A stretch of 64,000 nt of DNA, taken from assembly GCA_025353725.1 (NCBI GenBank), contig JANXOF010000095.1:186001-250000 (forward strand), read 5' to 3'. Position 1 is the stretch's first letter. Every line of letters starts with the position of its first letter. The stretch comes from Polyangiaceae bacterium (GTDB taxonomy: Bacteria > Myxococcota_A > Polyangia > Polyangiales > Polyangiaceae). Shown here one piece after another: positions 1-64,000 of the stretch. The notes beneath the pieces were generated by a model, which worked only from the letters and a program-made list of their open reading frames with translations, had not been told where the DNA came from and did no database searches. Made by a program: the position numbers and the translations under genes.

Positions 1-2610
1 CTCGTTAATCCGGATCCTGCGGCCAACCACGAAACGTTGATGGACATGCTCGGCGGCGTGCAGGTTGCACTCGGGCCTCGCGTGGCGTCGTCGAAGGTCT
101 TTGCGAGCGGCAAAAGGCTTGAGTTCAGCGGCGTGTCGAACGACTCGCCGGTCCTCGATCTCGTTCACGCGGCGAGCGTCATTCTCAGCGACAAAACGAC
201 CGATTCGACGCTCGCCCTCGGACGCGCACTCCTCACCACGAAGCCGACGGAGTTGGCGCGCTTCACGGGAGCGATGAACGCCGCGTTCGACACCGCACAG
301 AAACACGACGAGGCGAAGATCCCTCGTGACGCGACATTCTGGGATGAGATTCTCGGCACTCTCGGCAAAGTCGCGCAGGAACCCAAGCTCTTGGAAGACC
401 TATTAGCTGCGCTCGCGGCTCCGGAAACCGCGGAACTCGGTTCCATTTTCTCGCGCTTTGCCAATCTCAAAGACGAAATCGACTACGACCGAAACGATAT
501 CAACGGATCTCCGTGGAACGTGACGACCAACGCCAAAGCCGAAATGAGTACGCCGGTCGACAGGACGCAGCCCGAAACGGGGAAAAACCGCAGCGGATTA
601 TACCGATTTTTGCAACTGATTCACGACACCACCGGAGTGACGGCCTGCAACAAACCGGGCGCAAAAGTGCACGCTAGATTGGCAGGCGTTGGAATCGACA
701 TGCCTCTCTCGGGTGGCAGTTATGCCGAATGCGAAGTTTTCAAAGTCGAGAATCTTGCCGGATTTTACCTTGATTCCCTGGCGAATGGCGCGCAGTTCGA
801 CACGAGCGACAAGCCGAATAAACGAGGCCTCTTCTACCTCCGCGACGGTGCGCTCCGAGACGGTGTCCTGTTTGGCCTCGGCGCCGCCACCGTCGGACTC
901 ATGCAAGACTCGAGCGAGCTCACCGGCTTCTGGACCGACAGCGGGTCGAGAACGCTCGCACCGAAACCTGAATGGCTCAATCGCCTGCTCTTTTTCGACC
1001 TCAAAAGCGACACGGCGCACGCCCGCACGAATGCCTTTATCAAGGACCTTCAGGGCGACTTTGTCGGCACGAGCGTGTGCCCGGAACGGGTCATCAACGA
1101 CCCGTCGCCCAACGCGGTCGACGCCTCGTCCGACGGGAAAGTTCATGGCCTTCGCGCCTGTCCTGACGGTCAATGGCTCAATCAGCGCGGCGCAAAGACG
1201 ATCTTCACGTGGGAGAACTTTGGCTTTTACGACGCGATGAGGCCTGTCGTCTCCGCCTTCGTGAAGCACGGTCGCGAAGACTTGTTCCTCGAGTTTTCGA
1301 ACGCGATGTTCAAGCACTGGCCAGGCAAGGAGGCCACGGTCGAGGAGTGTCGCCTTGCAGATAGCAAAGCATGCCCGCGTTCGGGCATGAATACCTACGA
1401 GCCGCTCGTTTCAGAGGCTCTCGCTGGCGATCTCTTCCGCGCTTTGAGCGAACTGTCTGCGGCACTGCCCACGCTGTCAGTCGAACGATGCGACGCGGTC
1501 GACACTACGACGAAAGCCTGCCGCAAAACGACATCCGTACGCGGTATCGACGTCGCCGCCGCCGCAACGCGCGCGATGCTCGACCCCGACTACGCGAAGA
1601 CGACGCTCAAGCTCGCGGATCGCAAGGGCGTCACCACCACGACACGAAACGACGGAACCGTCGTGCCGCAGGTAACTCCGGCGTACCTTTTCGCCAACGC
1701 GCTGCGCGCTATCGACATCGCTTTCGACACCTTCGAGGAGAAATCTCCCGAAGGTAAAGGACGGAGGGTCACCAGCCGACGCGCGCGATCCCAACTGATC
1801 GATCAATTCTTGGGCGTCACGGGTGCGAAGTCGACCTCGACATTCGCGAACCCGAGCGTGACAAAGGTAGGTCCGGTTGCCATCGACTTGCTTCGTTCAC
1901 AACTTGCAGCTCACTGCCCGACCTCGTTCGTGCCTCCCTACGATGCATGCGCGTGGGCACGCGACGAGCTCACGAAAAAGGCGACGGAAACACTCTCAGG
2001 TCCACTTTTTTCCGCGGGTCTCGACATAGCGGACGCAATCCGTACGGATGCAAATGGACGGCGCGAGCTGGAATTGCTCGTGCAATACCTCGTCGACTCG
2101 GCATCGAGCCATGCGGCACTCGCAAGTATGCTCGCGAGTTCGAACGACCTCGTACAACTCCTCGGAGACGATGAGAACCTCGTTCCACTTTTCCATTTTC
2201 TTGCCGAGGCCGTCTTCGCGGAGGTGAAAGATCCACTTGGCGGCGTCGTTCAAAAGAGCCTTGTCGATGCTCAAATGGCGCTGCTCGCGAAGGTGAGCGG
2301 ACGAGCGTACGACAAGAATGGCAAAGAAATTTGCAAGCGCGAGATCGACCCCAATCAAGTGCTCGCAGTCGCCTTTGGCCATCTTGTTACTCCCATTGAA
2401 GACGGGCGATTCCGCGGTCAGTCGCCGATTGAAGTTATCCTCGACGTCATCGCCGATGTGAATCGCGACGACCCCTCGCTGCCCTACGCGGGCCTACTTA
2501 GTCGCTCCGACTACGCAGTGGTCAGCGCGAATGTCCTCGAATTTCTCTCGAACAAGGAGCGGGGGCTCGAACAATTCTACGAAGTCGTTCGTAGGGGAAC
2601 GCAGTTCTGA
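1..2610 (+). CDS. Large protein of unknown function, 5' end outside the window
   Basis: The frame is open from base 1, and residues encoded before the first possible start (TTG at 37, ATG at 40) look like ordinary protein, so the gene very likely begins upstream of the window. At least 869 codons are present. I recognise no domain. The sequence has scattered Cys residues, helical Ala/Leu-rich stretches in the second half and no membrane segment in the visible part, which fits a secreted or periplasmic protein typed as hypothetical in myxobacteria. It ends 7 bases before the GTG start of a FadL-like porin on the same strand, so the two are probably co-transcribed. Function cannot be assigned from sequence alone. 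Confidence 0.75.
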   Translation, partial: LVNPDPAANHETLMDMLGGVQVALGPRVASSKVFASGKRLEFSGVSNDSPVLDLVHAASVILSDKTTDSTLALGRALLTTKPTELARFTGAMNAAFDTAQKHDEAKIPRDATFWDEILGTLGKVAQEPKLLEDLLAALAAPETAELGSIFSRFANLKDEIDYDRNDINGSPWNVTTNAKAEMSTPVDRTQPETGKNRSGLYRFLQLIHDTTGVTACNKPGAKVHARLAGVGIDMPLSGGSYAECEVFKVENLAGFYLDSLANGAQFDTSDKPNKRGLFYLRDGALRDGVLFGLGAATVGLMQDSSELTGFWTDSGSRTLAPKPEWLNRLLFFDLKSDTAHARTNAFIKDLQGDFVGTSVCPERVINDPSPNAVDASSDGKVHGLRACPDGQWLNQRGAKTIFTWENFGFYDAMRPVVSAFVKHGREDLFLEFSNAMFKHWPGKEATVEECRLADSKACPRSGMNTYEPLVSEALAGDLFRALSELSAALPTLSVERCDAVDTTTKACRKTTSVRGIDVAAAATRAMLDPDYAKTTLKLADRKGVTTTTRNDGTVVPQVTPAYLFANALRAIDIAFDTFEEKSPEGKGRRVTSRRARSQLIDQFLGVTGAKSTSTFANPSVTKVGPVAIDLLRSQLAAHCPTSFVPPYDACAWARDELTKKATETLSGPLFSAGLDIADAIRTDANGRRELELLVQYLVDSASSHAALASMLASSNDLVQLLGDDENLVPLFHFLAEAVFAEVKDPLGGVVQKSLVDAQMALLAKVSGRAYDKNGKEICKREIDPNQVLAVAFGHLVTPIEDGRFRGQSPIEVILDVIADVNRDDPSLPYAGLLSRSDYAVVSANVLEFLSNKERGLEQFYEVVRRGTQF

Positions 2611-2617
2611 GCGCCAC

Positions 2618-4066
2618 GTGAAGACCACCCGCTCAGTCTTCGCCCTCGCGCTCGCCGCGGTACTTTCGGTGCAACTTCGCGTCGACGTCGCGCACGCCGC
2701 GGGTTTGTATACGGCAGACCGAGGCGTGCGCCCGCTCGGTCGCGGCGGCGCCTTCGTCGCGGGCGCCGATGACCTAAGCTCCGTTTGGTACAACCCGGCG
2801 GGGCTTGCGGACGCAGGAACGAGTCTGTTTGTCGACTTCGCGTGGATGAATTTTTCGTCTGAGTACACCAGAAAAACGCAAGTGACGGACGCTGGGGGTA
2901 CGGTGCGGGTCGTACCCTCGAATCGGGTAGACGGCACGACGCCCTTTCTCCCTATCCCCACCCTCGGAGGGTCGTACAACTTCGGCGATCGAAAGCAATA
3001 CACGGCGGCACTTGGAATTCTCGCGCCTTACACGTCCGTGGCAAGCTACCCGCTGACCGTCGACGGTCGGCCCTCGCCTTCGCGCTATTCGCTTGTCTCG
3101 TTGGATGGCTCGGCGCTCACGGTAGCCGGCGCCTACTTTGCCTACAAGCCCATAGAAGAGATCCGCATCGGCCTTGGGCTTCAGGCTCTTATCGGTACGT
3201 TTCGCTCGCGCGTCGTCTTCAGTGCGAGCCCCCCCGACCGACTGATCGGAGCGCCTGAAGACCCCGCTTACGATGCGCTAAGCCAGCTCAACGTGGGTCC
3301 CATCATCGCCCCGAGCGCGAACTTCGGGATCACCGCCGTCCCGACGAAGCACTTGCGTTTCGCACTTTCAGGCCAACTTCCGTTTTGGGTCAATGCGCCC
3401 GCAACCATACGCGTGCGCCTTCCCTCTGCCGCGGTGTTCGACGACGCCTACCAAGACGGTGAGGAGGGACGCGTGCGGTTTCGCCTTCCCCCGGTGCTCC
3501 GCGTCGGCGCGGAATACCGAACGGACCTCGGACGCGAGAACGATATTCGTGTTGAGCTCGCGTACGTTCGCGAATTTTGGAGTCTGCACGACTCCATCGA
3601 GCTTCGGCCGGACCGCGTGCGACTCTACGGAATCAAAGGATTCCCAAGTCCGTTCGGTATCGCCCCGATCTCGTTGCCTCGAAACTTTCAAGACTCGAAT
3701 TCGCTCCGCGCGGGCGTCGAATATTCGACAAAGAGCATCTTCACGGCGAACCGCACCGAGCTTCGCGCCGGCGTTTCGTACGAGACAAGCGGAATCCCCG
3801 CCCCGTGGGTATCGCCTCTCACGTACGACGCAAACAAGGTCATTGTAGGCGCCGGTGCGAGCCTACATGCGGGGGGAAACTGGCGTTTCGACGCCGTGGG
3901 AGCGCTCGTATTACTCGCAGGAACGGAGGTCGCGCCTGACGAGGCCCGGGTACCGCGCATCAATCCCGTTCAAGGCAACCCGACGAGCACCGAGGCGGTC
4001 AACGGAGGAACGTACCGAGCTCGCGCGCTCATTCTCGGCGTCGGGGCAGAGTACAAGTTCAAGTGA
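2618..4066 (+). CDS. FadL/OmpP1-type outer-membrane transport protein
   Basis: 482 aa from a GTG start at 2618. This start gives a clean signal peptide (KTTRS, then an Ala/Leu/Val core ending AHA) followed at once by the typical FadL N-terminus: AGLYTADRG, GRGGAF, then DDLSSVWYNPAGL. Earlier in-frame starts would run far into the preceding gene and bury the signal peptide. The rest alternates short beta-strand patterns with aromatic residues and ends in a Lys-Phe-Lys terminal strand, as expected for a beta-barrel. FadL-family proteins carry hydrophobic compounds (long-chain fatty acids, aromatics) across the outer membrane; the substrate here is unknown. It follows the unknown large protein closely and is followed after 14 bases by a secreted protein gene, so all three may form one operon. 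Confidence 0.82.
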   Translation: MKTTRSVFALALAAVLSVQLRVDVAHAAGLYTADRGVRPLGRGGAFVAGADDLSSVWYNPAGLADAGTSLFVDFAWMNFSSEYTRKTQVTDAGGTVRVVPSNRVDGTTPFLPIPTLGGSYNFGDRKQYTAALGILAPYTSVASYPLTVDGRPSPSRYSLVSLDGSALTVAGAYFAYKPIEEIRIGLGLQALIGTFRSRVVFSASPPDRLIGAPEDPAYDALSQLNVGPIIAPSANFGITAVPTKHLRFALSGQLPFWVNAPATIRVRLPSAAVFDDAYQDGEEGRVRFRLPPVLRVGAEYRTDLGRENDIRVELAYVREFWSLHDSIELRPDRVRLYGIKGFPSPFGIAPISLPRNFQDSNSLRAGVEYSTKSIFTANRTELRAGVSYETSGIPAPWVSPLTYDANKVIVGAGASLHAGGNWRFDAVGALVLLAGTEVAPDEARVPRINPVQGNPTSTEAVNGGTYRARALILGVGAEYKFK

Positions 4067-4080
4067 TAGCGTGAAGAGCC

Positions 4081-5172
4081 ATGCTGTTCCGCGCAAGCTC
4101 GGTCTGGATTTCGCTCGGAGCCATCGCGGCGATCGCGTCCAACACGGTCGTATGTACGCCATTTTCCTCGATGACAGGCGTGAGCGGCGCAGGCGCCGAC
4201 GGCGGCGGAGCGAGCGGAAGTCGCGATGGCGGAGCGGGCGCGATTCCCGATGGGTTGCAAATGACGCCACCCGCGGTTGAGTCGACCGTACTCGCTAAGG
4301 GTTACGCGGCGCTCTCTTCGATCACGGCGTCCGAAACAACGGTCTATTTTGTAGAACCATCGACCAAAACGATTCACCAAGTTCCACTCGATGGATCGGC
4401 TAGCGCGCAGAGCTTTTATAAAAGAATAGATACGACTCCGTTTAGTGCATTGCACTTTGGAGAGAGACTGTACTGGACAAGCGAAGACAAAAAAGTAGTA
4501 GGCACACTAAGCCTGTCTGGCTCTCCAACGAATACCGAAGTGAGCCAAGACGGAATAGTAACATCATCCATTTATGCAGGAAGCACAATTATCGGTTACC
4601 AACTAATCTTGCTCGGCAAAAAAGAAGTCAAGGGCGTCGCTCGACTTTACAAAACTCTGTCGAATGATAGGACTGACGTAGAGTTGTTCAGCGCAAACCC
4701 TCGCAATGCCACAGTCGCTGGAACAGAGATATACTGGACAGATACATTATCGAAAAGTGTCAGCCACATCGCTCCCTCAGACAACAGCGGAGGTACCGTT
4801 GCTGGAGACGAGCCAGGCTGCGACGCGATTGCCGCTGACGGCTTAGGCGTCTATTGGACCCGCACGGACGGCAACGTTCGTATGCTTGCCTTACCGCTCA
4901 CGGCAGGCAGTGAACCTACAACGCTTGCGATCAACCAAAATGGCCCCTCTTCTATTGTAGCTGATGCAACCGGTGTTTACTGGCTTACTCGAGACGGAAA
5001 ACTGCAGCGTTTCGATCGAGTGATCAGCGACGCACTTCCGCCCAGGCCATTTGCCGAAGGTTTTGCCTCGAATTTTGCCAGTGACGACATTCGGGCCATC
5101 GCGCTTACATCGAAGTACGTCGTTTGGATTACAAGTGACGGCAAAGTGCTTCGCCGAGCGAAGCCGAGCTAA
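4081..5172 (+). CDS. Exported protein with YWT-type repeats (propeller-like), function unknown
   Basis: 363 aa, starting 14 bases after the porin gene. The N-terminus has a hydrophobic leader (about residues 9-25) ending near a Cys, but the residues before it (TVVC) are a poor lipobox, so lipoprotein status is doubtful. A Gly/Asp/Ser-rich linker follows. The body repeats a short motif with YW: LYWTSE, IYWTDT, VYWTRT, VYWLTR and a last VVWITS, spaced about 40-60 residues, as in YWTD-type beta-propellers. Such proteins in myxobacteria are surface or periplasmic and uncharacterised. The body is much more AT-rich than the neighbours (positions 4561-4620 hold 24 G/C of 60), and uses AGA, ATA and TTA codons that are rare around it, which suggests transfer or relaxed codon selection. 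Confidence 0.7.
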   Translation: MLFRASSVWISLGAIAAIASNTVVCTPFSSMTGVSGAGADGGGASGSRDGGAGAIPDGLQMTPPAVESTVLAKGYAALSSITASETTVYFVEPSTKTIHQVPLDGSASAQSFYKRIDTTPFSALHFGERLYWTSEDKKVVGTLSLSGSPTNTEVSQDGIVTSSIYAGSTIIGYQLILLGKKEVKGVARLYKTLSNDRTDVELFSANPRNATVAGTEIYWTDTLSKSVSHIAPSDNSGGTVAGDEPGCDAIAADGLGVYWTRTDGNVRMLALPLTAGSEPTTLAINQNGPSSIVADATGVYWLTRDGKLQRFDRVISDALPPRPFAEGFASNFASDDIRAIALTSKYVVWITSDGKVLRRAKPS

Positions 5173-5423
5173 GGCATCCAACGCGGTGTCGCACACGTCG
5201 GCCATCTGTGTCAGCAGAACGAGGAAACGATGATACCTCGCTCCCCGTCATGACCCACATGCGCACCCGAACTGCGGCAGCCTCGCACGCCATCCACAAT
5301 CCCATAGACGTATGTGGAATGACTAGAAGGGTCCGCTCGTTTCTTGAATCACGACGAAGTGTGCAGGAAAGATGATGACAGCCATGACGGCGCGCGTGCG
5401 CTACGGTTAATGTGGAGGCTGCG
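5173..5423. other. Intergenic region, no gene seen
   Basis: About 250 bases between two plus-strand genes. Small open frames here lack ribosome sites and protein-like composition. It must hold the promoter of the downstream cysteine-rich lipoprotein, but I cannot point to a convincing -35/-10 pair. A GGAGG at 5414-5418 belongs to the next gene. Confidence 0.5.
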
Positions 5424-5957
5424 ATGCGGTTCACATGGTTGATTGGGCGACCGGGACGGCTCTTCGCTTTTGCGACGGTGCTTTGCGCATGCTCCAGCAG
5501 CGCGCCACCGAGCGGCGGTGACGAGGGTTCGACGTCTTCGAGCTCTGGGAGTTCGCTTGAATCGAGTTCGGGCAAGGTCTCGTCTTCATCGTCGGCTTCG
5601 AGTGGCGGTGCGAGCGGGACGACGGGCACCACCGACAACACGACGAAAGTCCCTGGCGGTGGCGGCGACCCTATCGCCTCATGCATCACGGCGTGCGAAG
5701 CCAAGTATGCGAAAGGCGTTCCGCTTGGCAACGCCATCGACACCTGTTGGTCTGCGAAGTGCCCGAAAGAGTGCATCGGCATCGGTACCGGAACGACCAA
5801 ACCGGCGGCGAACGGTGATTGCAAAAACCCAGTCAGCACGCCGTCTGCCGCCTGTAGTCAGTGCACGGTCGATAGCTGCTGCAAGGCTTGGGACGGTTGC
5901 TTCGGCGACGCCACCTGCTCCGGACTGAATGCGTGTTCGATCGCCTGCTACAAGTAG
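5424..5957 (+). CDS. Small cysteine-rich lipoprotein
   Basis: 177 aa from ATG 5424, chosen over the in-frame GTG at 5412 because GGAGG (5414-5418) sits 5 bases before it. The leader ends in VLCAC, an acceptable lipobox, followed by a long Ser/Gly linker (roughly residues 22-75). The C-terminal part holds about a dozen Cys in short spacing (SCITAC, CWSAKCPKEC, CSQCTVDSCCKAW, CFGDATC, ACSIAC), which implies a disulfide-stabilised surface module. This arrangement is common among myxobacterial exported proteins of unknown function. It converges with the lytic transglycosylase gene 24 bases downstream. Confidence 0.75.
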   Translation: MRFTWLIGRPGRLFAFATVLCACSSSAPPSGGDEGSTSSSSGSSLESSSGKVSSSSSASSGGASGTTGTTDNTTKVPGGGGDPIASCITACEAKYAKGVPLGNAIDTCWSAKCPKECIGIGTGTTKPAANGDCKNPVSTPSAACSQCTVDSCCKAWDGCFGDATCSGLNACSIACYK

Positions 5958-5981
5958 TGGCTTGGACTCCGGCCCCCTAGG

Positions 5982-8096
5982 TCACGGAAGCGGAGAGAGT
6001 AACTCCGTGCCTTTGTTACCCGTCTGGCGCGGGAGTGGAAACTGAAACGACGAGGGAGCGCTCGGTCGACCTAACGTGGCTTCGGCGCTCGCGCTAAGGC
6101 TAGCGCCCGCGGCTTTAGCGGGAACCCACACGACGACGCGTTCGCCCTCGGCAAGAGCGTCGCCTCGACCGCGGCGATTGATGCGCTCCATAAGGTTGGC
6201 GGTGACGCCGTGCGCCGCGCCAATGGATTCGAGCGTATCTCCGGACTTGGCCGATACGACAACCCGCGTTCGTCCCTTATCATCGCAATGCCGAAAGAAG
6301 TCGTCGGTGCCTGGCAGGACGGTACGCACGTCGTCTTGCGAAAGAACAGCGAGCTTCGACAGGTCCGCTTCACGGGGGGGAAACACCTGCATCGTCATGC
6401 CCTCAAGGAGCTTTGCCGCAGGATCAATGTCGTTCCAACGGCGCATCTCATCCGGCGTAACCCGGAAAGCCTCGCAGACCTCACGCACCGTGTCTCCCAC
6501 TTGCACGCGATAGAAAACACGTTTGCGGTCGGGGTAGACGAACGTTTCTTGACGCACGATAACCACGGGCTTTTCGGCGGGTTTCTTGGCGTCGACGGAC
6601 GGTCTATCGGCGGTCATCGACTCCTTCGGGACAAAGAGCACCGTGCCGCCGCGGACGACCTCACCCGCGCCTAGGCCGTTGAGCTCGATAAGGCGCGTTA
6701 TCGATACATGCCGCGCCGCCGCAACTTGTTCGAGAGTTTCCCCGAACTTCACCACGTACCGTTCAGGCAAAGGCTGCTCGCGCTTGGCTTTCGCGAGGCT
6801 TTGCAAACAATCCCCAGATTTGCCGACGGGCACCTTCAGCGGCCAGTCCTCCTGCGAAGGAGGCGTACGCAACGCTCGCAAGTCCGGGTTGAGTTGCTCG
6901 AGGTCTTTCGTCGAAATTCCGCACGTCTGCGCGAGGGTCGCGAACGAAACGCCCGGCCCCACCGTCACGACGTCCGCCTCGAGAGGCGCATCGAGTTTTA
7001 TGTCCTGATATCCGAAATACGCTAGGTTTCGCGAAACGATAGCCGCCGCGAGAATCTTCGGAACGTAAAGCGTTGTCTCCCACGGCAAACTGCCTTCGAG
7101 TTTCGACAGAGCCCAGTAATCGTTTGTATTGTACCGCCGTACGGCGCTACTCACGCCATTCGTTCCCATGTTGTAGCCGGCCATCGCAAGGTCCCAGCTT
7201 CCAAAACGTCGATGAAGATCGGCGAGAAAGTCGGCCGCGGCTTCCGTGGAGGCCGCAAAACTCAACCTTTGATCCGACCACCGATCTTGGGACAGACCGT
7301 AGAGCTTTCCCGTATCTGGCATAAATTGCCAAAGGCCCGACGCGCCGACGGCCGAACGGACAATGGGCTCGAAACCGCTCTCGATCATGGCGAGCCACGT
7401 GAGGTCCGTCGGCAGTCCCTTCTTGAGAAACACTTTTCGTATCGCGTCCCGATAGCGCCCTGAGCGGCGAAACCAGGTCGCGAGCGTCGCGCGACCGCGC
7501 GGGTCGTCTTTGAAAAACTCGAGATACTTCACGAGTCGCGGATCCCATCGGATCGGAAGGTCCGGAAGTTCGAGCTTACTGAGCCAAGCGAGGTCTTTGC
7601 CCGCCACCGTCGCGGGCGGCACGTTTGGGACAGGAAGCGCCGACATGCCGGAGGCGGAAACACGAGGCCCGTCGGTAGAGGAGGCTGACTGGAACGGAAG
7701 GTCTCCGGGCCACGGCGAAGACGGTGCGGCGACGGATGGCGCAAACAGCTCGCGCTCGGCGGCGTGAAGCGCGAGTAGCTCTTGCGATTCAATGCCCGCC
7801 GGCGCTTCCGTTGTCGGCCGCGCCGACTTTGGAGACGCGGAGGTCGAACCAGGCGGTCCGCTTCGCAGTGCCGCCGGAGCGGTTTTTGCGAGTGAAGATG
7901 AAAGCGGCGATTTCCCTGTCACGACCGCAGCAGTCTTGGCCGAAGGCTTTGGCGCGGTGAGTGGCTTCTTCGAGGACGCGAGCGCCTGGCTTGGCGGCGC
8001 GGCTGCGAACGCCCCGCCTGGCAACAAGAAAACCGCGCCCAAAACACTCAGAAACGCAGCGTAGCGCAGCACGTTCCGCCTGTGACTCGCCCTCAT
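5982..8096 (-). CDS. LysM-containing lytic murein transglycosylase (MltD-like)
   Basis: 704 aa from ATG at 8096. A TTG at 8132 would only add residues before a good signal peptide (RASHRR, then a hydrophobic core to about residue 31). A long Ser/Pro/Ala linker leads to an SLT-type domain at about 215-345, with AMIES (catalytic Glu239), GLWQFMP (254-260) and AMAGYNMG. At least three LysM-like repeats follow (about 450-500, 535-580, 625-670), each with the SGDTLESIG / GETLEQVA / GDTVREVC type start. The enzyme should cleave glycan strands of peptidoglycan in the periplasm, with LysM anchoring it to the wall. Domain order matches MltD, though the protein is longer because of the N-terminal linker. 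It is preceded 73 bases upstream by a VanW-family gene on the same strand, so both may serve envelope remodelling. Confidence 0.88.
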   Translation of the reverse strand: MRASHRRNVLRYAAFLSVLGAVFLLPGGAFAAAPPSQALASSKKPLTAPKPSAKTAAVVTGKSPLSSSLAKTAPAALRSGPPGSTSASPKSARPTTEAPAGIESQELLALHAAERELFAPSVAAPSSPWPGDLPFQSASSTDGPRVSASGMSALPVPNVPPATVAGKDLAWLSKLELPDLPIRWDPRLVKYLEFFKDDPRGRATLATWFRRSGRYRDAIRKVFLKKGLPTDLTWLAMIESGFEPIVRSAVGASGLWQFMPDTGKLYGLSQDRWSDQRLSFAASTEAAADFLADLHRRFGSWDLAMAGYNMGTNGVSSAVRRYNTNDYWALSKLEGSLPWETTLYVPKILAAAIVSRNLAYFGYQDIKLDAPLEADVVTVGPGVSFATLAQTCGISTKDLEQLNPDLRALRTPPSQEDWPLKVPVGKSGDCLQSLAKAKREQPLPERYVVKFGETLEQVAAARHVSITRLIELNGLGAGEVVRGGTVLFVPKESMTADRPSVDAKKPAEKPVVIVRQETFVYPDRKRVFYRVQVGDTVREVCEAFRVTPDEMRRWNDIDPAAKLLEGMTMQVFPPREADLSKLAVLSQDDVRTVLPGTDDFFRHCDDKGRTRVVVSAKSGDTLESIGAAHGVTANLMERINRRGRGDALAEGERVVVWVPAKAAGASLSASAEATLGRPSAPSSFQFPLPRQTGNKGTELLSPLP

Positions 8097-8169
8097 TCCC
8101 GCAGTGTTCTCATTGCCCCGGTCGCGCGTCAAATTCGCAACTCACGCAGCGCGTCATTCGACGAAGGGG

Positions 8170-9942
8170 TTAGCGCTTCAACCAAAGCGTCTTTGCGGGA
8201 TCGCGCTGGGACGACGTGGGAGCGTGAGCCCCCGGGCCGTCGACGAATTCGAGGCCATCCGCGACGGCGCTGCACTCGGCGCAAGCGGTCACAGTCGACG
8301 CCGGCGTCGGCCGAATCGGCGCCCCTGGAGCGACCGCTAACGAGAGCGTTGGCGCGACGGCGGGCACGTCAGCCGCCTCGCCATCGCCCATCGGGAGCGC
8401 CGGAAGCTGCGCGACGTCGAACCCCACGGGCACGTTGTAAATCTCGGTGGTAGGCGGGTAAACGTCGGTCGCGTCTTCCTTCCTTTGGGTGCCGTCAGCG
8501 TACTTGAGCAGCCGGGAGCGCTTGACGCGAAATCCGCGAATGCCGTGCTGCTTCACCAGAACTTTGCGGCCGACGAGGGTCGGCTCCTCGACCACCTTAC
8601 GCGTATACGGCACCATCGAGACGAGCTCGCGACCGAAGCTCACATCGACGACGTGTGCTTTACCGAGAAGCTCGACGCGGAGCTTACCGCCTTCGGTTTT
8701 CGCGTGCACGACCACCGGGAACGAATGCGGATTACGCACCCTCAAGTCGACGCTCGGATACACGACGGTCGAATCAAGGCCCATCGGGATATAGGCACTT
8801 GGCCGTGAGTGAGGCAAACGCTCGAGGACATCAAAGCCACCGAAAAAAGCGACGGCATGAAAGGTCGAGGCCACCTGACACGTCCCGCCACCGACCCCCT
8901 CGACCATCTCTCCCTTGAAGATCTCCCAGCTTTTCTGGAACCCGTTCGACTCGCTTCGATCACCGACGACGGCGTTGAAGCTGACCGTTTCGCCGGACGC
9001 TATCACAAGGCCATCGAGCTTCTGAGCGGCGTTGTCGATGTTCTTCCCGCGGCGCTTCTGGTCCCCGCCGCGCGAAAAAAAAGTTTCGTATTCGGCCACC
9101 ACCGTTGAGATATCGAGGTCCTTGAGTCCCGCACTCGAGACGTGAGGCGGAAGCTTCACCAACGTCACATCGAGCCGCGCGACTCGAGATGCCGCGCCCG
9201 GCAAAACCTCTCGAAGTGCTAACGCCTCAAGCCCCGCGAACGTCGCCCCGACATCGAGACGCTGCCCGTCTTTCTCGTGAATCGTCGCGTGCTTGTCGAG
9301 GTCGAGACGCGCGGATACGGGCTCGGCGTCGGTGGCTTCCCGCAAACTTTCGAGCTTCGGAATACCCACGTCGCGGTCCACTCGAATTTGGAGCGGGATA
9401 TTGATATCCCCGGCCCGCGCCGAGCGTGTAAGGGCAACGCGCGCCCAAAGGTCGGTGGCTCGAGCGGCCTCGGCGGCGACAGACAGCGTGGCCCCGACGT
9501 CAACGCGCACCCCCACCTCGCCAAACGTGGAGTGAAGCATGGGGGAAGCCGTCGCCGGCATCGCAAGGTCGATTTCGCGTGCCGAAAGCGAAGCGCCGCG
9601 GGCGTCGATGAGGGCGCGAACGCCGGCTTCACCAGCGCCGTTAGGGACGCGCTGACCATCGATACGAAGACCCGGCGGTAGGTAGGAGGAAGGCAGGTAG
9701 TACGCGCGCAACTTCGCGGTCACGCCGCCTGCAACGACAAGGAGGCCCGTGACGAGACCGAGCGCGATCCGGACGCGAAGCGCGCGCCGTTTACCGGACG
9801 CCAGACGCTCCGAATCGTGAAGCGGAACGTAGATCGCAGCGGGCGGACCCGAGCGACCGACTTCAGGTTTTTGCTGAACGAGCTGGCCCGCACGACTCGG
9901 TTGTAGCTGCGGCGGAAGTCGGTCCGGAGGCGGGAAGGACAT
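8170..9942 (-). CDS. VanW-family membrane-anchored protein
   Basis: 590 aa from ATG at 9942; the frame continues to a TTG at 9984 but that extension looks non-coding. A Pro-rich cytoplasmic N-terminus is followed by one membrane segment at about 57-77, so most of the protein is periplasmic. The region about 290-430 has the VanW signature, including the invariant GGGTCQVAST and the YxAxG-like strand pairs (IASGETVSFN, RSESNGFQK). VanW proteins were named from vancomycin-resistance clusters, but the biochemical role is still unknown; a wall-associated function is likely. The Pro/Ala-rich C-terminus has a CAEC pair. Neighbouring lytic transglycosylase on the same strand supports a peptidoglycan link. 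No resistance partners (VanH/A/X) are near, so a resistance role should not be inferred. Confidence 0.82.
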   Translation of the reverse strand: MSFPPPDRLPPQLQPSRAGQLVQQKPEVGRSGPPAAIYVPLHDSERLASGKRRALRVRIALGLVTGLLVVAGGVTAKLRAYYLPSSYLPPGLRIDGQRVPNGAGEAGVRALIDARGASLSAREIDLAMPATASPMLHSTFGEVGVRVDVGATLSVAAEAARATDLWARVALTRSARAGDINIPLQIRVDRDVGIPKLESLREATDAEPVSARLDLDKHATIHEKDGQRLDVGATFAGLEALALREVLPGAASRVARLDVTLVKLPPHVSSAGLKDLDISTVVAEYETFFSRGGDQKRRGKNIDNAAQKLDGLVIASGETVSFNAVVGDRSESNGFQKSWEIFKGEMVEGVGGGTCQVASTFHAVAFFGGFDVLERLPHSRPSAYIPMGLDSTVVYPSVDLRVRNPHSFPVVVHAKTEGGKLRVELLGKAHVVDVSFGRELVSMVPYTRKVVEEPTLVGRKVLVKQHGIRGFRVKRSRLLKYADGTQRKEDATDVYPPTTEIYNVPVGFDVAQLPALPMGDGEAADVPAVAPTLSLAVAPGAPIRPTPASTVTACAECSAVADGLEFVDGPGAHAPTSSQRDPAKTLWLKR

Positions 9943-10153
9943 GGGAAATAAACGCGCCACGGAGTATCTCTCATCCCTCCGCAAATCCCAAGAGCCTGCG
10001 CGTGGTTGTTGCTGCGTGCCGAGCGGGCGGTATCGGTATCCGTGTCGGTGCGCGAAGCCCCGTTGCCGTTTACTTGAGGGGTGCTATCCCACCCTAACAC
10101 CCTACCGAATGGCTTCGGCGGTGACTGTCGAACTACCACGGAGGTCCACGTAC

Positions 10154-12031
10154 ATGCGTCGATTTACTTGCGCGGCATCGATCTTGCTTGTCGGAGTGTC
10201 CGTAGCTGCGTGCGGGTCCCCCTCGCGTTCAGGTAGTGCGGAGGACGACCTTCGAAGTCCGAGCACGCGTGAGGCGCTGGTCGAGCTGGACCAGATAGCC
10301 GAAGCCATTCGCGCTTACTACGGCCCGCTCGAATATAAAAAAGAGCGCTTTGGCTTCGATTTGGATCGTGAAGTTGCCAAAGCCAAAACGCAACTTCGGA
10401 GCGCGACCACGATGACCGAGGGCGACCGCGTCCGCCCCGTGATCGAGTTACTCGCCAAGCTGAAAGACGGACACGTTTCGTATTCTTATCCGCTTCCGGC
10501 AGATACCTCGGCGCGACTGTCGCTGCCGCTATCGGTTACGCCTGTCGAGGGCTCCTACGTCGTATCGCGAATCACCCCGCAACTCCCCGCCGGGATAGCG
10601 TTGGGGGATATCCTCATCTCCGTCGATGGCCTTACGACAGCGAAGCTCGAGGGAATGCTCCTTCCGCTCACCGAAATAGGAACGCTAGCGAGCTCCCGGC
10701 ACATGGTCGGCCGGGGAATGACGACGCGCGCGTTCTACTTACCCTCCGAACTGCAACCCAAGCAGGCGGCGGCGCATCTCGTCTTTCAGAAGGCCGACGG
10801 CGCACCCTACAAGGTCGACGTGGAGTGGCGCACCACGAAAGGCGGTCTTGAAGCTCAGGTTCTGCCGCCGGTCGCGCCCGCCGTGCCAGCGCCGAGCTCG
10901 ACCCTACCGGAGGGAGCGGCATTTTCGGGTCGCGTCGCGTATCTCCTGAAAGACTCCTCGGCGGGCGAAGGCGAGAGTCTAAAAGAATTCGGAAGAAGCA
11001 TTCCGTACTACCTCACGGCGGCCGTACGCGAGAAACTCGGAGTCGTCGAAGTAGGACCGCTCCCTCAAACACTCACGAGCCTTGGCGTTACCGTCCCACC
11101 TGGCGACGAGCTCGCCGACGACGCGTCGCGTTTCGTGTGGTTCCGTGCCTATAAGTACGTGTACGGAGGCAAAAATGTTTTGCTCGTGCGGATCCCTTCG
11201 TTCCAAGCGCCGCGCGGCAACTACGCCGAAAACGTGGCCTGGCTCGCGGCTCTTCTGAAAGACAACCTCGCCACGCCTTCGGGTTCCCCAACGTCACCCG
11301 TCGCGGTCTCGCTCGCGGAGACTCCGGCCGATGCGCTCGTCGTCGACGTCACGCACAACCCGGGTGGCTCCGTCGCCTACCTCCAAGGCTTGGCTTCGCT
11401 CCTCACGACCAAGCCGATACCGAACTTTGTCCAAGCGAATCGCGCCGACCGAACGTGGATAAGTCGGTTTTTGAGCGCCGCGAACGGCTCGAACGGCGAC
11501 GCGCAGCCCCTATGGCTTGGGCGTATGCGTGCTGTCGAGGCGGCTTATGACACCGGCAATTGGCTCTCGCCGTTCATGCCGCTCACGGGGCCCACGCAAA
11601 ACACCAATGCAGCTACGAATGCGGTGCGTGATGCCGGGTCCGAGATGCTCGCGCCGCACCCTCTTGTCCAGTGGAACAAACCCGTACTCGTGCTTCACGA
11701 CGAGCTCTCTGGCTCTGCGGGCGACGCCTTCCCCGCACTTTTGCAGAACGGAGGAGTCGCCAAGACGTTCGGAGCCCAGACGATGGGTCTCGGTGGAACG
11801 GTCGAAAGCGTTCTCACGTTGCCTTATTCGCGTGCCGAGCTCCGTTTGACGCGGGGTCTCAATGCCCCGTTTCAGCCGCCAGGCACATCTCGGCCGGTTC
11901 AGCTCATTGAAAACAACGGTGTCACGCCGAACATCCCGTACACGACGACAATAGCCGATTTTCGCGCCGGATTTGTCGGCTTCGCAACCGCTTTTAGCGA
12001 CGCGGCCGCACGAGCGACACGGACCGAGTAA
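10154..12031 (+). CDS. S41-peptidase-like lipoprotein, probably without the catalytic lysine
   Basis: 625 aa from ATG 10154, with GGAGG at 10140-10144 as ribosome site. The leader ends VSVAAC, a good lipobox. Residues about 45-110 resemble the N-terminal helical part of tail-specific proteases, and about 125-200 a PDZ-like fold (GIALGDILISVDG). The peptidase part has DALVVDVTHNPGGS and, near the end, a GSAGDAF motif with the nucleophile-position Ser521. In CtpA-type enzymes a Lys lies 25 residues later in a TFGKG motif; here the aligned stretch is TMGLGG with Leu546. It may use another catalytic geometry or be a non-enzymatic binding protein. It sits head-to-head with vanW and its stop abuts the stop of the Uma2 gene exactly. 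Confidence 0.72.
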   Translation: MRRFTCAASILLVGVSVAACGSPSRSGSAEDDLRSPSTREALVELDQIAEAIRAYYGPLEYKKERFGFDLDREVAKAKTQLRSATTMTEGDRVRPVIELLAKLKDGHVSYSYPLPADTSARLSLPLSVTPVEGSYVVSRITPQLPAGIALGDILISVDGLTTAKLEGMLLPLTEIGTLASSRHMVGRGMTTRAFYLPSELQPKQAAAHLVFQKADGAPYKVDVEWRTTKGGLEAQVLPPVAPAVPAPSSTLPEGAAFSGRVAYLLKDSSAGEGESLKEFGRSIPYYLTAAVREKLGVVEVGPLPQTLTSLGVTVPPGDELADDASRFVWFRAYKYVYGGKNVLLVRIPSFQAPRGNYAENVAWLAALLKDNLATPSGSPTSPVAVSLAETPADALVVDVTHNPGGSVAYLQGLASLLTTKPIPNFVQANRADRTWISRFLSAANGSNGDAQPLWLGRMRAVEAAYDTGNWLSPFMPLTGPTQNTNAATNAVRDAGSEMLAPHPLVQWNKPVLVLHDELSGSAGDAFPALLQNGGVAKTFGAQTMGLGGTVESVLTLPYSRAELRLTRGLNAPFQPPGTSRPVQLIENNGVTPNIPYTTTIADFRAGFVGFATAFSDAAARATRTE

Positions 12032-12514
12032 CTAAACTTCGCATTCACAGCCGCATTCGAAACGAATCGGCACGGGCGACGTCATGCGCTTCGTGCCATC
12101 ACGTCGCGCGTGCATGACGAGAAGAGTTGCGGGGTCGAAGACGACAACGTCTTTGACTCCTCGCGCAAGATAGAACGCGGGTCCGATTTCGAGGTCTTTC
12201 GCCTCGTAACCTTTGCTCACCACCTCGACAACCGCTTCCGGGAGAAGTGTGATGGCGTCCTCTTGCTCGTCGGGTTCACGGCAAAAGATGGCGACGTCAG
12301 GGCGCTTGAGCGAGCCATCTGCAAACTGCACGTAAACGTCGGAGGCGTGCACGCAGCTACAGGCTCCGCGTGGCTCGACTCGAATCGTTGCGCGAATCCT
12401 ATCGATCGCTTTTTGATGGCGCCACACGGGTTGAGCCTCCCAAAGGTGTAACCCTCCAACCGACTCGAGCCGAATTCCGAGCTGCTCAGCAAGGAGGTAC
12501 TTTGGGTCAATCAT
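12032..12514 (-). CDS. Uma2-family protein with PD-(D/E)xK nuclease fold
   Basis: 160 aa from ATG 12514; the longer open frame upstream overlaps the start of the opposite gene and is not credible. Motifs fit Uma2 (formerly DUF820): LKRPDVAIF with Asp73, then EAVVEVVSKGYEAKDLE with Glu97, then YLARGVKDVVVFDP. Uma2 proteins occur in many copies in cyanobacteria and other complex bacteria; a nuclease fold is established but the biological role is not. The C-terminus (FECGCECEV) is Cys-rich. It is transcribed away from the aldolase gene, with about 70 bases between the starts. Confidence 0.75.
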   Translation of the reverse strand: MIDPKYLLAEQLGIRLESVGGLHLWEAQPVWRHQKAIDRIRATIRVEPRGACSCVHASDVYVQFADGSLKRPDVAIFCREPDEQEDAITLLPEAVVEVVSKGYEAKDLEIGPAFYLARGVKDVVVFDPATLLVMHARRDGTKRMTSPVPIRFECGCECEV

Positions 12515-12583
12515 GCAAGAAATATAGCGGATTGACTTACTTTTGCCAGAGCCGAGGGGCGGTTCGAGTCTCTGCGCGGCGCG

Positions 12584-14065
12584 ATGGGTGAGCGCGGAGC
12601 CGCTTCGGAACTCCCCCGCCCGCGGAGGCACGAAGGCCTCGACGACGAGCTGGCGAAGTGCAACGACGGAGGAGTGCTGAAGGGCCTTGCGGAAGAACAC
12701 TGGGAGACACACAACGCCTCGCGATCGCTGCCGGCATCGCTCACTGAGGGAATTTTTTCGGCGCTCGGTCGCACCTGGGAGCCGAACTTGCCGGTGAAAG
12801 CGTGCGCAGTGCCGCTCTCTCCGGTGCACGTACTTTACGGCGGCGCGCATCTCTATCGCGCGGACTCACCCGCCAAGCTCGGCGCCCTCGCACGCGGGGC
12901 GATGACGACTTGGGGGTCCGTCGATAGCGAATTTGCTGCGGCCGTCGGGATGCGCGCCGAAAGCCACGCAGAGCTTGCGCCGGAGCTCGCGCGACGCGTG
13001 CGCGAGAAACTTGAGCGAGCTCCAGTTGAAAAGCTCTGTATCGACTTCGAGGATGGTTACGGGCCGCGTCCGGACCTCGAAGAGGATGCAGAAGCCATTC
13101 GCACGGCGGAGGAACTTGCTCGTAGCGTAATGGCGGGTAGTCGAGATCCGATCGTCGGCATTCGAATCAAGTCGTTCACCCCCGCAAGCGTAAAGCGAGC
13201 CATCCGAACCCTCGACCTTTTCGTTACCAACCTTGCACGGTGCACCGGCGGCGCCATTCCCGCGAGCTTCACGGTGACGCTCCCAAAAGTTTCGCACTCG
13301 GCCGAAGTGAAAGCGCTGGTCGACATTCTTGCAGCCCTTGAAACAGCGCTCGGGTTGAAACCTCAGAGCCTAGGCATCGAGCTCATGATCGAGACGCCTC
13401 ACGCATTGGTGAGTTCGGATGGCCGTTTCGTGCTGCGTTCGCTGGTCGAGGCGGCAAAAGGTCGTGCCGTGGCCGTACACCTTGGCGCGTACGATCTTCT
13501 CGCCGCGCTAGGCGTGACGGCAGGCGATCAGCGGTTAGAGCACCCCGCATGTGACTTTGCGCGCGTCGTGATGCAGACATCGCTCGCAGATACCGGAATC
13601 GATATCTATGATGGCGCCACCACGGTTCTGCCTCTCGCTGCGCATCGTTCAGCGTCCGGCCTCAGCTATCACCAGCGCGCGGCGAACGTTGCCGTCGTAC
13701 AGAACGCGTGGAGACTCCACGCAAACGCCGTGCGTCACGCGCTTTCGTTGGGTATCTACCAGGGATGGGACCTTCATCCGGCGCAGTTGCCTGCTCGGTA
13801 CGGTGCACTTTACACGTTTTTCTTGACGGAACGCCGCGCGATGACGGCGCGTCTGCGCGCGTTCGTCGCCAAGGCCACGCAGGCCACGCTTTCTGGACAG
13901 GTGTTCGACGACGCAGCGACAGGTCAAGGGCTCTTGAATTTTTTTATCCGCGGCGCCTTTTGCGGGGCTCTTTCGGATGAGGATGTTCGCGCGACGGGAC
14001 TTTCGGTGGATGAACTGAACGCGCGTTCGTTCGCTTCGATCGCCGCCGCACGGCGCGAACCATGA
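12584..14065 (+). CDS. HpcH/HpaI-like aldolase family protein (DUF6986 type)
   Basis: 493 aa from ATG 12584. The start is uncertain: the first 60 residues are weakly conserved in appearance and a later start is possible. The core looks like the citrate lyase beta / HpcH TIM barrel: LCIDFEDGYGPRPD (acidic metal-binding strand, about 149-162), GIRIKSF, TLPKV, LGIELMIETPHAL and VAVHLGAYDLLAALGV. These enzymes use Mg2+ and 2-keto acids or acyl-CoA substrates such as glyoxylate. The exact reaction cannot be read from sequence. In Streptomyces I recall relatives next to allantoin-degradation genes, which would fit the purine operon about 5 kb away; this link is inference. It overlaps the next gene by ATGA (14062-14065), so the two are translationally coupled. 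Confidence 0.68.
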   Translation: MGERGAASELPRPRRHEGLDDELAKCNDGGVLKGLAEEHWETHNASRSLPASLTEGIFSALGRTWEPNLPVKACAVPLSPVHVLYGGAHLYRADSPAKLGALARGAMTTWGSVDSEFAAAVGMRAESHAELAPELARRVREKLERAPVEKLCIDFEDGYGPRPDLEEDAEAIRTAEELARSVMAGSRDPIVGIRIKSFTPASVKRAIRTLDLFVTNLARCTGGAIPASFTVTLPKVSHSAEVKALVDILAALETALGLKPQSLGIELMIETPHALVSSDGRFVLRSLVEAAKGRAVAVHLGAYDLLAALGVTAGDQRLEHPACDFARVVMQTSLADTGIDIYDGATTVLPLAAHRSASGLSYHQRAANVAVVQNAWRLHANAVRHALSLGIYQGWDLHPAQLPARYGALYTFFLTERRAMTARLRAFVAKATQATLSGQVFDDAATGQGLLNFFIRGAFCGALSDEDVRATGLSVDELNARSFASIAAARREP

Positions 14066-14529
14066 CGACCGATTTAGCCAGGCGAGCGACCACGGCGGAG
14101 GAAGAAGCCGATCACCTTCTGGTGCTCTATGACTCTGACGCGGGAAAGATTATGAATGTCCTGCACGGCCAATTCACGAACCTTACCGGCCGGGCGCAAG
14201 TCTTACTCCAACTCGCAGGCCTCACGATTACCGTCACGGGTTTTAGCGGGGCGAGCATCGCGCGGTCGGGTCCGATGGCGGCCTGGCTCGTCGTTTCCGG
14301 ACTTGTCGTGGTGCTCGTCGCGGCATCCCTCTCAATGGGGGGAATCCTGCGCATCCGCTGGATGACGCAAGTAGCTCCGACGACGCTGCGGGCCTCGATG
14401 ATTTACGCCATCCGCATGCGCGACAGGAAGACGCGCGTTTTTGGCCGCTCGCTCGCGCTCCTCATCGTTGGGCTCGCGCTTTACATCGGGAGCGTCGCGA
14501 TTCTCCTGGTCACCAACGTCCCGCACTGA
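14062..14529 (+). CDS. Small integral membrane protein, unknown
   Basis: 155 aa, its ATG overlapping the stop of the aldolase gene by 4 bases. A charged N-terminal helix of about 40 residues precedes three hydrophobic segments: about 47-70 (AQVLLQLAGLTITVTGF), 75-97 (WLVVSGLVVVLVAAS) and 130-151 (LALLIVGLALYIGS). I do not recognise a characterised family. The tight coupling suggests that it works with the aldolase-like enzyme, for instance as membrane anchor or transporter accessory, but nothing in its sequence proves that. Confidence 0.68.
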   Translation: MTTDLARRATTAEEEADHLLVLYDSDAGKIMNVLHGQFTNLTGRAQVLLQLAGLTITVTGFSGASIARSGPMAAWLVVSGLVVVLVAASLSMGGILRIRWMTQVAPTTLRASMIYAIRMRDRKTRVFGRSLALLIVGLALYIGSVAILLVTNVPH

Positions 14530-14568
14530 GTCGCGGACGGATCACGAACGAGGCGCTAACCTTCTCTC

Positions 14569-15210
14569 ATGGCTTCGACGGTGACGCATTTCGTACGAAC
14601 CTCACTCGTTGCACTTCTGCTCTCAGGGTGCGCCCTGCGCGAGGACGTCGGGTATCCCGCAGCATGCGTGGGCGATGCGCCGGTTCGCCAAGAGATTACT
14701 TACGAACGACTGCCGGATGGCTCGGTCCGCAAAACGACCGTCACGAGGCGCACCGTGCCGGCGCCGATCCCCGCCGCACGCCCCGCCGATGCGTACGCGG
14801 GGGATCCACTTGTGCGCTACAACGTGGAACGCGTGAACGCATATCGAGCTCGCGGTGGCGTGCCTCCGCTGCTCTACGATGCGCGGCTAAGCGCTTTCGC
14901 AGTCCTCGGGTCGCAGCGACTCGCGCGGGATCACGTGCCACACGCGAACTTTGCCGAGCACGCGCAGGCCCAGCACTTCGGTTCGCGCAGCGCTGAAAAC
15001 CAGGGCGATCCGAGCGGCGTACCTTCGCTCGACAACGACCCGTGGCGCAACGCGACGAAACAAGTCGACATCATGCTCAAGCTCATGATGGACGAAGGGC
15101 CCGGAGGGGGACACTACGACAACATCATGAATCCGAAGATGCGCCGTATCGGCGTGGGAAACGTGTACGTCGGCCAGCGTTTCTACATGACCAACGACCT
15201 GTCCGACTGA
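14569..15210 (+). CDS. CAP-domain (SCP/PR1) lipoprotein
   Basis: 213 aa. The leader ends LLLSGC, a strong lipobox, so the protein should be lipid-anchored in the envelope. After a charged linker, the region from about 85 to 205 fits a bacterial CAP domain: NAYRARGGVPPL near the start, LSAFAVLGSQRLARDHVPH, ENQGDPS with the domain's Glu-Asn, and GGHYDNIMNPKMRRIGVGN, where His and the IGVG strand are typical. CAP proteins are secreted and often bind lipids or metals; bacterial roles are poorly known. The gene follows the membrane protein by 39 bases and may be the last of the 12584-15210 transcription unit. Confidence 0.78.
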   Translation: MASTVTHFVRTSLVALLLSGCALREDVGYPAACVGDAPVRQEITYERLPDGSVRKTTVTRRTVPAPIPAARPADAYAGDPLVRYNVERVNAYRARGGVPPLLYDARLSAFAVLGSQRLARDHVPHANFAEHAQAQHFGSRSAENQGDPSGVPSLDNDPWRNATKQVDIMLKLMMDEGPGGGHYDNIMNPKMRRIGVGNVYVGQRFYMTNDLSD

Positions 15211-15250
15211 CCTCTCGGCGGGCCTAATTTTATAAATTGGCATTGACCCC

Positions 15251-15333
15251 TTAGCTGGTTCGCGCCACTAAACGGCACGCAGAGCCTGAGCGAAAGTGTG
15301 CAGTCCGCAGCGGTATGAAACGGCCGTCTAACT
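15251..15333 (+). repeat. Upstream copy of the 5' region of the 5'-nucleotidase gene
   Basis: This stretch matches 15940-16022 at a constant offset of 689 bases. Over the last 52 positions (15282-15333 against 15971-16022) I count 45 identities. It includes a start codon and the first six codons, MKRPSN, with two synonymous changes, then an immediate TAG. The copy therefore carries the leader and start of the downstream lipoprotein gene but no usable reading frame. Confidence 0.75.
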
Positions 15334-15382
15334 AGGTTGCCGCCTACTTGTAACAGGCAAACGAGATGCGGTTATTCTTGCT

Positions 15383-15571
15383 CTAACAGTCCGTAACGAC
15401 GGTGCCAGTGTGAGGGCATAAGCTCGAAGCTTCGATGCACTCGCAGGTCTTTTCGGAGCCACATTCTGGCGGCACTAGGGTGCATTTCGTGAACGGTCGT
15501 CCGGCCTGCATGCACTCCCTCCGGTCCCGCGGTTGGCAGCGAACGTCTACTCGGGGGCCTTGTAGCGGCAA
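15383..15571 (-). pseudogene. Relic of a cysteine-rich coding region
   Basis: Open for 62 codons from a TTG, ending in TAG. It reads RECMQAG, FTKCTLVPPEC, EKTCECIEAS, SLCPHTG and ends TDC, with seven Cys in regular spacing, so it was probably coding for the end of a disulfide-rich exported protein. There is no signal peptide or proper start, and its beginning runs out of frame into the next relic upstream. I read it as a gene fragment, not a working gene. Confidence 0.45.
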
Positions 15572-15669
15572 GGCCCCCCAACGAGCGTAAACTTCACGTC
15601 ATGGGAAGCGAGTGCCTGAGCGATGTGACCGAGCGCCGAAAGTAGTTTCCCGTTCGTGTCACTCATCAT
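15547..15669 (-). pseudogene. Truncated nucleotidyltransferase-like relic
   Basis: An ATG-initiated frame of 40 codons. It begins MMSDTNGKLLSALGHIAQAL and reaches VKFTLVGG, which resembles the start of small nucleotidyltransferases of the AbiEii/MNT kind (helix, strand, then the LVGG turn). After LVGG the frame degenerates and stops, so the catalytic Asp pair of such enzymes is missing. Its ATG overlaps the stop of the preceding relic (ATGATGAGTGA), the usual mark of a coupled two-gene cassette. Confidence 0.45.
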
Positions 15670-15883
15670 GTTCCAGCCAAGCGGCAAGCCGTTGTTGGAC
15701 TTCTTCCGCTGTCGCAGTTGGATATTGAAACTTGAGCGATGCTTTTTTGAGCCCTACACCGAAATCCCAGGTGTCGCAGAGATGCCTGAACTTTTCCGCC
15801 AGTGTTTCCGGTTGCGAATCAGCGGGGTCGGGAGGGTCAACGTCGTTCGAGATACGCTCGTAAGCGTAGCATTGTGGGACGCT
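15659..15883 (-). pseudogene. Relic of a small helical protein preceding the nucleotidyltransferase relic
   Basis: A 74-codon open stretch without any ATG, GTG or TTG start in frame. It contains ETLAEKFRHLCDTWDFGVGL and EEVQQRLAAWLEHDE, a well-formed helical pattern with coding-like composition. A better start lies at 15872 in another frame (MLRLRAYLERR), so one frameshift seems to have broken the gene. From memory, small proteins with a DFGV-x-LK pattern and a WL end precede nucleotidyltransferases in bacterial two-gene cassettes; unverified. Confidence 0.42.
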
Positions 15884-15939
15884 TCAAGATGCCTGGAGGC
15901 TCCCGAAGGTGCAGTCCATCGTCGATCGACGCTCTGCAG

Positions 15940-16022
15940 TTAGCTAGGTAACGTCACCAAAGGACAGGCCGAGCCTCGGCGAAAGTGTACAGTCCGCGGC
16001 AGTATGAAACGGCCATCGAACT
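15940..16022 (+). repeat. Downstream copy of the duplicated 5' region (start of the 5'-nucleotidase gene)
   Basis: Partner of 15251-15333. It includes the last 63 bases upstream of the 5'-nucleotidase start and its first six codons (MKRPSN). Here the frame continues into the functional gene. The two copies bracket the relics at 15383-15883. Confidence 0.75.
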
Positions 16023-17791
16023 CGCACGGTATCATCGTGGTCACGCTCAGTCTTAATGTCGGTCTCGGTCTGGGCGGCGCGAGCGCTCTGAGCGGCTGCG
16101 GCGTATCTCGTTCTCTTGGCGCGGCAGAGCCCCTACACACAAGCACCGCGGTCACCAAGCCCGACCCACTCTGCCTCTCCATCGCGACGTGGAACGACAT
16201 GCATGGGCAGCTCGCGCCCGACGATGTTCAAGTAGACGCAACCGTCGTTCCTGCGGGCGGCGTCGTCGCGCTCGCCGACCAACTCGCGGCGCTACGCGCG
16301 ACGGGCGACGCGGTCATAGCACTCGACGCCGGAGACTTGTTCACGGGCCCCCTCGACTCCACCCTCGCCGAGGGCGCACCGATCATCGACGCCTACAACG
16401 TCATGGGGGTCGACGCCGCGGCGATAGGCAATCACGAATTCGATTTCGGCCCTGTCGGCTATGCGCGCGTCACGGCAGCGCCTGGCCTTGGCGACGAAGC
16501 AGGGGGGAATGGTCCACGCGGAGCGCTCTTCGCTCGGATGCAGTCTGCACATTTTCCGTTTCTCTCGGCCAACGTCCACCGCACCGATGGGGCCCCTGTC
16601 GGTTGGCCTCACGCGCACGCCTCGACGCACATTGTCAGGGGCGGCTTCGACGTGGGCGTAGTCGGGTACACGACGATCGACGCCCCGACGACGACGCTCA
16701 AGCAAAACGTCGTAGGCTTGGATTTTTCGACGAACGCTGGGTTTTCCGTCGGATCTGAGGTTCGCGAGTTGCGGGCTGCCGGCGCATTTCCCGTGGTCCT
16801 CCTCGCGCATGCGAGTCTCGACGGAGACCTACCTCAGCGCTTGGACGACCCCTCTGATCCAGAGGGAACAAAGCGAGAAGGGGAGCTCGCACACTTGGTC
16901 GACGCCATGCCACGCGGCGATCGGCCCGACGTCATCGTCGCAGGTCACCGCCACCAGTGGATGCTTGGTCGGCTCCGCGGCATCCCCGTGGTCTCGAGTG
17001 ATCAGCACGGCGTCGGACTCACGCGCATTCGTTTTTGCCGCGCGCCGCGCTCGGCCTCCGGTGTCGCGCCCATCGCGAGAACGCTCGATCGCGTCGATCG
17101 CTACGTCGCTATGGCGTCGAGTCCGCCGGTTTCAGAGCTCGGTCGAGCCGTCGCCGCAGCTGTCGCGCCGTGGCAGGCACGCGTGAAGGCGGAGGCCGAA
17201 ACGCTCATCGCGACGTTGCCTCGAACCTGCGCCGCGAAAGCTCGCAACGGCACGGCACTGACCGAGCAAACGGCGCGCGCAGTGGCAGAACACGCCACGG
17301 CTTCCGCGCGCGGGGTCGCCGTGGTCGGGCTCGTCAACAGCGGCAGCGTGCGTAGCCCGCTTCGCGCGGGTCAGTTGCGCTACCGCGACATTTTCGCGAC
17401 GTCACCGTTCGAGAGCAGCATCGCCGTCTGCACGACGACGCGCGCGGGCCTTCTCCGCGCTCTCACGAACGCCGTCAGCACGAGCGAGGCACTCGAACGG
17501 CTCCCGTTCGGGATCGCCGGAGCGAAAGTATCACTCAAGCGCGCCTCGAGCGGCGCGGTCAGCGTTTCGAGCGTCGTTTTAGACAACGCGAAAGGCGCAG
17601 CGCGGGACGACGATCCTGTCCAACTCGTGACGTCCGACTACCTCCTCGCGGGAGGCGACGGGTTCCTCGACGGCGTTACCTGCACGACCACGACCGCAAC
17701 CCCAATGCGCGTGCGAGATGCATGGAAAACCGTTCTAAGTCGAGAGCAATCCTGCGACGGCCCGCCGAAAAACGTCACGTTTAGCGACTAG
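16004..17791 (+). CDS. 5'-nucleotidase / UshA-like metallophosphoesterase, lipoprotein
   Basis: 595 aa. The leader ends ALSGC, a good lipobox, so it acts outside the cytoplasmic membrane. The N-terminal metallophosphatase domain (about 58-335) shows all dimetal motifs in order: WNDMHGQL, DAGDLFTG, GNHEFDFG, LLAHASLDG and AGHRHQW. The C-terminal 5'-nucleotidase domain (about 390-560) has the substrate loop NSGSVRSPLRAG and the aromatic stacking region near ATSPFESS and LAGGDGFLDG. It should dephosphorylate 5'-nucleotides and release nucleosides. It converges on the urate-degradation operon, a sensible neighbour as it feeds purines into catabolism, though it is not in the same transcript. The duplicated start region upstream is discussed separately. 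Confidence 0.88.
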   Translation: MKRPSNSHGIIVVTLSLNVGLGLGGASALSGCGVSRSLGAAEPLHTSTAVTKPDPLCLSIATWNDMHGQLAPDDVQVDATVVPAGGVVALADQLAALRATGDAVIALDAGDLFTGPLDSTLAEGAPIIDAYNVMGVDAAAIGNHEFDFGPVGYARVTAAPGLGDEAGGNGPRGALFARMQSAHFPFLSANVHRTDGAPVGWPHAHASTHIVRGGFDVGVVGYTTIDAPTTTLKQNVVGLDFSTNAGFSVGSEVRELRAAGAFPVVLLAHASLDGDLPQRLDDPSDPEGTKREGELAHLVDAMPRGDRPDVIVAGHRHQWMLGRLRGIPVVSSDQHGVGLTRIRFCRAPRSASGVAPIARTLDRVDRYVAMASSPPVSELGRAVAAAVAPWQARVKAEAETLIATLPRTCAAKARNGTALTEQTARAVAEHATASARGVAVVGLVNSGSVRSPLRAGQLRYRDIFATSPFESSIAVCTTTRAGLLRALTNAVSTSEALERLPFGIAGAKVSLKRASSGAVSVSSVVLDNAKGAARDDDPVQLVTSDYLLAGGDGFLDGVTCTTTTATPMRVRDAWKTVLSREQSCDGPPKNVTFSD

Positions 17792-17848
17792 AGAACGCCC
17801 AGCCGACGCGTTCAGAATGCCGAGCGGCGGCAAGCAACGAGAACCGCG

Positions 17849-19504
17849 TCATTCCGCGCGAAAGGTAAACGCCACCTGCGTGGTCTTGCGCGCTTCGATG
17901 ACGACCTTCTGCGACTGACGACCAAAAACCTCATGCCACGCCTCGAGTTCGTAGTCGCCCGCCGGAAGATTGCGGAGATCGACGTCCCCCGTCTCGTTCG
18001 AAACTGCGAAAAAAGGATGCGGGACAATACCAAGAAACGCAGACATCCACGGATGAACGTCGCACTTTGCGCGCACCATCACTTCCTCCGTGTCGAAGGT
18101 TTTCGCAAAGCTCGTGTCCTTCGTGGGCATCATATCGTTGAAGGTCAGATTATGTTCGGCGACGGTGCGAACGTTGTGGAGCACCGGGTCGCTATTTAGA
18201 AAAACGACTTTTTGGCCTACGCGCGCGCCGACTACGTGCGGGTGGTATACGCATCCTTTTTGGTCCATGACCACCGGCGCGTCGGGCAGCTCTGCTCCTT
18301 TAAAGGCCTCGAGACCTCGCTTCACGTAAACGAAGGAGTTTCTCAGCTTTTTGTCCTTCACTAAAACCGTATCCGCGTGAACCGCCCCACTCCCGGGCGC
18401 GGCTGTCGACGTGCACGTACCAAGGTTCAGCTCCCTATTGGCTGGAGCCTCACCCTCGAGCCGAACGACGCCCTTCAACTGCCCCACCGTGGCCTCGTTG
18501 GCCACCTGTTTTACGCCGCCCGTACTGGCGGGCTCCGTCGCGTTTGCGGTCGCACCGCTACCCGAGGCACCCACATCGCCGCTCGCCGAAGAGGACGACG
18601 ACGTGAGCGAGGAGTGCGTGACGGTCAAAGCGGCAGCCAAGACGGCAATCAAGATTCCCGGCGACAGGTCTTTCACCTTGTTCTGGACGTGCCGAACGGA
18701 CGAACCAACGACCATGAGCCCCGCGAGGATAACCCAATTGTAACGGCTGCCGTACACACCGGGGAAATGGTTACTCAACATGATGAGCACCACGGGGTAC
18801 GTCATGTAATTATTGTGCCGCGAGCGGGTCTTTGCGTGCTTAGCAAGATTGTCGTCGGGCCTCCGTCCGGCCGTCACCGCCGCGACAAGCCCTTTTTGAG
18901 CCGGAATGATGTGAACCCATACGTTCGTCGCCATCCACGTCCCCATCATGGCGCCGGTCATTAGAAAGGCTGCGCGCCCGCTGAGAACGCTCGAAAGTTG
19001 CCAAAGAACGATCACGACCAACGCGTAGGTCACGGCGGCGCCCACCACCATGTGGTTGCGAATGGGCGAGCGCCAAAGAACGTCGTATACGAACCACGAA
19101 CCGATAAGCGTCGCGATGCAGACGCCGGTGGCGGCCGTAGAACTTAAACTCGAAACGTTAGGGTCGATGAGCGTCGCACCGCCGCCCTGAAAAAAGACGA
19201 TATCAAGGAGCAGCCATCCCGTGAGAAGCGTAAAAGCGGCCTCCCACTTAAACCAGTGGAGCCGTTTGGGCATTTCCGCGGGCGCGATAAGCTTTTTCTC
19301 GACATGGTAGAACCCACCCGAGTGCACCATGAAGAGCTCGCCATCAACTCCTTTTCTTCCGTCGCTTTCGCCATCGACTTTATCGAGATGGCCGTCCAGC
19401 CAGTTGAAGAAGATCGAACTGCCAATCCACATGATGCCGCTGATCACATGTGCCCAGCGAACGAAAAGGTTGAGCCACTCAGTGACGACTGCGCCAGAAA
19501 ACAA
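17849..19504 (-). CDS. PuuD-type membrane urate oxidase with C-terminal cupredoxin-like domain
   Basis: 551 aa. Residues 1-300 match the membrane domain of PuuD urate oxidase (Urate_ox_N): RWAHVISGIMWIGSSIFFNW (17-36), GVDGELFMVHSGGFY (52-66) and MPKRLHWFKWEA (78-89), with about eight membrane segments. Known PuuD continues into a cytochrome c domain with CXXCH; none is present here. After a Ser/Gly/Ala linker (300-335) there is instead a beta-rich domain (340-551) with a probable type-1 copper site: His443 in LHNV, then Cys481, His484 and Met487 in CDVHPWM, the short amicyanin-like ligand loop. It should oxidise urate to 5-hydroxyisourate and pass electrons through copper. It is the last gene of the allB operon, 5 bases after hiuH, and no soluble uricase is visible in the window. 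Confidence 0.85.
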   Translation of the reverse strand: MFSGAVVTEWLNLFVRWAHVISGIMWIGSSIFFNWLDGHLDKVDGESDGRKGVDGELFMVHSGGFYHVEKKLIAPAEMPKRLHWFKWEAAFTLLTGWLLLDIVFFQGGGATLIDPNVSSLSSTAATGVCIATLIGSWFVYDVLWRSPIRNHMVVGAAVTYALVVIVLWQLSSVLSGRAAFLMTGAMMGTWMATNVWVHIIPAQKGLVAAVTAGRRPDDNLAKHAKTRSRHNNYMTYPVVLIMLSNHFPGVYGSRYNWVILAGLMVVGSSVRHVQNKVKDLSPGILIAVLAAALTVTHSSLTSSSSSASGDVGASGSGATANATEPASTGGVKQVANEATVGQLKGVVRLEGEAPANRELNLGTCTSTAAPGSGAVHADTVLVKDKKLRNSFVYVKRGLEAFKGAELPDAPVVMDQKGCVYHPHVVGARVGQKVVFLNSDPVLHNVRTVAEHNLTFNDMMPTKDTSFAKTFDTEEVMVRAKCDVHPWMSAFLGIVPHPFFAVSNETGDVDLRNLPAGDYELEAWHEVFGRQSQKVVIEARKTTQVAFTFRAE

Positions 19505-19509
19505 GGGTG

Positions 19510-19860
19510 TCAGCTCCCGCGGTAGGTCGAATAGCCAAAATCACTGAGTAGGAGAGGAACATGGTAGTGAGCGGCCGCGTCGCGAACCACGAACACAAGG
19601 CTCGCCTCAGGAAAAAAGGCGTCTCTCCCTTGCGCCGCGAGGTACGCGCCGGTGTCGAAGGTAAGCCTGTAGGTTCCGGGCGTAAGCGTGCCCGAGGGAA
19701 CGAGATCGCTCACGCGACCGTCGGCGTCGGTCGTGCGCGGAGACGAAGGCGAGCCCAGAAGCGTGTACTCAGCACCGTCTTTTCTCTCGAGCCTTACGGC
19801 CACGTTTTGAGCGGGCCGGCCCCGCGCGATGTCGAGCACGTGCGTCGACATGGATCTCAT
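19510..19860 (-). CDS. hiuH: 5-hydroxyisourate hydrolase (transthyretin-like)
   Basis: 116 aa, a full-length family member. It hydrolyses 5-hydroxyisourate to OHCU, the second step of urate breakdown. The family signatures are intact: STHVLDIARGRPA with His7, TTDADGR with Arg49, FFPEASLVF, and HYHVPLLLS with His98 and His100. It ends in the invariant YRGS. Its ATG overlaps the stop of alc-uraD by 4 bases, and the urate oxidase follows 5 bases later, so all are made from one message. There is no signal peptide; the enzyme should be cytoplasmic. Confidence 0.95.
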   Translation of the reverse strand: MRSMSTHVLDIARGRPAQNVAVRLERKDGAEYTLLGSPSSPRTTDADGRVSDLVPSGTLTPGTYRLTFDTGAYLAAQGRDAFFPEASLVFVVRDAAAHYHVPLLLSDFGYSTYRGS

Positions 19861-21479
19861 CGGAGCACCAGTTTTTGAAGGCGAAGCGCCGTGATGAGAC
19901 GCTGTTCAGCCGCGGCGACGGCCCATTCCGTGGCCGGATCATGAGCCATACGCGCGGTCGCCATAGCGACCATCTCCGCCACCGTCTTGCCGGTCGCGCA
20001 AACGATGTAGAGGCGTCCGAACTTCGCTTCGTAGGCTTCGTTTACCTCTCGAAGCTCGTCGCGCGCCGCGTGCTCGGCGCCCGAGACGTTTCGCTGCTCG
20101 CTCTCGCTCCACGACCGCGCGAGCGCACTCTGGTGGGCCTCGGCCTGCGTCTCGCCGATGCGGGGGTGAGCACGGAAAGCCTGGTCCCACGCGGCCGTAT
20201 CGAGCGCGTCCCACAACTCCCCCGCTCGCGTCGTGAGCGCCGCCAATCTCGCGAAGGACATCGGACTTCGCCGTCGCTCGTCGCTCATGGCGGTCACCCA
20301 TGCCTCGGAGCCGCAGCACGCCTTCAGTGCGGCTGCGAGGTCCACGTTGGACATCGCCCGCAGGTAAGCCATCCCCACTCGTTCCCGTCCGAGGTCACTC
20401 CCAACGCCGAAAAGTCGTAACCGACTCACTCCGCCATCAGGCCAAATGCGCATGCGCACGTGCGTCGCGTCGACCTTGGCCCCTGGCGATCGCGCGAGTT
20501 CGTCCTCAAATGTATGCAACGTGTGTGGCTGAAGCCGCTCTTTTGGGAGAAGAGGCACCCAGCACGAGGCGTCGCTCACGCCGTCGGGGCATGGGTCTCC
20601 GGGGGCTACGCGTGCTACGTCGAGCGAGGCAAAATCGGGGGCGTTTCCTTTGAAATGAAGCGTATCGAGGACGGCGCGCTCGACGTGGCCCGCAGCCGCG
20701 AGCCGAAGGACGACCCAATCCGGCCCCTCTCGACGACCGCGCTTCGTCTCCCAACCGTCGCCCATGTTCACGCCACGGCCCGGCATAATCAGGTTGTGGC
20801 GTGACCCAAAGAACATGTCATTGCACGCGACCACGTGGGCGCCATACTCGGCCGCTGCGAGATCAACGAGCTGGGGACGGCTGCGATGGCCGAGCCACCC
20901 CGCGCTCGGCATCACCTCCCCGTGCACGCGCAACCTGGCTACGCCCCCGTCGGGAAAGATGTGGAACCGAAGGTGCGTGAATCGCTCTTCAGAATGGACC
21001 TCGAAGACGTTGCGAGAGCCGCCCTTGAGAGAGGCCTGGTCGCGGCTGAGCAGCGGTGTCCATACGAGGGTATCGCAGAGCAAGCTCTCGAGCGACGGAT
21101 GACCGTCAAGAGAGACCCCCTCGACCGCGCATTCGGACGGATAGTTACCCGTAAAAAAAGACGTATCGACGACGAAGGCGCGAACAATGCCGGGCAGCCC
21201 AAGACGCACGATGGCGGAGTCGAAAAGCGGACGCGGGGCGTGCGTCGAGAGCGGACATTCATACGCGTGCTCGCGGCGACGGCGCGACTCCCAGCCGTCC
21301 ATCCACTTTCCGCGGTCCGTATACTTACCCTCGATAAAGACAGGCGCGTGCTCTTTGAGAAGGTTGTCTTTGCTGGCAAAGAAGTCGTCCGTCGCGTGAA
21401 GGACGGAGCCGCCAAGGCGCTCGGCAGCGAGGTCGACGAGCTGCGTAAGCGGATGGGCATCCGTGCGTAGTACATTCAT
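19857..21479 (-). CDS. Allantoicase fused to OHCU decarboxylase
   Basis: 540 aa carrying two enzymes. Residues about 10-190 and 200-358 are the two beta-sandwich repeats of allantoicase; the repeats are visible as DLAAERLGGSVLHATDDFFA and DLAAAEYGAHVVACNDMFFG, each followed by DGWE and later HIFPDGGVARLR / RIWPDGGVSRLR. Residues about 372-540 are OHCU decarboxylase (UraD): AHPRIGE with the catalytic His438, WSESEQRNV, and NEAYEAKFGRLYIVCATGKT. The allantoicase part cuts allantoate to ureidoglycolate and urea; the UraD part makes S-allantoin. These steps are not consecutive, since AllB acts between them. The start overlaps the allB stop by ATGA. Both domains look complete. Confidence 0.93.
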   Translation of the reverse strand: MNVLRTDAHPLTQLVDLAAERLGGSVLHATDDFFASKDNLLKEHAPVFIEGKYTDRGKWMDGWESRRRREHAYECPLSTHAPRPLFDSAIVRLGLPGIVRAFVVDTSFFTGNYPSECAVEGVSLDGHPSLESLLCDTLVWTPLLSRDQASLKGGSRNVFEVHSEERFTHLRFHIFPDGGVARLRVHGEVMPSAGWLGHRSRPQLVDLAAAEYGAHVVACNDMFFGSRHNLIMPGRGVNMGDGWETKRGRREGPDWVVLRLAAAGHVERAVLDTLHFKGNAPDFASLDVARVAPGDPCPDGVSDASCWVPLLPKERLQPHTLHTFEDELARSPGAKVDATHVRMRIWPDGGVSRLRLFGVGSDLGRERVGMAYLRAMSNVDLAAALKACCGSEAWVTAMSDERRRSPMSFARLAALTTRAGELWDALDTAAWDQAFRAHPRIGETQAEAHQSALARSWSESEQRNVSGAEHAARDELREVNEAYEAKFGRLYIVCATGKTVAEMVAMATARMAHDPATEWAVAAAEQRLITALRLQKLVLR

Positions 21480-22879
21480 GTGGACAAAGATCTCCTGAGC
21501 CAGCGGCCGCTTGGCGTGCTAAGAAAACCTTGCCCACGCTCGTAAATCGTCTCGCCGCGAAGGAGGGTCCGCACCACCCTCCCGCGAAGCGCGCGGCCCT
21601 GATAAGGCGTAATTTTATGACGATGCTCGAGTGTCGCGGCGTCGATAACGTGCTCGGCGTCAGGGTCCCAAAACACGAGATCCGCGTCACACCCAACAGC
21701 TATCGCGCCTTTTCTCCCGGTGAGCCCCGCGAGGCGCGCCGGCGCTTCGCTCATCCACACCGCCATGTCGTGTGGCGTAGCACCGCGCGCACGCGCGCCG
21801 GTCCAAACTGCGGAGAGCCCAATTTGCAACGACGAGATTCCGCCCCAGGCTTTCATGAAGTCTCCCGAACCCGAGCACTTCATCACGGCCGACGAAGGCG
21901 AATGATCGGTGACGACTTGGTCGATAAGACCCTCCCGAAGTGCACTCCATAAGAGTTCGCGGTTCGCTCCTTCGCGAATGGGAGGCGCGCATTTGAAAGA
22001 GGTCGAACCGTCCGGGATCTCCTCCGCCGCGAACGTGAGATAGTGCGGACACGTCTCGACCGTGAGCGGCACGCGCGCTTCCCGTGCGCGGCGCACGGTC
22101 GTGAGGGCATCGGACGACGACAGGTGAACAATGTGCGCGCGGCAGCCCGTCTCCTGAGCAAGGCGAAAAACGAGTTCGACCGCGGCGTTTTCCGCCGTCC
22201 GCGGACGTGACCGAAGAAACGTTTCGTAGCGCCTCGGGTCGAGGCCGAGACTGGCTCGCTCACCGTCGCTGAGCGGTTCTGGCAATTCGGCGTGAACGAA
22301 AAGCGGCGCCCCGAGTTCCGCTATCGAGGCCATCCCCGCGCGAAGCTCGCTCTCGTGAACGTGAGAAAATTCGGCGACGCCGCTCTCGGCGAGAAAGCAC
22401 TTGAACGCCAACACGCCTTCGTCGAAGAGCGCGCGCAAGCTTCCCTTCGTGTTCGCATTCGAGGGGACCAGCCCTCCGCAGAGAGCGACGTCGACACGCG
22501 CGTTTTGCTCGAGCGCTCGAACCTTCGCACAGAGCCCCTCGAGCGTCGTGGTGGGAGGAACACTGTTGAGCGGCATATCGACCAGCGTCGTGACGCCTCC
22601 TGCCGCAGCCGCGCGGGTGGCGGTCGCGAAGCCTTCCCAGTCCGTGCGGCCGGGCTCGTTGATGTGTACGTGCGTGTCGACAAGACCAGGCAAAACGATG
22701 AGGTCTCCGGCCTCGAGCGTCACGGCATCCGACAGATGCGTCGGACCAGCCTGCGCGTACCGAGGCCGGAGTTCGGTAACCGCGACGATGATGCCGCCTG
22801 CGACGTGCACTTCGGCCGGGCGCGGCCCTGAAGGCGTCATGACACGAGTTCCGCGAATCACACAATCGACGCGAGCCAT
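21476..22879 (-). CDS. allB: Allantoinase
   Basis: 467 aa from ATG 22879 (MARVDCVIRG), the usual allantoinase length and N-terminus; the open frame extends further but over the opposite gene's promoter. It is an amidohydrolase-superfamily metalloenzyme: DTHVHINEPGRTDWEGF carries metal His70 and His72, FKCFL holds the bridging Lys160, FVHAE the next His196, then AHIVHLSSS and VTDHSP for the remaining ligands. It opens the allantoin ring to allantoate. It is the first gene of the minus-strand operon allB, alc-uraD, hiuH, urate oxidase, and faces a kinase gene across a 73-base gap. Confidence 0.93.
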   Translation of the reverse strand: MARVDCVIRGTRVMTPSGPRPAEVHVAGGIIVAVTELRPRYAQAGPTHLSDAVTLEAGDLIVLPGLVDTHVHINEPGRTDWEGFATATRAAAAGGVTTLVDMPLNSVPPTTTLEGLCAKVRALEQNARVDVALCGGLVPSNANTKGSLRALFDEGVLAFKCFLAESGVAEFSHVHESELRAGMASIAELGAPLFVHAELPEPLSDGERASLGLDPRRYETFLRSRPRTAENAAVELVFRLAQETGCRAHIVHLSSSDALTTVRRAREARVPLTVETCPHYLTFAAEEIPDGSTSFKCAPPIREGANRELLWSALREGLIDQVVTDHSPSSAVMKCSGSGDFMKAWGGISSLQIGLSAVWTGARARGATPHDMAVWMSEAPARLAGLTGRKGAIAVGCDADLVFWDPDAEHVIDAATLEHRHKITPYQGRALRGRVVRTLLRGETIYERGQGFLSTPSGRWLRRSLST

Positions 22880-22952
22880 GTACGTCGCGCACTCTATGGC
22901 GATTTTCCGCGCAGCGTCGTCTATTCTTGAGGGGAAATGGAGGAAGACGCCG
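22880..22952. promoter_or_regulatory. Divergent promoter region between allB and the kinase gene
   Basis: 73 bases between the two start codons must hold both promoters unless the transcripts overlap the coding regions. On the plus side the kinase has a good ribosome site, GGAGGAAG (22939-22946), about 7 bases before its ATG. I see no clear operator palindrome and cannot name a -10 box with confidence. Confidence 0.4.
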
Positions 22953-24521
22953 ATGGCCGCGACCGGTCCTGAGTTCAAGCCCGGCGCCATCGTCCCGGGA
23001 ACGAAATACAGCATCGTCCGTCAGATCGGCGCGGGCGGTATGGGCATCGTCTACCAAGTCGTGAAGCCCCCTTCGATTCAGGGAGTGCTCAAACTCATGA
23101 GCCGCGAACTCACCTCGCACGAGGAGTTCCGTGTCCGGTTCCTCGACGAAGTGCGGATCCTCGCGCAGCTCGATCACCCGAACATCGTAAAAGTGTTCGA
23201 CTACGATAAGCTTCCCGACGGAACGCCATTCTATGTCATGGAGCTCCTCCACGGACAAACCCTGCGCGACGTCTTGGCGACGGTCGGCCGCATTCCGCCG
23301 CGCGTCGCGTTCGAGGTATCGCGGCAGCTCTGCGAGGCGATGCATGGCGCACACACGCACGACATTCCGGTCGTCCATCGTGACATAAAACCCGAGAACA
23401 TTTTTCTCCACGCTCCGCGGCACGGCGAGCCGCAAGTGAAGCTCATCGACTTCGGTGTTGTTTCCGTCGCCGACCGTCAGCACGACGGCGCCTTCGTGGG
23501 GACGTGGAAATATGCCGCCCCCGAGCAAATCCGTGGCGAACGTCCGACCCCTGCGACGGACATCTACGCGGCCGGTCTCGTGCTCTACGAGATGCTTTGC
23601 GGCGTGAGCCCGTTTGGTCACCTTGAAACGGGGCCTCTCGTTTCGGAAGCGCACCTTCGCGAGTTGCCGGCACCTGTATCGAAGTTCGCCCCGTGGGTTC
23701 CCCCATCGATTGTACAACTTATCGCCGCAGCGCTCGCCAAAGAGCCTCGGCACCGGCCGCGCGATGCACGCGCCTTTGCCGAACATCTTTATGACCTTGA
23801 GTGGGCCGACGACGGAAATGACCCGAGGGGTCCTTCGGTCGAGGGAGCCCTCTCACGTATCCTCAGTACTGCGGGGGGCCCAGAGAAACCGGAGAGTAAA
23901 AACCTAGTCGCGATACCGCCCAAAGATCGCATAAGCCAAATGCCTGTCCTCGGCATACCGCACGAGGCGCGTCACAGCGGAGCGACCGCTCCCGGACTCG
24001 GGCGCTTCGGCCCGCCATCTGAAGAAGGCGCGACTGAAGAAGGCTGCCTGGTGCGACGGGCGGACGCCATAACGCGCGCAAAAGAGCCCATCGCGAAGCA
24101 GGCCGATACGTTCGGCGCGCACGAGTCCGACGCGCATCGCCTTCCGCGTCCTTCGAAGAAGCGAGCGTGGTCCGTAGCTTTGGCGCTCGTCTCCACGATG
24201 GGCGCCGTGTCGCTTGCCGCGCATCGCGCGACACCGAGACCGAGCGTTGCGCAAAAAATTTCGACAGCTCCTCCCGTGTCGAAGGAGGCGCGCGTGCCCA
24301 ACGATGGACCTACCTTGAGCGCGGCTCGCGCGACGACCTCCGAGCCTCCAGCTCGCGCGACGCAAGTTCCTTCGGCGAGCGCCGTAAGGCCTGTAGCCAA
24401 ATCACCGACCGCTACGCCGTTCGCGCGAACGCCCGCCGCGGCGAGCACACATGTGGAGCGCACCAAAAAGAAGCCGCCGCCGTCGGGCCCGATTGACGAA
24501 TCGTTTTTACGCGAACTGTAA
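22953..24521 (+). CDS. Membrane-anchored Ser/Thr protein kinase
   Basis: 522 aa from ATG 22953, chosen for its GGAGGAAG site. The N-terminal kinase domain (about 20-285) is complete: GAGGMGIVYQ glycine loop, Lys47, HRDIKPEN with Asp144 and Asn149, DFG with Asp166, and APEQ (189-192). A charged linker leads to a single membrane segment at about 405-423 and then a Pro/Ala-rich tail, so kinase is cytoplasmic and the tail periplasmic. The last residues are DESFLREL, which closely match the end of the next protein (REDFFREL). The gene is the first of three on the plus strand (kinase, single-pass protein, TPR-PEGA protein). Its signal and targets are unknown. Confidence 0.9.
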   Translation: MAATGPEFKPGAIVPGTKYSIVRQIGAGGMGIVYQVVKPPSIQGVLKLMSRELTSHEEFRVRFLDEVRILAQLDHPNIVKVFDYDKLPDGTPFYVMELLHGQTLRDVLATVGRIPPRVAFEVSRQLCEAMHGAHTHDIPVVHRDIKPENIFLHAPRHGEPQVKLIDFGVVSVADRQHDGAFVGTWKYAAPEQIRGERPTPATDIYAAGLVLYEMLCGVSPFGHLETGPLVSEAHLRELPAPVSKFAPWVPPSIVQLIAAALAKEPRHRPRDARAFAEHLYDLEWADDGNDPRGPSVEGALSRILSTAGGPEKPESKNLVAIPPKDRISQMPVLGIPHEARHSGATAPGLGRFGPPSEEGATEEGCLVRRADAITRAKEPIAKQADTFGAHESDAHRLPRPSKKRAWSVALALVSTMGAVSLAAHRATPRPSVAQKISTAPPVSKEARVPNDGPTLSAARATTSEPPARATQVPSASAVRPVAKSPTATPFARTPAAASTHVERTKKKPPPSGPIDESFLREL

Positions 24522-24574
24522 GCGCGTACGCTTCTCGTCGAGACGGCACTTTTCCGGTTAGAAAGCCCCTTACG

Positions 24575-25303
24575 ATGCCCAAGGCCGACGGAGATCCTCG
24601 TGCGGCGCACGGTTCAGACGAGCGCGCGCGCGCAGGACCTGGCGCGGACGAAAGCGCCCCTGCACGTGGGTCCGAGGTTCGTGAAGACCGCAAACTGGCC
24701 GAAGAGCTGCTCGCGGGGTTTGTTCGGCCAAGCCGAAGCCTGCACGTAAGTCCGCAACCGGTCGAGCGCGACTTCGTCGGCTACTATGCGAAGAAACCTA
24801 GCTCGGAGAGGCCGCGCGTTCTTCATGAACGCGACTCCGTTTCACGTCAGCGGTTCGCCGCGGAAGCACGCCGCGAGCGAGGCCTTCCTACGGTCGTCAA
24901 GGTGCGAGCGCAAAACGGCTTACCCAGGTGGCTCATGTGGCTGTTGGTGGGCATCGCGATGCTTTTCTTGGGAACAATGGTGGCGTGGATTGGGACGAAG
25001 TCCCTCATCTCCCGTCGTGAGCCGAGGTCAACCGCCTCCGGAGCAGTGCCAACCGTTTCCCTCACGAGAACTCCAACGGGAGAAGAGACGCCCACCGTCG
25101 AGGCCCCTACCGTTCTTCCAGGCCGCGCCTCCGCCACTCCGAACTCCGGCGCGTCTCCCGATTCCTCAACTTTGGCGGAGCCGAGGCAAAAGCCTGACCG
25201 AGCTGCCGCCCCCAGCCCGCGACCCACGCCGTCTGCCCATGGTAGATCTGGTCACGATGAATCGAAACCAATACCGCGAGAGGACTTCTTCCGCGAATTG
25301 TGA
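24575..25303 (+). CDS. Single-pass membrane protein, unknown, shares C-terminal motif with the kinase
   Basis: 242 aa. A charged N-terminal half, one membrane segment at about 119-140 (LMWLLVGIAMLFLGTMVAWI), then a Pro/Ser/Thr-rich tail ending REDFFREL. No domain is recognised. The tail end matches the end of the upstream kinase (DESFLREL), and both have the same layout of cytoplasmic part, one membrane helix and disordered Pro-rich tail. This suggests a kinase-less paralogue or a partner carrying the same docking peptide. It lies 53 bases after the kinase and 15 bases before the TPR-PEGA gene. Confidence 0.7.
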   Translation: MPKADGDPRAAHGSDERARAGPGADESAPARGSEVREDRKLAEELLAGFVRPSRSLHVSPQPVERDFVGYYAKKPSSERPRVLHERDSVSRQRFAAEARRERGLPTVVKVRAQNGLPRWLMWLLVGIAMLFLGTMVAWIGTKSLISRREPRSTASGAVPTVSLTRTPTGEETPTVEAPTVLPGRASATPNSGASPDSSTLAEPRQKPDRAAAPSPRPTPSAHGRSGHDESKPIPREDFFREL

Positions 25304-25318
25304 AGGGTCGGACTGACG

Positions 25319-26326
25319 ATGCGACAACCCATCGTGCAGTGGACGTGCTTGACCGTTTTCCTGTTGAATTGCGCCAGGCCGAGGATGGCTCGCGCCGGTG
25401 ACTCCGACGCCGCAGAAGCGAGAGTGCTTTTCCAGGAGGGCGTCGCTCTTGCCGACGCGGGACAGCACGAAGCCGCGCGATTGAAGTTTCAGGGGGCTTC
25501 GGCACTCACGAGTTCGCCGACGCTGCTCTATAATCTTGCGCGCGCCGAACAACTCACGGGCCATGACACGGAGGGGCTCACGCACTTCAGACTCTTTCTT
25601 TCGCTCGAGACGACAGACCCGCGAATTACGGTCGCCATCCGCGAAAATGCCAAGGCCCAGATCGTAGACCTTCTCGCGAAAGTAGGTCAGGTCGAAATCG
25701 AAGTATCTCCCGAGGCGCGCGTCTCCATCGACGGCAAGCCGCTCAAAGAGCCCCCCAGGGAGCCCGTGGCGATCATGCCAGGCAAGCACATCGTGGAGGC
25801 GACGCTCGGCAACCAGGCCAAACGCGAGGAGGTCATCGGCAAAGAGGGCAGAATCAGCCACATCAAACTTGACTTCAGCGTTCGTGACGCTTCCGCACCG
25901 CGCGACTCGACATCGCTCTCACCATCACCGGTTAGCGCCGCGCCTTGGGTTGTACCGACGATTCTCGGCGGTGCGGGCCTCGTCGGCATTGGTCTCGGCA
26001 TCGGTTACGGGCTTTCGGCACTCAGCACGAATCGCGAATTGCGCAGCGAGAACCCACGCGTATGCGCGAATACGCAATCGCAGGAATGCATAGCGTACGA
26101 AGTCAAGGTTGACGATTCCAAGTCAGACGTACGAATTTCGTACGCCGGATACATCGCCGGAGCCGCGTTGCTCGCGGGAGCGGCTATCACGGCAATCGTC
26201 CTATGGCCCAAAGCGAAACCACGCGCCTCAGCGAATCGCGCGATCTTGCGTAGCTTCACGGCCGAGGGCCTCAGGCCCATCGTCGGATCGGAAACACTGG
26301 GCGCGGCTTTCGAGGGCCGCTTCTGA
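25319..26326 (+). CDS. TPR/PEGA-domain membrane protein
   Basis: 335 aa with a signal peptide (cleavage near ARA, residue 26). Residues about 30-95 form a TPR-like helical repeat (ARVLFQEGVALADAGQHEAA, then LLYNLARAEQL). Residues about 122-187 fit a PEGA-type beta domain: VEIEVSPEARVSIDGKPL and IMPGKHIVEAT. Two membrane segments follow at about 212-233 and 276-296. This combination is common in myxobacteria, usually in operons with Ser/Thr kinases as here, and is thought to act in the periplasm; no function is proven. A Cys pair (CANTQSQEC) between the membrane segments may form a disulfide. Confidence 0.75.
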   Translation: MRQPIVQWTCLTVFLLNCARPRMARAGDSDAAEARVLFQEGVALADAGQHEAARLKFQGASALTSSPTLLYNLARAEQLTGHDTEGLTHFRLFLSLETTDPRITVAIRENAKAQIVDLLAKVGQVEIEVSPEARVSIDGKPLKEPPREPVAIMPGKHIVEATLGNQAKREEVIGKEGRISHIKLDFSVRDASAPRDSTSLSPSPVSAAPWVVPTILGGAGLVGIGLGIGYGLSALSTNRELRSENPRVCANTQSQECIAYEVKVDDSKSDVRISYAGYIAGAALLAGAAITAIVLWPKAKPRASANRAILRSFTAEGLRPIVGSETLGAAFEGRF

Positions 26327-26384
26327 TCGGGCAGACGTTTCCTAGGTCCTCCCTGCTAGGAATTTCGGTTATGTTCGCGCTGAA

Positions 26385-26897
26385 ATGTTTGACTTTCAGC
26401 CCACATTGACGTGCGACGCCCTGTCGCTCAGGCCCCTCCGCACGGAGGACTTTGATGATCTCTATGGCGTCGCCTCGGATCCGCTCATTTGGGAACAACA
26501 CCCAGGCAAGAATCGTTTCAAACCGGATATCTTCAGGGACTTCTTCGCTGAGGCGATGGCGTCTGGCGGAGCCCTCGTCGCTCTCGATACCAAGGATGAC
26601 CGAATCGTGGGTTCGTCTCGATTCCACGGATACGACGGCCGCGAGGTTGAAATCGGTTGGACATTCCTTGCTCGATCGCACTGGGGTGGATTCTATAACC
26701 GCGAGTTGAAGCAGCTCATGCTCCGCCACGCCTTCACCTTTGTGGACCGCGTTGCCTTCCTCGTAGGCCCTCTAAACGTACGCTCGCAGAGGGCCATGGA
26801 GAAGATCGGCGGAGTCCGTGCGGGATCGCGGCCCAATCACCTTGGCCTCGAAAGTTTCCTGTACGAGATCCACAAGAAGCCGCCGGCAAAACCATGA
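26385..26897 (+). CDS. GNAT-family N-acetyltransferase
   Basis: 170 aa, complete. It fits the RimJ/RimL branch: LSLRPLRTEDFDDLY at the start, IVGSSRFHGYD, EIGWTFLARSHWGGFYN for the acetyl-CoA region and LNVRSQRAMEKIGG at the end. These enzymes acetylate amino groups of proteins, small molecules or antibiotics; the substrate here cannot be told. It is cytoplasmic and stands alone, 58 bases after the TPR-PEGA gene and converging on the large lipoprotein gene. Confidence 0.85.
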   Translation: MFDFQPTLTCDALSLRPLRTEDFDDLYGVASDPLIWEQHPGKNRFKPDIFRDFFAEAMASGGALVALDTKDDRIVGSSRFHGYDGREVEIGWTFLARSHWGGFYNRELKQLMLRHAFTFVDRVAFLVGPLNVRSQRAMEKIGGVRAGSRPNHLGLESFLYEIHKKPPAKP

Positions 26898-26940
26898 ACA
26901 ATGCACCCAAGCAAAGAAAGCGAGTGAGCCTTTTCTTGCG

Positions 26941-29235
26941 TCACCGCGGTCCAGGTGCCGCGCACCTACGGTTGATGCACTCATTTGACTTCGTGTTGCA
27001 GCAGTCGGCGGTCGTCGTACACGCCTCGAACTCTTGCGCACACGCCGGAACGGTGGCCGTGCATACGAGCTTTCCGGCGTTGCCCGGTCGGCAAAAGCCA
27101 CCGCAGCACTCGTCTCCCGTGTCGCACGCATTGCCGTCCGAACGGCATGGGTCGACTACCCAGTAGCCGCGCGAGTTGCCAGCGAGAAGTTCCTGCGCCG
27201 GGAGATAGAAAGCGGGGTGGCTCGGGTCCGTTCCCGCAGGTGCGTTCAGGTCTATCGCCGCAACCCAGAGCTTCTTCGGCGTCGCCGTCGCCGTGAGGTC
27301 GTGAAACCGCGGGTCGCTATAAAATGGATTGATGGTAGCGATGTTCCCATAACGCCGTCGACTGGTAAAGACGACCCAGGCGTAGCCCCCCGACGGCACC
27401 GGATTCACGGTCGGCTCGTAGTTCAGAGTCGTGTCGTCGTCGTGACCGTTCGGGCCGATCGGCAGGTACGACGCGGAACCTTCTTTGCCGTTCAAACGGC
27501 TGAGGGCCACGGCGGTCGGCGGCTTCGTTTTCAGATCCAGCCACCAGAGTTCGGCATGCGTCCCCACGTCGGCTTTGGGGTTCGGCGGAGCGACGTCGGC
27601 GTCGGATCGCGTGCCGCCGTAGTCGCGTCCGTTGAACCGGGTCTCGCGTTCAAATACGAGGCCGTCGTTCGTCGGTAGGAAAGACGGAAAAAGGGCGGTC
27701 GATCCAGCGGCTGGCGTGTGCAGCGTGGTTAGCGCGCCAAACGTTTTGGTCGCGTTGTCGAACGTCATCATGCCGAGCGTTTTCGCATCGGCTCCCGGCG
27801 CGCCTTTAAACATCGTGAACGCAAGGCTCTTTCCGTCGGGCGAAAACGAGGGATAAGCGCCGCTGAAGCCCGAAGGCCAGTTCGTCGGAATGGGAGAGGG
27901 AGAGCCGGACGCTCCGCTCGGGATGGCGAAAAGCCCGTTCGGCGTCGTCGTCGAGCCCGAGGCGGTGCTCGAATCGCCCACGAACATCGTGCCGTCCGGG
28001 TAGATCGCAGGCCAGGAGAAGTTGGCCGCCCCCCCCTCAGGCGTCAGCGTAGTTTCAGCTCCTGTTTTTAGATCGTAAGCGCTGAACTTTCGCTCGTCGC
28101 CCCCCGAGCGCTGCGTAATCAGCACAGACCCGTTGGCGGCAACCGAGTGACACACGCGGCACTGCGAGCTCCCCCCGTTTCCACCGGCGATGAGCGCCGG
28201 ATCCGTCGATGATCCTCGGATCGCGAGCGTCGCGGCTCCGAACCTTCCGTCTCCGCCCATGGCGCCGCCATAGTTTTTTGCGAGCCGGGTGCCGTAGGAG
28301 TTGTAATACACAATTCCTTTGAGCGGCGCCGAGGCGACTTTCCAGGTACGCGTGATGGGCCCATAGGCCACCCCGCCTTTCGCGAAGACGAGCGTAACGG
28401 TGACATCCTCTCCAGCGTTCGACGCGAGGAGTTTTCTCCACGCTTCTTGTGGAATCGGGTGATGGGTAAAAGGCGTACTTGTCTTTGAAAAGAAGCCCTC
28501 GTACTCGAAAGAAGCCTCGCGGAGATGGATGTAGACTGCGTCGTAGTCGCCCTGGGCGCCGGGAGCCCATTGCAGGAGCGGCGCGAGGATACCCCGAGGC
28601 CACACGGTTTTGTCGTAGGGGTAAAGGCCCGCGAGTCCGGGGTCGCTGACGGTCGCGCCTTTCAGAATGGAGATGGTCTGCGCACTCACCGCGCCTCCCG
28701 GACCTTCGCCTCCCACACCGCCGTAGCCGCCTGCGCCGCCGCCGCCCGCCTCGGCTCCGGCGTCTCCCGAAGGCGATCCGTTATCTGCTGTTTTGACCTT
28801 TACGACCACGCTGGTGGTGGCGGACCGACCGTTCCGCGTGGCGGTAACCTTGGCGGTACCGCCGACAGCGCCAGACGCGGTAAAGATGCCGCTTGTCAAT
28901 CCGACGCCGCCAATCTCCCCGCGATCGATCGTGAAGGACGCCGGGACCGACGTGCCCGCCGCCGTCATGGCTTTAAAAGCGATGGTCTCCGCGCCTTGCC
29001 CGGAGGTGAACGTCACGACAGGATTCTCGGGCAACAGAACGAAGGGCTCGCCTTTCGAGTCCGCCGAGCCATCAAGAGGACCGCCGCCGAAGGACGGAGG
29101 ATCGCCTCCCGAAGCCGTTGTGCCCGCTTCCGTTGTGAGGTCAATGAAGGACGACACGACCCCTGTATTTCCGCAGGCCGCAAGAAGACCAAGACCCAGG
29201 ACAGAAGAGCCGACCAGCACGTCGATCGTTCGCAT
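26941..29235 (-). CDS. Large lipoprotein with TolB-like propeller, one CXXCH motif and Cys-rich end
   Basis: 764 aa from ATG 29235 (a GTG at 29238 is directly before). The leader ends LGLLAAC, a strong lipobox. Residues about 55-140 resemble a bacterial Ig-like (BIG2) domain (NPVVTFTSGQGAETIAFKAM, then TATRNGRSATTSVVVKV). After a Gly-rich linker, the main part has TolB/WD40-like blades (YPDGTMFVGDS, FSPDGKSLAFTMF). Within it is QCRVCHSVAANG, a CXXCH heme-attachment motif at Cys359, Cys362 and His363. The last 70 residues are Cys-rich (GDECCGGFC, TTADCCNTK), as in toxin-like disulfide knots. It is a surface protein of unknown role; the heme motif raises a redox possibility. Confidence 0.78.
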   Translation of the reverse strand: MRTIDVLVGSSVLGLGLLAACGNTGVVSSFIDLTTEAGTTASGGDPPSFGGGPLDGSADSKGEPFVLLPENPVVTFTSGQGAETIAFKAMTAAGTSVPASFTIDRGEIGGVGLTSGIFTASGAVGGTAKVTATRNGRSATTSVVVKVKTADNGSPSGDAGAEAGGGGAGGYGGVGGEGPGGAVSAQTISILKGATVSDPGLAGLYPYDKTVWPRGILAPLLQWAPGAQGDYDAVYIHLREASFEYEGFFSKTSTPFTHHPIPQEAWRKLLASNAGEDVTVTLVFAKGGVAYGPITRTWKVASAPLKGIVYYNSYGTRLAKNYGGAMGGDGRFGAATLAIRGSSTDPALIAGGNGGSSQCRVCHSVAANGSVLITQRSGGDERKFSAYDLKTGAETTLTPEGGAANFSWPAIYPDGTMFVGDSSTASGSTTTPNGLFAIPSGASGSPSPIPTNWPSGFSGAYPSFSPDGKSLAFTMFKGAPGADAKTLGMMTFDNATKTFGALTTLHTPAAGSTALFPSFLPTNDGLVFERETRFNGRDYGGTRSDADVAPPNPKADVGTHAELWWLDLKTKPPTAVALSRLNGKEGSASYLPIGPNGHDDDTTLNYEPTVNPVPSGGYAWVVFTSRRRYGNIATINPFYSDPRFHDLTATATPKKLWVAAIDLNAPAGTDPSHPAFYLPAQELLAGNSRGYWVVDPCRSDGNACDTGDECCGGFCRPGNAGKLVCTATVPACAQEFEACTTTADCCNTKSNECINRRCAAPGPR

Positions 29236-29780
29236 CACGTAGAACGATATCTCAGCGCAAAAAAAGAATGATGCTTATGAGGTTCAAAATTCAACCTCGA
29301 GCGATTCGTAAAACAAGTCGTTCCAAAACGAAGAAGGTTCTCGTCGGGAAGCGTAAGGTCCCAAGCGTGGTAAGCGTTTCATCTCCGACATAGGGAGGCG
29401 AGAAGGACTTCGAGAACGCGTCGGCGTATCGCTGAAGCCCGGGCGTTTCGTACGCATCGAGCCTAACGCGCCTCGGCCACCCCATCGTTCGCCTCGAGCG
29501 TAGTAAGCGACCGCCCCTCTTGTGTCATGTCACGGAGCTTGCGTTCGGCTTCCGCACGATGGCGATTGAACGGGCCCGCATGGTCGTCCAATCCTCGTTG
29601 GCCTGCTACAGTGTCAGCGCGTAGTGGTGCTACACCGCGCATCGCTTGGGAGAAGTCCAACCATGACGTCGAACGCAGCCGAAGCGCTACGAGCGTCGCT
29701 TCGTGCGAGGTGCAAACCGTTCGACTTGTCCCGCGCCGTCGGTACTAACCGTCCGAAGCCCGAAGACGCGCCTCTTGCGT
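29236..29780. other. Gap of about 545 bases with only weak small frames
   Basis: No gene is convincing. On the minus strand two short overlapping frames (29463-29660 and 29291-29485) read as one helical protein if joined by a frameshift: RAEAERKLRDMTQEGRSL in the first and LDAYETPGLQRYADAF in the second. They could be the remains of one gene. On the plus strand a 45-codon frame (29663-29800, MTSNAAEALRAS) overlaps the end of the ligase gene. No terminator, tRNA or repeat is seen. Confidence 0.35.
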
Positions 29781-31532
29781 TTAGGGGTCAAAGAGTTTGA
29801 GCTGCGCAGAGGCCTTGGCGGTATTGCGATCACGTTTCGACGCGGACTCGGGCGACCCAGTCTCGCGATGGCCGCTGGCTAGCTGCGCGGCCCAAAGCGC
29901 GTCGACGGTCTCGAGCGTATCGGCGTCGCTAGGCGTCTTATCGTCGCGAATACGGAGAATGCGCGGGAATCGAAGCGCGTATCCACTCGCGTGCCGCGCG
30001 CTGCGTTGAAGGCCGTCGAAACCGACCTCGAGCACCACAGACGGATGCACGTGCAGAAGGCCGTCGCGCTCTTCGCCGTCCGCGAGCGCCGAAAGCTGCG
30101 TCGTGAGGTTCTTGATTTCGGCGTCAGTAAGACCGCTGTAAGCTTTGCCAATCTGGAGAAGTTCATCCGACCCGCGCACCGCAAACGTGTAGTCACTGAG
30201 CCATCCTGCGCGCTTGCCATGACCCCGCTCGGCCGCGACCACGACGACGTCGAGTGTCGCGAGTGCCTTCTTCACTTTGAGCCATCCAGACCCGCGTACG
30301 CCCGCCGCGTAAGGCGCGTCGAGACGCTTGAGCACGAGGCCTTCGTGCCCGCGGGCTCGTGCCGCCTCGAATTCGTGGTCCATCACGGCGCGCGAAAGCA
30401 GCGGCCGTGAGTCGTGAAGAACCACGCGCGCGTCGCCCGCGGTGGCCCGCGCCAGCCATCGAGCGAGGCGTGCGCGGCGCTCTTGAAAAGGCAGCGAGAG
30501 TAAGGCCTCGTCCCCCTCGAACAGAATGTCGTAGACGACATACTGCACGGGATTTGAACGAAGCAGCGATTCGCCCGGCTCGGTTTTTTTCAAGCGCCGC
30601 TGAAGGGCCGAAAAGGGCCGCGGTCTGCCATCGGGCGTTACGACGACGATTTCGCCGTCGAGAATCACAGCGGGCACAACGCGCCGCGCGGCATCGGCAA
30701 GGCACGCGACAATCTCAGGGAATGCGGTCGTTACGGAACCTTTGCCGCGCGCAAAAAGGCGAACGTGCTCAGAGCCGACATGGGCCTGTGCGCGAACGCC
30801 GTCGATCTTGTCTTCGACGGCGTGCCCGACCGACACGTCGGCGCCCCTGTACGTATCGAGCGGTGAGGCGAGCATGAAGCCAAGCGGGCGCCCGACGATC
30901 ACGCGTGCCTCTTGCAGGCGGTCCTCGAACGCGAGTTGAGCGACCTCACCGATGTCCGAGACCAAGCTCGCGGCCCGCCTTACGGCCTCGAGCGGGCGTG
31001 AGAACGCTTTCGCAATAGCCTCCTCGACGACAGCCTCTTTCGCACCAATCCGCATTTCGGACAAAAAGGCGCGCGCGAGGTACCGCGCCTCCGGCGGCGT
31101 GCATGCCGCGAAAGCGACTTCGAGCGCCCGAAGCTTTTCGCTTCGAGAGCGCGTCGCCGCGAGGTCGAACGCAAGCGACTCAGCCGCTTCGAGCGTAAGT
31201 CCCGCCGGTGCGCGGCCCCCGGCGACGGCGCTCGCTACGGCCTCGCCAATGCCCGAGCCGAGGTCGCCCGAAGCGCGAGCGCGCCTTCCGAGCTCTGTCG
31301 CAGGTACCCGAGTCACAGCTACCGCGACCTCGAAAAGAAGGGCTCCAGACGCGCCGAGTGTGCGATCGTCTCCGAGCGGAAGCATCGTCCCCGTGACGAA
31401 GCGAGCCGCAAACGCCAGCCGTGCGCCATCGCGCGCGGCGACGTCCCTCAGCGCCCGCGTAAGGACGTCGACCTTCGCCGTTCGCGAGCGTGTTCGCGCC
31501 ACCTCGTCCAAAGCCTCACAAAGCAAGCGCAT
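29781..31532 (-). CDS. ATP-dependent DNA ligase (LigB type)
   Basis: 583 aa. It has the three-domain layout of archaeal-type ATP-dependent ligases: helical DNA-binding domain (about 1-205), adenylation domain with VEDKIDGVRAQAH and the nucleophile Lys242, then ILDGEIVV, FSALQRRL, YDILF, EGLVLKRLD and WLKVKK, and an OB-fold domain ending near SVVLEVGFDGLQRSARH. It should seal nicks in DNA, probably in repair, beside the NAD-dependent housekeeping ligase expected elsewhere. No fused polymerase or phosphoesterase domain is present, so this is not LigD. The last residues are QLKLFDP; QLKLF (577-581) fits the consensus of sliding-clamp binding peptides. The gene is transcribed alone, diverging from the glycine-rich protein gene. 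Confidence 0.92.
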   Translation of the reverse strand: MRLLCEALDEVARTRSRTAKVDVLTRALRDVAARDGARLAFAARFVTGTMLPLGDDRTLGASGALLFEVAVAVTRVPATELGRRARASGDLGSGIGEAVASAVAGGRAPAGLTLEAAESLAFDLAATRSRSEKLRALEVAFAACTPPEARYLARAFLSEMRIGAKEAVVEEAIAKAFSRPLEAVRRAASLVSDIGEVAQLAFEDRLQEARVIVGRPLGFMLASPLDTYRGADVSVGHAVEDKIDGVRAQAHVGSEHVRLFARGKGSVTTAFPEIVACLADAARRVVPAVILDGEIVVVTPDGRPRPFSALQRRLKKTEPGESLLRSNPVQYVVYDILFEGDEALLSLPFQERRARLARWLARATAGDARVVLHDSRPLLSRAVMDHEFEAARARGHEGLVLKRLDAPYAAGVRGSGWLKVKKALATLDVVVVAAERGHGKRAGWLSDYTFAVRGSDELLQIGKAYSGLTDAEIKNLTTQLSALADGEERDGLLHVHPSVVLEVGFDGLQRSARHASGYALRFPRILRIRDDKTPSDADTLETVDALWAAQLASGHRETGSPESASKRDRNTAKASAQLKLFDP

Positions 31533-31674
31533 CCTGAGTCGTTAGGCGCACAACGCGCCCTTCACAAGGGTTTAGAAAAGCAAAGTCGTTGACCGAAGCG
31601 ACCCCTCGGTCGCGCGACCAGGCTTATGTGAAGAAGTCGCGCAACGATTCGTGGATGCGGCCGACACGCCGCCC

Positions 31675-33234
31675 ATGAACTCGTTGCCGTCGCCTTACCG
31701 CCTTATTTTTGCGCTTTCCAGCGCGTCAGCGTGTGGCGTGTTCGGTGGCGATGAAGACACGATCGCCGCTCCTTCTGCCATGCCCAGCTCCGACGACGCG
31801 GGCGCTGCCTTGGTCGGCGGCCCGGCGAACCCAAACGACGTCACCAACGCGCGCGGGATTTTTGTCGCGCCTCACGGCGCCGAGAGGGCGGATGGCTCCT
31901 CCGAACATCCTCTCGCCCGAATTCAGGCAGGCGTTGAGCTCGCACAATCGGTCGGAAAACGCGTTTACGTTTGCACGGGGACATACCGCGAAACACTCAC
32001 GGTCGCGAACGGCGTGTCAGTGACCGGCGGCCTCGCGTGCAGTGACGGGGCGTGGCGCCTCGGCGGCCTGCGCTCACGCGTCGACGCACCGTCGAGTCCC
32101 GCCGTCCGCGCCATCGGTATCGACACCCCTACCCGCCTTGAAGCTTTGGAGATCTTCGCCCCCACAGCGTACGTGCCGGGTGCGAGTTCGATAGCGCTTT
32201 ACGCCGCACACGCGAATGCACTCGTCATCGCCAACGCACACCTCGCCGCGGGCCATGCCGCAAACGGCGAAGATGGCACTTCGGCCATTCAATTGGAGCA
32301 AGCTTCGACCGCGCATGGCAGTCCGTCGATTCATGCCTACGAGTGCAAAAATCCGTTTTTGATGTGCGCGGGAGCAGCGGCGTTTACGCCAACTCGAGCC
32401 GCTTCTGGCACAAACGCTTGCCTCGGCCCACGGGGATTCGCAGGGGAATCCGGAGGCTATGGGGGAGCCGGCGGAACATGGCGAGTCGTCCCGCGCCCCG
32501 CCGCAGCCGAGCCGAACCCGGACCTAACATTCATGTTTACCGTGTTCGATTCCTACGCCGAACCGGGAGAATCAAATCGGACGTCTGCCGACGGTAGAGA
32601 CGGAGGTTCTGGACGAAACGGAGCCACGATAGGGGCGTTCTCGGGTGACACTTACCTTCCTGCAGACGGCACCGCAGGCGCTGATGGTTCGCCCGGATTC
32701 GGTGGCGCGGGTGGCCGCGGCGACGTCCCGGCAGAAGGTCGAGCGCGACCGAGCGATAACCTGTGGGTCGGGAACGCCGGAGCGAGCGGCGGCGCGGGCG
32801 GGTGTCCAGGTCTCGCGGGCACCGCGGGAAAGGGGGGCGGGGCAAGCGTTGGAGCGCTTCTGGTGGAGAGCACCGTGACGCTTGACGGAACCGTCGTGAC
32901 GGCAAGCCGAGGGGGCCAGGGAGGCTTAGGGGCCTTCGGAAGCTCGCCGAGCGTGGGGGGTCGAGCCGGCGCCAACGAGACAGGTCTTGCTCAACTCTCC
33001 GCCAAGCCCGGAGGCCGTGGCGGCCAGGCTGGAACGAGCGGCAATGGAGGCAACGGTCCTTCCGTCGCGCTAGCGCACACCGGCGCGGCGCCGAACCTCG
33101 AAGGCGCTACGCGACTGGTCGCAGGCGAAGGAGGCGCGCCCGCCGTCGCCCGCACGCGAACCGACGCGCTTGGCCTTACGCGCGCCATTTCTGCGACTGC
33201 CGCAGGTCTAGCAAAAGCGATACTCGCGCTATAG
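31675..33234 (+). CDS. Exported glycine-rich protein with parallel beta-helix-like start
   Basis: 519 aa from ATG 31675; the GTG at 31651 adds residues before the signal peptide. The leader ends SSASAC, a weak lipobox. Residues about 60-120 resemble the DUF1565/pectate-lyase-like start of beta-helix proteins: GIFVAPHGAERADGSSEHPL and VYVCTGTYRETLTV. The rest is rich in Gly/Ala/Asn with GGAGG, GNGGNG and GGRGG runs, as in surface-exposed repeat proteins. It is probably surface-located and structural, with unknown function. Its stop shares the hexamer CTATAG with the stop of the convergent xanthine dehydrogenase gene. Confidence 0.72.
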   Translation: MNSLPSPYRLIFALSSASACGVFGGDEDTIAAPSAMPSSDDAGAALVGGPANPNDVTNARGIFVAPHGAERADGSSEHPLARIQAGVELAQSVGKRVYVCTGTYRETLTVANGVSVTGGLACSDGAWRLGGLRSRVDAPSSPAVRAIGIDTPTRLEALEIFAPTAYVPGASSIALYAAHANALVIANAHLAAGHAANGEDGTSAIQLEQASTAHGSPSIHAYECKNPFLMCAGAAAFTPTRAASGTNACLGPRGFAGESGGYGGAGGTWRVVPRPAAAEPNPDLTFMFTVFDSYAEPGESNRTSADGRDGGSGRNGATIGAFSGDTYLPADGTAGADGSPGFGGAGGRGDVPAEGRARPSDNLWVGNAGASGGAGGCPGLAGTAGKGGGASVGALLVESTVTLDGTVVTASRGGQGGLGAFGSSPSVGGRAGANETGLAQLSAKPGGRGGQAGTSGNGGNGPSVALAHTGAAPNLEGATRLVAGEGGAPAVARTRTDALGLTRAISATAAGLAKAILAL

Positions 33235-36200
33235 CGCACCGTCGCCGTCACGGGTACGGCGCGCAACGCGCCTCGTTATCGCATCGAGGATCGCTTCATG
33301 GGTCGCCGGCGACGCAAGCGGAACGTCACCTACCGGATCGCCGAAGGCGGCGATGGCATCGCGAAGCGCTTCGCGCACGCTGATCGCCAGCATCAGCGGC
33401 GGCTCACCGACCGCCTTGCTCCCGTGGACCACGCCATCCTGAGCGGCTTTCTCGAGGAGCGCCACGTTGAACCGCTCCGGCGCGTCTCCCATCGTCGGAA
33501 TCTGGTACGTGCTCGCGGAATGCGTGAGAAGCCGGCCCTCGGGGCTCCACTTTAGCTCCTCGCCGGTGAGCCAGCCCATGCCTTGGACGAATCCGCCCTC
33601 GATTTGACCTCGGTCGACCGCAGGGTTCAGGGACTCGCCTACGTCGTGGAGAATATCGACAGCCAAAACACGTTTCATACCGCTATAGCCGTCGACCTCT
33701 ACCTCGCTCACCGCGGCGCCATACGCAAAGTAGTAAAAGGGTTTGCCCTTTCCTTTTGCCTTGTCGTAGCCAATCCCTGGCGTGCGATAAAAGCCGTTCG
33801 CCGAGAGTTGGACTTGCTTGATGTACGCGCGTTCCACGACGCGTTCGAACACGACTTCGACATCGGGTGCCTGCGGAGCACGCGCTTTGCCGTTTTCGAA
33901 GAGGACCGCGCCCTCGGGTATCGCAAGTCCCGATTCAAGCTCGATAAGCTCCGCCGCGATAGGCGCGAGCCGTTCGCGTAGTGTGACACACGCGGCTCGT
34001 ACCGCCGCTCCGTTGAGGTCCGAACCACTCGACGCGGCCGTCGCTGACGTATTCGGGACCTTGTCGGTTTGGGTACGCATGACGCGAACGGAAGCCGCCG
34101 GCAGTCCCAGCTCGCGCATCGCGACGCCCTGAATCTTCGTGTAGAGGCCCTGCCCCATCTCCGTACCGCCGTGGTTCACTTGGACCGTTCCGTCGCGGTA
34201 GATGAGAACAAGCGCACCTGCCTGGTTCAGCCACGTCGCGGTAAACGAGATACCGAACTTCACGGGCGTCATCGCAATGCCACGTTTGATACGGGCACTT
34301 CTCGCGTTCCATGCATCGATTTCGACACGCCGCTCGGCGAACTTCGAGCTCGCGAGCAAAGCGCCCCATATCTCGGGTATGCGCTCGTCGCCCAGCTCCT
34401 GCCCGTAGTGCGTGGTGTTGGTCTCACCCGAGCCGCGGTAAAGGTTTCGCTCGCGAACCACCTCAGGCCGAAGTCCGAGATGCCGCGCGACTCGGTCGAG
34501 AATGTCCTCCATCACGAGCATGCCTTGCGGGCCTCCGAATCCACGAAACGCCGTGTGGGAGCAGACGTTCGTTTTCGCAACGCGCCCCGTGAACCTCACC
34601 GCGGGTACGTAATAGGCATTATCCAGGTGAAAAAGCCCGCGATCGCAGATAGATTCCGATAAATCGAGCGCCCATCCGCCATCTGCGAAAAGGTCAATGA
34701 CAGCGCTCGAAAGCTTCCCGACCGCGTCAAATCCGACACTGTAGCGGGCGTAGAACGGGTGACGCTTCCCCGTCACGCTCATGTCGACGTCGCGATCGAG
34801 TTGCACCCGCACCGGGCGCCCGGTGCGGTTCGCCGCGAGTGCGACCATGGCCGCCCAGGCATTGCCTTGCGTCTCTTTTCCGCCAAAACCGCCCCCCATA
34901 CGCGGCGACTGCACCGTCACTTTGTTCCGCGGAAGGGCAAGTACATGCGCGACAACCGCCTGCACCTCGGTCGGGTGCTGCGTGGACGACGAGACAAAGA
35001 TCTCTCCATCTTCGCCGCTCTCGGCCCACGCCGCCTGGGACTCGAGATAGAAGTGCTCCTGACCTCCGATCTCAATCTCACCGTCAAGTCGATGCGTACT
35101 TCGCGCGAGCGCGTCTTCGCTATCGCCGCGACGGATCACATGCGGCTGCGTATGAAACGATTTGCGCGCGAGCGCCTCACGGAGCCCGACGACAGCCTCC
35201 GAAGGCATAGGCGCATATTCGACCTTAACCTTCGCCGACGCGCGGCGGCAGGCGTCGAGCGACGTCCCCACGACGAGCGCGACGACTTGGCCGTGAAAGT
35301 GTACCTCCTCCTTCGCGAAAAGCGGCTCGTCGTGACGAACCGCACCGACGTCGTTTCGCCCCGGAACGTCTTTCGCCGTAAGCACGCAAGCAATTCCCGG
35401 TGCGTGCTCGGCCTCGCTCGTATCGACACTCAGGACGCGCGCGCGAGCGTGTGGACTCATCACTGGCCACACCTCGAGCATCACTCGGCGCCGCGCGACG
35501 TCATCGACGTAGAGCGCGCTCCCGGTCACGTGTCCCACCGCGCTTTCGTGGGTCAAACTCCGGCTGGGATCGTGGCTGGTCCCGGGCAGACTTGCACCGT
35601 AAACCTCGTCATTCCCGAAGGAAATGGCTACGTCCTGCGCGCCGCTCGTATCGCCCCGAAAGAATTTTTCGAAAAGGTTCGCCACGAGCTCGCGCCGAAA
35701 CGCGGCACCTGAGCGAACGTCATCGAGCGGCGTGAACTCCGCGCGCAGCAGGACCTGCGCCGCGCGCATCGTGCTCTCGTTCCAGACCTTACCGAGGAGA
35801 AACGCCTCTGTACTGAAGGCGCGGACCGGCATCGCGGCGACTCCGCCGTACGCGAGCCGCACGTGGCCTATCACGTCGTCGTCATCGGTATCTATAACGA
35901 ATGCCGCAGCCACAATGCTGATATCGAGTTCACGCCGCTTAGAGACCTTGTACGAATCCATCCGACGACGCGCCCGCGCGGCAGTGGGCACATGGCGCGG
36001 CACATGAATGTCGCGGACCATCTCGTCCGGTGCGAGAACCGTTTTACGATAGGCCACGAAAAAGTCCGCGAGAGACAGCGTCCTCGTCGCCCCTCGCTTC
36101 GCGAGAACTACGCTCGCGTCGAGCGCGAGCATTATCGGAGCCATATCTCCGATGGGAGAAGCCGTGACCAGGTTGCCGGCGAGCGTCGCGCGGTTCCGGA

Positions 36201-37086
36201 TTTGCCGCGACGCGAAGGCCCAGAGCATCTTGTCGAACATCGGGTATTCACCCGCGAAGGCCTCCTCGACATGCGTGAGAGTCGCGGCGCCTCCGACAGT
36301 GAACGCCAATTCGCTTCTCTCGATACGCGAAAGCTCCGAAATCCCCTCCGTAGAGACAAGTCGCGGATACGCCCGACCTTGCTTGTTAATCGCGACGCCA
36401 ATTTCTGTCGCGCCCCCCACGAGCTCGGCGCTAGATCCATAGGTTGCCTTGAGTTCGAGCAAGTCATCGAGCGTCGTCGGACGAGAAAATGACTCGCCTG
36501 AGGCGCTCTCGTACACAAGAGCGGGTATGCAGCCATCGTTCTTCTTCAATCGAAGCTGAAACACATCCACTGACGACGACCGCTGCGCGAGGGCCGAGAG
36601 CATCGCCTCGCGAATCGGCCGGTAGCCCGTGCAACGACAGAGATTGCCATTGAGCTGGTCACCGACGCTTTCCTTCAACCGACGCGAAGTACCAAGGTCA
36701 TCGCGATAGAAAGCCTCGAACATCGACAGAACGAAACCTGGAGTGCAATACCCGCACTGCGACCCGTGGCACGCGACCATCGCCGCCTGCACCGGGTGAA
36801 GCGTTCGATCGCTCGCGGCAACCCCCTCCACGGTGACAACCTCGCGACCGGCGACCATCGGCAGGAGAAGGATGCAGCTATTGACCGCGCGGAACGTTCG
36901 CTGCCCGCGCGCGTTCGTGTCCACCAACGCGACGGTGCAAGCTCCACAGTCCCCCTCGGCACAGCCCTCCTTGCTCCCGGTGTGACCGTTCGCGCGGAGC
37001 CAGCTCAGAAGTGACGTGGTCGCAGACTCTCCGTTGACGCGAACAGTCTGGCCGTTGAGAACAAAGTCGAAAGCCGACGCAACCAT
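33229..37086 (-). CDS. Single-chain xanthine dehydrogenase
   Basis: 1285 aa from ATG 37086. All cofactor domains are on one chain, as in eukaryotic xanthine oxidoreductase. Iron-sulfur I: Cys42, Cys47, Cys50 and Cys71 (GCAEGDCGACTVAL). Iron-sulfur II: Cys111, Cys114, Cys150 and Cys152 (GSQCGYCTPG, NLCRCTGYRP). FAD domain about 200-460 (LVGGATEIGV, LAGNLVTASPIGDMAP). Molybdopterin domain from about 520: GGQEHFYLES, MGGGFGGKE, AFRGFGGPQGM and the catalytic Glu1228 in VGEPPL. It oxidises hypoxanthine and xanthine to urate with NAD+. Most bacteria split this enzyme into XdhA and XdhB. The accessory gene xdhC lies 120 bases upstream on the same strand. It supplies urate to the operon at 17.8-22.9 kb. 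Confidence 0.93.
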   Translation of the reverse strand: MVASAFDFVLNGQTVRVNGESATTSLLSWLRANGHTGSKEGCAEGDCGACTVALVDTNARGQRTFRAVNSCILLLPMVAGREVVTVEGVAASDRTLHPVQAAMVACHGSQCGYCTPGFVLSMFEAFYRDDLGTSRRLKESVGDQLNGNLCRCTGYRPIREAMLSALAQRSSSVDVFQLRLKKNDGCIPALVYESASGESFSRPTTLDDLLELKATYGSSAELVGGATEIGVAINKQGRAYPRLVSTEGISELSRIERSELAFTVGGAATLTHVEEAFAGEYPMFDKMLWAFASRQIRNRATLAGNLVTASPIGDMAPIMLALDASVVLAKRGATRTLSLADFFVAYRKTVLAPDEMVRDIHVPRHVPTAARARRRMDSYKVSKRRELDISIVAAAFVIDTDDDDVIGHVRLAYGGVAAMPVRAFSTEAFLLGKVWNESTMRAAQVLLRAEFTPLDDVRSGAAFRRELVANLFEKFFRGDTSGAQDVAISFGNDEVYGASLPGTSHDPSRSLTHESAVGHVTGSALYVDDVARRRVMLEVWPVMSPHARARVLSVDTSEAEHAPGIACVLTAKDVPGRNDVGAVRHDEPLFAKEEVHFHGQVVALVVGTSLDACRRASAKVKVEYAPMPSEAVVGLREALARKSFHTQPHVIRRGDSEDALARSTHRLDGEIEIGGQEHFYLESQAAWAESGEDGEIFVSSSTQHPTEVQAVVAHVLALPRNKVTVQSPRMGGGFGGKETQGNAWAAMVALAANRTGRPVRVQLDRDVDMSVTGKRHPFYARYSVGFDAVGKLSSAVIDLFADGGWALDLSESICDRGLFHLDNAYYVPAVRFTGRVAKTNVCSHTAFRGFGGPQGMLVMEDILDRVARHLGLRPEVVRERNLYRGSGETNTTHYGQELGDERIPEIWGALLASSKFAERRVEIDAWNARSARIKRGIAMTPVKFGISFTATWLNQAGALVLIYRDGTVQVNHGGTEMGQGLYTKIQGVAMRELGLPAASVRVMRTQTDKVPNTSATAASSGSDLNGAAVRAACVTLRERLAPIAAELIELESGLAIPEGAVLFENGKARAPQAPDVEVVFERVVERAYIKQVQLSANGFYRTPGIGYDKAKGKGKPFYYFAYGAAVSEVEVDGYSGMKRVLAVDILHDVGESLNPAVDRGQIEGGFVQGMGWLTGEELKWSPEGRLLTHSASTYQIPTMGDAPERFNVALLEKAAQDGVVHGSKAVGEPPLMLAISVREALRDAIAAFGDPVGDVPLASPATHEAILDAITRRVARRTRDGDGAL

Positions 37087-37206
37087 CAACGCACGATAGT
37101 CGCGGCAGGACCTTCGGCGAGACGAGATTCACCTGAACGCTCAGCGGTGAAGCGACGAGCTTCGTTTTGTGCGATTTTCGACTTCTAGGCTCGGTCGACG
37201 GTGACG

Positions 37207-38040
37207 CTACCTCGCTGTCGAGCGCGACCGTTTCCGCCAGGCGACCATCTCTGCCGCAATCGAAATGGCGATCTCGTCAGGCAAGCGCGCCCCGATTTCG
37301 ACGCCAAGAGGCATACGCACCCGCGCACAGTTCGCTACAGAAACCCCGCGCAATTCGAGCCTTTGCCGCGTGCGCTCGGCCTTGGCGCGGCTTCCGACGC
37401 CCCCTACGAACGCGAAATTACGCGAGAGTGCCCAAGCGATCGCCTGCTGGTCGAGGTGGTGATCGTGGGTCATGACGAGGCAAGCGCCTCGAGGGTCGAC
37501 CGCTCTCATGGCTTCGTCGTCCACCTCGCCCTGATGACACCGGACCCCTGGAAACCGCTCCTCGCGGGCCCATGATTCTCTTCCGTCCACAACGGTCACT
37601 CCAAATCCCAGGTTTACAAGGAGCGGTGCCAACGCTGTGGCGACGTGACCCGCGCCGACAATCAAGCAAGGCACCAAACCGTCTATGGGCTCAAGGAGGA
37701 CTTCGAGCCGACCACCGCAACACATCCCGAGCTCCGCGCCGAGCTTGAACCCGCGAACCTGGTGTTTTGCCGACACGTCCGCGACGACGGCCTGCAACGC
37801 TTCGAGGGTCGCTCGCTCCATGGCCCCTCCCCCGACCGTCCCCACGCACGTGCCGTCTTCCGCGAGGTAGAGCTTTTGCCCCGGTGTGCCTGGTGCTGAG
37901 CCGTGCCGCTCAAGAACAGTCGCCATCGCGCCACGAAGGCCCACGGATGCGCAAAATGCCGCGGTCTTGAGCACGTTTGCCGCACTCGCGGCGCCAGGTA
38001 ACGGGAGTGGCGGCACGTCACCGGGAGATATTTCAATCAC
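37207..38040 (-). CDS. xdhC: XdhC molybdenum-cofactor insertion protein
   Basis: 277 aa from GTG 38040. XdhC binds the molybdenum cofactor, helps its sulfuration and hands it to xanthine dehydrogenase. Visible marks are GSAPGTPGQKL, VGTVGGGAMERATLEAL, LGMCCGGRLEVLLEP, a Rossmann-type GAGHVATALAPL near residue 147, and THDHHLDQQAI. The C-terminal VGGVGSRAKAERTRQRLELRG and DEIAISIAAEMVAW complete the family pattern. It precedes the xanthine dehydrogenase gene and is divergent from glgC across 50 bases. Confidence 0.92.
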   Translation of the reverse strand: MIEISPGDVPPLPLPGAASAANVLKTAAFCASVGLRGAMATVLERHGSAPGTPGQKLYLAEDGTCVGTVGGGAMERATLEALQAVVADVSAKHQVRGFKLGAELGMCCGGRLEVLLEPIDGLVPCLIVGAGHVATALAPLLVNLGFGVTVVDGRESWAREERFPGVRCHQGEVDDEAMRAVDPRGACLVMTHDHHLDQQAIAWALSRNFAFVGGVGSRAKAERTRQRLELRGVSVANCARVRMPLGVEIGARLPDEIAISIAAEMVAWRKRSRSTAR

Positions 38041-38090
38041 AGGGCGATTCTACATGCGGGGCGGCCGGGTTCGCCTATCCTCCCGCCCTC

Positions 38091-39371
38091 ATGCAGGCTC
38101 AGGGTCACACCTACGATCCCAGTCAAGTCCTCGTCATGATCCTCGCGGGGGGCGAAGGGAAACGCCTCTACCCGCTTACGCTCGACCGCGCGAAGCCGGC
38201 GGTACCTTTTGCCGGGCGCTACCGCATCATTGACATTGTGCTCTCGAACTTCGTCAATTCGGGATTGTCGCGAATCAAGATCTTGACCCAGTACAAGAGC
38301 GCATCTCTCGAAGAGCACATTGCCCGCGTGTGGCGCCTTTCGCCCATCCTTGATCAGTTTATCGAGGCTATTCCGGCGCAGCAACGAACAGGCCTCTCGT
38401 GGTTCAAAGGCTCGGCCGACGCCGTCTACCAGTGTCAGCACGTGATTACCGACGAGAAGCCGGAGTTCGTGTGCATCTTCGGCGGCGATCACGTCTACAA
38501 GATGGACATTCGCCAGATGATTCAGGCGCATGTCAGTCGCAATGCGGCGGCGACTGTCGCAGCTATCCCCGTTCCACGAAAAGAGGCGAGCGACTTCGGA
38601 GTCTTGGAAATCGACGCCGAGGGGCGCATCATCGCGTTTCACGAAAAAGTTGCGAACCCGCCAACCATGCCTGGCTCATCGGATATGTGCTTAGCGTCGA
38701 TGGGCAATTACGTATTCCGGACCGACGCCCTCATGCGGGAGCTGCATGAGGACGCGAGCATAGAGACGAGTAAACACGACTTCGGCCACGACATTCTTCC
38801 GCGCATGGTCGCCAATGGCGACGACGTATTCGTCTACGACTTCAACAAGAACCTCGTTCCCGGCGAAGAGCCACGCGGCCACGCCTACTGGCGAGACATT
38901 GGGACGATCGAAGCCTACTGGGACGCGCAGATGGACCTCATCGCGATTCATCCGCTTTTCAATCTCTACAACGAGCGCTGGCCCATCCGCACTGGCGTAA
39001 CCCACGATCCGCCCGCCAAGTTCGTATTCCGCGACGAGGCCCACGCGCGCGTCGGTATCGCGACCGATTCAATGGTCAGCCACGGCTGTATTATCTCAGG
39101 AGGGCGCATCCACCGAAGCGTCCTTTCGGTCGGATGCCGGATCAACTCCTTCAGCGAGGTCGAAGAATCCGTGCTTTTCGAGCGCGTACGTATCGGCCGG
39201 CACGCCAAAATTCGCCGATGCATCATCGACAAAGACGTCGAGGTTCCCTCCGGGGTCGAGGTCGGATTCAACCTCGAGGCCGACCGGAAGCGCTTTTTCG
39301 TCACGGACAATGGCTTGGTCGTGATCCCGAAGCGCGCCAAGCTTGACGACGAAAAGATGTGGCGCCTGTAA
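38091..39371 (+). CDS. glgC: Glucose-1-phosphate adenylyltransferase (ADP-glucose pyrophosphorylase)
   Basis: 426 aa from ATG 38091, the usual GlgC length. It makes ADP-glucose from ATP and glucose 1-phosphate, the committed step of glycogen synthesis. The N-terminal nucleotidyltransferase domain has ILAGGEGKRLYPLT, KPAVPFAGRYRIID, GSADAVYQ, FGGDHVYKMD and FHEKVANP; the C-terminal left-handed beta-helix begins near residue 300 with repeated I/V-hexapeptides (SHGCIISGG, RSVLSVGC, ESVLFERVRIG). No good ribosome site is visible upstream, but no other start in this frame makes better sense. It is followed 16 bases later by a phosphatase gene. Confidence 0.95.
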   Translation: MQAQGHTYDPSQVLVMILAGGEGKRLYPLTLDRAKPAVPFAGRYRIIDIVLSNFVNSGLSRIKILTQYKSASLEEHIARVWRLSPILDQFIEAIPAQQRTGLSWFKGSADAVYQCQHVITDEKPEFVCIFGGDHVYKMDIRQMIQAHVSRNAAATVAAIPVPRKEASDFGVLEIDAEGRIIAFHEKVANPPTMPGSSDMCLASMGNYVFRTDALMRELHEDASIETSKHDFGHDILPRMVANGDDVFVYDFNKNLVPGEEPRGHAYWRDIGTIEAYWDAQMDLIAIHPLFNLYNERWPIRTGVTHDPPAKFVFRDEAHARVGIATDSMVSHGCIISGGRIHRSVLSVGCRINSFSEVEESVLFERVRIGRHAKIRRCIIDKDVEVPSGVEVGFNLEADRKRFFVTDNGLVVIPKRAKLDDEKMWRL

Positions 39372-39387
39372 CCGCAAGGAGACCTCC

Positions 39388-40140
39388 GTGCGCACGATCA
39401 TTGTTGGCGACGTTCATGGGTGCCGCGCCGAGCTGGAAGCCCTGCTTTTACGCGTCGGTTTTAGGAGCGGCGACCGACTTGTCTTTGTCGGAGACCTTGT
39501 CGCACGCGGTCCCGATTCGCTCGGAGTACTCGATATCGCGCGTCGGTCCGGTGCGGTCGTCGTTCGCGGGAACCACGAGCAAAGGCTCCTCGACTCGCGG
39601 AACACGCGCCTCAATCGCGTGCCGCTTGGGCTCACGCACACGGAGCTCAAAGTCTCGCTTCGGCCTGTTGACTGGACGATCCTGGCAACGTCGAAGCTCT
39701 TCGTCGACCTACCCGACCACGGCGTACGCATCGTTCACGCAGGGGTCGCGCCTGGCGTCGCTATCGAAGCGCAAGCGCCGCTCACGCTGATGAATATCCG
39801 CACGGTCCGCGTCGAAGCGCGCGAGGTTGGCGGACAGCGATTCGACGCGGCAAACGTGCTCTGGGGCTCAACGTACATTGGCCCGCCGCAGATCGTGTTT
39901 GGACACAACGCCGCGCCCGGCCTCCAAGTGCATGCGTGGGCGACCGGACTCGATACGGGCTGCGTCTATGGTGGAAGCCTCACGGCGATGGTCCTCCAGC
40001 ACGGGCAGAAGGTACCCCGCGAAATCCGAGCAAGACGCGCACTCCTCGTCTCCGAGCCCGCCCAGCGCGTCTGGTTCGCCCCTGTGATTCCACGCGTCGC
40101 AAGAACATCAGCGACGGTTCTTCCGGTCGACTCTACGTAG
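39388..40140 (+). CDS. Calcineurin-like metallophosphatase (ApaH/PPP type)
   Basis: 250 aa from GTG 39388, with AAGGAG at 39376-39381. The dimetal motifs follow each other: VGDVHGC, FVGDLVARGPDS, RGNHEQRLL, VHAGVAP and FGHNAAPGL, then LDTGCVYGGSLTAMVL. This pattern covers ApaH-like diadenosine tetraphosphatases and bacterial PPP-type protein phosphatases; I cannot choose between them from sequence. With two Ser/Thr kinases in the window a protein phosphatase is attractive but unproven. It sits between glgC and prmA on the same strand. Confidence 0.8.
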   Translation: MRTIIVGDVHGCRAELEALLLRVGFRSGDRLVFVGDLVARGPDSLGVLDIARRSGAVVVRGNHEQRLLDSRNTRLNRVPLGLTHTELKVSLRPVDWTILATSKLFVDLPDHGVRIVHAGVAPGVAIEAQAPLTLMNIRTVRVEAREVGGQRFDAANVLWGSTYIGPPQIVFGHNAAPGLQVHAWATGLDTGCVYGGSLTAMVLQHGQKVPREIRARRALLVSEPAQRVWFAPVIPRVARTSATVLPVDST

Positions 40141-40196
40141 ACACGGCGTCGACCGCCCACTAGCGTCACGCCGCGCGTGAGTCGCGGTGAGGCCAA

Positions 40197-41069
40197 ATGA
40201 GTGAACCCAGATATCCGTTCGTGCATGTCGATGTCGCCTCGGAGGACGTCGATGAGACCAGCGGCTTGCTCTTCGAGCTCGGCGCGGAGGGAGTCGAGGA
40301 GCGTGACGAAACAACGCTCGCGAAGAGCGCCTCGAGCGGCAAGGTCACGCTCGTCGCAGCCTTCGCTACCCGTGAGGAGGCGAACGAGGCGATAGCTGCG
40401 ATCGAAACCTCGCGCCCCGCCCTCACGCCTCGCTACGAGGAAGTCGTCGGCGACGCGTGGCGCGATGCGTGGAAGGAGCATTACAAGCCTTACGCGATCG
40501 CCGAAGGCCTCGTTGTGCGACCACCGTGGGAGCCCTACGAGGCGAAACCCGGTGAAAAAGTGCTGGAGCTCGAGCCCGGTCGCGCGTTCGGAACGGGGCT
40601 GCACGAGACCACGCGCCTCGTCGCACGGGCCATCAAGGCCCACGCCGCCGAGGTGCAAGGCAAGCTCGTGATCGATGTCGGATGTGGCAGTGGGATCTTG
40701 GCACTCGCCGCGTTAGCGCTTGGGGCCGCGCGCGCGGTGGCTATCGACAACGATCCCGAGGCTATCGACGTGACGCGCGAAAATGCCGCGCGCAACGGCG
40801 TGACCGAGAGAATCGATGCGAGTACGACAGACATTGAAGCACTCGACGGCGCGATGCAGGCTCCGCTCGTGCTCGCGAACATTGAGGCACGCGTCCTCAT
40901 ACCGATGGCTCGCCACCTCGAGGGTCGCGTGACCTCGGGCGGCTTGTTGCTGCTTTCGGGCATCCTGAGCTTCCAGAAAGACGAAGTGAGGGCCGCGTAC
41001 CCCGCCATGGAACTCGTCGAATCGACGTCGCTTGGAGAGTGGGTTTTGCTCGTGCTTCGCAAACCGTGA
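40197..41069 (+). CDS. prmA: Ribosomal protein L11 methyltransferase
   Basis: 290 aa, full length. It trimethylates ribosomal protein L11. The N-terminal substrate-recognition domain (about 1-95) with FELGAEGVEERDE is followed by DAWRDAWKEHYKP, LELEPGRAFGTGLHETTRL, the SAM site VIDVGCGSGILALAAL (about 159-174) and VLANIEARVLI, all typical of PrmA. The order prmA then rsmE, 19 bases apart, is found in many bacteria. Confidence 0.94.
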   Translation: MSEPRYPFVHVDVASEDVDETSGLLFELGAEGVEERDETTLAKSASSGKVTLVAAFATREEANEAIAAIETSRPALTPRYEEVVGDAWRDAWKEHYKPYAIAEGLVVRPPWEPYEAKPGEKVLELEPGRAFGTGLHETTRLVARAIKAHAAEVQGKLVIDVGCGSGILALAALALGAARAVAIDNDPEAIDVTRENAARNGVTERIDASTTDIEALDGAMQAPLVLANIEARVLIPMARHLEGRVTSGGLLLLSGILSFQKDEVRAAYPAMELVESTSLGEWVLLVLRKP

Positions 41070-41088
41070 AAAGCGCTCGGCGCGTGTC

Positions 41089-41826
41089 ATGAGCATCCGT
41101 ACGCCGATAGAACGGCTCACGGCGGGCGAGCACACCCTCACGGCTGCGGCCTCACATCACCTCTGTCGCGTTCTCCGACTGCGTGAGGGCGATCGCTTTA
41201 TGGCGTTCGACCCGAAAGCACGCACGGAGGCCGACGGTACGATCGTGGAAGCGTCGAGTGTCGCAGCGCGCGTGACCTTCGGTTTGGTGCGAGGCGCAAA
41301 CGTCATTGCTCGCGTTCCCCTCTTGCTTCTTTATGCGCTCGCGAAGGGCGACAAGGTCGATGCTGTCGTGCGCGACGCGACCGAGCTTGGCGCGACGCGC
41401 ATCGTGATCGCGCGAACCTCGCGCGCCGTCGCCAAAGTAGACTCCGTGCGGCAGGTCTCAAAGCTCGAGCGATGGCGGCGGGTCGCCGAGCAGGCGTCTC
41501 GCCAGTGCGGTCGCGCCGATCCACCAACGGTCGAGGGCGTACGTGAATGGCGAGAAGCGCTCGACCTGGCAGCGGAGGAAACCGAAGCGCGCTTTTGTCT
41601 TTGGGAGAACGCGACCGAGCCTCTTGGACCGCGGCTTTACGCTGCGGTAACGTCCGGCCGATCGTTAGCGTTCGCCATTGGTCCCGAGGGCGGGCTGACC
41701 GCGGCCGAAGTCGAGCAAGCGAGCGAGCGCGGGTTCTCGCCCGTCTCCCTCGGTCGCTTTATCTTGCGGACCGAAACGGTGGCAGCCGCCGTCCTAGGTG
41801 CGGTCCGAGTGTTAGCGGCGCCGTGA
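41089..41826 (+). CDS. rsmE: 16S rRNA (uracil-1498-N3) methyltransferase
   Basis: 245 aa from ATG 41089. It methylates U1498 of 16S rRNA. An N-terminal PUA-like part (HHLCRVLRLREGDRFMAFDP) leads to a SPOUT domain with YALAKGDKVDAVVRDATELG, RWRRVAEQASRQCGR, AIGPEGGLTAAE and SLGRFILRTETVA, the knot that binds SAM. An in-frame start at 41032 inside prmA exists, but ATG 41089 gives the normal length. It converges on the M13 peptidase gene. Confidence 0.93.
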   Translation: MSIRTPIERLTAGEHTLTAAASHHLCRVLRLREGDRFMAFDPKARTEADGTIVEASSVAARVTFGLVRGANVIARVPLLLLYALAKGDKVDAVVRDATELGATRIVIARTSRAVAKVDSVRQVSKLERWRRVAEQASRQCGRADPPTVEGVREWREALDLAAEETEARFCLWENATEPLGPRLYAAVTSGRSLAFAIGPEGGLTAAEVEQASERGFSPVSLGRFILRTETVAAAVLGAVRVLAAP

Positions 41827-41882
41827 TGTTCACCGACGCCGGCCGCGAGGGGTGTCGGCATCCGACCCCTGAGCTCCCGCGC

Positions 41883-43985
41883 TCACCAAACGTCGCAGCG
41901 ATCTTTCCTCACCATTTTCGCGTCAGGCTTACACGAGAAGGCCTCCGCGAATTCTGGCGTATTCGAGATCGGCCCGTTCACACGAAGGCTCGGCGGCGAG
42001 TGGGGGTTCGTAGCCACTTGATAGCGGAGAGCCTCGTCACGAAGCTTGCCACACCAGCCTTGCGCGAAACCAACGAAGTATTCCTGCTCGGCCGTAAATT
42101 CCCCCCTCGAAGGGCTCGGCGCGAGCTTGGCCGCGGATGCCTTCATGGCTTTGAAGGCGAGCTTTAGGCCTCCAAGGTCAGCGATATTTTCGCCGAGTGT
42201 GAGGGTCCCGTTCACGTGTAGGTCACCGAGGACGACATAGTCGTTGTATTGATTTTTGACGCATGAGGCCCGGCGCTCGAACTCGGCGTTTACTGCGGGT
42301 CCCCACCAGTCCTTGAGGTTTCCGTCGGCATCGAATTGACGCCCCTCATCATCAAATCCGTGAGTGAGCTCGTGTCCCATGACCATCCCGATTCCGCCGT
42401 AATTGGTAGACGCGGGCGCCGAGCTCGCAAAGAATGGAGACTGGAGGATTCCGGCCGGAAACACCATTTCGTTGAGCTGCGCATCGTAGTAGGCATTGAC
42501 TGTAGGCGAGCTCATTTGCCACTCGGCGCGATCCACCGGCTTACCAAGCTTGTTTATCTGGCGACCGTGCTCGAACCGGGACGCGTTGATCGTATTGGTA
42601 ATGAAAGATTCGCGACCGACGATCAATCCTCGGTAGTCGCGAATGTGTTCCGGATAAGCTATCTTGTTCGCTATTTTACCGAGCTTGAGGAACGCAGCTT
42701 TGCGGGTCGACTCGTCGAACCACGAGAGCTTCTCGATGTTTTCATGCATCACGGCCTCGATGGCTGTGACCATACCGACGACCGTCGACTTGCCATCCGA
42801 ACCGAGAGTCTTTTTGACAAACGGCTCGCCGAGCGCCTCGCCGAGGGCCGCATCTGTGGCTCGCACGCAGCGTTTCCAGCGAGGAGCTATCGACTTTGCC
42901 CCCGTCAGCGCTTGTCGCCACCGGAACTGCTCATCGACGAAACGCGCCGGGAGTTCGCTGGCATTCTGCCGAAGAAGGTGCCACCGGAGGTACGTCTTCC
43001 AATCCGCGATCGAGACTTTCCCGCCAATCATTTGGCCGGCCGCCTTCATGAAGTCAGGCTGCGCTACGTTGAAGCTCGTGACGTTTTTCGCGAATGCCGC
43101 CTCAAGCCACGAGTCCCACGCCACGCCGGGCGCGACCTTCGGCAAGTTTACCTTTGTCGAAGGATGGTTGATCTTCTTGGGCTCGCGACGGTCCTCCTTG
43201 GACATCGACGCCGTCGCGATCATCGTTTCGACCGCGAGCACGACTTTAGCGGCAGCCTTCGCCTTGACGTCAGTATCGCCTGCCAGAACGAGCATATCCG
43301 CGACATGCTTGGCGTACGCTGCTCGAAGCTCAACCATTTTCGGAGTCTTCACGTCGAGGTAGTAGTCGCGCTCGGGCATTCCCAAACCGCCTTGGGAGAT
43401 CATCCCCACCATGGCGGTCGCGTCGTTGAAGTCCTGACCCGCACTGAACTGCCAGACCATTCCGAGGCCATCGGCTTGCAGCTTGCCGAGAAGCTTCGTC
43501 AGCGAGGCAGGGTCTTTCACCTCCCGTATGCTCTTCAGCCAAGGTTCGAGAGGCGCGAGACCATTTTTTTCAACCGCCGCTTCGTCCATGCACGTCGCGT
43601 AGAAGTCACCGAGGGCCTTCCCGTAGGTGTCATCACCGACATCTCCCTTGGCTCTTGCCTCGAGAATGTCTTTGAGCGTCTCCTCGTTGCGATCGTGGAT
43701 AACGCTAAAACTGCGATACCACGTGGATTCCTCGCTGGGGATCTCATGGCTCTTAATCCACCCGCCGCATGCGTACTGGTAAAAGTCGTCGCAGGGCGAG
43801 ACGCTCGTGTCGAGTGCGGCCTTCTCGACGCCCGACGGCGCCGCGAGCGTCGGCGCCACCGTCTGCGGCGGGCGCGCTTTACTACCGCATGCCGTGAGGC
43901 AAGCGCTGGACGCGACGAACGCGAGTGCGACAAAAGAACCGGCAGCGGAAACAAAGGACGGGCAACGAGTCAAGGCACGACGCAT
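41883..43985 (-). CDS. M13-family (neprilysin-like) zinc metallopeptidase, lipoprotein
   Basis: 700 aa. The leader ends CLTAC, a good lipobox, so it is anchored outside the cytoplasmic membrane. The N-terminal M13 domain starts SPCDDFYQYACGGWI; the catalytic domain has NAYYDAQLNEMVFPAGILQ, then VMGHELTHGFDD with zinc ligands His538 and His542 around Glu539, and GENIADLGG with the third ligand Glu599. It ends with the typical C-terminal strand including Cys-Asp-Val-Trp. Such enzymes cut short peptides; the target is unknown. No operon partner is visible, and a 600-codon open frame on the opposite strand is a shadow. Confidence 0.92.
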   Translation of the reverse strand: MRRALTRCPSFVSAAGSFVALAFVASSACLTACGSKARPPQTVAPTLAAPSGVEKAALDTSVSPCDDFYQYACGGWIKSHEIPSEESTWYRSFSVIHDRNEETLKDILEARAKGDVGDDTYGKALGDFYATCMDEAAVEKNGLAPLEPWLKSIREVKDPASLTKLLGKLQADGLGMVWQFSAGQDFNDATAMVGMISQGGLGMPERDYYLDVKTPKMVELRAAYAKHVADMLVLAGDTDVKAKAAAKVVLAVETMIATASMSKEDRREPKKINHPSTKVNLPKVAPGVAWDSWLEAAFAKNVTSFNVAQPDFMKAAGQMIGGKVSIADWKTYLRWHLLRQNASELPARFVDEQFRWRQALTGAKSIAPRWKRCVRATDAALGEALGEPFVKKTLGSDGKSTVVGMVTAIEAVMHENIEKLSWFDESTRKAAFLKLGKIANKIAYPEHIRDYRGLIVGRESFITNTINASRFEHGRQINKLGKPVDRAEWQMSSPTVNAYYDAQLNEMVFPAGILQSPFFASSAPASTNYGGIGMVMGHELTHGFDDEGRQFDADGNLKDWWGPAVNAEFERRASCVKNQYNDYVVLGDLHVNGTLTLGENIADLGGLKLAFKAMKASAAKLAPSPSRGEFTAEQEYFVGFAQGWCGKLRDEALRYQVATNPHSPPSLRVNGPISNTPEFAEAFSCKPDAKMVRKDRCDVW

Positions 43986-44064
43986 CGGACGCTTATGCCT
44001 TCGCGAACGCTTTTCGGCAAGAAATCACACGTCCTCGTGGCACGAACACGCGTGGCGCGAGCCG

Positions 44065-44694
44065 CTAGAAAAGGAACGAAACCCCGAACGAAACGGTCGG
44101 GTAGCCCACGCGAAGCGTCAGGGCGACCGTGTCGTTAAAGTGGAACCGACCCCCCGCGTGAAACATAAAGTCCACGTTGGTGCGCGATGAGACCTTGCAC
44201 TGGGGCGTCACGGCCGCGTTGCAAAGGTCATCGTAGACGCTGTGGTAAATGTAGAGGCCCGGTTCGCCGAAGACACTCCACTTGGGCGCGAGCCAAAAGT
44301 TCCATTGCATCGCCACGGGGAGCAAAAACACGCTCGCGCCGCAGCCGCCGTTCGTGCCCAACCCAAGATAGCTGCAGTAGGGCCCGCTGAAGCGCAGGTA
44401 GTCGAGTCCGAACGAAATGGCGACGCTGTTGTTTATGGTCGGCACGAAGCCGTTGTGGACGACAGGAATGCTAAACCTAGCTCCCAGGCCGTACCCGTTC
44501 GAAGCCCAGCGGTTGGCCCAGCCAAAGTTTAGGTGGGGCTCGGCCTCGACGTTGTACTCAGGGTGATCGCCGGGGTTTTTGATGATGCTTTGCGCGCTGG
44601 CGATTCGCTCGAACGGCTCACCCCCGACAACGCCGACAACGCCGACCACGGGAAGTGCGACAGCAGCCGCGGCCACAAACAGGCTCAGTCTCAT
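44065..44694 (-). CDS. Small outer-membrane beta-barrel protein
   Basis: 209 aa with a signal peptide containing an odd GVVGVVGG run and cleavage near ASAQS. The mature part alternates polar and hydrophobic residues in strands with aromatic girdles (GLGARFSIPV, ISFGLDYLRF, MQWNFWLAPKWSVF, GEPGLYIYH, LTLRVGYPTVSFGVSF) and ends in Phe, the outer-membrane insertion signal. An eight-stranded barrel would fit the size. Two Cys pairs may close loops. No specific family is recognised. It is 79 bases downstream of the M13 gene on the same strand's upstream side and diverges from the gene at 44831. Confidence 0.75.
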   Translation of the reverse strand: MRLSLFVAAAAVALPVVGVVGVVGGEPFERIASAQSIIKNPGDHPEYNVEAEPHLNFGWANRWASNGYGLGARFSIPVVHNGFVPTINNSVAISFGLDYLRFSGPYCSYLGLGTNGGCGASVFLLPVAMQWNFWLAPKWSVFGEPGLYIYHSVYDDLCNAAVTPQCKVSSRTNVDFMFHAGGRFHFNDTVALTLRVGYPTVSFGVSFLF

Positions 44695-44830
44695 GCGCGC
44701 GACCTTACTTCGGGATGCGCAACCGGCCCACTGAATCGCAGTTCAAACGTCGCGGCGAGGCAGTCGCCTCGAACCTCGCGCGGGCCACGCGCTGTCCGTG
44801 TAGTCTCTGGAGTGCCGTCGCTGGCCCCCC

Positions 44831-46366
44831 ATGCTCGAGCGAATCGCCCTTCACCAAACGCGACTTCATACGCCCGGGCTGGCGCTCGAGGGAAAAGGTG
44901 TGGCTCTCGGAGCCAAAGGGCTTGTGCTGCTGCCATCGATCGATCGGCTCGTCGCCTGGCTCAGTGTTTACACACATGAGCATTCACTCGAAGACTTGAT
45001 CCCAAGCCTCCAGATTCAAATCGTGAAGAGCAAGCTCGGGACGCGTGAGATTACGCTGTCCGTCGCAGCTGAGTCGTCCGACCGCATGGACAGGTTGTCG
45101 GAGACTGCACGCCTCGTAGGGGGTTTTTCTTTCACGGGTACGAGCCGGCACTTCGTGCAGTATCGCGACGCCTCTGCGCCGTTCGGATACGACGCCGCGC
45201 AACTCCTCTCCACGGACGCAGCTCTCGTGCTCTACCACGAAAGCTTCACGCAGCTCTACGAAGTCGAACGAGAAATAGCTCTAAAATCGCTACTGCTTAG
45301 GCTAACGCCACATATCGACCCAACGTCGCTCGACGACGGCGGACCCCGCATCATCGTCGCCGAGCAAGGGCTCGGCCCGGCTCTTATTCACTACCTCGTG
45401 CGGTCACGCGTGGAGGGCGAGGTCGCGGTTGGAGAGTGGCCACCGGCCAGCGCGTTCGACGACGGACCGGTCCGGCGAACGATCGTTCGTATTCCCGAAT
45501 TGCCAAAAAGGCTTCGACCCCTGATGGCAACGACGCCCGGCCTCACGACGTTCCTGCCCGCGGGCCCTGGCGTCGCTGTCGAGATGGGACATCGCCATCC
45601 CGTCGCTCTCCGCGCATGTCCGGTGTTCGACCCCCATGGACTCGTGCTCCTTCGCGGCCGGGGCTTTGAGCCGTGGACCCTCGAAAGAACGCCACAGATG
45701 GGCGATTTACGCGCCTTTGCACGGGTCGAGCTCCGCGGGGGCGAAGGAAGGGATTCGGCCATCGCGACAGCCACGGGCCTTCCACCGGAGGTACGCGTTC
45801 CACTTCGCGTCGTGCCGTCACCGGCGCCGTGGCGCAACGTTACGGCGACGTGGCTTACGCTACCGCTCCTTCCGCTCCTTCGACGAATCGCTTACGTTTT
45901 ACCGGCGCAAACCATTGCACGGACGCAAATCGCCGTGACGACGGGCGGCGCGTTCCTGCGTTCGAGCGCAGGTATCGAGGCCATTCCACTAGGGATGTTC
46001 TTCGTCGAGATCTATCCTTCGCTGTTTATCCCAGCAGGCTACGACGTGATCCCGGCAATCGCTCCAGAGGTGCTTTATCGCGCTCTAGGCCTCGGCGCTC
46101 ACCCGGGCGCCGGCGTGGCCCCGGCTCAAGTTGTTTTCATTGATACCGCGGCAAAGCCAATGGCGATTGACGAAAGCGCGTTTGTACCGCTCGAGCTGGC
46201 TCTCCTCGAGGCACCAGCCTGGGAGCCGCTCGTCGCGGAGACCATCACGCGCGCGCTCGAAGAAACGCCCGCGGACCTAAAACTCGAGCCGCTTGGCGTC
46301 TTCGCAATGAGTCAGGTGACGCCGCCGCCGCCGAACGATAACGACGCTCCAAACCGCGTGCGTTAG
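44831..46366 (+). CDS. Unrecognised cytoplasmic protein, first of a coupled pair
   Basis: 511 aa, no signal peptide and no clear membrane segment. I recognise no catalytic motif. The first half has beta-strand and helix alternation (REITLSVAAES, GGFSFTGTSRHF); the middle is Pro/Gly-rich around VFDPHGLVLLRGRGFEPW; a later block (TTGGAFLRSSAG, AIPLGMFFVEIYPSLFIPAG, then YDVIPAIAPEVL) looks like a compact beta domain. The end is PPPPNDND. It is followed after 3 bases by another unknown gene, so the products probably act together. A relation to accessory domains of bacterial multi-gene NTPase conflict systems is conceivable, but no NTPase is adjacent and I cannot support it. Confidence 0.72.
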   Translation: MLERIALHQTRLHTPGLALEGKGVALGAKGLVLLPSIDRLVAWLSVYTHEHSLEDLIPSLQIQIVKSKLGTREITLSVAAESSDRMDRLSETARLVGGFSFTGTSRHFVQYRDASAPFGYDAAQLLSTDAALVLYHESFTQLYEVEREIALKSLLLRLTPHIDPTSLDDGGPRIIVAEQGLGPALIHYLVRSRVEGEVAVGEWPPASAFDDGPVRRTIVRIPELPKRLRPLMATTPGLTTFLPAGPGVAVEMGHRHPVALRACPVFDPHGLVLLRGRGFEPWTLERTPQMGDLRAFARVELRGGEGRDSAIATATGLPPEVRVPLRVVPSPAPWRNVTATWLTLPLLPLLRRIAYVLPAQTIARTQIAVTTGGAFLRSSAGIEAIPLGMFFVEIYPSLFIPAGYDVIPAIAPEVLYRALGLGAHPGAGVAPAQVVFIDTAAKPMAIDESAFVPLELALLEAPAWEPLVAETITRALEETPADLKLEPLGVFAMSQVTPPPPNDNDAPNRVR

Positions 46367-46369
46367 AGC

Positions 46370-47482
46370 ATGGCGCGAGAGGATTCAGCAGATCTCTGCG
46401 ACAGGCTCTTTGACGCCTTTCTTGCGCCGCTTGTTCTCGGCGGAGCTCTGCGTCCAGTCAAAGCGATCGGCGGCAAGCGAGCGCTTTGTATGGCCGGGCA
46501 AGCGCCGCGCGATAGCGAGGCCGTCTCGCGAACTCAGCTCGCTCGCGTGCGCGTGGCGCGGAAGCTCGCTCCGGTCGATCGCTTCGAGGAGGCGCCGACG
46601 GGTCCCGAATGGGCTCTTGCAGCGGCGCTCCACGATCTTGTGCAAGCGACCCATCCAGGATTCAACGCGGCATTTCGTCAACGCGGGCCCGCGCAAATCC
46701 TCGACGTCATCGAACAAACGATCGAGCGGATTCCGCTCGCTCCAACACCAGGTGATGCGCTCTCGCGGCACACATGGCTGTCTCGGATGTTCGACCTCGC
46801 GCGTACAGATGTCGAGGTCAAGTGGTGGACCGGCTCGGAAACGTTCATGGGAGAGAATCCTCCAGCGCGCCTTACGGCGTGGCCCGAGGTGAGACGGGTC
46901 GAACAAACGTTAAGTCACCATCGGCTGATGGACCTCTCCTCGGCGAGCGCCGCAGTCGACGACGAACGTTTCGCGTGCATCGTGCAGCAGCTACTCACGC
47001 GTACGCCACTTACCGACTTCGCGACCATCGACCGCGCCACACCTCGATTCGTATGGCAGCGAGCGACACTTACGCTGTGCGCAACGCACACGGGGCGCAC
47101 ACTCGTTCTTCGGGCGCTCGCACGCTGTCCGTCGCGAATCACCGACGCCGCACTCGGCCGCGCCACGCGCGCACTTTTTTCAGCGCGGGACCTGACGTCC
47201 GCGTCGCTCGCCGTAGACATCTTGCGCGATCGAGCCCTCGCGGCCGCCGAACGGCGCACGGTATCTTCACCCGTGCCGCCTACCTACGAGGCTGTGGCCG
47301 CGGAGGCGAACGACCCCGATAGGGCGTTTGCGACCAGCATCGGTGCCCTCGCGGCGACCCAGTGGATCGCGGAAAATGGAGGTGGCTTCGGTGCGGTCGA
47401 GCGCGAGCGAATGCTCCGAACGCTGGCCCCCGCGGCGAATGCCCCAGCCGCGAGGGAACTCAAAGCGCTGCTTTCGGGCTAG
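46370..47482 (+). CDS. Unrecognised helical protein, second of a coupled pair
   Basis: 370 aa, starting 3 bases after the stop of the preceding gene. It is Ala/Arg-rich and appears almost entirely helical, with a repeat-like stretch from about 190 on (RFACIVQQLLTRTPL, then WQRATLTLCATHTGRTL and LFSARDLTSASLAVDILRD) that could form a HEAT-like solenoid. There is no signal peptide, membrane helix or catalytic motif I can name. Function unknown; the pairing is the main clue. Confidence 0.7.
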   Translation: MAREDSADLCDRLFDAFLAPLVLGGALRPVKAIGGKRALCMAGQAPRDSEAVSRTQLARVRVARKLAPVDRFEEAPTGPEWALAAALHDLVQATHPGFNAAFRQRGPAQILDVIEQTIERIPLAPTPGDALSRHTWLSRMFDLARTDVEVKWWTGSETFMGENPPARLTAWPEVRRVEQTLSHHRLMDLSSASAAVDDERFACIVQQLLTRTPLTDFATIDRATPRFVWQRATLTLCATHTGRTLVLRALARCPSRITDAALGRATRALFSARDLTSASLAVDILRDRALAAAERRTVSSPVPPTYEAVAAEANDPDRAFATSIGALAATQWIAENGGGFGAVERERMLRTLAPAANAPAARELKALLSG

Positions 47483-47496
47483 CGCCCTGGGATTCG

Positions 47497-48216
47497 CTAC
47501 CTGCCGGGCAGATTTTTGAACGTTGACTTCGCTGGCGCGGGCTCAACGTACTCGAGCTTCTCATAAGTCATGACGCCGTTAATAGGATCCGAAACGAGCC
47601 CCGTTGAAGCCTTGGCGAAAGTGAAGCCGTACTTGCCGGTCACTTTCACTTTTGCACCGACGGCAGGCAACGGGAAGGGAACGTCGACGCTCCACAGGTC
47701 GTCTTTATAGAAGTCTTTTGTCGGGTCCTTAATCTCCTTGAGATTCCGATACTTCTCCATCGCTTCGTAAACGGTCGCAATGTTCTTCGCAAACCCAAGC
47801 ACACGAATCCGCGGCGCGCCTTTGCCGGCATCTTTCGTGTCTGCGATATAAAAGGAAGGAATCTCTATCGGAGGCGCGCCAACGGCCGGGCAGTCATCGG
47901 GATCCTTTTTGCCGACCTTGTGGATGGCGCACGACGGCGCAGCCGTAAAGCTCTCCTCGACAATGTAACCGGCAATAATCACTGGCGCTTTTGTCATTTC
48001 GGCAGAGTGAATGCGACTCCGCAGCTGATGCGCGGCCCCGGCGACAGTGTAGGCATCTCCTGCTTTTATCGTGGCTTGGGTGATGGTCGGCGGCGTCGGC
48101 AGACTCGGCGCGCGGCCAGACCACGCAGGAGCGGGCTTGTATGGCTCCTCGGTGCTCCCACAACCAGCGGTGAGCACGACAACAGCGAGGGCGCCGAAAC
48201 GCAGCGGATTACGCAT
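47497..48216 (-). CDS. Lipoprotein of unknown function
   Basis: 239 aa. The leader ends VVLTAGC, a strong lipobox. The mature part begins with a Pro-rich linker, then two regions resembling OB-fold strands (APVIIAGYIVEESF, PRIRVLGFAKNI and VGAKVKVTGKYGFTF). The pattern of a value plus a list of exemptions suggests a nucleic-acid or ligand-binding OB fold in the envelope, but no family is recognised. Two Cys (PSCAIHK, DDCPAVG) may form a disulfide. It diverges from the Crp-like regulator gene across 136 bases. Confidence 0.72.
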   Translation of the reverse strand: MRNPLRFGALAVVVLTAGCGSTEEPYKPAPAWSGRAPSLPTPPTITQATIKAGDAYTVAGAAHQLRSRIHSAEMTKAPVIIAGYIVEESFTAAPSCAIHKVGKKDPDDCPAVGAPPIEIPSFYIADTKDAGKGAPRIRVLGFAKNIATVYEAMEKYRNLKEIKDPTKDFYKDDLWSVDVPFPLPAVGAKVKVTGKYGFTFAKASTGLVSDPINGVMTYEKLEYVEPAPAKSTFKNLPGR

Positions 48217-48352
48217 GGTGGCTGAGGAATATCACGGACGAAATCGGCGCGACAAGAACCGACGCGCACGGGTCGTGTCACCTCCGCGCTTTCTCGACGT
48301 CACCCGCCGTTTTCCGAAGCTTTCGAATGCGCGTGATACGACTGAGAGGAGG

Positions 48353-49015
48353 ATGTCGGCACGCCTTGATCTCGATGCCCGGGTGATAGCTTCTCGGCTC
48401 GGGCTTTCGGACTTCTTCCGCGGTCTGGGACCACCGACGCTCGAAGCCCTCGCTCGGGAAGGCGCTACGCGGAGCCTCAAGGCGGGTCAACGGCTATGGA
48501 AGCAGGGCTCCCAAGCCTACGAACTCGCGTTCGTCTGGGAGGGCGAGCTCGAGGTCGTTCGCCGGCTAGAGGGCCGCGTATCCTACCGTTCCGTGGGCAT
48601 AAATGGTGTCATTGGGTTCTCCAATGCCATCGGTCGCGCCGTGTGCACGGTGGACGTCGTCGCCGGTCCGCCGACGCGCCTCATTGTCATCGCGGGGGAC
48701 GTTCTTCGAGGTCTCATCCCAACCCATCCAGAAATCGCCTACCGAGCGCTTGAATATATGGGCGCCCTCGTTGGGCGACTGAGCGACGAGGTCGAGATGC
48801 TGCATCACGGGTCGCTCGAAGCCCGCCTCCTGAAGCGCCTTCGCGAACTCGCCTCAAACAGGCAGGAGATCCTCATCACTCACCTTGCGCTGGCCGAACA
48901 GGTCGCGGCACGACGCGAAAGCGTGACACGCGCGCTTTCGCTCCTAGAGCAAAGAGGTATTCTTTCGTGTTCTCGAGGAAGGATCGTGCTCGCTGCCGTT
49001 TCCACCAACTCGTAA
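48353..49015 (+). CDS. Crp/Fnr-family transcription regulator
   Basis: 220 aa from ATG 48353, with GAGAGGAGG immediately before; this gives the standard Crp length, while the longer open frame would add about 94 residues of low-quality sequence. The N-terminal cyclic-nucleotide-like sensor (about 15-125) has LKAGQRLWKQGSQAYELAFV and a degenerate ligand loop. There are no Cys for an Fnr-type cluster in the N-terminus. The C-terminal winged helix (about 165-215) has LTHLALAEQVAARRESVTRA-like sequence (ITHLALAEQVAARRESV, then LLEQRGIL). Targets are unknown; the divergent lipoprotein and the downstream transporter are candidates. Confidence 0.88.
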   Translation: MSARLDLDARVIASRLGLSDFFRGLGPPTLEALAREGATRSLKAGQRLWKQGSQAYELAFVWEGELEVVRRLEGRVSYRSVGINGVIGFSNAIGRAVCTVDVVAGPPTRLIVIAGDVLRGLIPTHPEIAYRALEYMGALVGRLSDEVEMLHHGSLEARLLKRLRELASNRQEILITHLALAEQVAARRESVTRALSLLEQRGILSCSRGRIVLAAVSTNS

Positions 49016-49121
49016 ACACGGACTTTCAGCACGAGCGATAGGCGCCGGAACGGCACTCGGTGCCCTCGGCGCTCTTTCCAATCTTCACGTCGCCCTGAAA
49101 ACGGGCTGGAGCCTCCCCGTC

Positions 49122-50693
49122 ATGACGAGCGCGGCACTCGTCGCGCTTGGGGGATCGCGCTGTGCAAACGCCTTATGGAGTCACGTCGAACCGCTCGATC
49201 GCCGAGAAATTACGGCCCTCGCGTCGACGGCGTCCGCGGCGGCTTACATGGCGGGAGGTGGAAATATAGCGGCGCTCGCGGCCCTAGTCATGCTCGGCCA
49301 AGCCGTCCCGCATCCGGCGCTGCTCTTCCTTTTTTGGTGCGCTCTTGGCGTCCTCGGAACGCTTCTCGCGGCCTTCCTTCGTCGACGAGCAATAGCCGTA
49401 GGCGATGCCGAACTCCCCTTTCCTACAGCCTCGGCGACTTCGGAGATCGCGGGCGACTCGAACGCACATGCGGCGGCGGCGGCGAGGCCCCTCGGCTACG
49501 CGACCGCTGTCGGAGCGGGTGTGGCGTGGGTTCGCCTCGCGCTCCACATTCCCGCTACCCTCGCGATGCCTGGAGTACTTCGCGGACGAACGCTCGCGTC
49601 GTTGACCTTTGGCGTCGACACCAGCCTCCTTCTCCTTGGAGTCGGCGCCCTGATGAACGTTCGTACGGCACTCTCTACTTTTGCAGGCGCACTCGTTACC
49701 TATCTTATTCTCGTCCCCGAGCTCCTCGCACGAGGGTGGCTCGAAGATGCATCCTACACAAACGTGGTGGGCTTCATGGTGTGGCCGACAGCCTCGCTCC
49801 TCGTGAGTGCTGCGGTCATGGCGCTTGGGCTCGATACGCGCGTTCAGGTCCGCCGCAAAACCGCTCGCGCTCGCCCTCTCGAACGTTCTTTGTGGCTCCT
49901 TCTAGGCGCTTGCGCCGTTGCGACGACAGCCTTGGCTTACCTCGCATTCGGCCTCCCTTTATTCTACGGGCTCTTCGCGCTGCCCATCGCGCTCGGCGGA
50001 GCCTTGATCGCCGCGCGAACCATGGGAGAAAGTGACGTAGTGCCCACGAAGGCACTCGCCCCATTCGTACAACTCCTCTCAGCAGGAGCGGGGGCGAGCC
50101 TTTCAGCTCTTTGTGTCATCCCGAACATCACCAGCAGCGTCGCCCTCCACGCGGCCGACACGCTTGGGAGCCTAAAGATCGCAGGCGCCTCCGGGTTGCG
50201 GGAGGGCGAAGTACTCGTCGCGCGTTCGATCGGAGTCTTCGTTGGCGGCGCGGCTGTTCTTTTGGGCTACATCGTACTCGTCTCGCGAGCGCAGGCTTTG
50301 CCCACGGCGGGGTTGCCGGCCCCGAGTATCGTGGTTTGGAAGAGCGTCGCCGATCTTCTAGCGCGTGGCGCAGGCTCGATTCCCCCCCCCCTTCGAATCG
50401 CCATGCTCATCGCCACACTGCTAGGCTCTGCGCTCGAAATTCTTGAACGAACTTTACCTGCGCGGATTCGACGCTTTGTACCGTCTGCCGTAGGCCTCGG
50501 CACCGGCATGGTGCTCCCCGCCTCGAACGCGTTCGCGCTGACTATAGGTGCCATAGCCCGACGCTTGCACGAACGAGGCGCAGGAAAACAATCCCAAAGC
50601 GTGCCCATAGCGTCTGGGCTTATCGCAGGCGAAAGTGCGCTTACCGTCGCCTGGCAAGTGGTCGATGCCATTCGCCACATCGCCGCACCCTAA
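49122..50693 (+). CDS. OPT-family transporter, true start unclear
   Basis: 523 aa from ATG 49122, the first ATG in frame. The protein is highly hydrophobic, with about 13 membrane segments. It fits the oligopeptide/siderophore OPT family: AYMAGGGNIAALAAL early, ELPFPTASATSEI with the family's FPTA-x-A-SE motif (about 95-107), FGVDTSLLLLGVGALMN and the last segment ESALTVAWQVV. Family similarity begins before the ATG: codons from about 49023 read ARAIGAGTALGALGALSN then VALKTGWSLPV, like OPT helix 1. The frame is open back to 48948 but offers only a CTG (48993), inside the crp gene. The substrate is unknown. Confidence 0.78.
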   Translation: MTSAALVALGGSRCANALWSHVEPLDRREITALASTASAAAYMAGGGNIAALAALVMLGQAVPHPALLFLFWCALGVLGTLLAAFLRRRAIAVGDAELPFPTASATSEIAGDSNAHAAAAARPLGYATAVGAGVAWVRLALHIPATLAMPGVLRGRTLASLTFGVDTSLLLLGVGALMNVRTALSTFAGALVTYLILVPELLARGWLEDASYTNVVGFMVWPTASLLVSAAVMALGLDTRVQVRRKTARARPLERSLWLLLGACAVATTALAYLAFGLPLFYGLFALPIALGGALIAARTMGESDVVPTKALAPFVQLLSAGAGASLSALCVIPNITSSVALHAADTLGSLKIAGASGLREGEVLVARSIGVFVGGAAVLLGYIVLVSRAQALPTAGLPAPSIVVWKSVADLLARGAGSIPPPLRIAMLIATLLGSALEILERTLPARIRRFVPSAVGLGTGMVLPASNAFALTIGAIARRLHERGAGKQSQSVPIASGLIAGESALTVAWQVVDAIRHIAAP

Positions 50694-50748
50694 GGAAATC
50701 CGCGGGGTTTGATGCCTTCAGCCGGCGCAGGGCACGCTCGTGGGCTAA

Positions 50749-50771
50749 GTGACTGTCTACTCAACAGTCAC
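50749..50771. terminator. Perfect inverted repeat between convergent genes
   Basis: GTGACTGT (50749-50756) and ACAGTCAC (50764-50771) form a perfect 8-bp stem around a 7-base loop. It lies between the ends of the OPT gene and the Fic gene and includes the Fic stop codon. There is no strong T-run on either side, so a bidirectional terminator is likely but not certain. Confidence 0.42.
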
Positions 50772-51487
50772 CGCTTCTCCGAAGGTAGCTTTCGCAAAAC
50801 GACGCGGTACGCATAGAGCACGCCAAGCAAGAACGCTTCAAAGGAACCCGAGACGTCCCGGCGCACCCCGCCTTTGGTCTGGGCGACATGCGAACAAACC
50901 GGAGAGGGGAAGCACAGTGGCAAGTAGTCATTCCCGAGAAGAAAGGCGTCCGCGAGAAGGCGCGCGACTCGGCCGTTTCCGTTGACGAAGGGATGAATCG
51001 TAACCACGCCGACATACGCACAGTAGGCTCGATAGAGCGGTGCCACATGCGGGTTCGCTAGCGTAATATCGAGACGTGCAAGCGATTCCAGAACGAGCGC
51101 GGGCGACAAGTATTCTTCGTCGGCCGTAAAGATACGTTCGACGCGAAAGTCAGACGACCCGACGCCAAGACACCGATGAAAGGCTTTCGCTGACCCCACC
51201 GACGGGACTTCGCCTCGTTCGAGCGCCGCTTTGAGCTCGAGATTGGCACTATCCCAGCCTTTACGAACACACGAACCGCTAGCGGCCAGGCTGTTTGATG
51301 CGAGAAGGCGCCACGCGGCGAGGCGAGAAAAGTCGGGGTCGTGAGTTTGGGTAACTTCATCTCGGAGCGCTTCTAACTCGGCCTGAGCCGTCATCGCTAC
51401 CTTCGACAGGTCCTCCCTCATGGACCTGTCGAGGTAGGTCGTGATCAGGTCGTCTGCGCGCGAGTCTACGAATTCTCTTTTAGCCAT
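50768..51487 (-). CDS. Fic-domain protein with Asn in the active-site acidic position
   Basis: 239 aa from ATG 51487; the longer frame upstream reads into the neighbouring intergenic region. The Fic core is about 70-235, with VVTIHPFVNGNGRVARLLAD as the signature. In standard Fic enzymes this motif is HPFx(D/E)GNGR; here His165 and Arg173 are kept, but the acidic residue that holds Mg2+ is Asn169. I see no (S/T)xxxE(G/N) inhibitory helix before or after the core. Fic proteins transfer AMP or related groups to protein hydroxyls. The change may alter metal use or activity. No antitoxin-like small gene is adjacent. Confidence 0.85.
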   Translation of the reverse strand: MAKREFVDSRADDLITTYLDRSMREDLSKVAMTAQAELEALRDEVTQTHDPDFSRLAAWRLLASNSLAASGSCVRKGWDSANLELKAALERGEVPSVGSAKAFHRCLGVGSSDFRVERIFTADEEYLSPALVLESLARLDITLANPHVAPLYRAYCAYVGVVTIHPFVNGNGRVARLLADAFLLGNDYLPLCFPSPVCSHVAQTKGGVRRDVSGSFEAFLLGVLYAYRVVLRKLPSEKR

Positions 51488-51525
51488 AGGTAATCCCGCA
51501 CGCTCATTAGACGCAAAGCCTCTCG

Positions 51526-52143
51526 CTAACGCTTCGAAGTCAGCACAAAGTCTAGCTCGGGCTGCTCGTCTTGCCGGTTCTCGAGCAGGTAAAACCCGGT
51601 GTCCGTAGCCGAACGGTCTTCGGTGTGGAGATTCGAAAGGCGGATCGTCTCGACACCGTTTTTCAGGCCCACCGTAAGCAGGCCGACGGACGAGTCGAGA
51701 GCCTGGCATCGGCGCGTGGTGTCGCAGTCGTAGAGCCGAAACGCGCCGCGTCCCGTTCGCTTCGCGTAGCTCGTGATGTCGTCTCCCCACTTGTTTTCGG
51801 GATGGCCGACCTCGACAGTCTCTATAATAACTTCGTACTCCATCGTCTCGCCCGGCTGCGCATCTTCGAACGTGTACGCGCGATCGATGTACTCACCTTC
51901 CTTCTGCAGAACCGCGGGAACGAAGGTCAGGCGATACTGAACCTTCACTTCCCGATCGACCTGTCCCGGACCCACGGTAAAGCGCGACACGGTGAAAATT
52001 TTCGTGGAGAGGAAGCTCTTCGCTTTCAGACTCACGCGCGCGCTGAGCGCCTCTTCACTTGCTTGCGTCACGTCATCTTGGGTCACGGAGCAGGCGGGCG
52101 TTGCGAGAACGAGGCTCGCGAGAATCAACATCTTCGATTTCAT
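51526..52143 (-). CDS. Probable lipoprotein of unknown function
   Basis: 205 aa from ATG 52143. The leader (KSKMLILASLVLATPAC) ends in a Cys, though the lipobox is imperfect (TPAC). The mature part is beta-rich: QVDREVKVQYRLTFVPAV, GETMEYEVIIETVEVGH and RGAFRLYDCDTTRRC. No family is recognised. It is 143 bases downstream of the DUF2505-like gene and on the same strand as the Fic gene, 38 bases before it, so the three minus-strand genes may be loosely linked. Confidence 0.68.
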   Translation of the reverse strand: MKSKMLILASLVLATPACSVTQDDVTQASEEALSARVSLKAKSFLSTKIFTVSRFTVGPGQVDREVKVQYRLTFVPAVLQKEGEYIDRAYTFEDAQPGETMEYEVIIETVEVGHPENKWGDDITSYAKRTGRGAFRLYDCDTTRRCQALDSSVGLLTVGLKNGVETIRLSNLHTEDRSATDTGFYLLENRQDEQPELDFVLTSKR

Positions 52144-52286
52144 AGACTTAGCTCCAGTGTGCGGACGGCGCACCAAAGGCACGCTCCGAACAGAGCTTTC
52201 CTGACACATCGCATCTTCGACGTGTGTGACGTAGATCACAGAACCGACGAATCGCGCGCTCGTTCGTCCCTCCCTCGACGCAGTGG

Positions 52287-52796
52287 TCAACCGGCTGCCT
52301 TGGGTCGGGTGCTAACCCATGTATTCAGGAAGTTCGCACTGTCTTGCCATCCCACTTGGAAGCTTTTCTCGAAGACGCTCTCGATGATACTCCCTAAGCC
52401 GAATACCTTCGCTTCCGCTACAATCGTTACGACGCGAGTGCTTCTACCGTCAGCGCGCGGGTCGCACCTGAGGGTACCTTCGTTCTTGAGTTTCCCGGCA
52501 AGCACGTTCGGCGTGATGACAAACGTGAGCGTCTTGGACGCTTTATCGAAGCGAGCTTGCTCGTCGTAGCCAAAGCTCGAACCGAGAAGCTTCGCAACCG
52601 CCGCAGGCGCCTCGATTTTTGGGATGGCCGTTACGTGCCTCACGATTTCCGCCGCTGTCTCGTATGTCGACGCAAGGGTCCAGGCCGGAAACCCAAGCGC
52701 CTTGAACAAGGCTTCGTTGAACTCACGGTCGAAGAAGAGCGCCCAGAAGCGGTCGCAGTCGCAGTCAAGTTCGTGCTTCATCGTGAAGGTCGCCAT
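52287..52796 (-). CDS. DUF2505/SRPBCC-like protein
   Basis: 169 aa from ATG 52796. It begins MATFTMKHELDCDCDRFWAL and continues through FDREFNEALFKALGFPAW, the usual start of DUF2505 proteins, a START/SRPBCC-like hydrophobic-ligand fold. Later strands (RVVTIVAEAKVFGLGSIIES and FEKSFQVGWQDSANFLNTW) complete the helix-grip pattern. No enzymatic residues are known for this family. It diverges from glyS over 55 bases. Confidence 0.75.
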   Translation of the reverse strand: MATFTMKHELDCDCDRFWALFFDREFNEALFKALGFPAWTLASTYETAAEIVRHVTAIPKIEAPAAVAKLLGSSFGYDEQARFDKASKTLTFVITPNVLAGKLKNEGTLRCDPRADGRSTRVVTIVAEAKVFGLGSIIESVFEKSFQVGWQDSANFLNTWVSTRPKAAG

Positions 52797-52851
52797 GTCC
52801 CTGAAGGTACTGGGAACCGCGGCTTTTCTGCTAGCCTCGCGAGCCGCTCCC

Positions 52852-54960
52852 ATGTCCAAGACTCTCCTTCTCGAAATCGGAACCGAAGAACTCCCCTCCT
52901 CTTTCGTCGACGCCGCTCGATCGGTCCTGCCTGGCCTCGTCCGAGCGAAGTTCGACGGCCTTCGGCTCGGACACGGCCGAATCCACGCACTCGGCACGGC
53001 CCGGAGACTCGCCGTGGTCGTTGAGGAGGTCGCGGAGCGCCAGCCTGACGTCGACGAGGAAGTCGTTGGCCCACCCGAGACTGCGGCCTTCAAAGACGGA
53101 AGCCCAACCAAGGCCGCCGAGGCGTTTGCGTGCAAGCTGGGCGTCGAGACCGCGACACTCCGCGTCGTCACCTTCGAGGCTGCGGGCAAGCAAAAAGCTG
53201 GAAGATTCGTCGTCGGTCGCCGCGAGGAGCGGGGGCGCGATGCGCGCGAGTTACTCGGGAAAGCGCTCGGCGAGCTGTGCGGCGAGATTCCTTTTCGTAA
53301 ATCGATGCGTTGGGGCGCGGGCACCGCCACGTTTGGCCGACCGGTCCAATGGCTCGTGGCCCTCTTCGACACCGAGACGGTTGACGTCTCGTTCGCAGGT
53401 GTCCGCTCGGGCCGAACCTCCATGGGACACCGCTTTCTCGCCCCGGGACCGTTCGAGCTCAGCGCCGCTGATGCCTACGTGGACGCCTTACGACACAAGC
53501 ACGTACTCGTGGATCGAGACGAGCGCGCCACAACGATGATGAACCGGGTTGCCGCAGCCGCGAAGGCCGCAGGTGGCACCCATGATCCTGACGTCGCGCT
53601 CGTGAATGAAAACGCTTCGCTGGTCGAAGAGCCGTACGTCGTCACGGGATCGTTTGACGAAACCTATCTCGCGCTTCCGGCCTCCGTCATTCGTGCCGTT
53701 GCAAGGGGTCACCAAAAGTACTTTTGCGTTCAAAAAGCCGACGCATCACTCCTTCCTTGCTACCTCGCCGTCGTCAACACCGCACTCGATCCCGCACGTA
53801 TCGCCAAAGGCAACGATCGCGTCATGCGCGCTCGGCTCGCGGACGCCAAATTTTTCTTCGAGGAAGACCGAAAGGCAACCCTCGAGAGCCGCGTCGACAA
53901 ACTTCAAGGCATCGTTTTTCACCATCGTTTAGGTACGGTGCGCGAGAAAGTAGCCCGAATCCAAACGCTCGCGGGAACTTTGGCCAAGGCACTCGGCCTC
54001 GCGAGCGAGGACACCAAGGCCGTAGAACGAGCCGCGTACTTGTGCAAATTCGACCTTGTCTCGCTCATGGTGGGCGAGTTCCCAGAGCTCCAGGGCGATA
54101 TGGGCTTTGTCTACGCGCTGAATGCTGGCGAGTCGCCGGCCGTTGCCAAGGCGGTGCGGGACCACTATCGCCCCATCGGTGCCGAAGGCGCTATCGCGGA
54201 CGACGACATCTCTGCCTGCGTCGCGCTCGCCGACCGCCTCGATACGCTGGTCGGCTGTTTCGCCGTCGGACTCTCTCCCACCGGAGCCGCAGATCCCTTC
54301 GCGCTCCGGCGCGCCTGCATCGCGACGTTGCGAACCCTCCTCGAGAGGTCGCAAATCAACCCGGCGTTCGCAACGCTCGCACTAAGTGATTTGTTCGCCT
54401 GGGCCTACAAAGGATTCAGCCACACCAAGCTCGATCTCTCGCAGGCCGAAACCCTCGCGAAGATTCAGCCGTTCACGTTCGAGCGCCTACGTGGCCTGCT
54501 CGCTTCGGCCACCGAAGCGCATGTCGCCGAGGTCGTCAGCACAAACGGCGAGCTGAATCACCCGGCTTACGCGCTCGCGCGTGCGAAGGGCATTCATCGC
54601 GCTGTTACAGACGGTAAAGCGTGGTTGGCGAAGGCACGCACGGTCGCAAAGCGGCTCTCCGGCATTTCAAAAGACAGCAAACCCGTTCTCCACGGCAAAG
54701 ATGCGTTCGAGAAAGCAGAAGATGCGACCCTCGTCGACGTCATCGCCAACGTCGATGCGAGCACCCGCGAGTTGCGCACGGAGGCAGCCGTTCACGCCGC
54801 GCTCGCGCAGACCGAGGACCTCGCGGCGCGACTCGATGAACTTTTCACTCGGACGCTCGTGAACGATCCGGCGGACGCCCGAACGCCGTTGCGCCTCGAG
54901 CTTCTCTCTTACGGAGCACAGTGCATGCTTCGACTGGGCGACTTTTCGAAGCTCGCCTGA
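52852..54960 (+). CDS. glyS: Glycine-tRNA ligase beta subunit
   Basis: 702 aa from ATG 52852, the normal length and start (MSKTLLLEIGTEELPSSFVD). Other signatures are ALGTARRLAV, FRKSMRWGAGTATFGRPVQW, GHRFLAPG, PASVIRAVARGHQKYF, RMRARLADAKFFFEEDRK-type text (VMRARLADAKFFFEED), LGTVREKVAR and DPFALRRACIATLRTLLE. The beta subunit works with GlyQ in an alpha2beta2 enzyme. glyQ is usually directly upstream, but here the upstream gene is a divergent DUF2505-like gene and no glyQ is in the window, so the alpha subunit must be encoded elsewhere. Confidence 0.95.
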   Translation: MSKTLLLEIGTEELPSSFVDAARSVLPGLVRAKFDGLRLGHGRIHALGTARRLAVVVEEVAERQPDVDEEVVGPPETAAFKDGSPTKAAEAFACKLGVETATLRVVTFEAAGKQKAGRFVVGRREERGRDARELLGKALGELCGEIPFRKSMRWGAGTATFGRPVQWLVALFDTETVDVSFAGVRSGRTSMGHRFLAPGPFELSAADAYVDALRHKHVLVDRDERATTMMNRVAAAAKAAGGTHDPDVALVNENASLVEEPYVVTGSFDETYLALPASVIRAVARGHQKYFCVQKADASLLPCYLAVVNTALDPARIAKGNDRVMRARLADAKFFFEEDRKATLESRVDKLQGIVFHHRLGTVREKVARIQTLAGTLAKALGLASEDTKAVERAAYLCKFDLVSLMVGEFPELQGDMGFVYALNAGESPAVAKAVRDHYRPIGAEGAIADDDISACVALADRLDTLVGCFAVGLSPTGAADPFALRRACIATLRTLLERSQINPAFATLALSDLFAWAYKGFSHTKLDLSQAETLAKIQPFTFERLRGLLASATEAHVAEVVSTNGELNHPAYALARAKGIHRAVTDGKAWLAKARTVAKRLSGISKDSKPVLHGKDAFEKAEDATLVDVIANVDASTRELRTEAAVHAALAQTEDLAARLDELFTRTLVNDPADARTPLRLELLSYGAQCMLRLGDFSKLA

Positions 54961-54962
54961 GC

Positions 54963-55004
54963 TTCAGAGTATCGAGTCCACCCCGCTACACTCTGAAAGC
55001 GGGG
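54963..55004. promoter_or_regulatory. Two overlapping hairpins after glyS
   Basis: Stem A pairs TTCAGAGT (54963-54970) with ACTCTGAA (54990-54997). Stem B pairs CCCCGCT (54981-54987) with AGCGGGG (54998-55004). The 3' arm of A lies in the loop of B, so in a simple view only one can form at a time. Stem B alone could end transcription of glyS, although no T-run follows. Seen in the sequence; regulatory meaning is inference. Confidence 0.4.
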
Positions 55005-55066
55005 TCGAAATCGCGACGACCCATTGCGTAAGCCACGGAAGTCCTGCACGCTTTCGTGGGTATCCC

Positions 55067-56266
55067 GTGTCCGGCGACAAGTCCCCCCCCAAGCCACCAC
55101 CACTGCCGGCATCGACGTCACGCGTCCCGGCGTCGGTGCAGTCGGGGGCTACGAGTGCTCCTGCGGCGTTCGCAGGTTCGCCTGGCCGTGCTTTCGCCCC
55201 GCGTCCAACGTCACCCTCGGCCGGTATGCGCTCCTCTCGACTGCTCCCGGCCCGTCCGACAAAACTAGGTCGTTTCGATGTCGTCGCGAAGATAGCGAGC
55301 GGCGGCATGGCTTCCGTGTATCTAGGCAGGTCGTCGGATCAGACGCGCGAGGTCGTGGCACTGAAAGTCATGCGTGGTGACCTTGGCGAGAGAGACGACT
55401 TGCTCGCCTCGATGTTCGTCGACGAAGCTGACTTGCTCACGCGCCTCCGGCACCCCTCGATTGTTCGGACCACGGAAGTGGGCGTAGACGGCGCCCAGCG
55501 TTTCATCGCGATGGAACTCCTTTTAGGAATGACGCTTGCGAGCGTCTACGAGGCCTGCGAACGACGCGGTACGCGGCTGGAGCCCGAACTTGTGGCTTGG
55601 GTCGGCGCGCGCCTTGCGGAAGGACTGCACTACGCGCACGAACTACGTGACGACGCAAACGACCCTGCGGCGCTCATCCACCGCGACGTGAACCCCGCCA
55701 ACGTCTTTGTCACATTCGATGGCACGGTAAAGCTCTTCGATTTCGGAATGGCGAAAACGATGATGCAGACCAGCGCGAAAACCGCGCCCGGCATCGTGAA
55801 GGGCAAGCTCTCGTATCTCGCGCCCGAGCAGATCATGCAGCTCCCCCTCGACCGCCGCGCCGACATCTTCGGACTCGGGACGACGCTTTGGGAACTATGT
55901 GCGATGCAACGCCTCTTTCACCGAGACAGCGCGGTCGAAACCGTGCGCGCGGTCCATGCGGGGAAGATTCCCGATGTTCGCAAGGTGGCTCCGCAGGTTT
56001 CAGCGCGGCTGGCGAGCGTCATCCAAAAGGCGCTCGAGCGAAACCGCGAACATCGTTACGCCACCGCCGATGAGATCGCGCGTGCGCTGTCCGAAATCGC
56101 GGCCCCCTACGCGGCGGAGGCTCCGTCGCGGCTGTCTGCGCTACTCGACGACCTCTTTCCGGAGGAGCGAAAGAAACAGCGCGGGTGGCTCAAGCCAGCG
56201 ATTGTTCCTGCGTCGCCCGCGTCTCTCAAAGTACCTCAATCAAAGGGTCCTCCTCCATCGAGGTGA
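55067..56266 (+). CDS. Cytoplasmic Ser/Thr protein kinase, HRDVNP type
   Basis: 399 aa from GTG 55067. A Pro/Ala/Ser-rich N-terminus of 65 residues leads to a full kinase domain (about 68-340): KIASGGMASVYLG glycine loop, Lys100, HRDVNPANV with Asp207 and Asn212, and FDFGMAK with Asp225, then SYLAPEQ. The usual Lys after HRD-x is Asn209 (HRDVNP), a variant common in myxobacterial kinases and still expected to be active. No membrane segment is found; the C-terminus is basic and Pro-rich. It lies between glyS and ppdK on the same strand. Targets are unknown. Confidence 0.88.
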   Translation: MSGDKSPPKPPPLPASTSRVPASVQSGATSAPAAFAGSPGRAFAPRPTSPSAGMRSSRLLPARPTKLGRFDVVAKIASGGMASVYLGRSSDQTREVVALKVMRGDLGERDDLLASMFVDEADLLTRLRHPSIVRTTEVGVDGAQRFIAMELLLGMTLASVYEACERRGTRLEPELVAWVGARLAEGLHYAHELRDDANDPAALIHRDVNPANVFVTFDGTVKLFDFGMAKTMMQTSAKTAPGIVKGKLSYLAPEQIMQLPLDRRADIFGLGTTLWELCAMQRLFHRDSAVETVRAVHAGKIPDVRKVAPQVSARLASVIQKALERNREHRYATADEIARALSEIAAPYAAEAPSRLSALLDDLFPEERKKQRGWLKPAIVPASPASLKVPQSKGPPPSR

Positions 56267-56302
56267 AGCCACAACGCGGACAACCGTACTAATCTGAGCT
56301 TT

Positions 56303-59086
56303 ATGAAGCTCGTGTTCTCGTTCGGTGACGGCAAGGCAGAAGGCGACCCCACCCGAAAGGACCTTCTCGGAGGCAAAGGCGCAGGACTCGCCGAAATGAC
56401 CAGTCTCGGCCTCCCGGTTCCTCCGGGATTCACCATCACAACGGAGGTCTGTCGCCAGTTCACACGCGACGGTCAGCTTGCCGTCGACCTACCGCGTCAG
56501 GTCGACGAGGCGCTGACGCAGATCGAAGCGCGACTCGGAATGCGATTCGGCGACCCAAGCGCCCCTTTGCTGGTCAGCGTCCGCTCTGGGGCACGCGCGT
56601 CGATGCCAGGCATGATGGACACAATCCTCAACCTCGGCCTGAACGACGAGACAGCAAATGGGCTTGCCAAACGCACCCAAAACGCACGCTTTGCTCTCGA
56701 TTCGTACCGTCGCTTCATTGCCATGTACGCAGACGTGGCACTCGGGGTGAAACGCGAACACTTCGAAGCCGCGCTCGACGAAGCGCGCGGTCGTGTCGGG
56801 AAACGCAACGGCCTCGACGCCACGCGGCTCAATGCCGAAGAGCTTCGGCGAAAGGTAACGGACGCGGAGATTCCGGAAGCCGAGCTCGCGCACGTGGTCA
56901 CGGCTTTTAAAGCCATCGTGAAAACCCAAACCGGCAAGGCATTTCCAAACGACCCAAAAGAGCAACTCTGGGGCGCGATACGAGCCGTCTTCCACTCGTG
57001 GTCCAATCACCGCGCCGTCGTGTACCGGAAGATGCACGACATTCCCGAATCGTGGGGTACGGCGTGCAATATACAATCAATGGTATTTGGCAACTTGGGT
57101 GACACGAGCGCGACTGGCGTTGCGTTTACCCGTGACCCCTCCAGCGGCGCGCGCACCCTTTACGGCGAGTGGCTCCCGAACGCACAAGGCGAGGACGTCG
57201 TGGCGGGCATACGCACGCCGATGCCGCTCCGTCGCCAAGCGCACCTTGTCGACCCTCGCGCAGACCACGCACTAGAAACGCGCATGCCTGAGGCGTTCGC
57301 GAAACTAGTCACCATAAGCGCAGCCCTCGAGACGCACTTTCGCGACATGCAAGATCTCGAATTCACGATCCAAGACGGTACGCTCTACATGTTGCAGTGC
57401 CGGTCGGCGAAGCGAACGGGCGAAGCCGCCGTACGCGCAGCGGTGGAGATGGTGAAAGAGAAGCTCATCACCAGAGAAGAGGCTCTTTTAAGAGTCGACG
57501 CGGCCTCACTCGACCAGCTGCTCCACCCCGCGCTCGACCCTGCAGCACCGAAGACGCTCCTTGCGTGCGGACTCGCCGCGAGCCCCGGCGCGGCACAGGG
57601 CCGAATCACGTTTTCCGCGGACGAGGCCGAGCGTCTCGCGGGGCAAGGCGAAGCCGTCATTCTGGTACGGATCGAAACGTCACCGGAAGACATCCACGGA
57701 ATGAGCGCCGCGCGCGGCATTTTAACCGCGCGTGGCGGAATGACCTCCCACGCTGCGGTCGTCGCCCGCGGAATGGGCAAGCCGTGCGTCGCTGGAACCT
57801 CGGCCCTCCATGTGAGCTATCCGGACCAGACCGTTATCATTAGTCAATATGATGACAATGGACGAAAGTCAGGGCAAGTCGTTTTGAAAAAGGGTGACTT
57901 GATTACCCTCGACGGAGGCAAGGGTCATGTTTATGCCGGCGCACTTCCCACGGTAAGCGCGGAACTGACGGGAGAGTTCGCCGAGTTGATGAGCTGGGCG
58001 GACGCGACCCGAACGATGAAGGTTCGGGCGAACGCAGACACTCCGCTAGACGCGCGAAACGCTCGCGGCTTTGGCGCGGAAGGCATCGGACTCTGTCGGA
58101 CCGAGCACATGTTCTTCAACGAATCGCGCATTCGCGCCGTGCGCGAAATGATCCTCGCGGACGACGCGACGGCGCGCGACAAAGCGCTCGCAAAGCTGCT
58201 CCCTGAACAGAGGAACGACTTCGCCGAAATCTTTCGTGCGATGCACGGGCTGCCGGTCACCATCCGGCTCCTCGACCCTCCGCTCCACGAGTTTTTGCCT
58301 CAAGAAAAGGATCAAATCGAGGAGCTCGCCGGCCTTCTCGGCGTGTCGGTGGCTCAGGTCGAGCGACGGATCAAAGACTTGCACGAATACAACCCCATGC
58401 TTGGGCACCGCGGATGCCGGCTCGGGATTACGTTCCCCGAAATCTACGCGATGCAAGTCCGCGCCATCGTCGAAGCGGCTGCGGATGTCGTGAGCGAGGG
58501 CCTTGTCGTCCTCCCCGAAATCATGATTCCGCTTGCGATGACGCGCGAGGAGCTCGTTCGCATGCGCGGACTGGTCGACACGGTCACTGACGAGGTGTTT
58601 GCGAGCCGTTTGCCCGTTGTTTTCGCCTTCGGCACCATGATTGAACTTCCGCGGGCAGCCGTGTGCGCAAACGAACTCGCGCAAGTCGCGGAGTTTTTCT
58701 CCTTCGGGACGAACGATCTCACGCAATGCACTCTGGGGTTATCACGCGACGACGCGGGAAAATTTCTTCCAGCTTATGTCACGAGTGGCATCCTCGCGAA
58801 GGATCCCTTTGTCACGATTGACAGAGCAGGAGTCGGCGCACTCGTTAAGTTAGCTGTCGACGGCGGCCGCTCGACGAATCCGAATCTGAAGTTAGGCATC
58901 TGCGGGGAGCACGGCGGAGACCCGGAAAGCATCCAGTTCTTCCGCGATCAAAACCTCGACTACGTCTCGTGCTCACCCTTCCGCGTCACGATCGCGCGCC
59001 TCGCGGCGGCGCAGGCAGAGATTCGTTTTCAGCGCGAGTCACACGCGAAAGGAAGCCTTACACCGAGAGAGACACACGAATCTTAA
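56303..59086 (+). CDS. ppdK: Pyruvate, phosphate dikinase
   Basis: 927 aa, near the family's usual 870-910. It interconverts pyruvate + ATP + phosphate with phosphoenolpyruvate + AMP + pyrophosphate. The ATP-grasp part (1-340) has LGGKGAGLAEMTSLGLPVPP and SVRSGARASMPGMMDTILNLG. The swivelling phosphohistidine domain has GGMTSHAAVVARGMGKPC with His483. The TIM-barrel PEP domain shows GIGLCRTEHMFF, LRMRG-like VRMRGLV and SFGTNDLTQCTLGLSRDDAG, and the catalytic Cys867 in ICGEHGGDP. It starts 37 bases after the kinase gene, so co-transcription is possible. Regulatory partner PpsR-like proteins are not in the window. Confidence 0.95.
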   Translation: MKLVFSFGDGKAEGDPTRKDLLGGKGAGLAEMTSLGLPVPPGFTITTEVCRQFTRDGQLAVDLPRQVDEALTQIEARLGMRFGDPSAPLLVSVRSGARASMPGMMDTILNLGLNDETANGLAKRTQNARFALDSYRRFIAMYADVALGVKREHFEAALDEARGRVGKRNGLDATRLNAEELRRKVTDAEIPEAELAHVVTAFKAIVKTQTGKAFPNDPKEQLWGAIRAVFHSWSNHRAVVYRKMHDIPESWGTACNIQSMVFGNLGDTSATGVAFTRDPSSGARTLYGEWLPNAQGEDVVAGIRTPMPLRRQAHLVDPRADHALETRMPEAFAKLVTISAALETHFRDMQDLEFTIQDGTLYMLQCRSAKRTGEAAVRAAVEMVKEKLITREEALLRVDAASLDQLLHPALDPAAPKTLLACGLAASPGAAQGRITFSADEAERLAGQGEAVILVRIETSPEDIHGMSAARGILTARGGMTSHAAVVARGMGKPCVAGTSALHVSYPDQTVIISQYDDNGRKSGQVVLKKGDLITLDGGKGHVYAGALPTVSAELTGEFAELMSWADATRTMKVRANADTPLDARNARGFGAEGIGLCRTEHMFFNESRIRAVREMILADDATARDKALAKLLPEQRNDFAEIFRAMHGLPVTIRLLDPPLHEFLPQEKDQIEELAGLLGVSVAQVERRIKDLHEYNPMLGHRGCRLGITFPEIYAMQVRAIVEAAADVVSEGLVVLPEIMIPLAMTREELVRMRGLVDTVTDEVFASRLPVVFAFGTMIELPRAAVCANELAQVAEFFSFGTNDLTQCTLGLSRDDAGKFLPAYVTSGILAKDPFVTIDRAGVGALVKLAVDGGRSTNPNLKLGICGEHGGDPESIQFFRDQNLDYVSCSPFRVTIARLAAAQAEIRFQRESHAKGSLTPRETHES

Positions 59087-59154
59087 CGTTCGCGAGTGCA
59101 TGACGGTAGCGCTCAAGCCCGAGGCCCTTCGCCTCGGGAGCAGCGGGCACGCCT

Positions 59155-60438
59155 CTATTGTTTCGCGGCAAAAGCCTCGTCGGCTGCCGCGACGGTCGCG
59201 TCAATAAGCGCGTCGTCATGAGCCGCACTGATGAACGCGGCCTCGTACTGCGAAGGTGGCCAGTATTGTCCGCGGCGAAGCATCGCGCCGTGCCAAGCGC
59301 CGAACCGCGCCGTGTCGGATTTGACAGCATCCTCAAAATTTCCGACGGGCCCGCGCGTGAAAAAGAGTGTGATCATCGAACCGACGCGCTGCACGCATAC
59401 CTCAGCGCCGTTCCGTTTGGCGGCATCAACGAGGCCTTTTTCAAGCCGTGCGCCGAGGCTCTCAAGCTTTTCGTAAACGCGCGCGTCGAGGAGGCCGAGC
59501 AACGCGAGAGCCGCACTCACGGCCACAGGGTTACCGCTAAGCGTGCCCGCTTGGTAGACGGGGCCGAGAGGAGCAACCTTTTGCATGATGGCTCGTTTGC
59601 CGCCGTAGACCGCGAGAGGCATCCCGCCGCCTATGACCTTTCCTAAACACGTCATGTCAGGCCGTAACCCGACGCGCTCTTGCATGCCGCCGAGGGAAAG
59701 ACGACTTCCCGTCATAACCTCATCAAAGATCGAGACAGCTCCATGCGCTTTGCACATTTCGAGAATCGCTTCGAGAAATCCAGGAGCCGGGGGAACCACG
59801 CCCATATTGCCCACGACGGGCTCGACAATCACACCCGCAATCTCGCTCCCCCGACTACGAAAGAGCTCACGAAGCGCGCCGCTGTCGTTGTAAGGCAGCG
59901 TAAGCGTGCCTTTCGCCGTCGCAGCAGGAACCCCGGCCGAGTCGGGGACGCCAAACGTGAGCGCCCCAGACCCTGCCTTCACGAGGAGAAAGTCGGCGTG
60001 CCCGTGGTAGCAGCCTTCAAATTTCACAATCGCATCACGCCCCGTGAAGCCTCGCGCGGCACGAATCGCCGCCATACACGCTTCTGTGCCGCTTGAAACG
60101 GCACGCATCATTTCAATCGAGGGGTAAAGTGCACTCACTTTTTCGGCGAAAATGACTTCGAGTTCGGTCGGTGCGCCATAGCTTGTGCCGTTTCTCGCCG
60201 CGGTAACGATGGCCTCAACCACCGCAGGATGCGCATGCCCAAGAATCATCGGCCCCCAAGAGCCAACGTAATCCGTGTACTGCGCACCATCAGCGCCGTA
60301 AAGGTACGGGCCTTCGGCGCGCGAGATGAAGACAGGGCTACCGCCGACGGATCGAAACGCACGCACCGGGCTATTCACGCCCCCTGGAATTACACGCTCC
60401 GCTCGGGCGAGCAGGTCAACGCTCTTGGGATCACTCAT
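59155..60438 (-). CDS. hemL: Glutamate-1-semialdehyde 2,1-aminomutase
   Basis: 427 aa, full length. This PLP enzyme makes 5-aminolevulinate from glutamate 1-semialdehyde in the C5 heme route. It has IPGGVNSPVRAFRSVGGSP, SSGTEACMAAIRAARGFTGR, GCYHGHAD, IFDEVMTG with the Asp that binds the PLP nitrogen, and the PLP Lys267 in LGKVIGGGMPL. The normal MTGFR is MTGSR here, a mild change. It converges on ppdK with 68 bases between them. Confidence 0.95.
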   Translation of the reverse strand: MSDPKSVDLLARAERVIPGGVNSPVRAFRSVGGSPVFISRAEGPYLYGADGAQYTDYVGSWGPMILGHAHPAVVEAIVTAARNGTSYGAPTELEVIFAEKVSALYPSIEMMRAVSSGTEACMAAIRAARGFTGRDAIVKFEGCYHGHADFLLVKAGSGALTFGVPDSAGVPAATAKGTLTLPYNDSGALRELFRSRGSEIAGVIVEPVVGNMGVVPPAPGFLEAILEMCKAHGAVSIFDEVMTGSRLSLGGMQERVGLRPDMTCLGKVIGGGMPLAVYGGKRAIMQKVAPLGPVYQAGTLSGNPVAVSAALALLGLLDARVYEKLESLGARLEKGLVDAAKRNGAEVCVQRVGSMITLFFTRGPVGNFEDAVKSDTARFGAWHGAMLRRGQYWPPSQYEAAFISAAHDDALIDATVAAADEAFAAKQ

Positions 60439-60651
60439 CGGCGCATCCTACCAGAGCTGCCGCAGATAGCCTGTCGCCATAGCGGATAGGCTGACGCGGA
60501 TCTTGGCGGGACCACTCGAGTGAGGGAGAGGTCATCCATCCGACATGTGCTGCGAAGTGCAGGTAGTCGGTTTCGCCCCATGGAACACCCTGGCGAAACC
60601 GCGCGACTTCGCTTCCGATGTGGGCACACTCGTTGCTGGTACCCTTGGCGC

Positions 60652-60819
60652 ATGGTGCACGGCAGACGGCTTGGGCGGGCCATCCGGGGAGCTACGATGG
60701 TCGAGTACGCGCTCCTCATCGTGGCAGTGATGCTCGTTGCGGCATTGGGCTATCGCAACCTCGGCAAAAGCGTTCGAAAGAATGCTGACGAGTCTGCCGC
60801 TCAACTCTTGAAAAAATGA
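60652..60819 (+). CDS. Flp-type prepilin
   Basis: 55 aa from ATG 60652. The basic leader MVHGRRLGRAIRG is followed by ATMVEYALLIVAVMLVAALG: the prepilin-peptidase site after Gly13, Glu at mature position +5 and a hydrophobic helix, the Flp/Fap pilin signature. It should be the pilin subunit, or a pseudopilin, of a Tad-type secretion/pilus machine in the inner membrane. No Tad assembly genes are in the window. A lipoprotein gene follows 24 bases later. Confidence 0.78.
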   Translation: MVHGRRLGRAIRGATMVEYALLIVAVMLVAALGYRNLGKSVRKNADESAAQLLKK

Positions 60820-60842
60820 CTTACCCCCCCCCGAGGCGCGTG

Positions 60843-62417
60843 ATGAAGACGTTGAAATTCAGTCTGACCGGCGGCGGCGTATCGATAGTCATAGCCCTCC
60901 TCGCGGCATGCAGCAGCACCGCCACCGAGGCCCCCGCGCCCTATCCGTCGGGCGGGCCAAAGGATGCGAACGGAACCTTTCACGACGGAACCACGGTCGT
61001 CGACGGCGACCTCGCCGACCTTGCCAACGTCCTCCCCGACAGCGTTGTGTTTCCCGAGTCTGCCTTTCCGAAATTGTCGGATCGGAAGGAGGGCGACATT
61101 CTTATCGGGCAAGCCCAAAAGGAGGGAACCGCAGGCAAAAACCCAGATGGGTTTCTTCGGCGCGTTACACGCGTAAGGAAGACTCCCGCAGGTACGGTCG
61201 TCGATACGGTTCCCGCCACGCTTCCGGAAGCGGTCGACAAGTTAGACGTTCACGCCGCGCTTCCAGGCAAGGGGAGCACCACCAAACTACTCGATTACAG
61301 TGGAACCAAGCTCTTTGATTTCAAAGCTACTGCGCGAGCGCCCGATGGCACGATCGTTCCTTATACGGCTTATGCGCGCGTCGAGAAAGGCACACTCGGA
61401 TTCACGCCGGACTTCACACTCGATGCCGACATGACATTTCTCAACGTTCATTCATTCAAGGTCAGTGCCACCGGCAACCTCGACGCGAAGCTCCTGATCG
61501 CCGCGGGAGTGACCATCGACAAGTCAGTCGACCCGAAGGCCGCCGCAAAAATCGCCGGCCAAGTCATTAAGAAGACTTTCTCGAAGAACATCGCAGACTA
61601 CGATGTGAACCTCGGCACGATTGGTCTCGCCGGCATAACGATACCCCTACGAGCGCGTTACCGAGCTTCTCTCTCGTGTGATTTTGCGTTCACCGCACCG
61701 GTCGAAGCGAAAGTCGGCGGCAACGCCACGGGGTCGGTCACCGCAGGATTCTCTTATGCGGACGGCAAGCTTACGCCCGCGTTCGACAAAAGCGCCGCGC
61801 TTACCCGGACGGCGCCAACGTTTACAAAACCTGGGATCATGGAGGCGTATTGCTCGGTGAGCCCGACGTTCGAGCTCAAGATGTTCGGGGTCGCCACCGG
61901 CCAATTAACGGTGAACGCGCGGGCGGGGATGGGTGCGTCGCAAACGTGTACGGACAAAGACGCGACCGGCATAACGAACGCGTTGGTCACTGGCGACGTC
62001 GAGGCGGGCGTGGCCGCGAAGGTCCTCGCGAACGTCGATGTCTTCGGACTCTATAAGTGGAAAAAAGAATGTACGCTTTTCGACGTGAGCGAAATCGAAT
62101 CTTACGTCGCGACATATCCCTATCCCGGAAGTCCAAGCGCCACCTGCGTCGACTCGGGCTCATTCCCACTTCCCGTCGCGGCAACGGCTAATCCGGACGG
62201 ATGCTTCGATGAGACAGACGAACCAACCGCGCAGCCAAAAGCGCCTATCCCAGGAAAATGTATACACGATGTGTGCACCATCGGCGACAAGCTGGGTCAA
62301 GCGTGCAACGACTGCACAATGAAGATTTGCGCCGCTGATTCCTATTGCTGCGACACCTTCTGGGGCCTGTCATGCTTCGAGCGCGTTTCGCAATACTGCG
62401 GAAGAACGTGCGAGTAG
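60843..62417 (+). CDS. Large lipoprotein with Cys-rich end
   Basis: 524 aa from ATG 60843. The leader ends ALLAAC, a strong lipobox. The main part (about 60-430) is beta-rich with long alternating strands (TLGFTPDFTLDADMTFLNVH, then SFKVSATGNLDAKLLIAAGV) and resembles a lipid- or ligand-binding barrel, but no family is recognised. The last 70 residues are Cys-rich (KCIHDVCTIG, ACNDCTMKICAADSYCCDTF, YCGRTC), like other surface proteins in this window. It begins 24 bases after the Flp pilin gene, so a joint function with pilin is possible. Confidence 0.74.
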   Translation: MKTLKFSLTGGGVSIVIALLAACSSTATEAPAPYPSGGPKDANGTFHDGTTVVDGDLADLANVLPDSVVFPESAFPKLSDRKEGDILIGQAQKEGTAGKNPDGFLRRVTRVRKTPAGTVVDTVPATLPEAVDKLDVHAALPGKGSTTKLLDYSGTKLFDFKATARAPDGTIVPYTAYARVEKGTLGFTPDFTLDADMTFLNVHSFKVSATGNLDAKLLIAAGVTIDKSVDPKAAAKIAGQVIKKTFSKNIADYDVNLGTIGLAGITIPLRARYRASLSCDFAFTAPVEAKVGGNATGSVTAGFSYADGKLTPAFDKSAALTRTAPTFTKPGIMEAYCSVSPTFELKMFGVATGQLTVNARAGMGASQTCTDKDATGITNALVTGDVEAGVAAKVLANVDVFGLYKWKKECTLFDVSEIESYVATYPYPGSPSATCVDSGSFPLPVAATANPDGCFDETDEPTAQPKAPIPGKCIHDVCTIGDKLGQACNDCTMKICAADSYCCDTFWGLSCFERVSQYCGRTCE

Positions 62418-62448
62418 GACTCTCTCGACCGCCTGAGGAACCAGGCTG

Positions 62449-63162
62449 TTAAATTCGTGTCGGGCCCGCGCGCACTCCCGACGCGCGAGCCCCTTTTACG
62501 ACCGTCTTGTCGATTTCAAACTTTTGTTCCAGCGTTATGAGCTCGTCCTTGTCTTTCGCGACGAACGTGAGGGTCGGGCTTTCGGGGCGAAGCTTGGGCG
62601 CCTTCTCGGCACCTGACTTTGTGTCGACGGTCAGCGTGACGGCTTCACCCGCTTTCACGGTTAGAAGGAAGTGAGCCGCGCCCCACGCATCCGTTCTGCC
62701 TACCTCTTTGCCGAGATAAATCACTGGCAAGTGCGTTCCGTTTTCCGTGCGAATCCCCACAACGACCGTCCTCGTAAGAGGTGCACACCTAGCGGCAAAG
62801 CTCGGGGCGCGAGATCCGCTAGCAAGACCTCGCAACGACATGACGATAGGGTCTGGCGGCGACTGGAATCCCGGTGGGCAGGTCACGAGGATCTCCGCTC
62901 TGTCCCCTTCCCGTCCGTGTAGAACGACGCGCGCAAAACCGTGAGCGTCGGTCGATGCAAGAGGTTGGCTCTGCCGACTCAGCGACGCGCCGGCGATGGT
63001 CTGGCCCGGATCACTCGTCACGCTCACGTCAAACTCGAACGTAAGATTCGATGGGTCTTCGGCCTCGAAAGGTGCACATCCGAGGGATGTAAGGCACGCT
63101 CCAAGGAGCAGCGATCTCGCTAACGTCACGACACCTGGTAGACGATATCGGTCGTACCTCAT
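62449..63162 (-). CDS. Lipoprotein with two carboxypeptidase-regulatory-like beta domains
   Basis: 237 aa. The leader ends LTSLGC, a good lipobox. Two similar beta-sandwich units follow: the first has SQPLASTDAHGFARVVLHGR, the second HLPVIYLGKEVGRTDAWGAA, each followed by strands such as RAEILVTCPP and AVTLTVDT. The T/D-x-A-x-G-x-A pattern is that of carboxypeptidase regulatory-like or PEGA-like domains, usually extracellular binding modules. Function unknown. Its ATG overlaps the stop of the next gene upstream by ATGA (63159-63162). Confidence 0.7.
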   Translation of the reverse strand: MRYDRYRLPGVVTLARSLLLGACLTSLGCAPFEAEDPSNLTFEFDVSVTSDPGQTIAGASLSRQSQPLASTDAHGFARVVLHGREGDRAEILVTCPPGFQSPPDPIVMSLRGLASGSRAPSFAARCAPLTRTVVVGIRTENGTHLPVIYLGKEVGRTDAWGAAHFLLTVKAGEAVTLTVDTKSGAEKAPKLRPESPTLTFVAKDKDELITLEQKFEIDKTVVKGARASGVRAGPTRI

Positions 63163-64000
63163 AGGGTCTCGTCTACGCGCACGCCCTCATTGGGTGCCGC
63201 AGTGGCTTCGACCATCGTGACGGTGGTGCGTGATTCGCTCTCGACGAAGCTAAGAAAAACCTGGGCGCTATCTGCGCGAAGGTACGCGACGCTTGCCGGA
63301 GAAGCCGGCAAAGCGACATTGACGAACCCTTTCGCTTTAAGAGATTCGTCAAACGCCCGTTCTGACACAGCGCGCTTACCTGGTGAATCGAAAATACGCA
63401 CCGCCGCGGGAGAACCGTCGACGGATGCACTCAGCGTTCGCCGGGCCCCTACTGGCCGGGGTACGAGCGACGAATCCGTGCCCGGGGCGTCGCCGCGAGC
63501 GGGAAACATCTTGTCGAGATTCAGCTCACCGTCCGACCAGAACGTCACGACGTGCGATCCTGGCCTACCGCTCGCATTTTTTTCAGCAAAGACGTAGCGG
63601 AAGTGCCCTAACTTCGAGAGATCTCCCGTCTCCGCAAGCGCTTGGAGTCGCTCCGCCAACGAGCGCGCCGGCTCGCCTCCTGTCGCCGGGTCGGACGCGA
63701 AACATACGACCATGCCGCGGTCACCCGACTCGTCGCGCACGACGGAGGCACGGATGGGGTCGACCTTCGGCAAAAAGGCGCGATCGACCATAGCCGTAGG
63801 AATGTCTCGCATCGCTGTGGCGAGGGCGCCCGGGTTGTCACGACAATAGCTCTCATAACGGTCGAGCACCTCGTGCGTCGACTGCGCGGTGAGCGCACTC
63901 GCCCGATGAAGCTCTGCGCCATTAATCCGCACGATCGAGGCTCCCCCCGTCAAGTCCTCGAGCTTGGCGAGCTGATGTCCGACCGCCAATCCCATTTCGC
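63159..64000 (-). CDS. Protein of unknown function, 5' end outside the window
   Basis: At least 278 residues; the frame is open through the right edge, and the ATG at 63995 (MGLAVGHQLAKLEDL) sits in what looks like the end of a membrane segment, so the gene probably starts beyond base 64000. No enzyme motif is recognised. The sequence is mixed alpha/beta with strands such as GMVVCFASDP and FRYVFAEKN, and a conserved-looking HVVTFWSDGELNLDKMFP. It is coupled to the downstream lipoprotein gene by a 4-base overlap. Confidence 0.62.
   Translation of the reverse strand, partial: EMGLAVGHQLAKLEDLTGGASIVRINGAELHRASALTAQSTHEVLDRYESYCRDNPGALATAMRDIPTAMVDRAFLPKVDPIRASVVRDESGDRGMVVCFASDPATGGEPARSLAERLQALAETGDLSKLGHFRYVFAEKNASGRPGSHVVTFWSDGELNLDKMFPARGDAPGTDSSLVPRPVGARRTLSASVDGSPAAVRIFDSPGKRAVSERAFDESLKAKGFVNVALPASPASVAYLRADSAQVFLSFVESESRTTVTMVEATAAPNEGVRVDETL

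Follow-up and report, generated by a model that had tools for sequence, protein, structure and literature searches.

The window analysed here, a 64,000-nucleotide stretch of contig JANXOF010000095.1 from a Polyangiaceae bacterium, carries on its minus strand a compact urate-breakdown row. The row consists of allantoinase AllB (21476..22870; TIGR03178 above cut-off, the longest open reading frame starting at 23014), an allantoicase fused to the OHCU decarboxylase UraD (19857..21479; PF03561 and PF09349, with TIGR02961 above cut-off), the 5-hydroxyisourate (HIU) hydrolase UraH (19510..19860; PF00576, E 2e-35; TIGR02962 above cut-off) and a fused puuD-like gene (17849..19504; 551 aa), which begins with TTG 5 nt past the HIU hydrolase stop codon. 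The urate-producing xanthine dehydrogenase, a single 1286-aa chain matching seven Pfam families (33229..37089), and its maturation factor XdhC (37207..38040; PF13478 and PF02625) are found on the same strand at 33229-38040, in a region where open reading frames were picked by codon scoring. The gene row by which PuuD is recognized is thus present in the window, with HIU hydrolase and OHCU decarboxylase genes side by side and no uricase match in the genome, which is 97.55% complete. A gene at 16004-17791, beside the urate row and convergent with it, codes for a protein in which a 5'-nucleotidase C-terminal domain (PF02872) is recognized and which is perhaps a source of purines for this row. A DUF6986 gene (HpcH/HpaI- and malate-synthase-like) is present at 12584-14065 and also near PuuD genes in 35 fetched loci, and its protein may act on glyoxylate or another downstream product. 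By PuuD type, the DUF6986 loci comprise 15 bare, 14 cupredoxin (L124 duplicating L006) and 6 cytochrome loci.

The N-terminal part of the fused protein (residues 6-296; 18617..19489, minus strand) is a Urate_ox_N (DUF989) membrane domain (PF06181, E 5.8e-103), and the motifs on which the earlier note had based a PuuD-type membrane domain, RWAHVISGIMWIGSS and LHWFKWEA, are correct as quoted. Its model displays the eight long helices that are characteristic of PuuD, with low pLDDT for helix 1 and the loop behind it, while the whole-protein model is of middling quality (pLDDT 73.5, pTM 0.52). Lysine and arginine residues number 7, 2, 7 and 3 in the predicted cytosolic loops and 0, 0, 1, 1 and 1 in the predicted outside segments, charges that would agree with the N-out/C-out topology of PuuD and a C-terminus in the periplasm. 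The last membrane helix (283-301 in the model) and a Ser/Ala/Gly-rich linker recognized in the sequence together span residues 283-339 (18488..18658, minus strand), pLDDT being low at 298-318. The membrane domain may be heme-b or HemJ-like in nature; a match of the window domain to PF17240 (E 9.6) was dismissed as noise. Conservation across 108 cytochrome c PuuDs is at least 0.97 for 32 membrane positions; 27 of these positions still reach at least 0.93 in the 27 proteins of the copper form described below, and the catalytic half of the copper forms therefore looks largely intact. Residues R16, H19, W26, G28, H61, R227, N231 and H246 reach 1.00 in the copper forms (n=27), and the remaining five of the 32 positions are looser (S30 0.74, T235 0.78, P79 0.81, H230 0.81 and Y66 0.89).

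The C-terminal part of the protein departs from PuuD. The open frame of the fused gene contains no CXXCH, so that the C-terminal cytochrome c with this motif, which is part of the definition of PuuD, is missing; as the earlier note had described with correct residue numbers, the linker is followed by a beta-rich domain with His443 and a CDVHPWM loop (Cys481, His484 and Met487). The structure prediction advocated in that note yields a cupredoxin fold. The C-terminal domain modelled alone from 32 aligned sequences (pLDDT 93.6, pTM 0.90) matches plastocyanin 7pcy with Z 12.7 (rmsd 1.6, 84 residues) and amicyanins with Z 11.1-11.9, plastocyanins and amicyanins together covering Z 11.1-12.7 over 83-88 residues, and the whole-protein model gives the same cupredoxin answer. 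The cupredoxin core occupies residues 409-494 (18023..18280, minus strand; Z 11.8 to plastocyanin 1jxd). With phmmer, residues 400-488 align with amicyanin (E 0.0017), the HN of His443 and the C..HP.M of Cys481/His484/Met487 standing opposite amicyanin's own HN and C..HP.M. Two features of a type-1 copper protein are found, a predicted cupredoxin fold and, from the sequence alignment, a His plus Cys-X2-His-X2-Met ligand set in amicyanin spacing. The four predicted copper ligands His443 (18176..18178), Cys481 (18062..18064), His484 (18053..18055) and Met487 (18044..18046), all on the minus strand, are invariant in 32/32 homologous domains (27 fused and 5 stand-alone), which otherwise descend to 29% identity with the window domain; because of this invariance, the four-residue pattern exceeds chance. 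The predicted fold, the amicyanin alignment and this conservation all support the amicyanin-type copper site that had been read from the motif. The window protein scores below cut-off for PF00127 (13.5 bits vs 21.2) and, as a whole, for PF13620 (26.1 bits vs 32.3). The latter weak match concerns residues 496-549 (17858..18019, minus strand), where carboxypeptidase-regulatory/transthyretin-like strands follow the cupredoxin core. Since the transthyretin-like C-terminal domain of a carboxypeptidase (2nsm) matches residues 7-217 of the domain model with Z 11.6, the core (about 409-494) appears, in the model, to be nested between strands of a transthyretin-like/carboxypeptidase-regulatory sandwich. 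Outside the four copper ligands, W523-H524-E525 (17930-17938) and Cys418 (18251-18253) are also invariant in 32/32 domains and Cys364 (18413-18415) is kept in 29/32; a disulfide and a second functional site among these residues are possible.

Compared with known copper proteins, the window domain shares the cupredoxin fold of amicyanin and plastocyanin (PDB 4p5r, 1aac, 7pcy) and the His...Cys-X2-His-X2-Met ligand set of amicyanin, but it is joined to a membrane enzyme and, in the model, embedded within a carboxypeptidase-regulatory/transthyretin-like sandwich, with an aligned-core identity of 16% (7pcy) to 24% (4p5r). Chains of the Cu nitrite reductase of Thermus (6hbe) and of the multicopper oxidase of Nitrosopumilus (9cck) match it as well; these are soluble copper enzymes with a catalytic part unrelated to that of the window protein. 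The family of the window domain also includes stand-alone cupredoxins (L068, L071, L075 and L077, and the separate genes of L173, L181 and L182), which display the same composite domain and C-X2-H-X2-M loop, the four ligands and the WHE motif being invariant in the five that were aligned. They differ in being separate proteins with signal- or lipoprotein-like starts, as judged by eye, and among those examined only the cupredoxin of L173 is encoded among urate genes.

The neighbourhood of the fused genes points to urate as the substrate. The fetched flank includes at least one of the genes for HIUase, allantoicase, UraD and AllB in 22 of the 27 distinct fused cupredoxin loci (23/28 with a duplicate; L174 counts through AllB alone), in 69/108 cytochrome loci and in 28/38 bare loci, all these counts being lower bounds as flank lengths differ between loci. 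The corresponding figure for stand-alone cupredoxin loci is 0/7, in a small control whose members are near-identical and have short flanks. Five fused loci (L007, L016, L017, L118 and L152) have none of the four genes in the fetched flank, two of which belong to genomes with an HIUase elsewhere (G076 for L118 and G029 for L152). At the genome level, HIUase is found in 118 of the 377 genomes of a Myxococcota sample, and HIU hydrolase above cut-off accompanies a strong PuuD in 97/102 genomes versus 21/275 without one (Fisher p 5e-62). Fourteen genomes were chosen for a closer look: 10 encode a fused copper PuuD, G373 harbours the split pair of L173, and the PuuD-like genes of G120, G136 and G331 are divergent. 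HIUase is present in 11/11 copper-PuuD genomes of Myxococcota, whether the protein is fused (10) or split (G373), no match to HIU hydrolase was obtained in G120, G136 and G331, and uricase (PF01014) was found in 0/14, the 11 copper-PuuD genomes included. These data bear on the alternative that the protein is an oxidoreductase for some other substrate that merely happens to be located in a purine gene row. Such a reading could invoke the fused genes of L007, L016 and L017, whose fetched flanks are devoid of all four urate genes, and the related L180-L182 proteins, which lack several conserved residues and whose genomes (G331, G120 and G136) lack HIUase. However, the window row needs a urate oxidase in a genome without a uricase match, the fused gene adjoins that of HIUase, and all 11 chosen copper-PuuD genomes encode this enzyme; we consider a different substrate very unlikely.

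The tabulation of C-termini among other Urate_ox_N proteins, which the earlier note had proposed, uncovered cupredoxin, cytochrome c, carrier-free and split forms. It also extends the original claim, since the copper form recurs in other lineages, more than one swap of C-termini has taken place, and the family includes split as well as carrier-free forms. A genome-contig scan with patterns taken from the query itself, which samples its relatives and is no census of architectures, gave 82 relatives; the best 80 of them, sorted by C-terminal motif, comprise fusions to cupredoxin (18) and to cytochrome c (25), carrier-free or incomplete forms (30) and stand-alone cupredoxins (7). Closer to a census is a PF06181 search in 377 Myxococcota genomes drawn evenly from the larger group, 102 of which match strongly (best E at or below 6e-47). 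The corresponding 102 places (the window and 101 fetched) comprise 83 cytochrome c forms, 10 cupredoxin forms (window included), 8 bare or broken forms and 1 cut by a contig end. Four of the eight 'bare' Myxococcota PuuDs (L107, L175, L178 and L179) are broken or partial frames with an adjacent CXXCH frame, and 5 of the 83 cytochrome-type PuuDs (L093, L140, L146, L147 and L148) carry a doubled cytochrome tail, with two CXXCH after the membrane domain. Both searches combined, and after dropping L124 as a duplicate of L006 from all fused-locus counts, 27 distinct cupredoxin fusions are found in Myxococcota, Bdellovibrionota and one Planctomycetota MAG; three of these records are labelled only Proteobacteria or Deltaproteobacteria, group with Bdellovibrionales in trees and were counted under Bdellovibrionota. 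These 27 uninterrupted fused frames rule out a chimera, frameshift or misassembly behind the fused gene. In a plasmid search, 255 records match part of the query (10 among the matches listed), none with a single place covering 80% of it.

The split forms bear on the partnership between both domains. At L173, a Myxococcota locus of the window's own family, a carrier-free PuuD (6067-6864, plus strand) stands among all four queried urate genes, and a cupredoxin gene (5054-5824, minus strand; E 1.4e-64) with a lipoprotein-like start by eye lies between allantoinase and PuuD in the opposite direction to the latter. The L173 cupredoxin groups with the fused domains of L176/L177 (100/100), and its membrane domain groups with those of L176/L177 and of the carrier-free L065 (100/99). 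PuuD and cupredoxin thus occur both as neighbouring genes and as one protein, which is usually a sign of joint action. Two other split pairs are seen at L181 (5950-7552) and L182 (5526-7171), where the Urate_ox_N-like gene is shorter, lacks the HGG and LHWFKWEA residues and is directly followed by a cupredoxin gene whose product has a lipoprotein-like start by eye; the host genomes (G120 and G136) have no HIU hydrolase match, and this pair is possibly a related membrane oxidoreductase for another substrate. Carrier-free PuuDs accompanied by three or four of the urate genes queried are found at L038, L039, L044, L048-L051, L055, L060, L062, L064 and L067, in Acidobacteriota, Ignavibacteriota, Elusimicrobiota, Fidelibacterota and others. 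They end some 25-40 residues before position 300, and neither CXXCH nor a family cupredoxin ORF occurs within 4 kb or up to the locus end. Since many PuuDs in urate rows thus have no carrier, either fused or within 4 kb, the carrier domain is not strictly needed there. Two peculiar frames were met among these loci and their relatives. At L031 (6004-7301), the PuuD frame lacks a carrier and overlaps with a second, separate frame of 184 aa (6747-7301), which contains one CXXCH and is either a split cytochrome partner or a frameshift. At L039 (5665-6792), HIU hydrolase and PuuD read as one continuous 375-aa frame, an odd arrangement if the membrane protein is N-out and its partner enzyme cytosolic.

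The phylogeny of the membrane domain shows that the two types of carrier have been exchanged. All trees are unrooted, so that gain and loss of the copper domain are indistinguishable in them. None of them includes L107, L175, L178, L179, L070, L074, L076, L131 or the duplicate L124. A rapid tree calculated from 166 membrane domains requires 8 changes of the cupredoxin label. A more careful one was built from 84 rows selected by hand (27/27 copper, 42/108 cytochrome and 15/31 bare forms); it requires 5 changes, at least 3 of them forced by well-supported branches, and 0% of 200 bootstrap trees manage with 1. With ten long-branch or hard-to-place rows removed, six of them copper forms, 4 changes are still needed and at least 2 are forced. 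A single clade of copper forms is rejected for the 84 rows (p-AU 3.7e-6), as is the union of the window clade with the Bdellovibrionales clade (p 0.0013, for a pairing chosen after seeing the trees). For the cupredoxin domains themselves, a clade of the 27 fused ones against 18 separate ones is also rejected (p-AU 8e-10). As the copper forms are not one clade, copper and heme have been exchanged more than once, for which one early gain followed by several losses of the copper domain may account. This exchange is relevant to a second alternative, in which the membrane domain reduces oxygen and the C-terminal domain is an accessory scavenger, the copper domain mopping up superoxide like cytochrome c elsewhere. 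Superoxide scavenging by the cytochrome c domain is raised as an alternative in an excerpt of PMC4562309, and the carrier-free PuuDs of urate rows indicate that the domain can be absent. Nevertheless, the repeated exchange of cytochrome c and cupredoxin fits the property that they share, namely one-electron transfer, and L173 retains a cupredoxin gene beside its carrier-free PuuD; a scavenging role is accordingly an improbable explanation. The least probable explanation is a cupredoxin-like domain without metal or with copper in a purely storage or structural role; the PF00127 match below cut-off could be taken to point to it, but all four ligands are invariant in 32/32 sequences at identities down to 29%.

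We thus favour a PuuD-like membrane urate oxidase (urate dehydrogenase) in which a fused periplasmic type-1 copper domain probably serves as electron outlet in place of cytochrome c. The cupredoxin outlet put forward in the earlier note is supported by the predicted fold and ligands, the gene context, the co-occurrence with HIU hydrolase and the L173 pair, and we infer from these copper binding, urate as substrate, the direction of electron flow and the next acceptor. By analogy with PuuD as presented in the excerpt of PMC4562309, urate would be oxidized to 5-hydroxyisourate at the eight-helix domain on the cytosolic side, and this product would be passed on by the HIU hydrolase, UraD, allantoicase and allantoinase of the same gene row. 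The electrons would cross to the periplasm and be taken singly by Cu(II) held by His443, Cys481, His484 and Met487, from which they might reach a c-type cytochrome or directly a COX1-type terminal oxidase. The window genome contains one COX1 match and 11 Cytochrome_CBB3 matches; as 7 of the latter are above cut-off, the idea that copper replaces the cytochrome for want of c-type heme was rejected.

The known system closest to this protein is PuuD of Agrobacterium fabrum (Atu2314; COG3748/DUF989/PF06181; excerpt of PMC4562309), with which it shares the Urate_ox_N domain, most conserved residues, pathway neighbours and a C-terminal redox domain predicted outside the membrane. In contrast to PuuD, it has no CXXCH and a predicted type-1 copper domain takes the place of the cytochrome c; it would work like PuuD while lacking the cytochrome that defines it. 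In the excerpted text of that 2015 study (PMC4562309), CXXCH is described as strictly conserved in all PuuD sequences, the cytochrome c is called invariant, and full-length DUF989 proteins are said to additionally contain cytochrome c. The present sequences contradict an invariant cytochrome c in PuuD as a general rule, and a copper-linked PuuD was not found in literature searches covering titles and abstract openings among the matches listed. The eight-helix domain of PuuD is probably a general membrane urate dehydrogenase with interchangeable outlets: a single or double cytochrome c, a type-1 copper domain acquired several times independently, a neighbouring copper lipoprotein in at least one urate operon, or no fused carrier.

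To conclude, the natural replacement of heme by a predicted copper site, together with the split pair, offers a direct test of how PuuD hands off its electrons. The excerpt of PMC4562309 leaves this step open; there, azide gave no sign of a specific respiratory coupling and over-expression of the cytochrome-form PuuD in E. coli was not seen. A type-1 copper domain should be strongly coloured and independent of heme-c maturation, so that production and monitoring of the copper form may prove simpler than with its cytochrome counterpart. If the proposed function is true, the swap itself indicates an electron-transfer role of the C-terminal domain, and the copper form would connect purine breakdown with the respiratory chain in a way not yet described.
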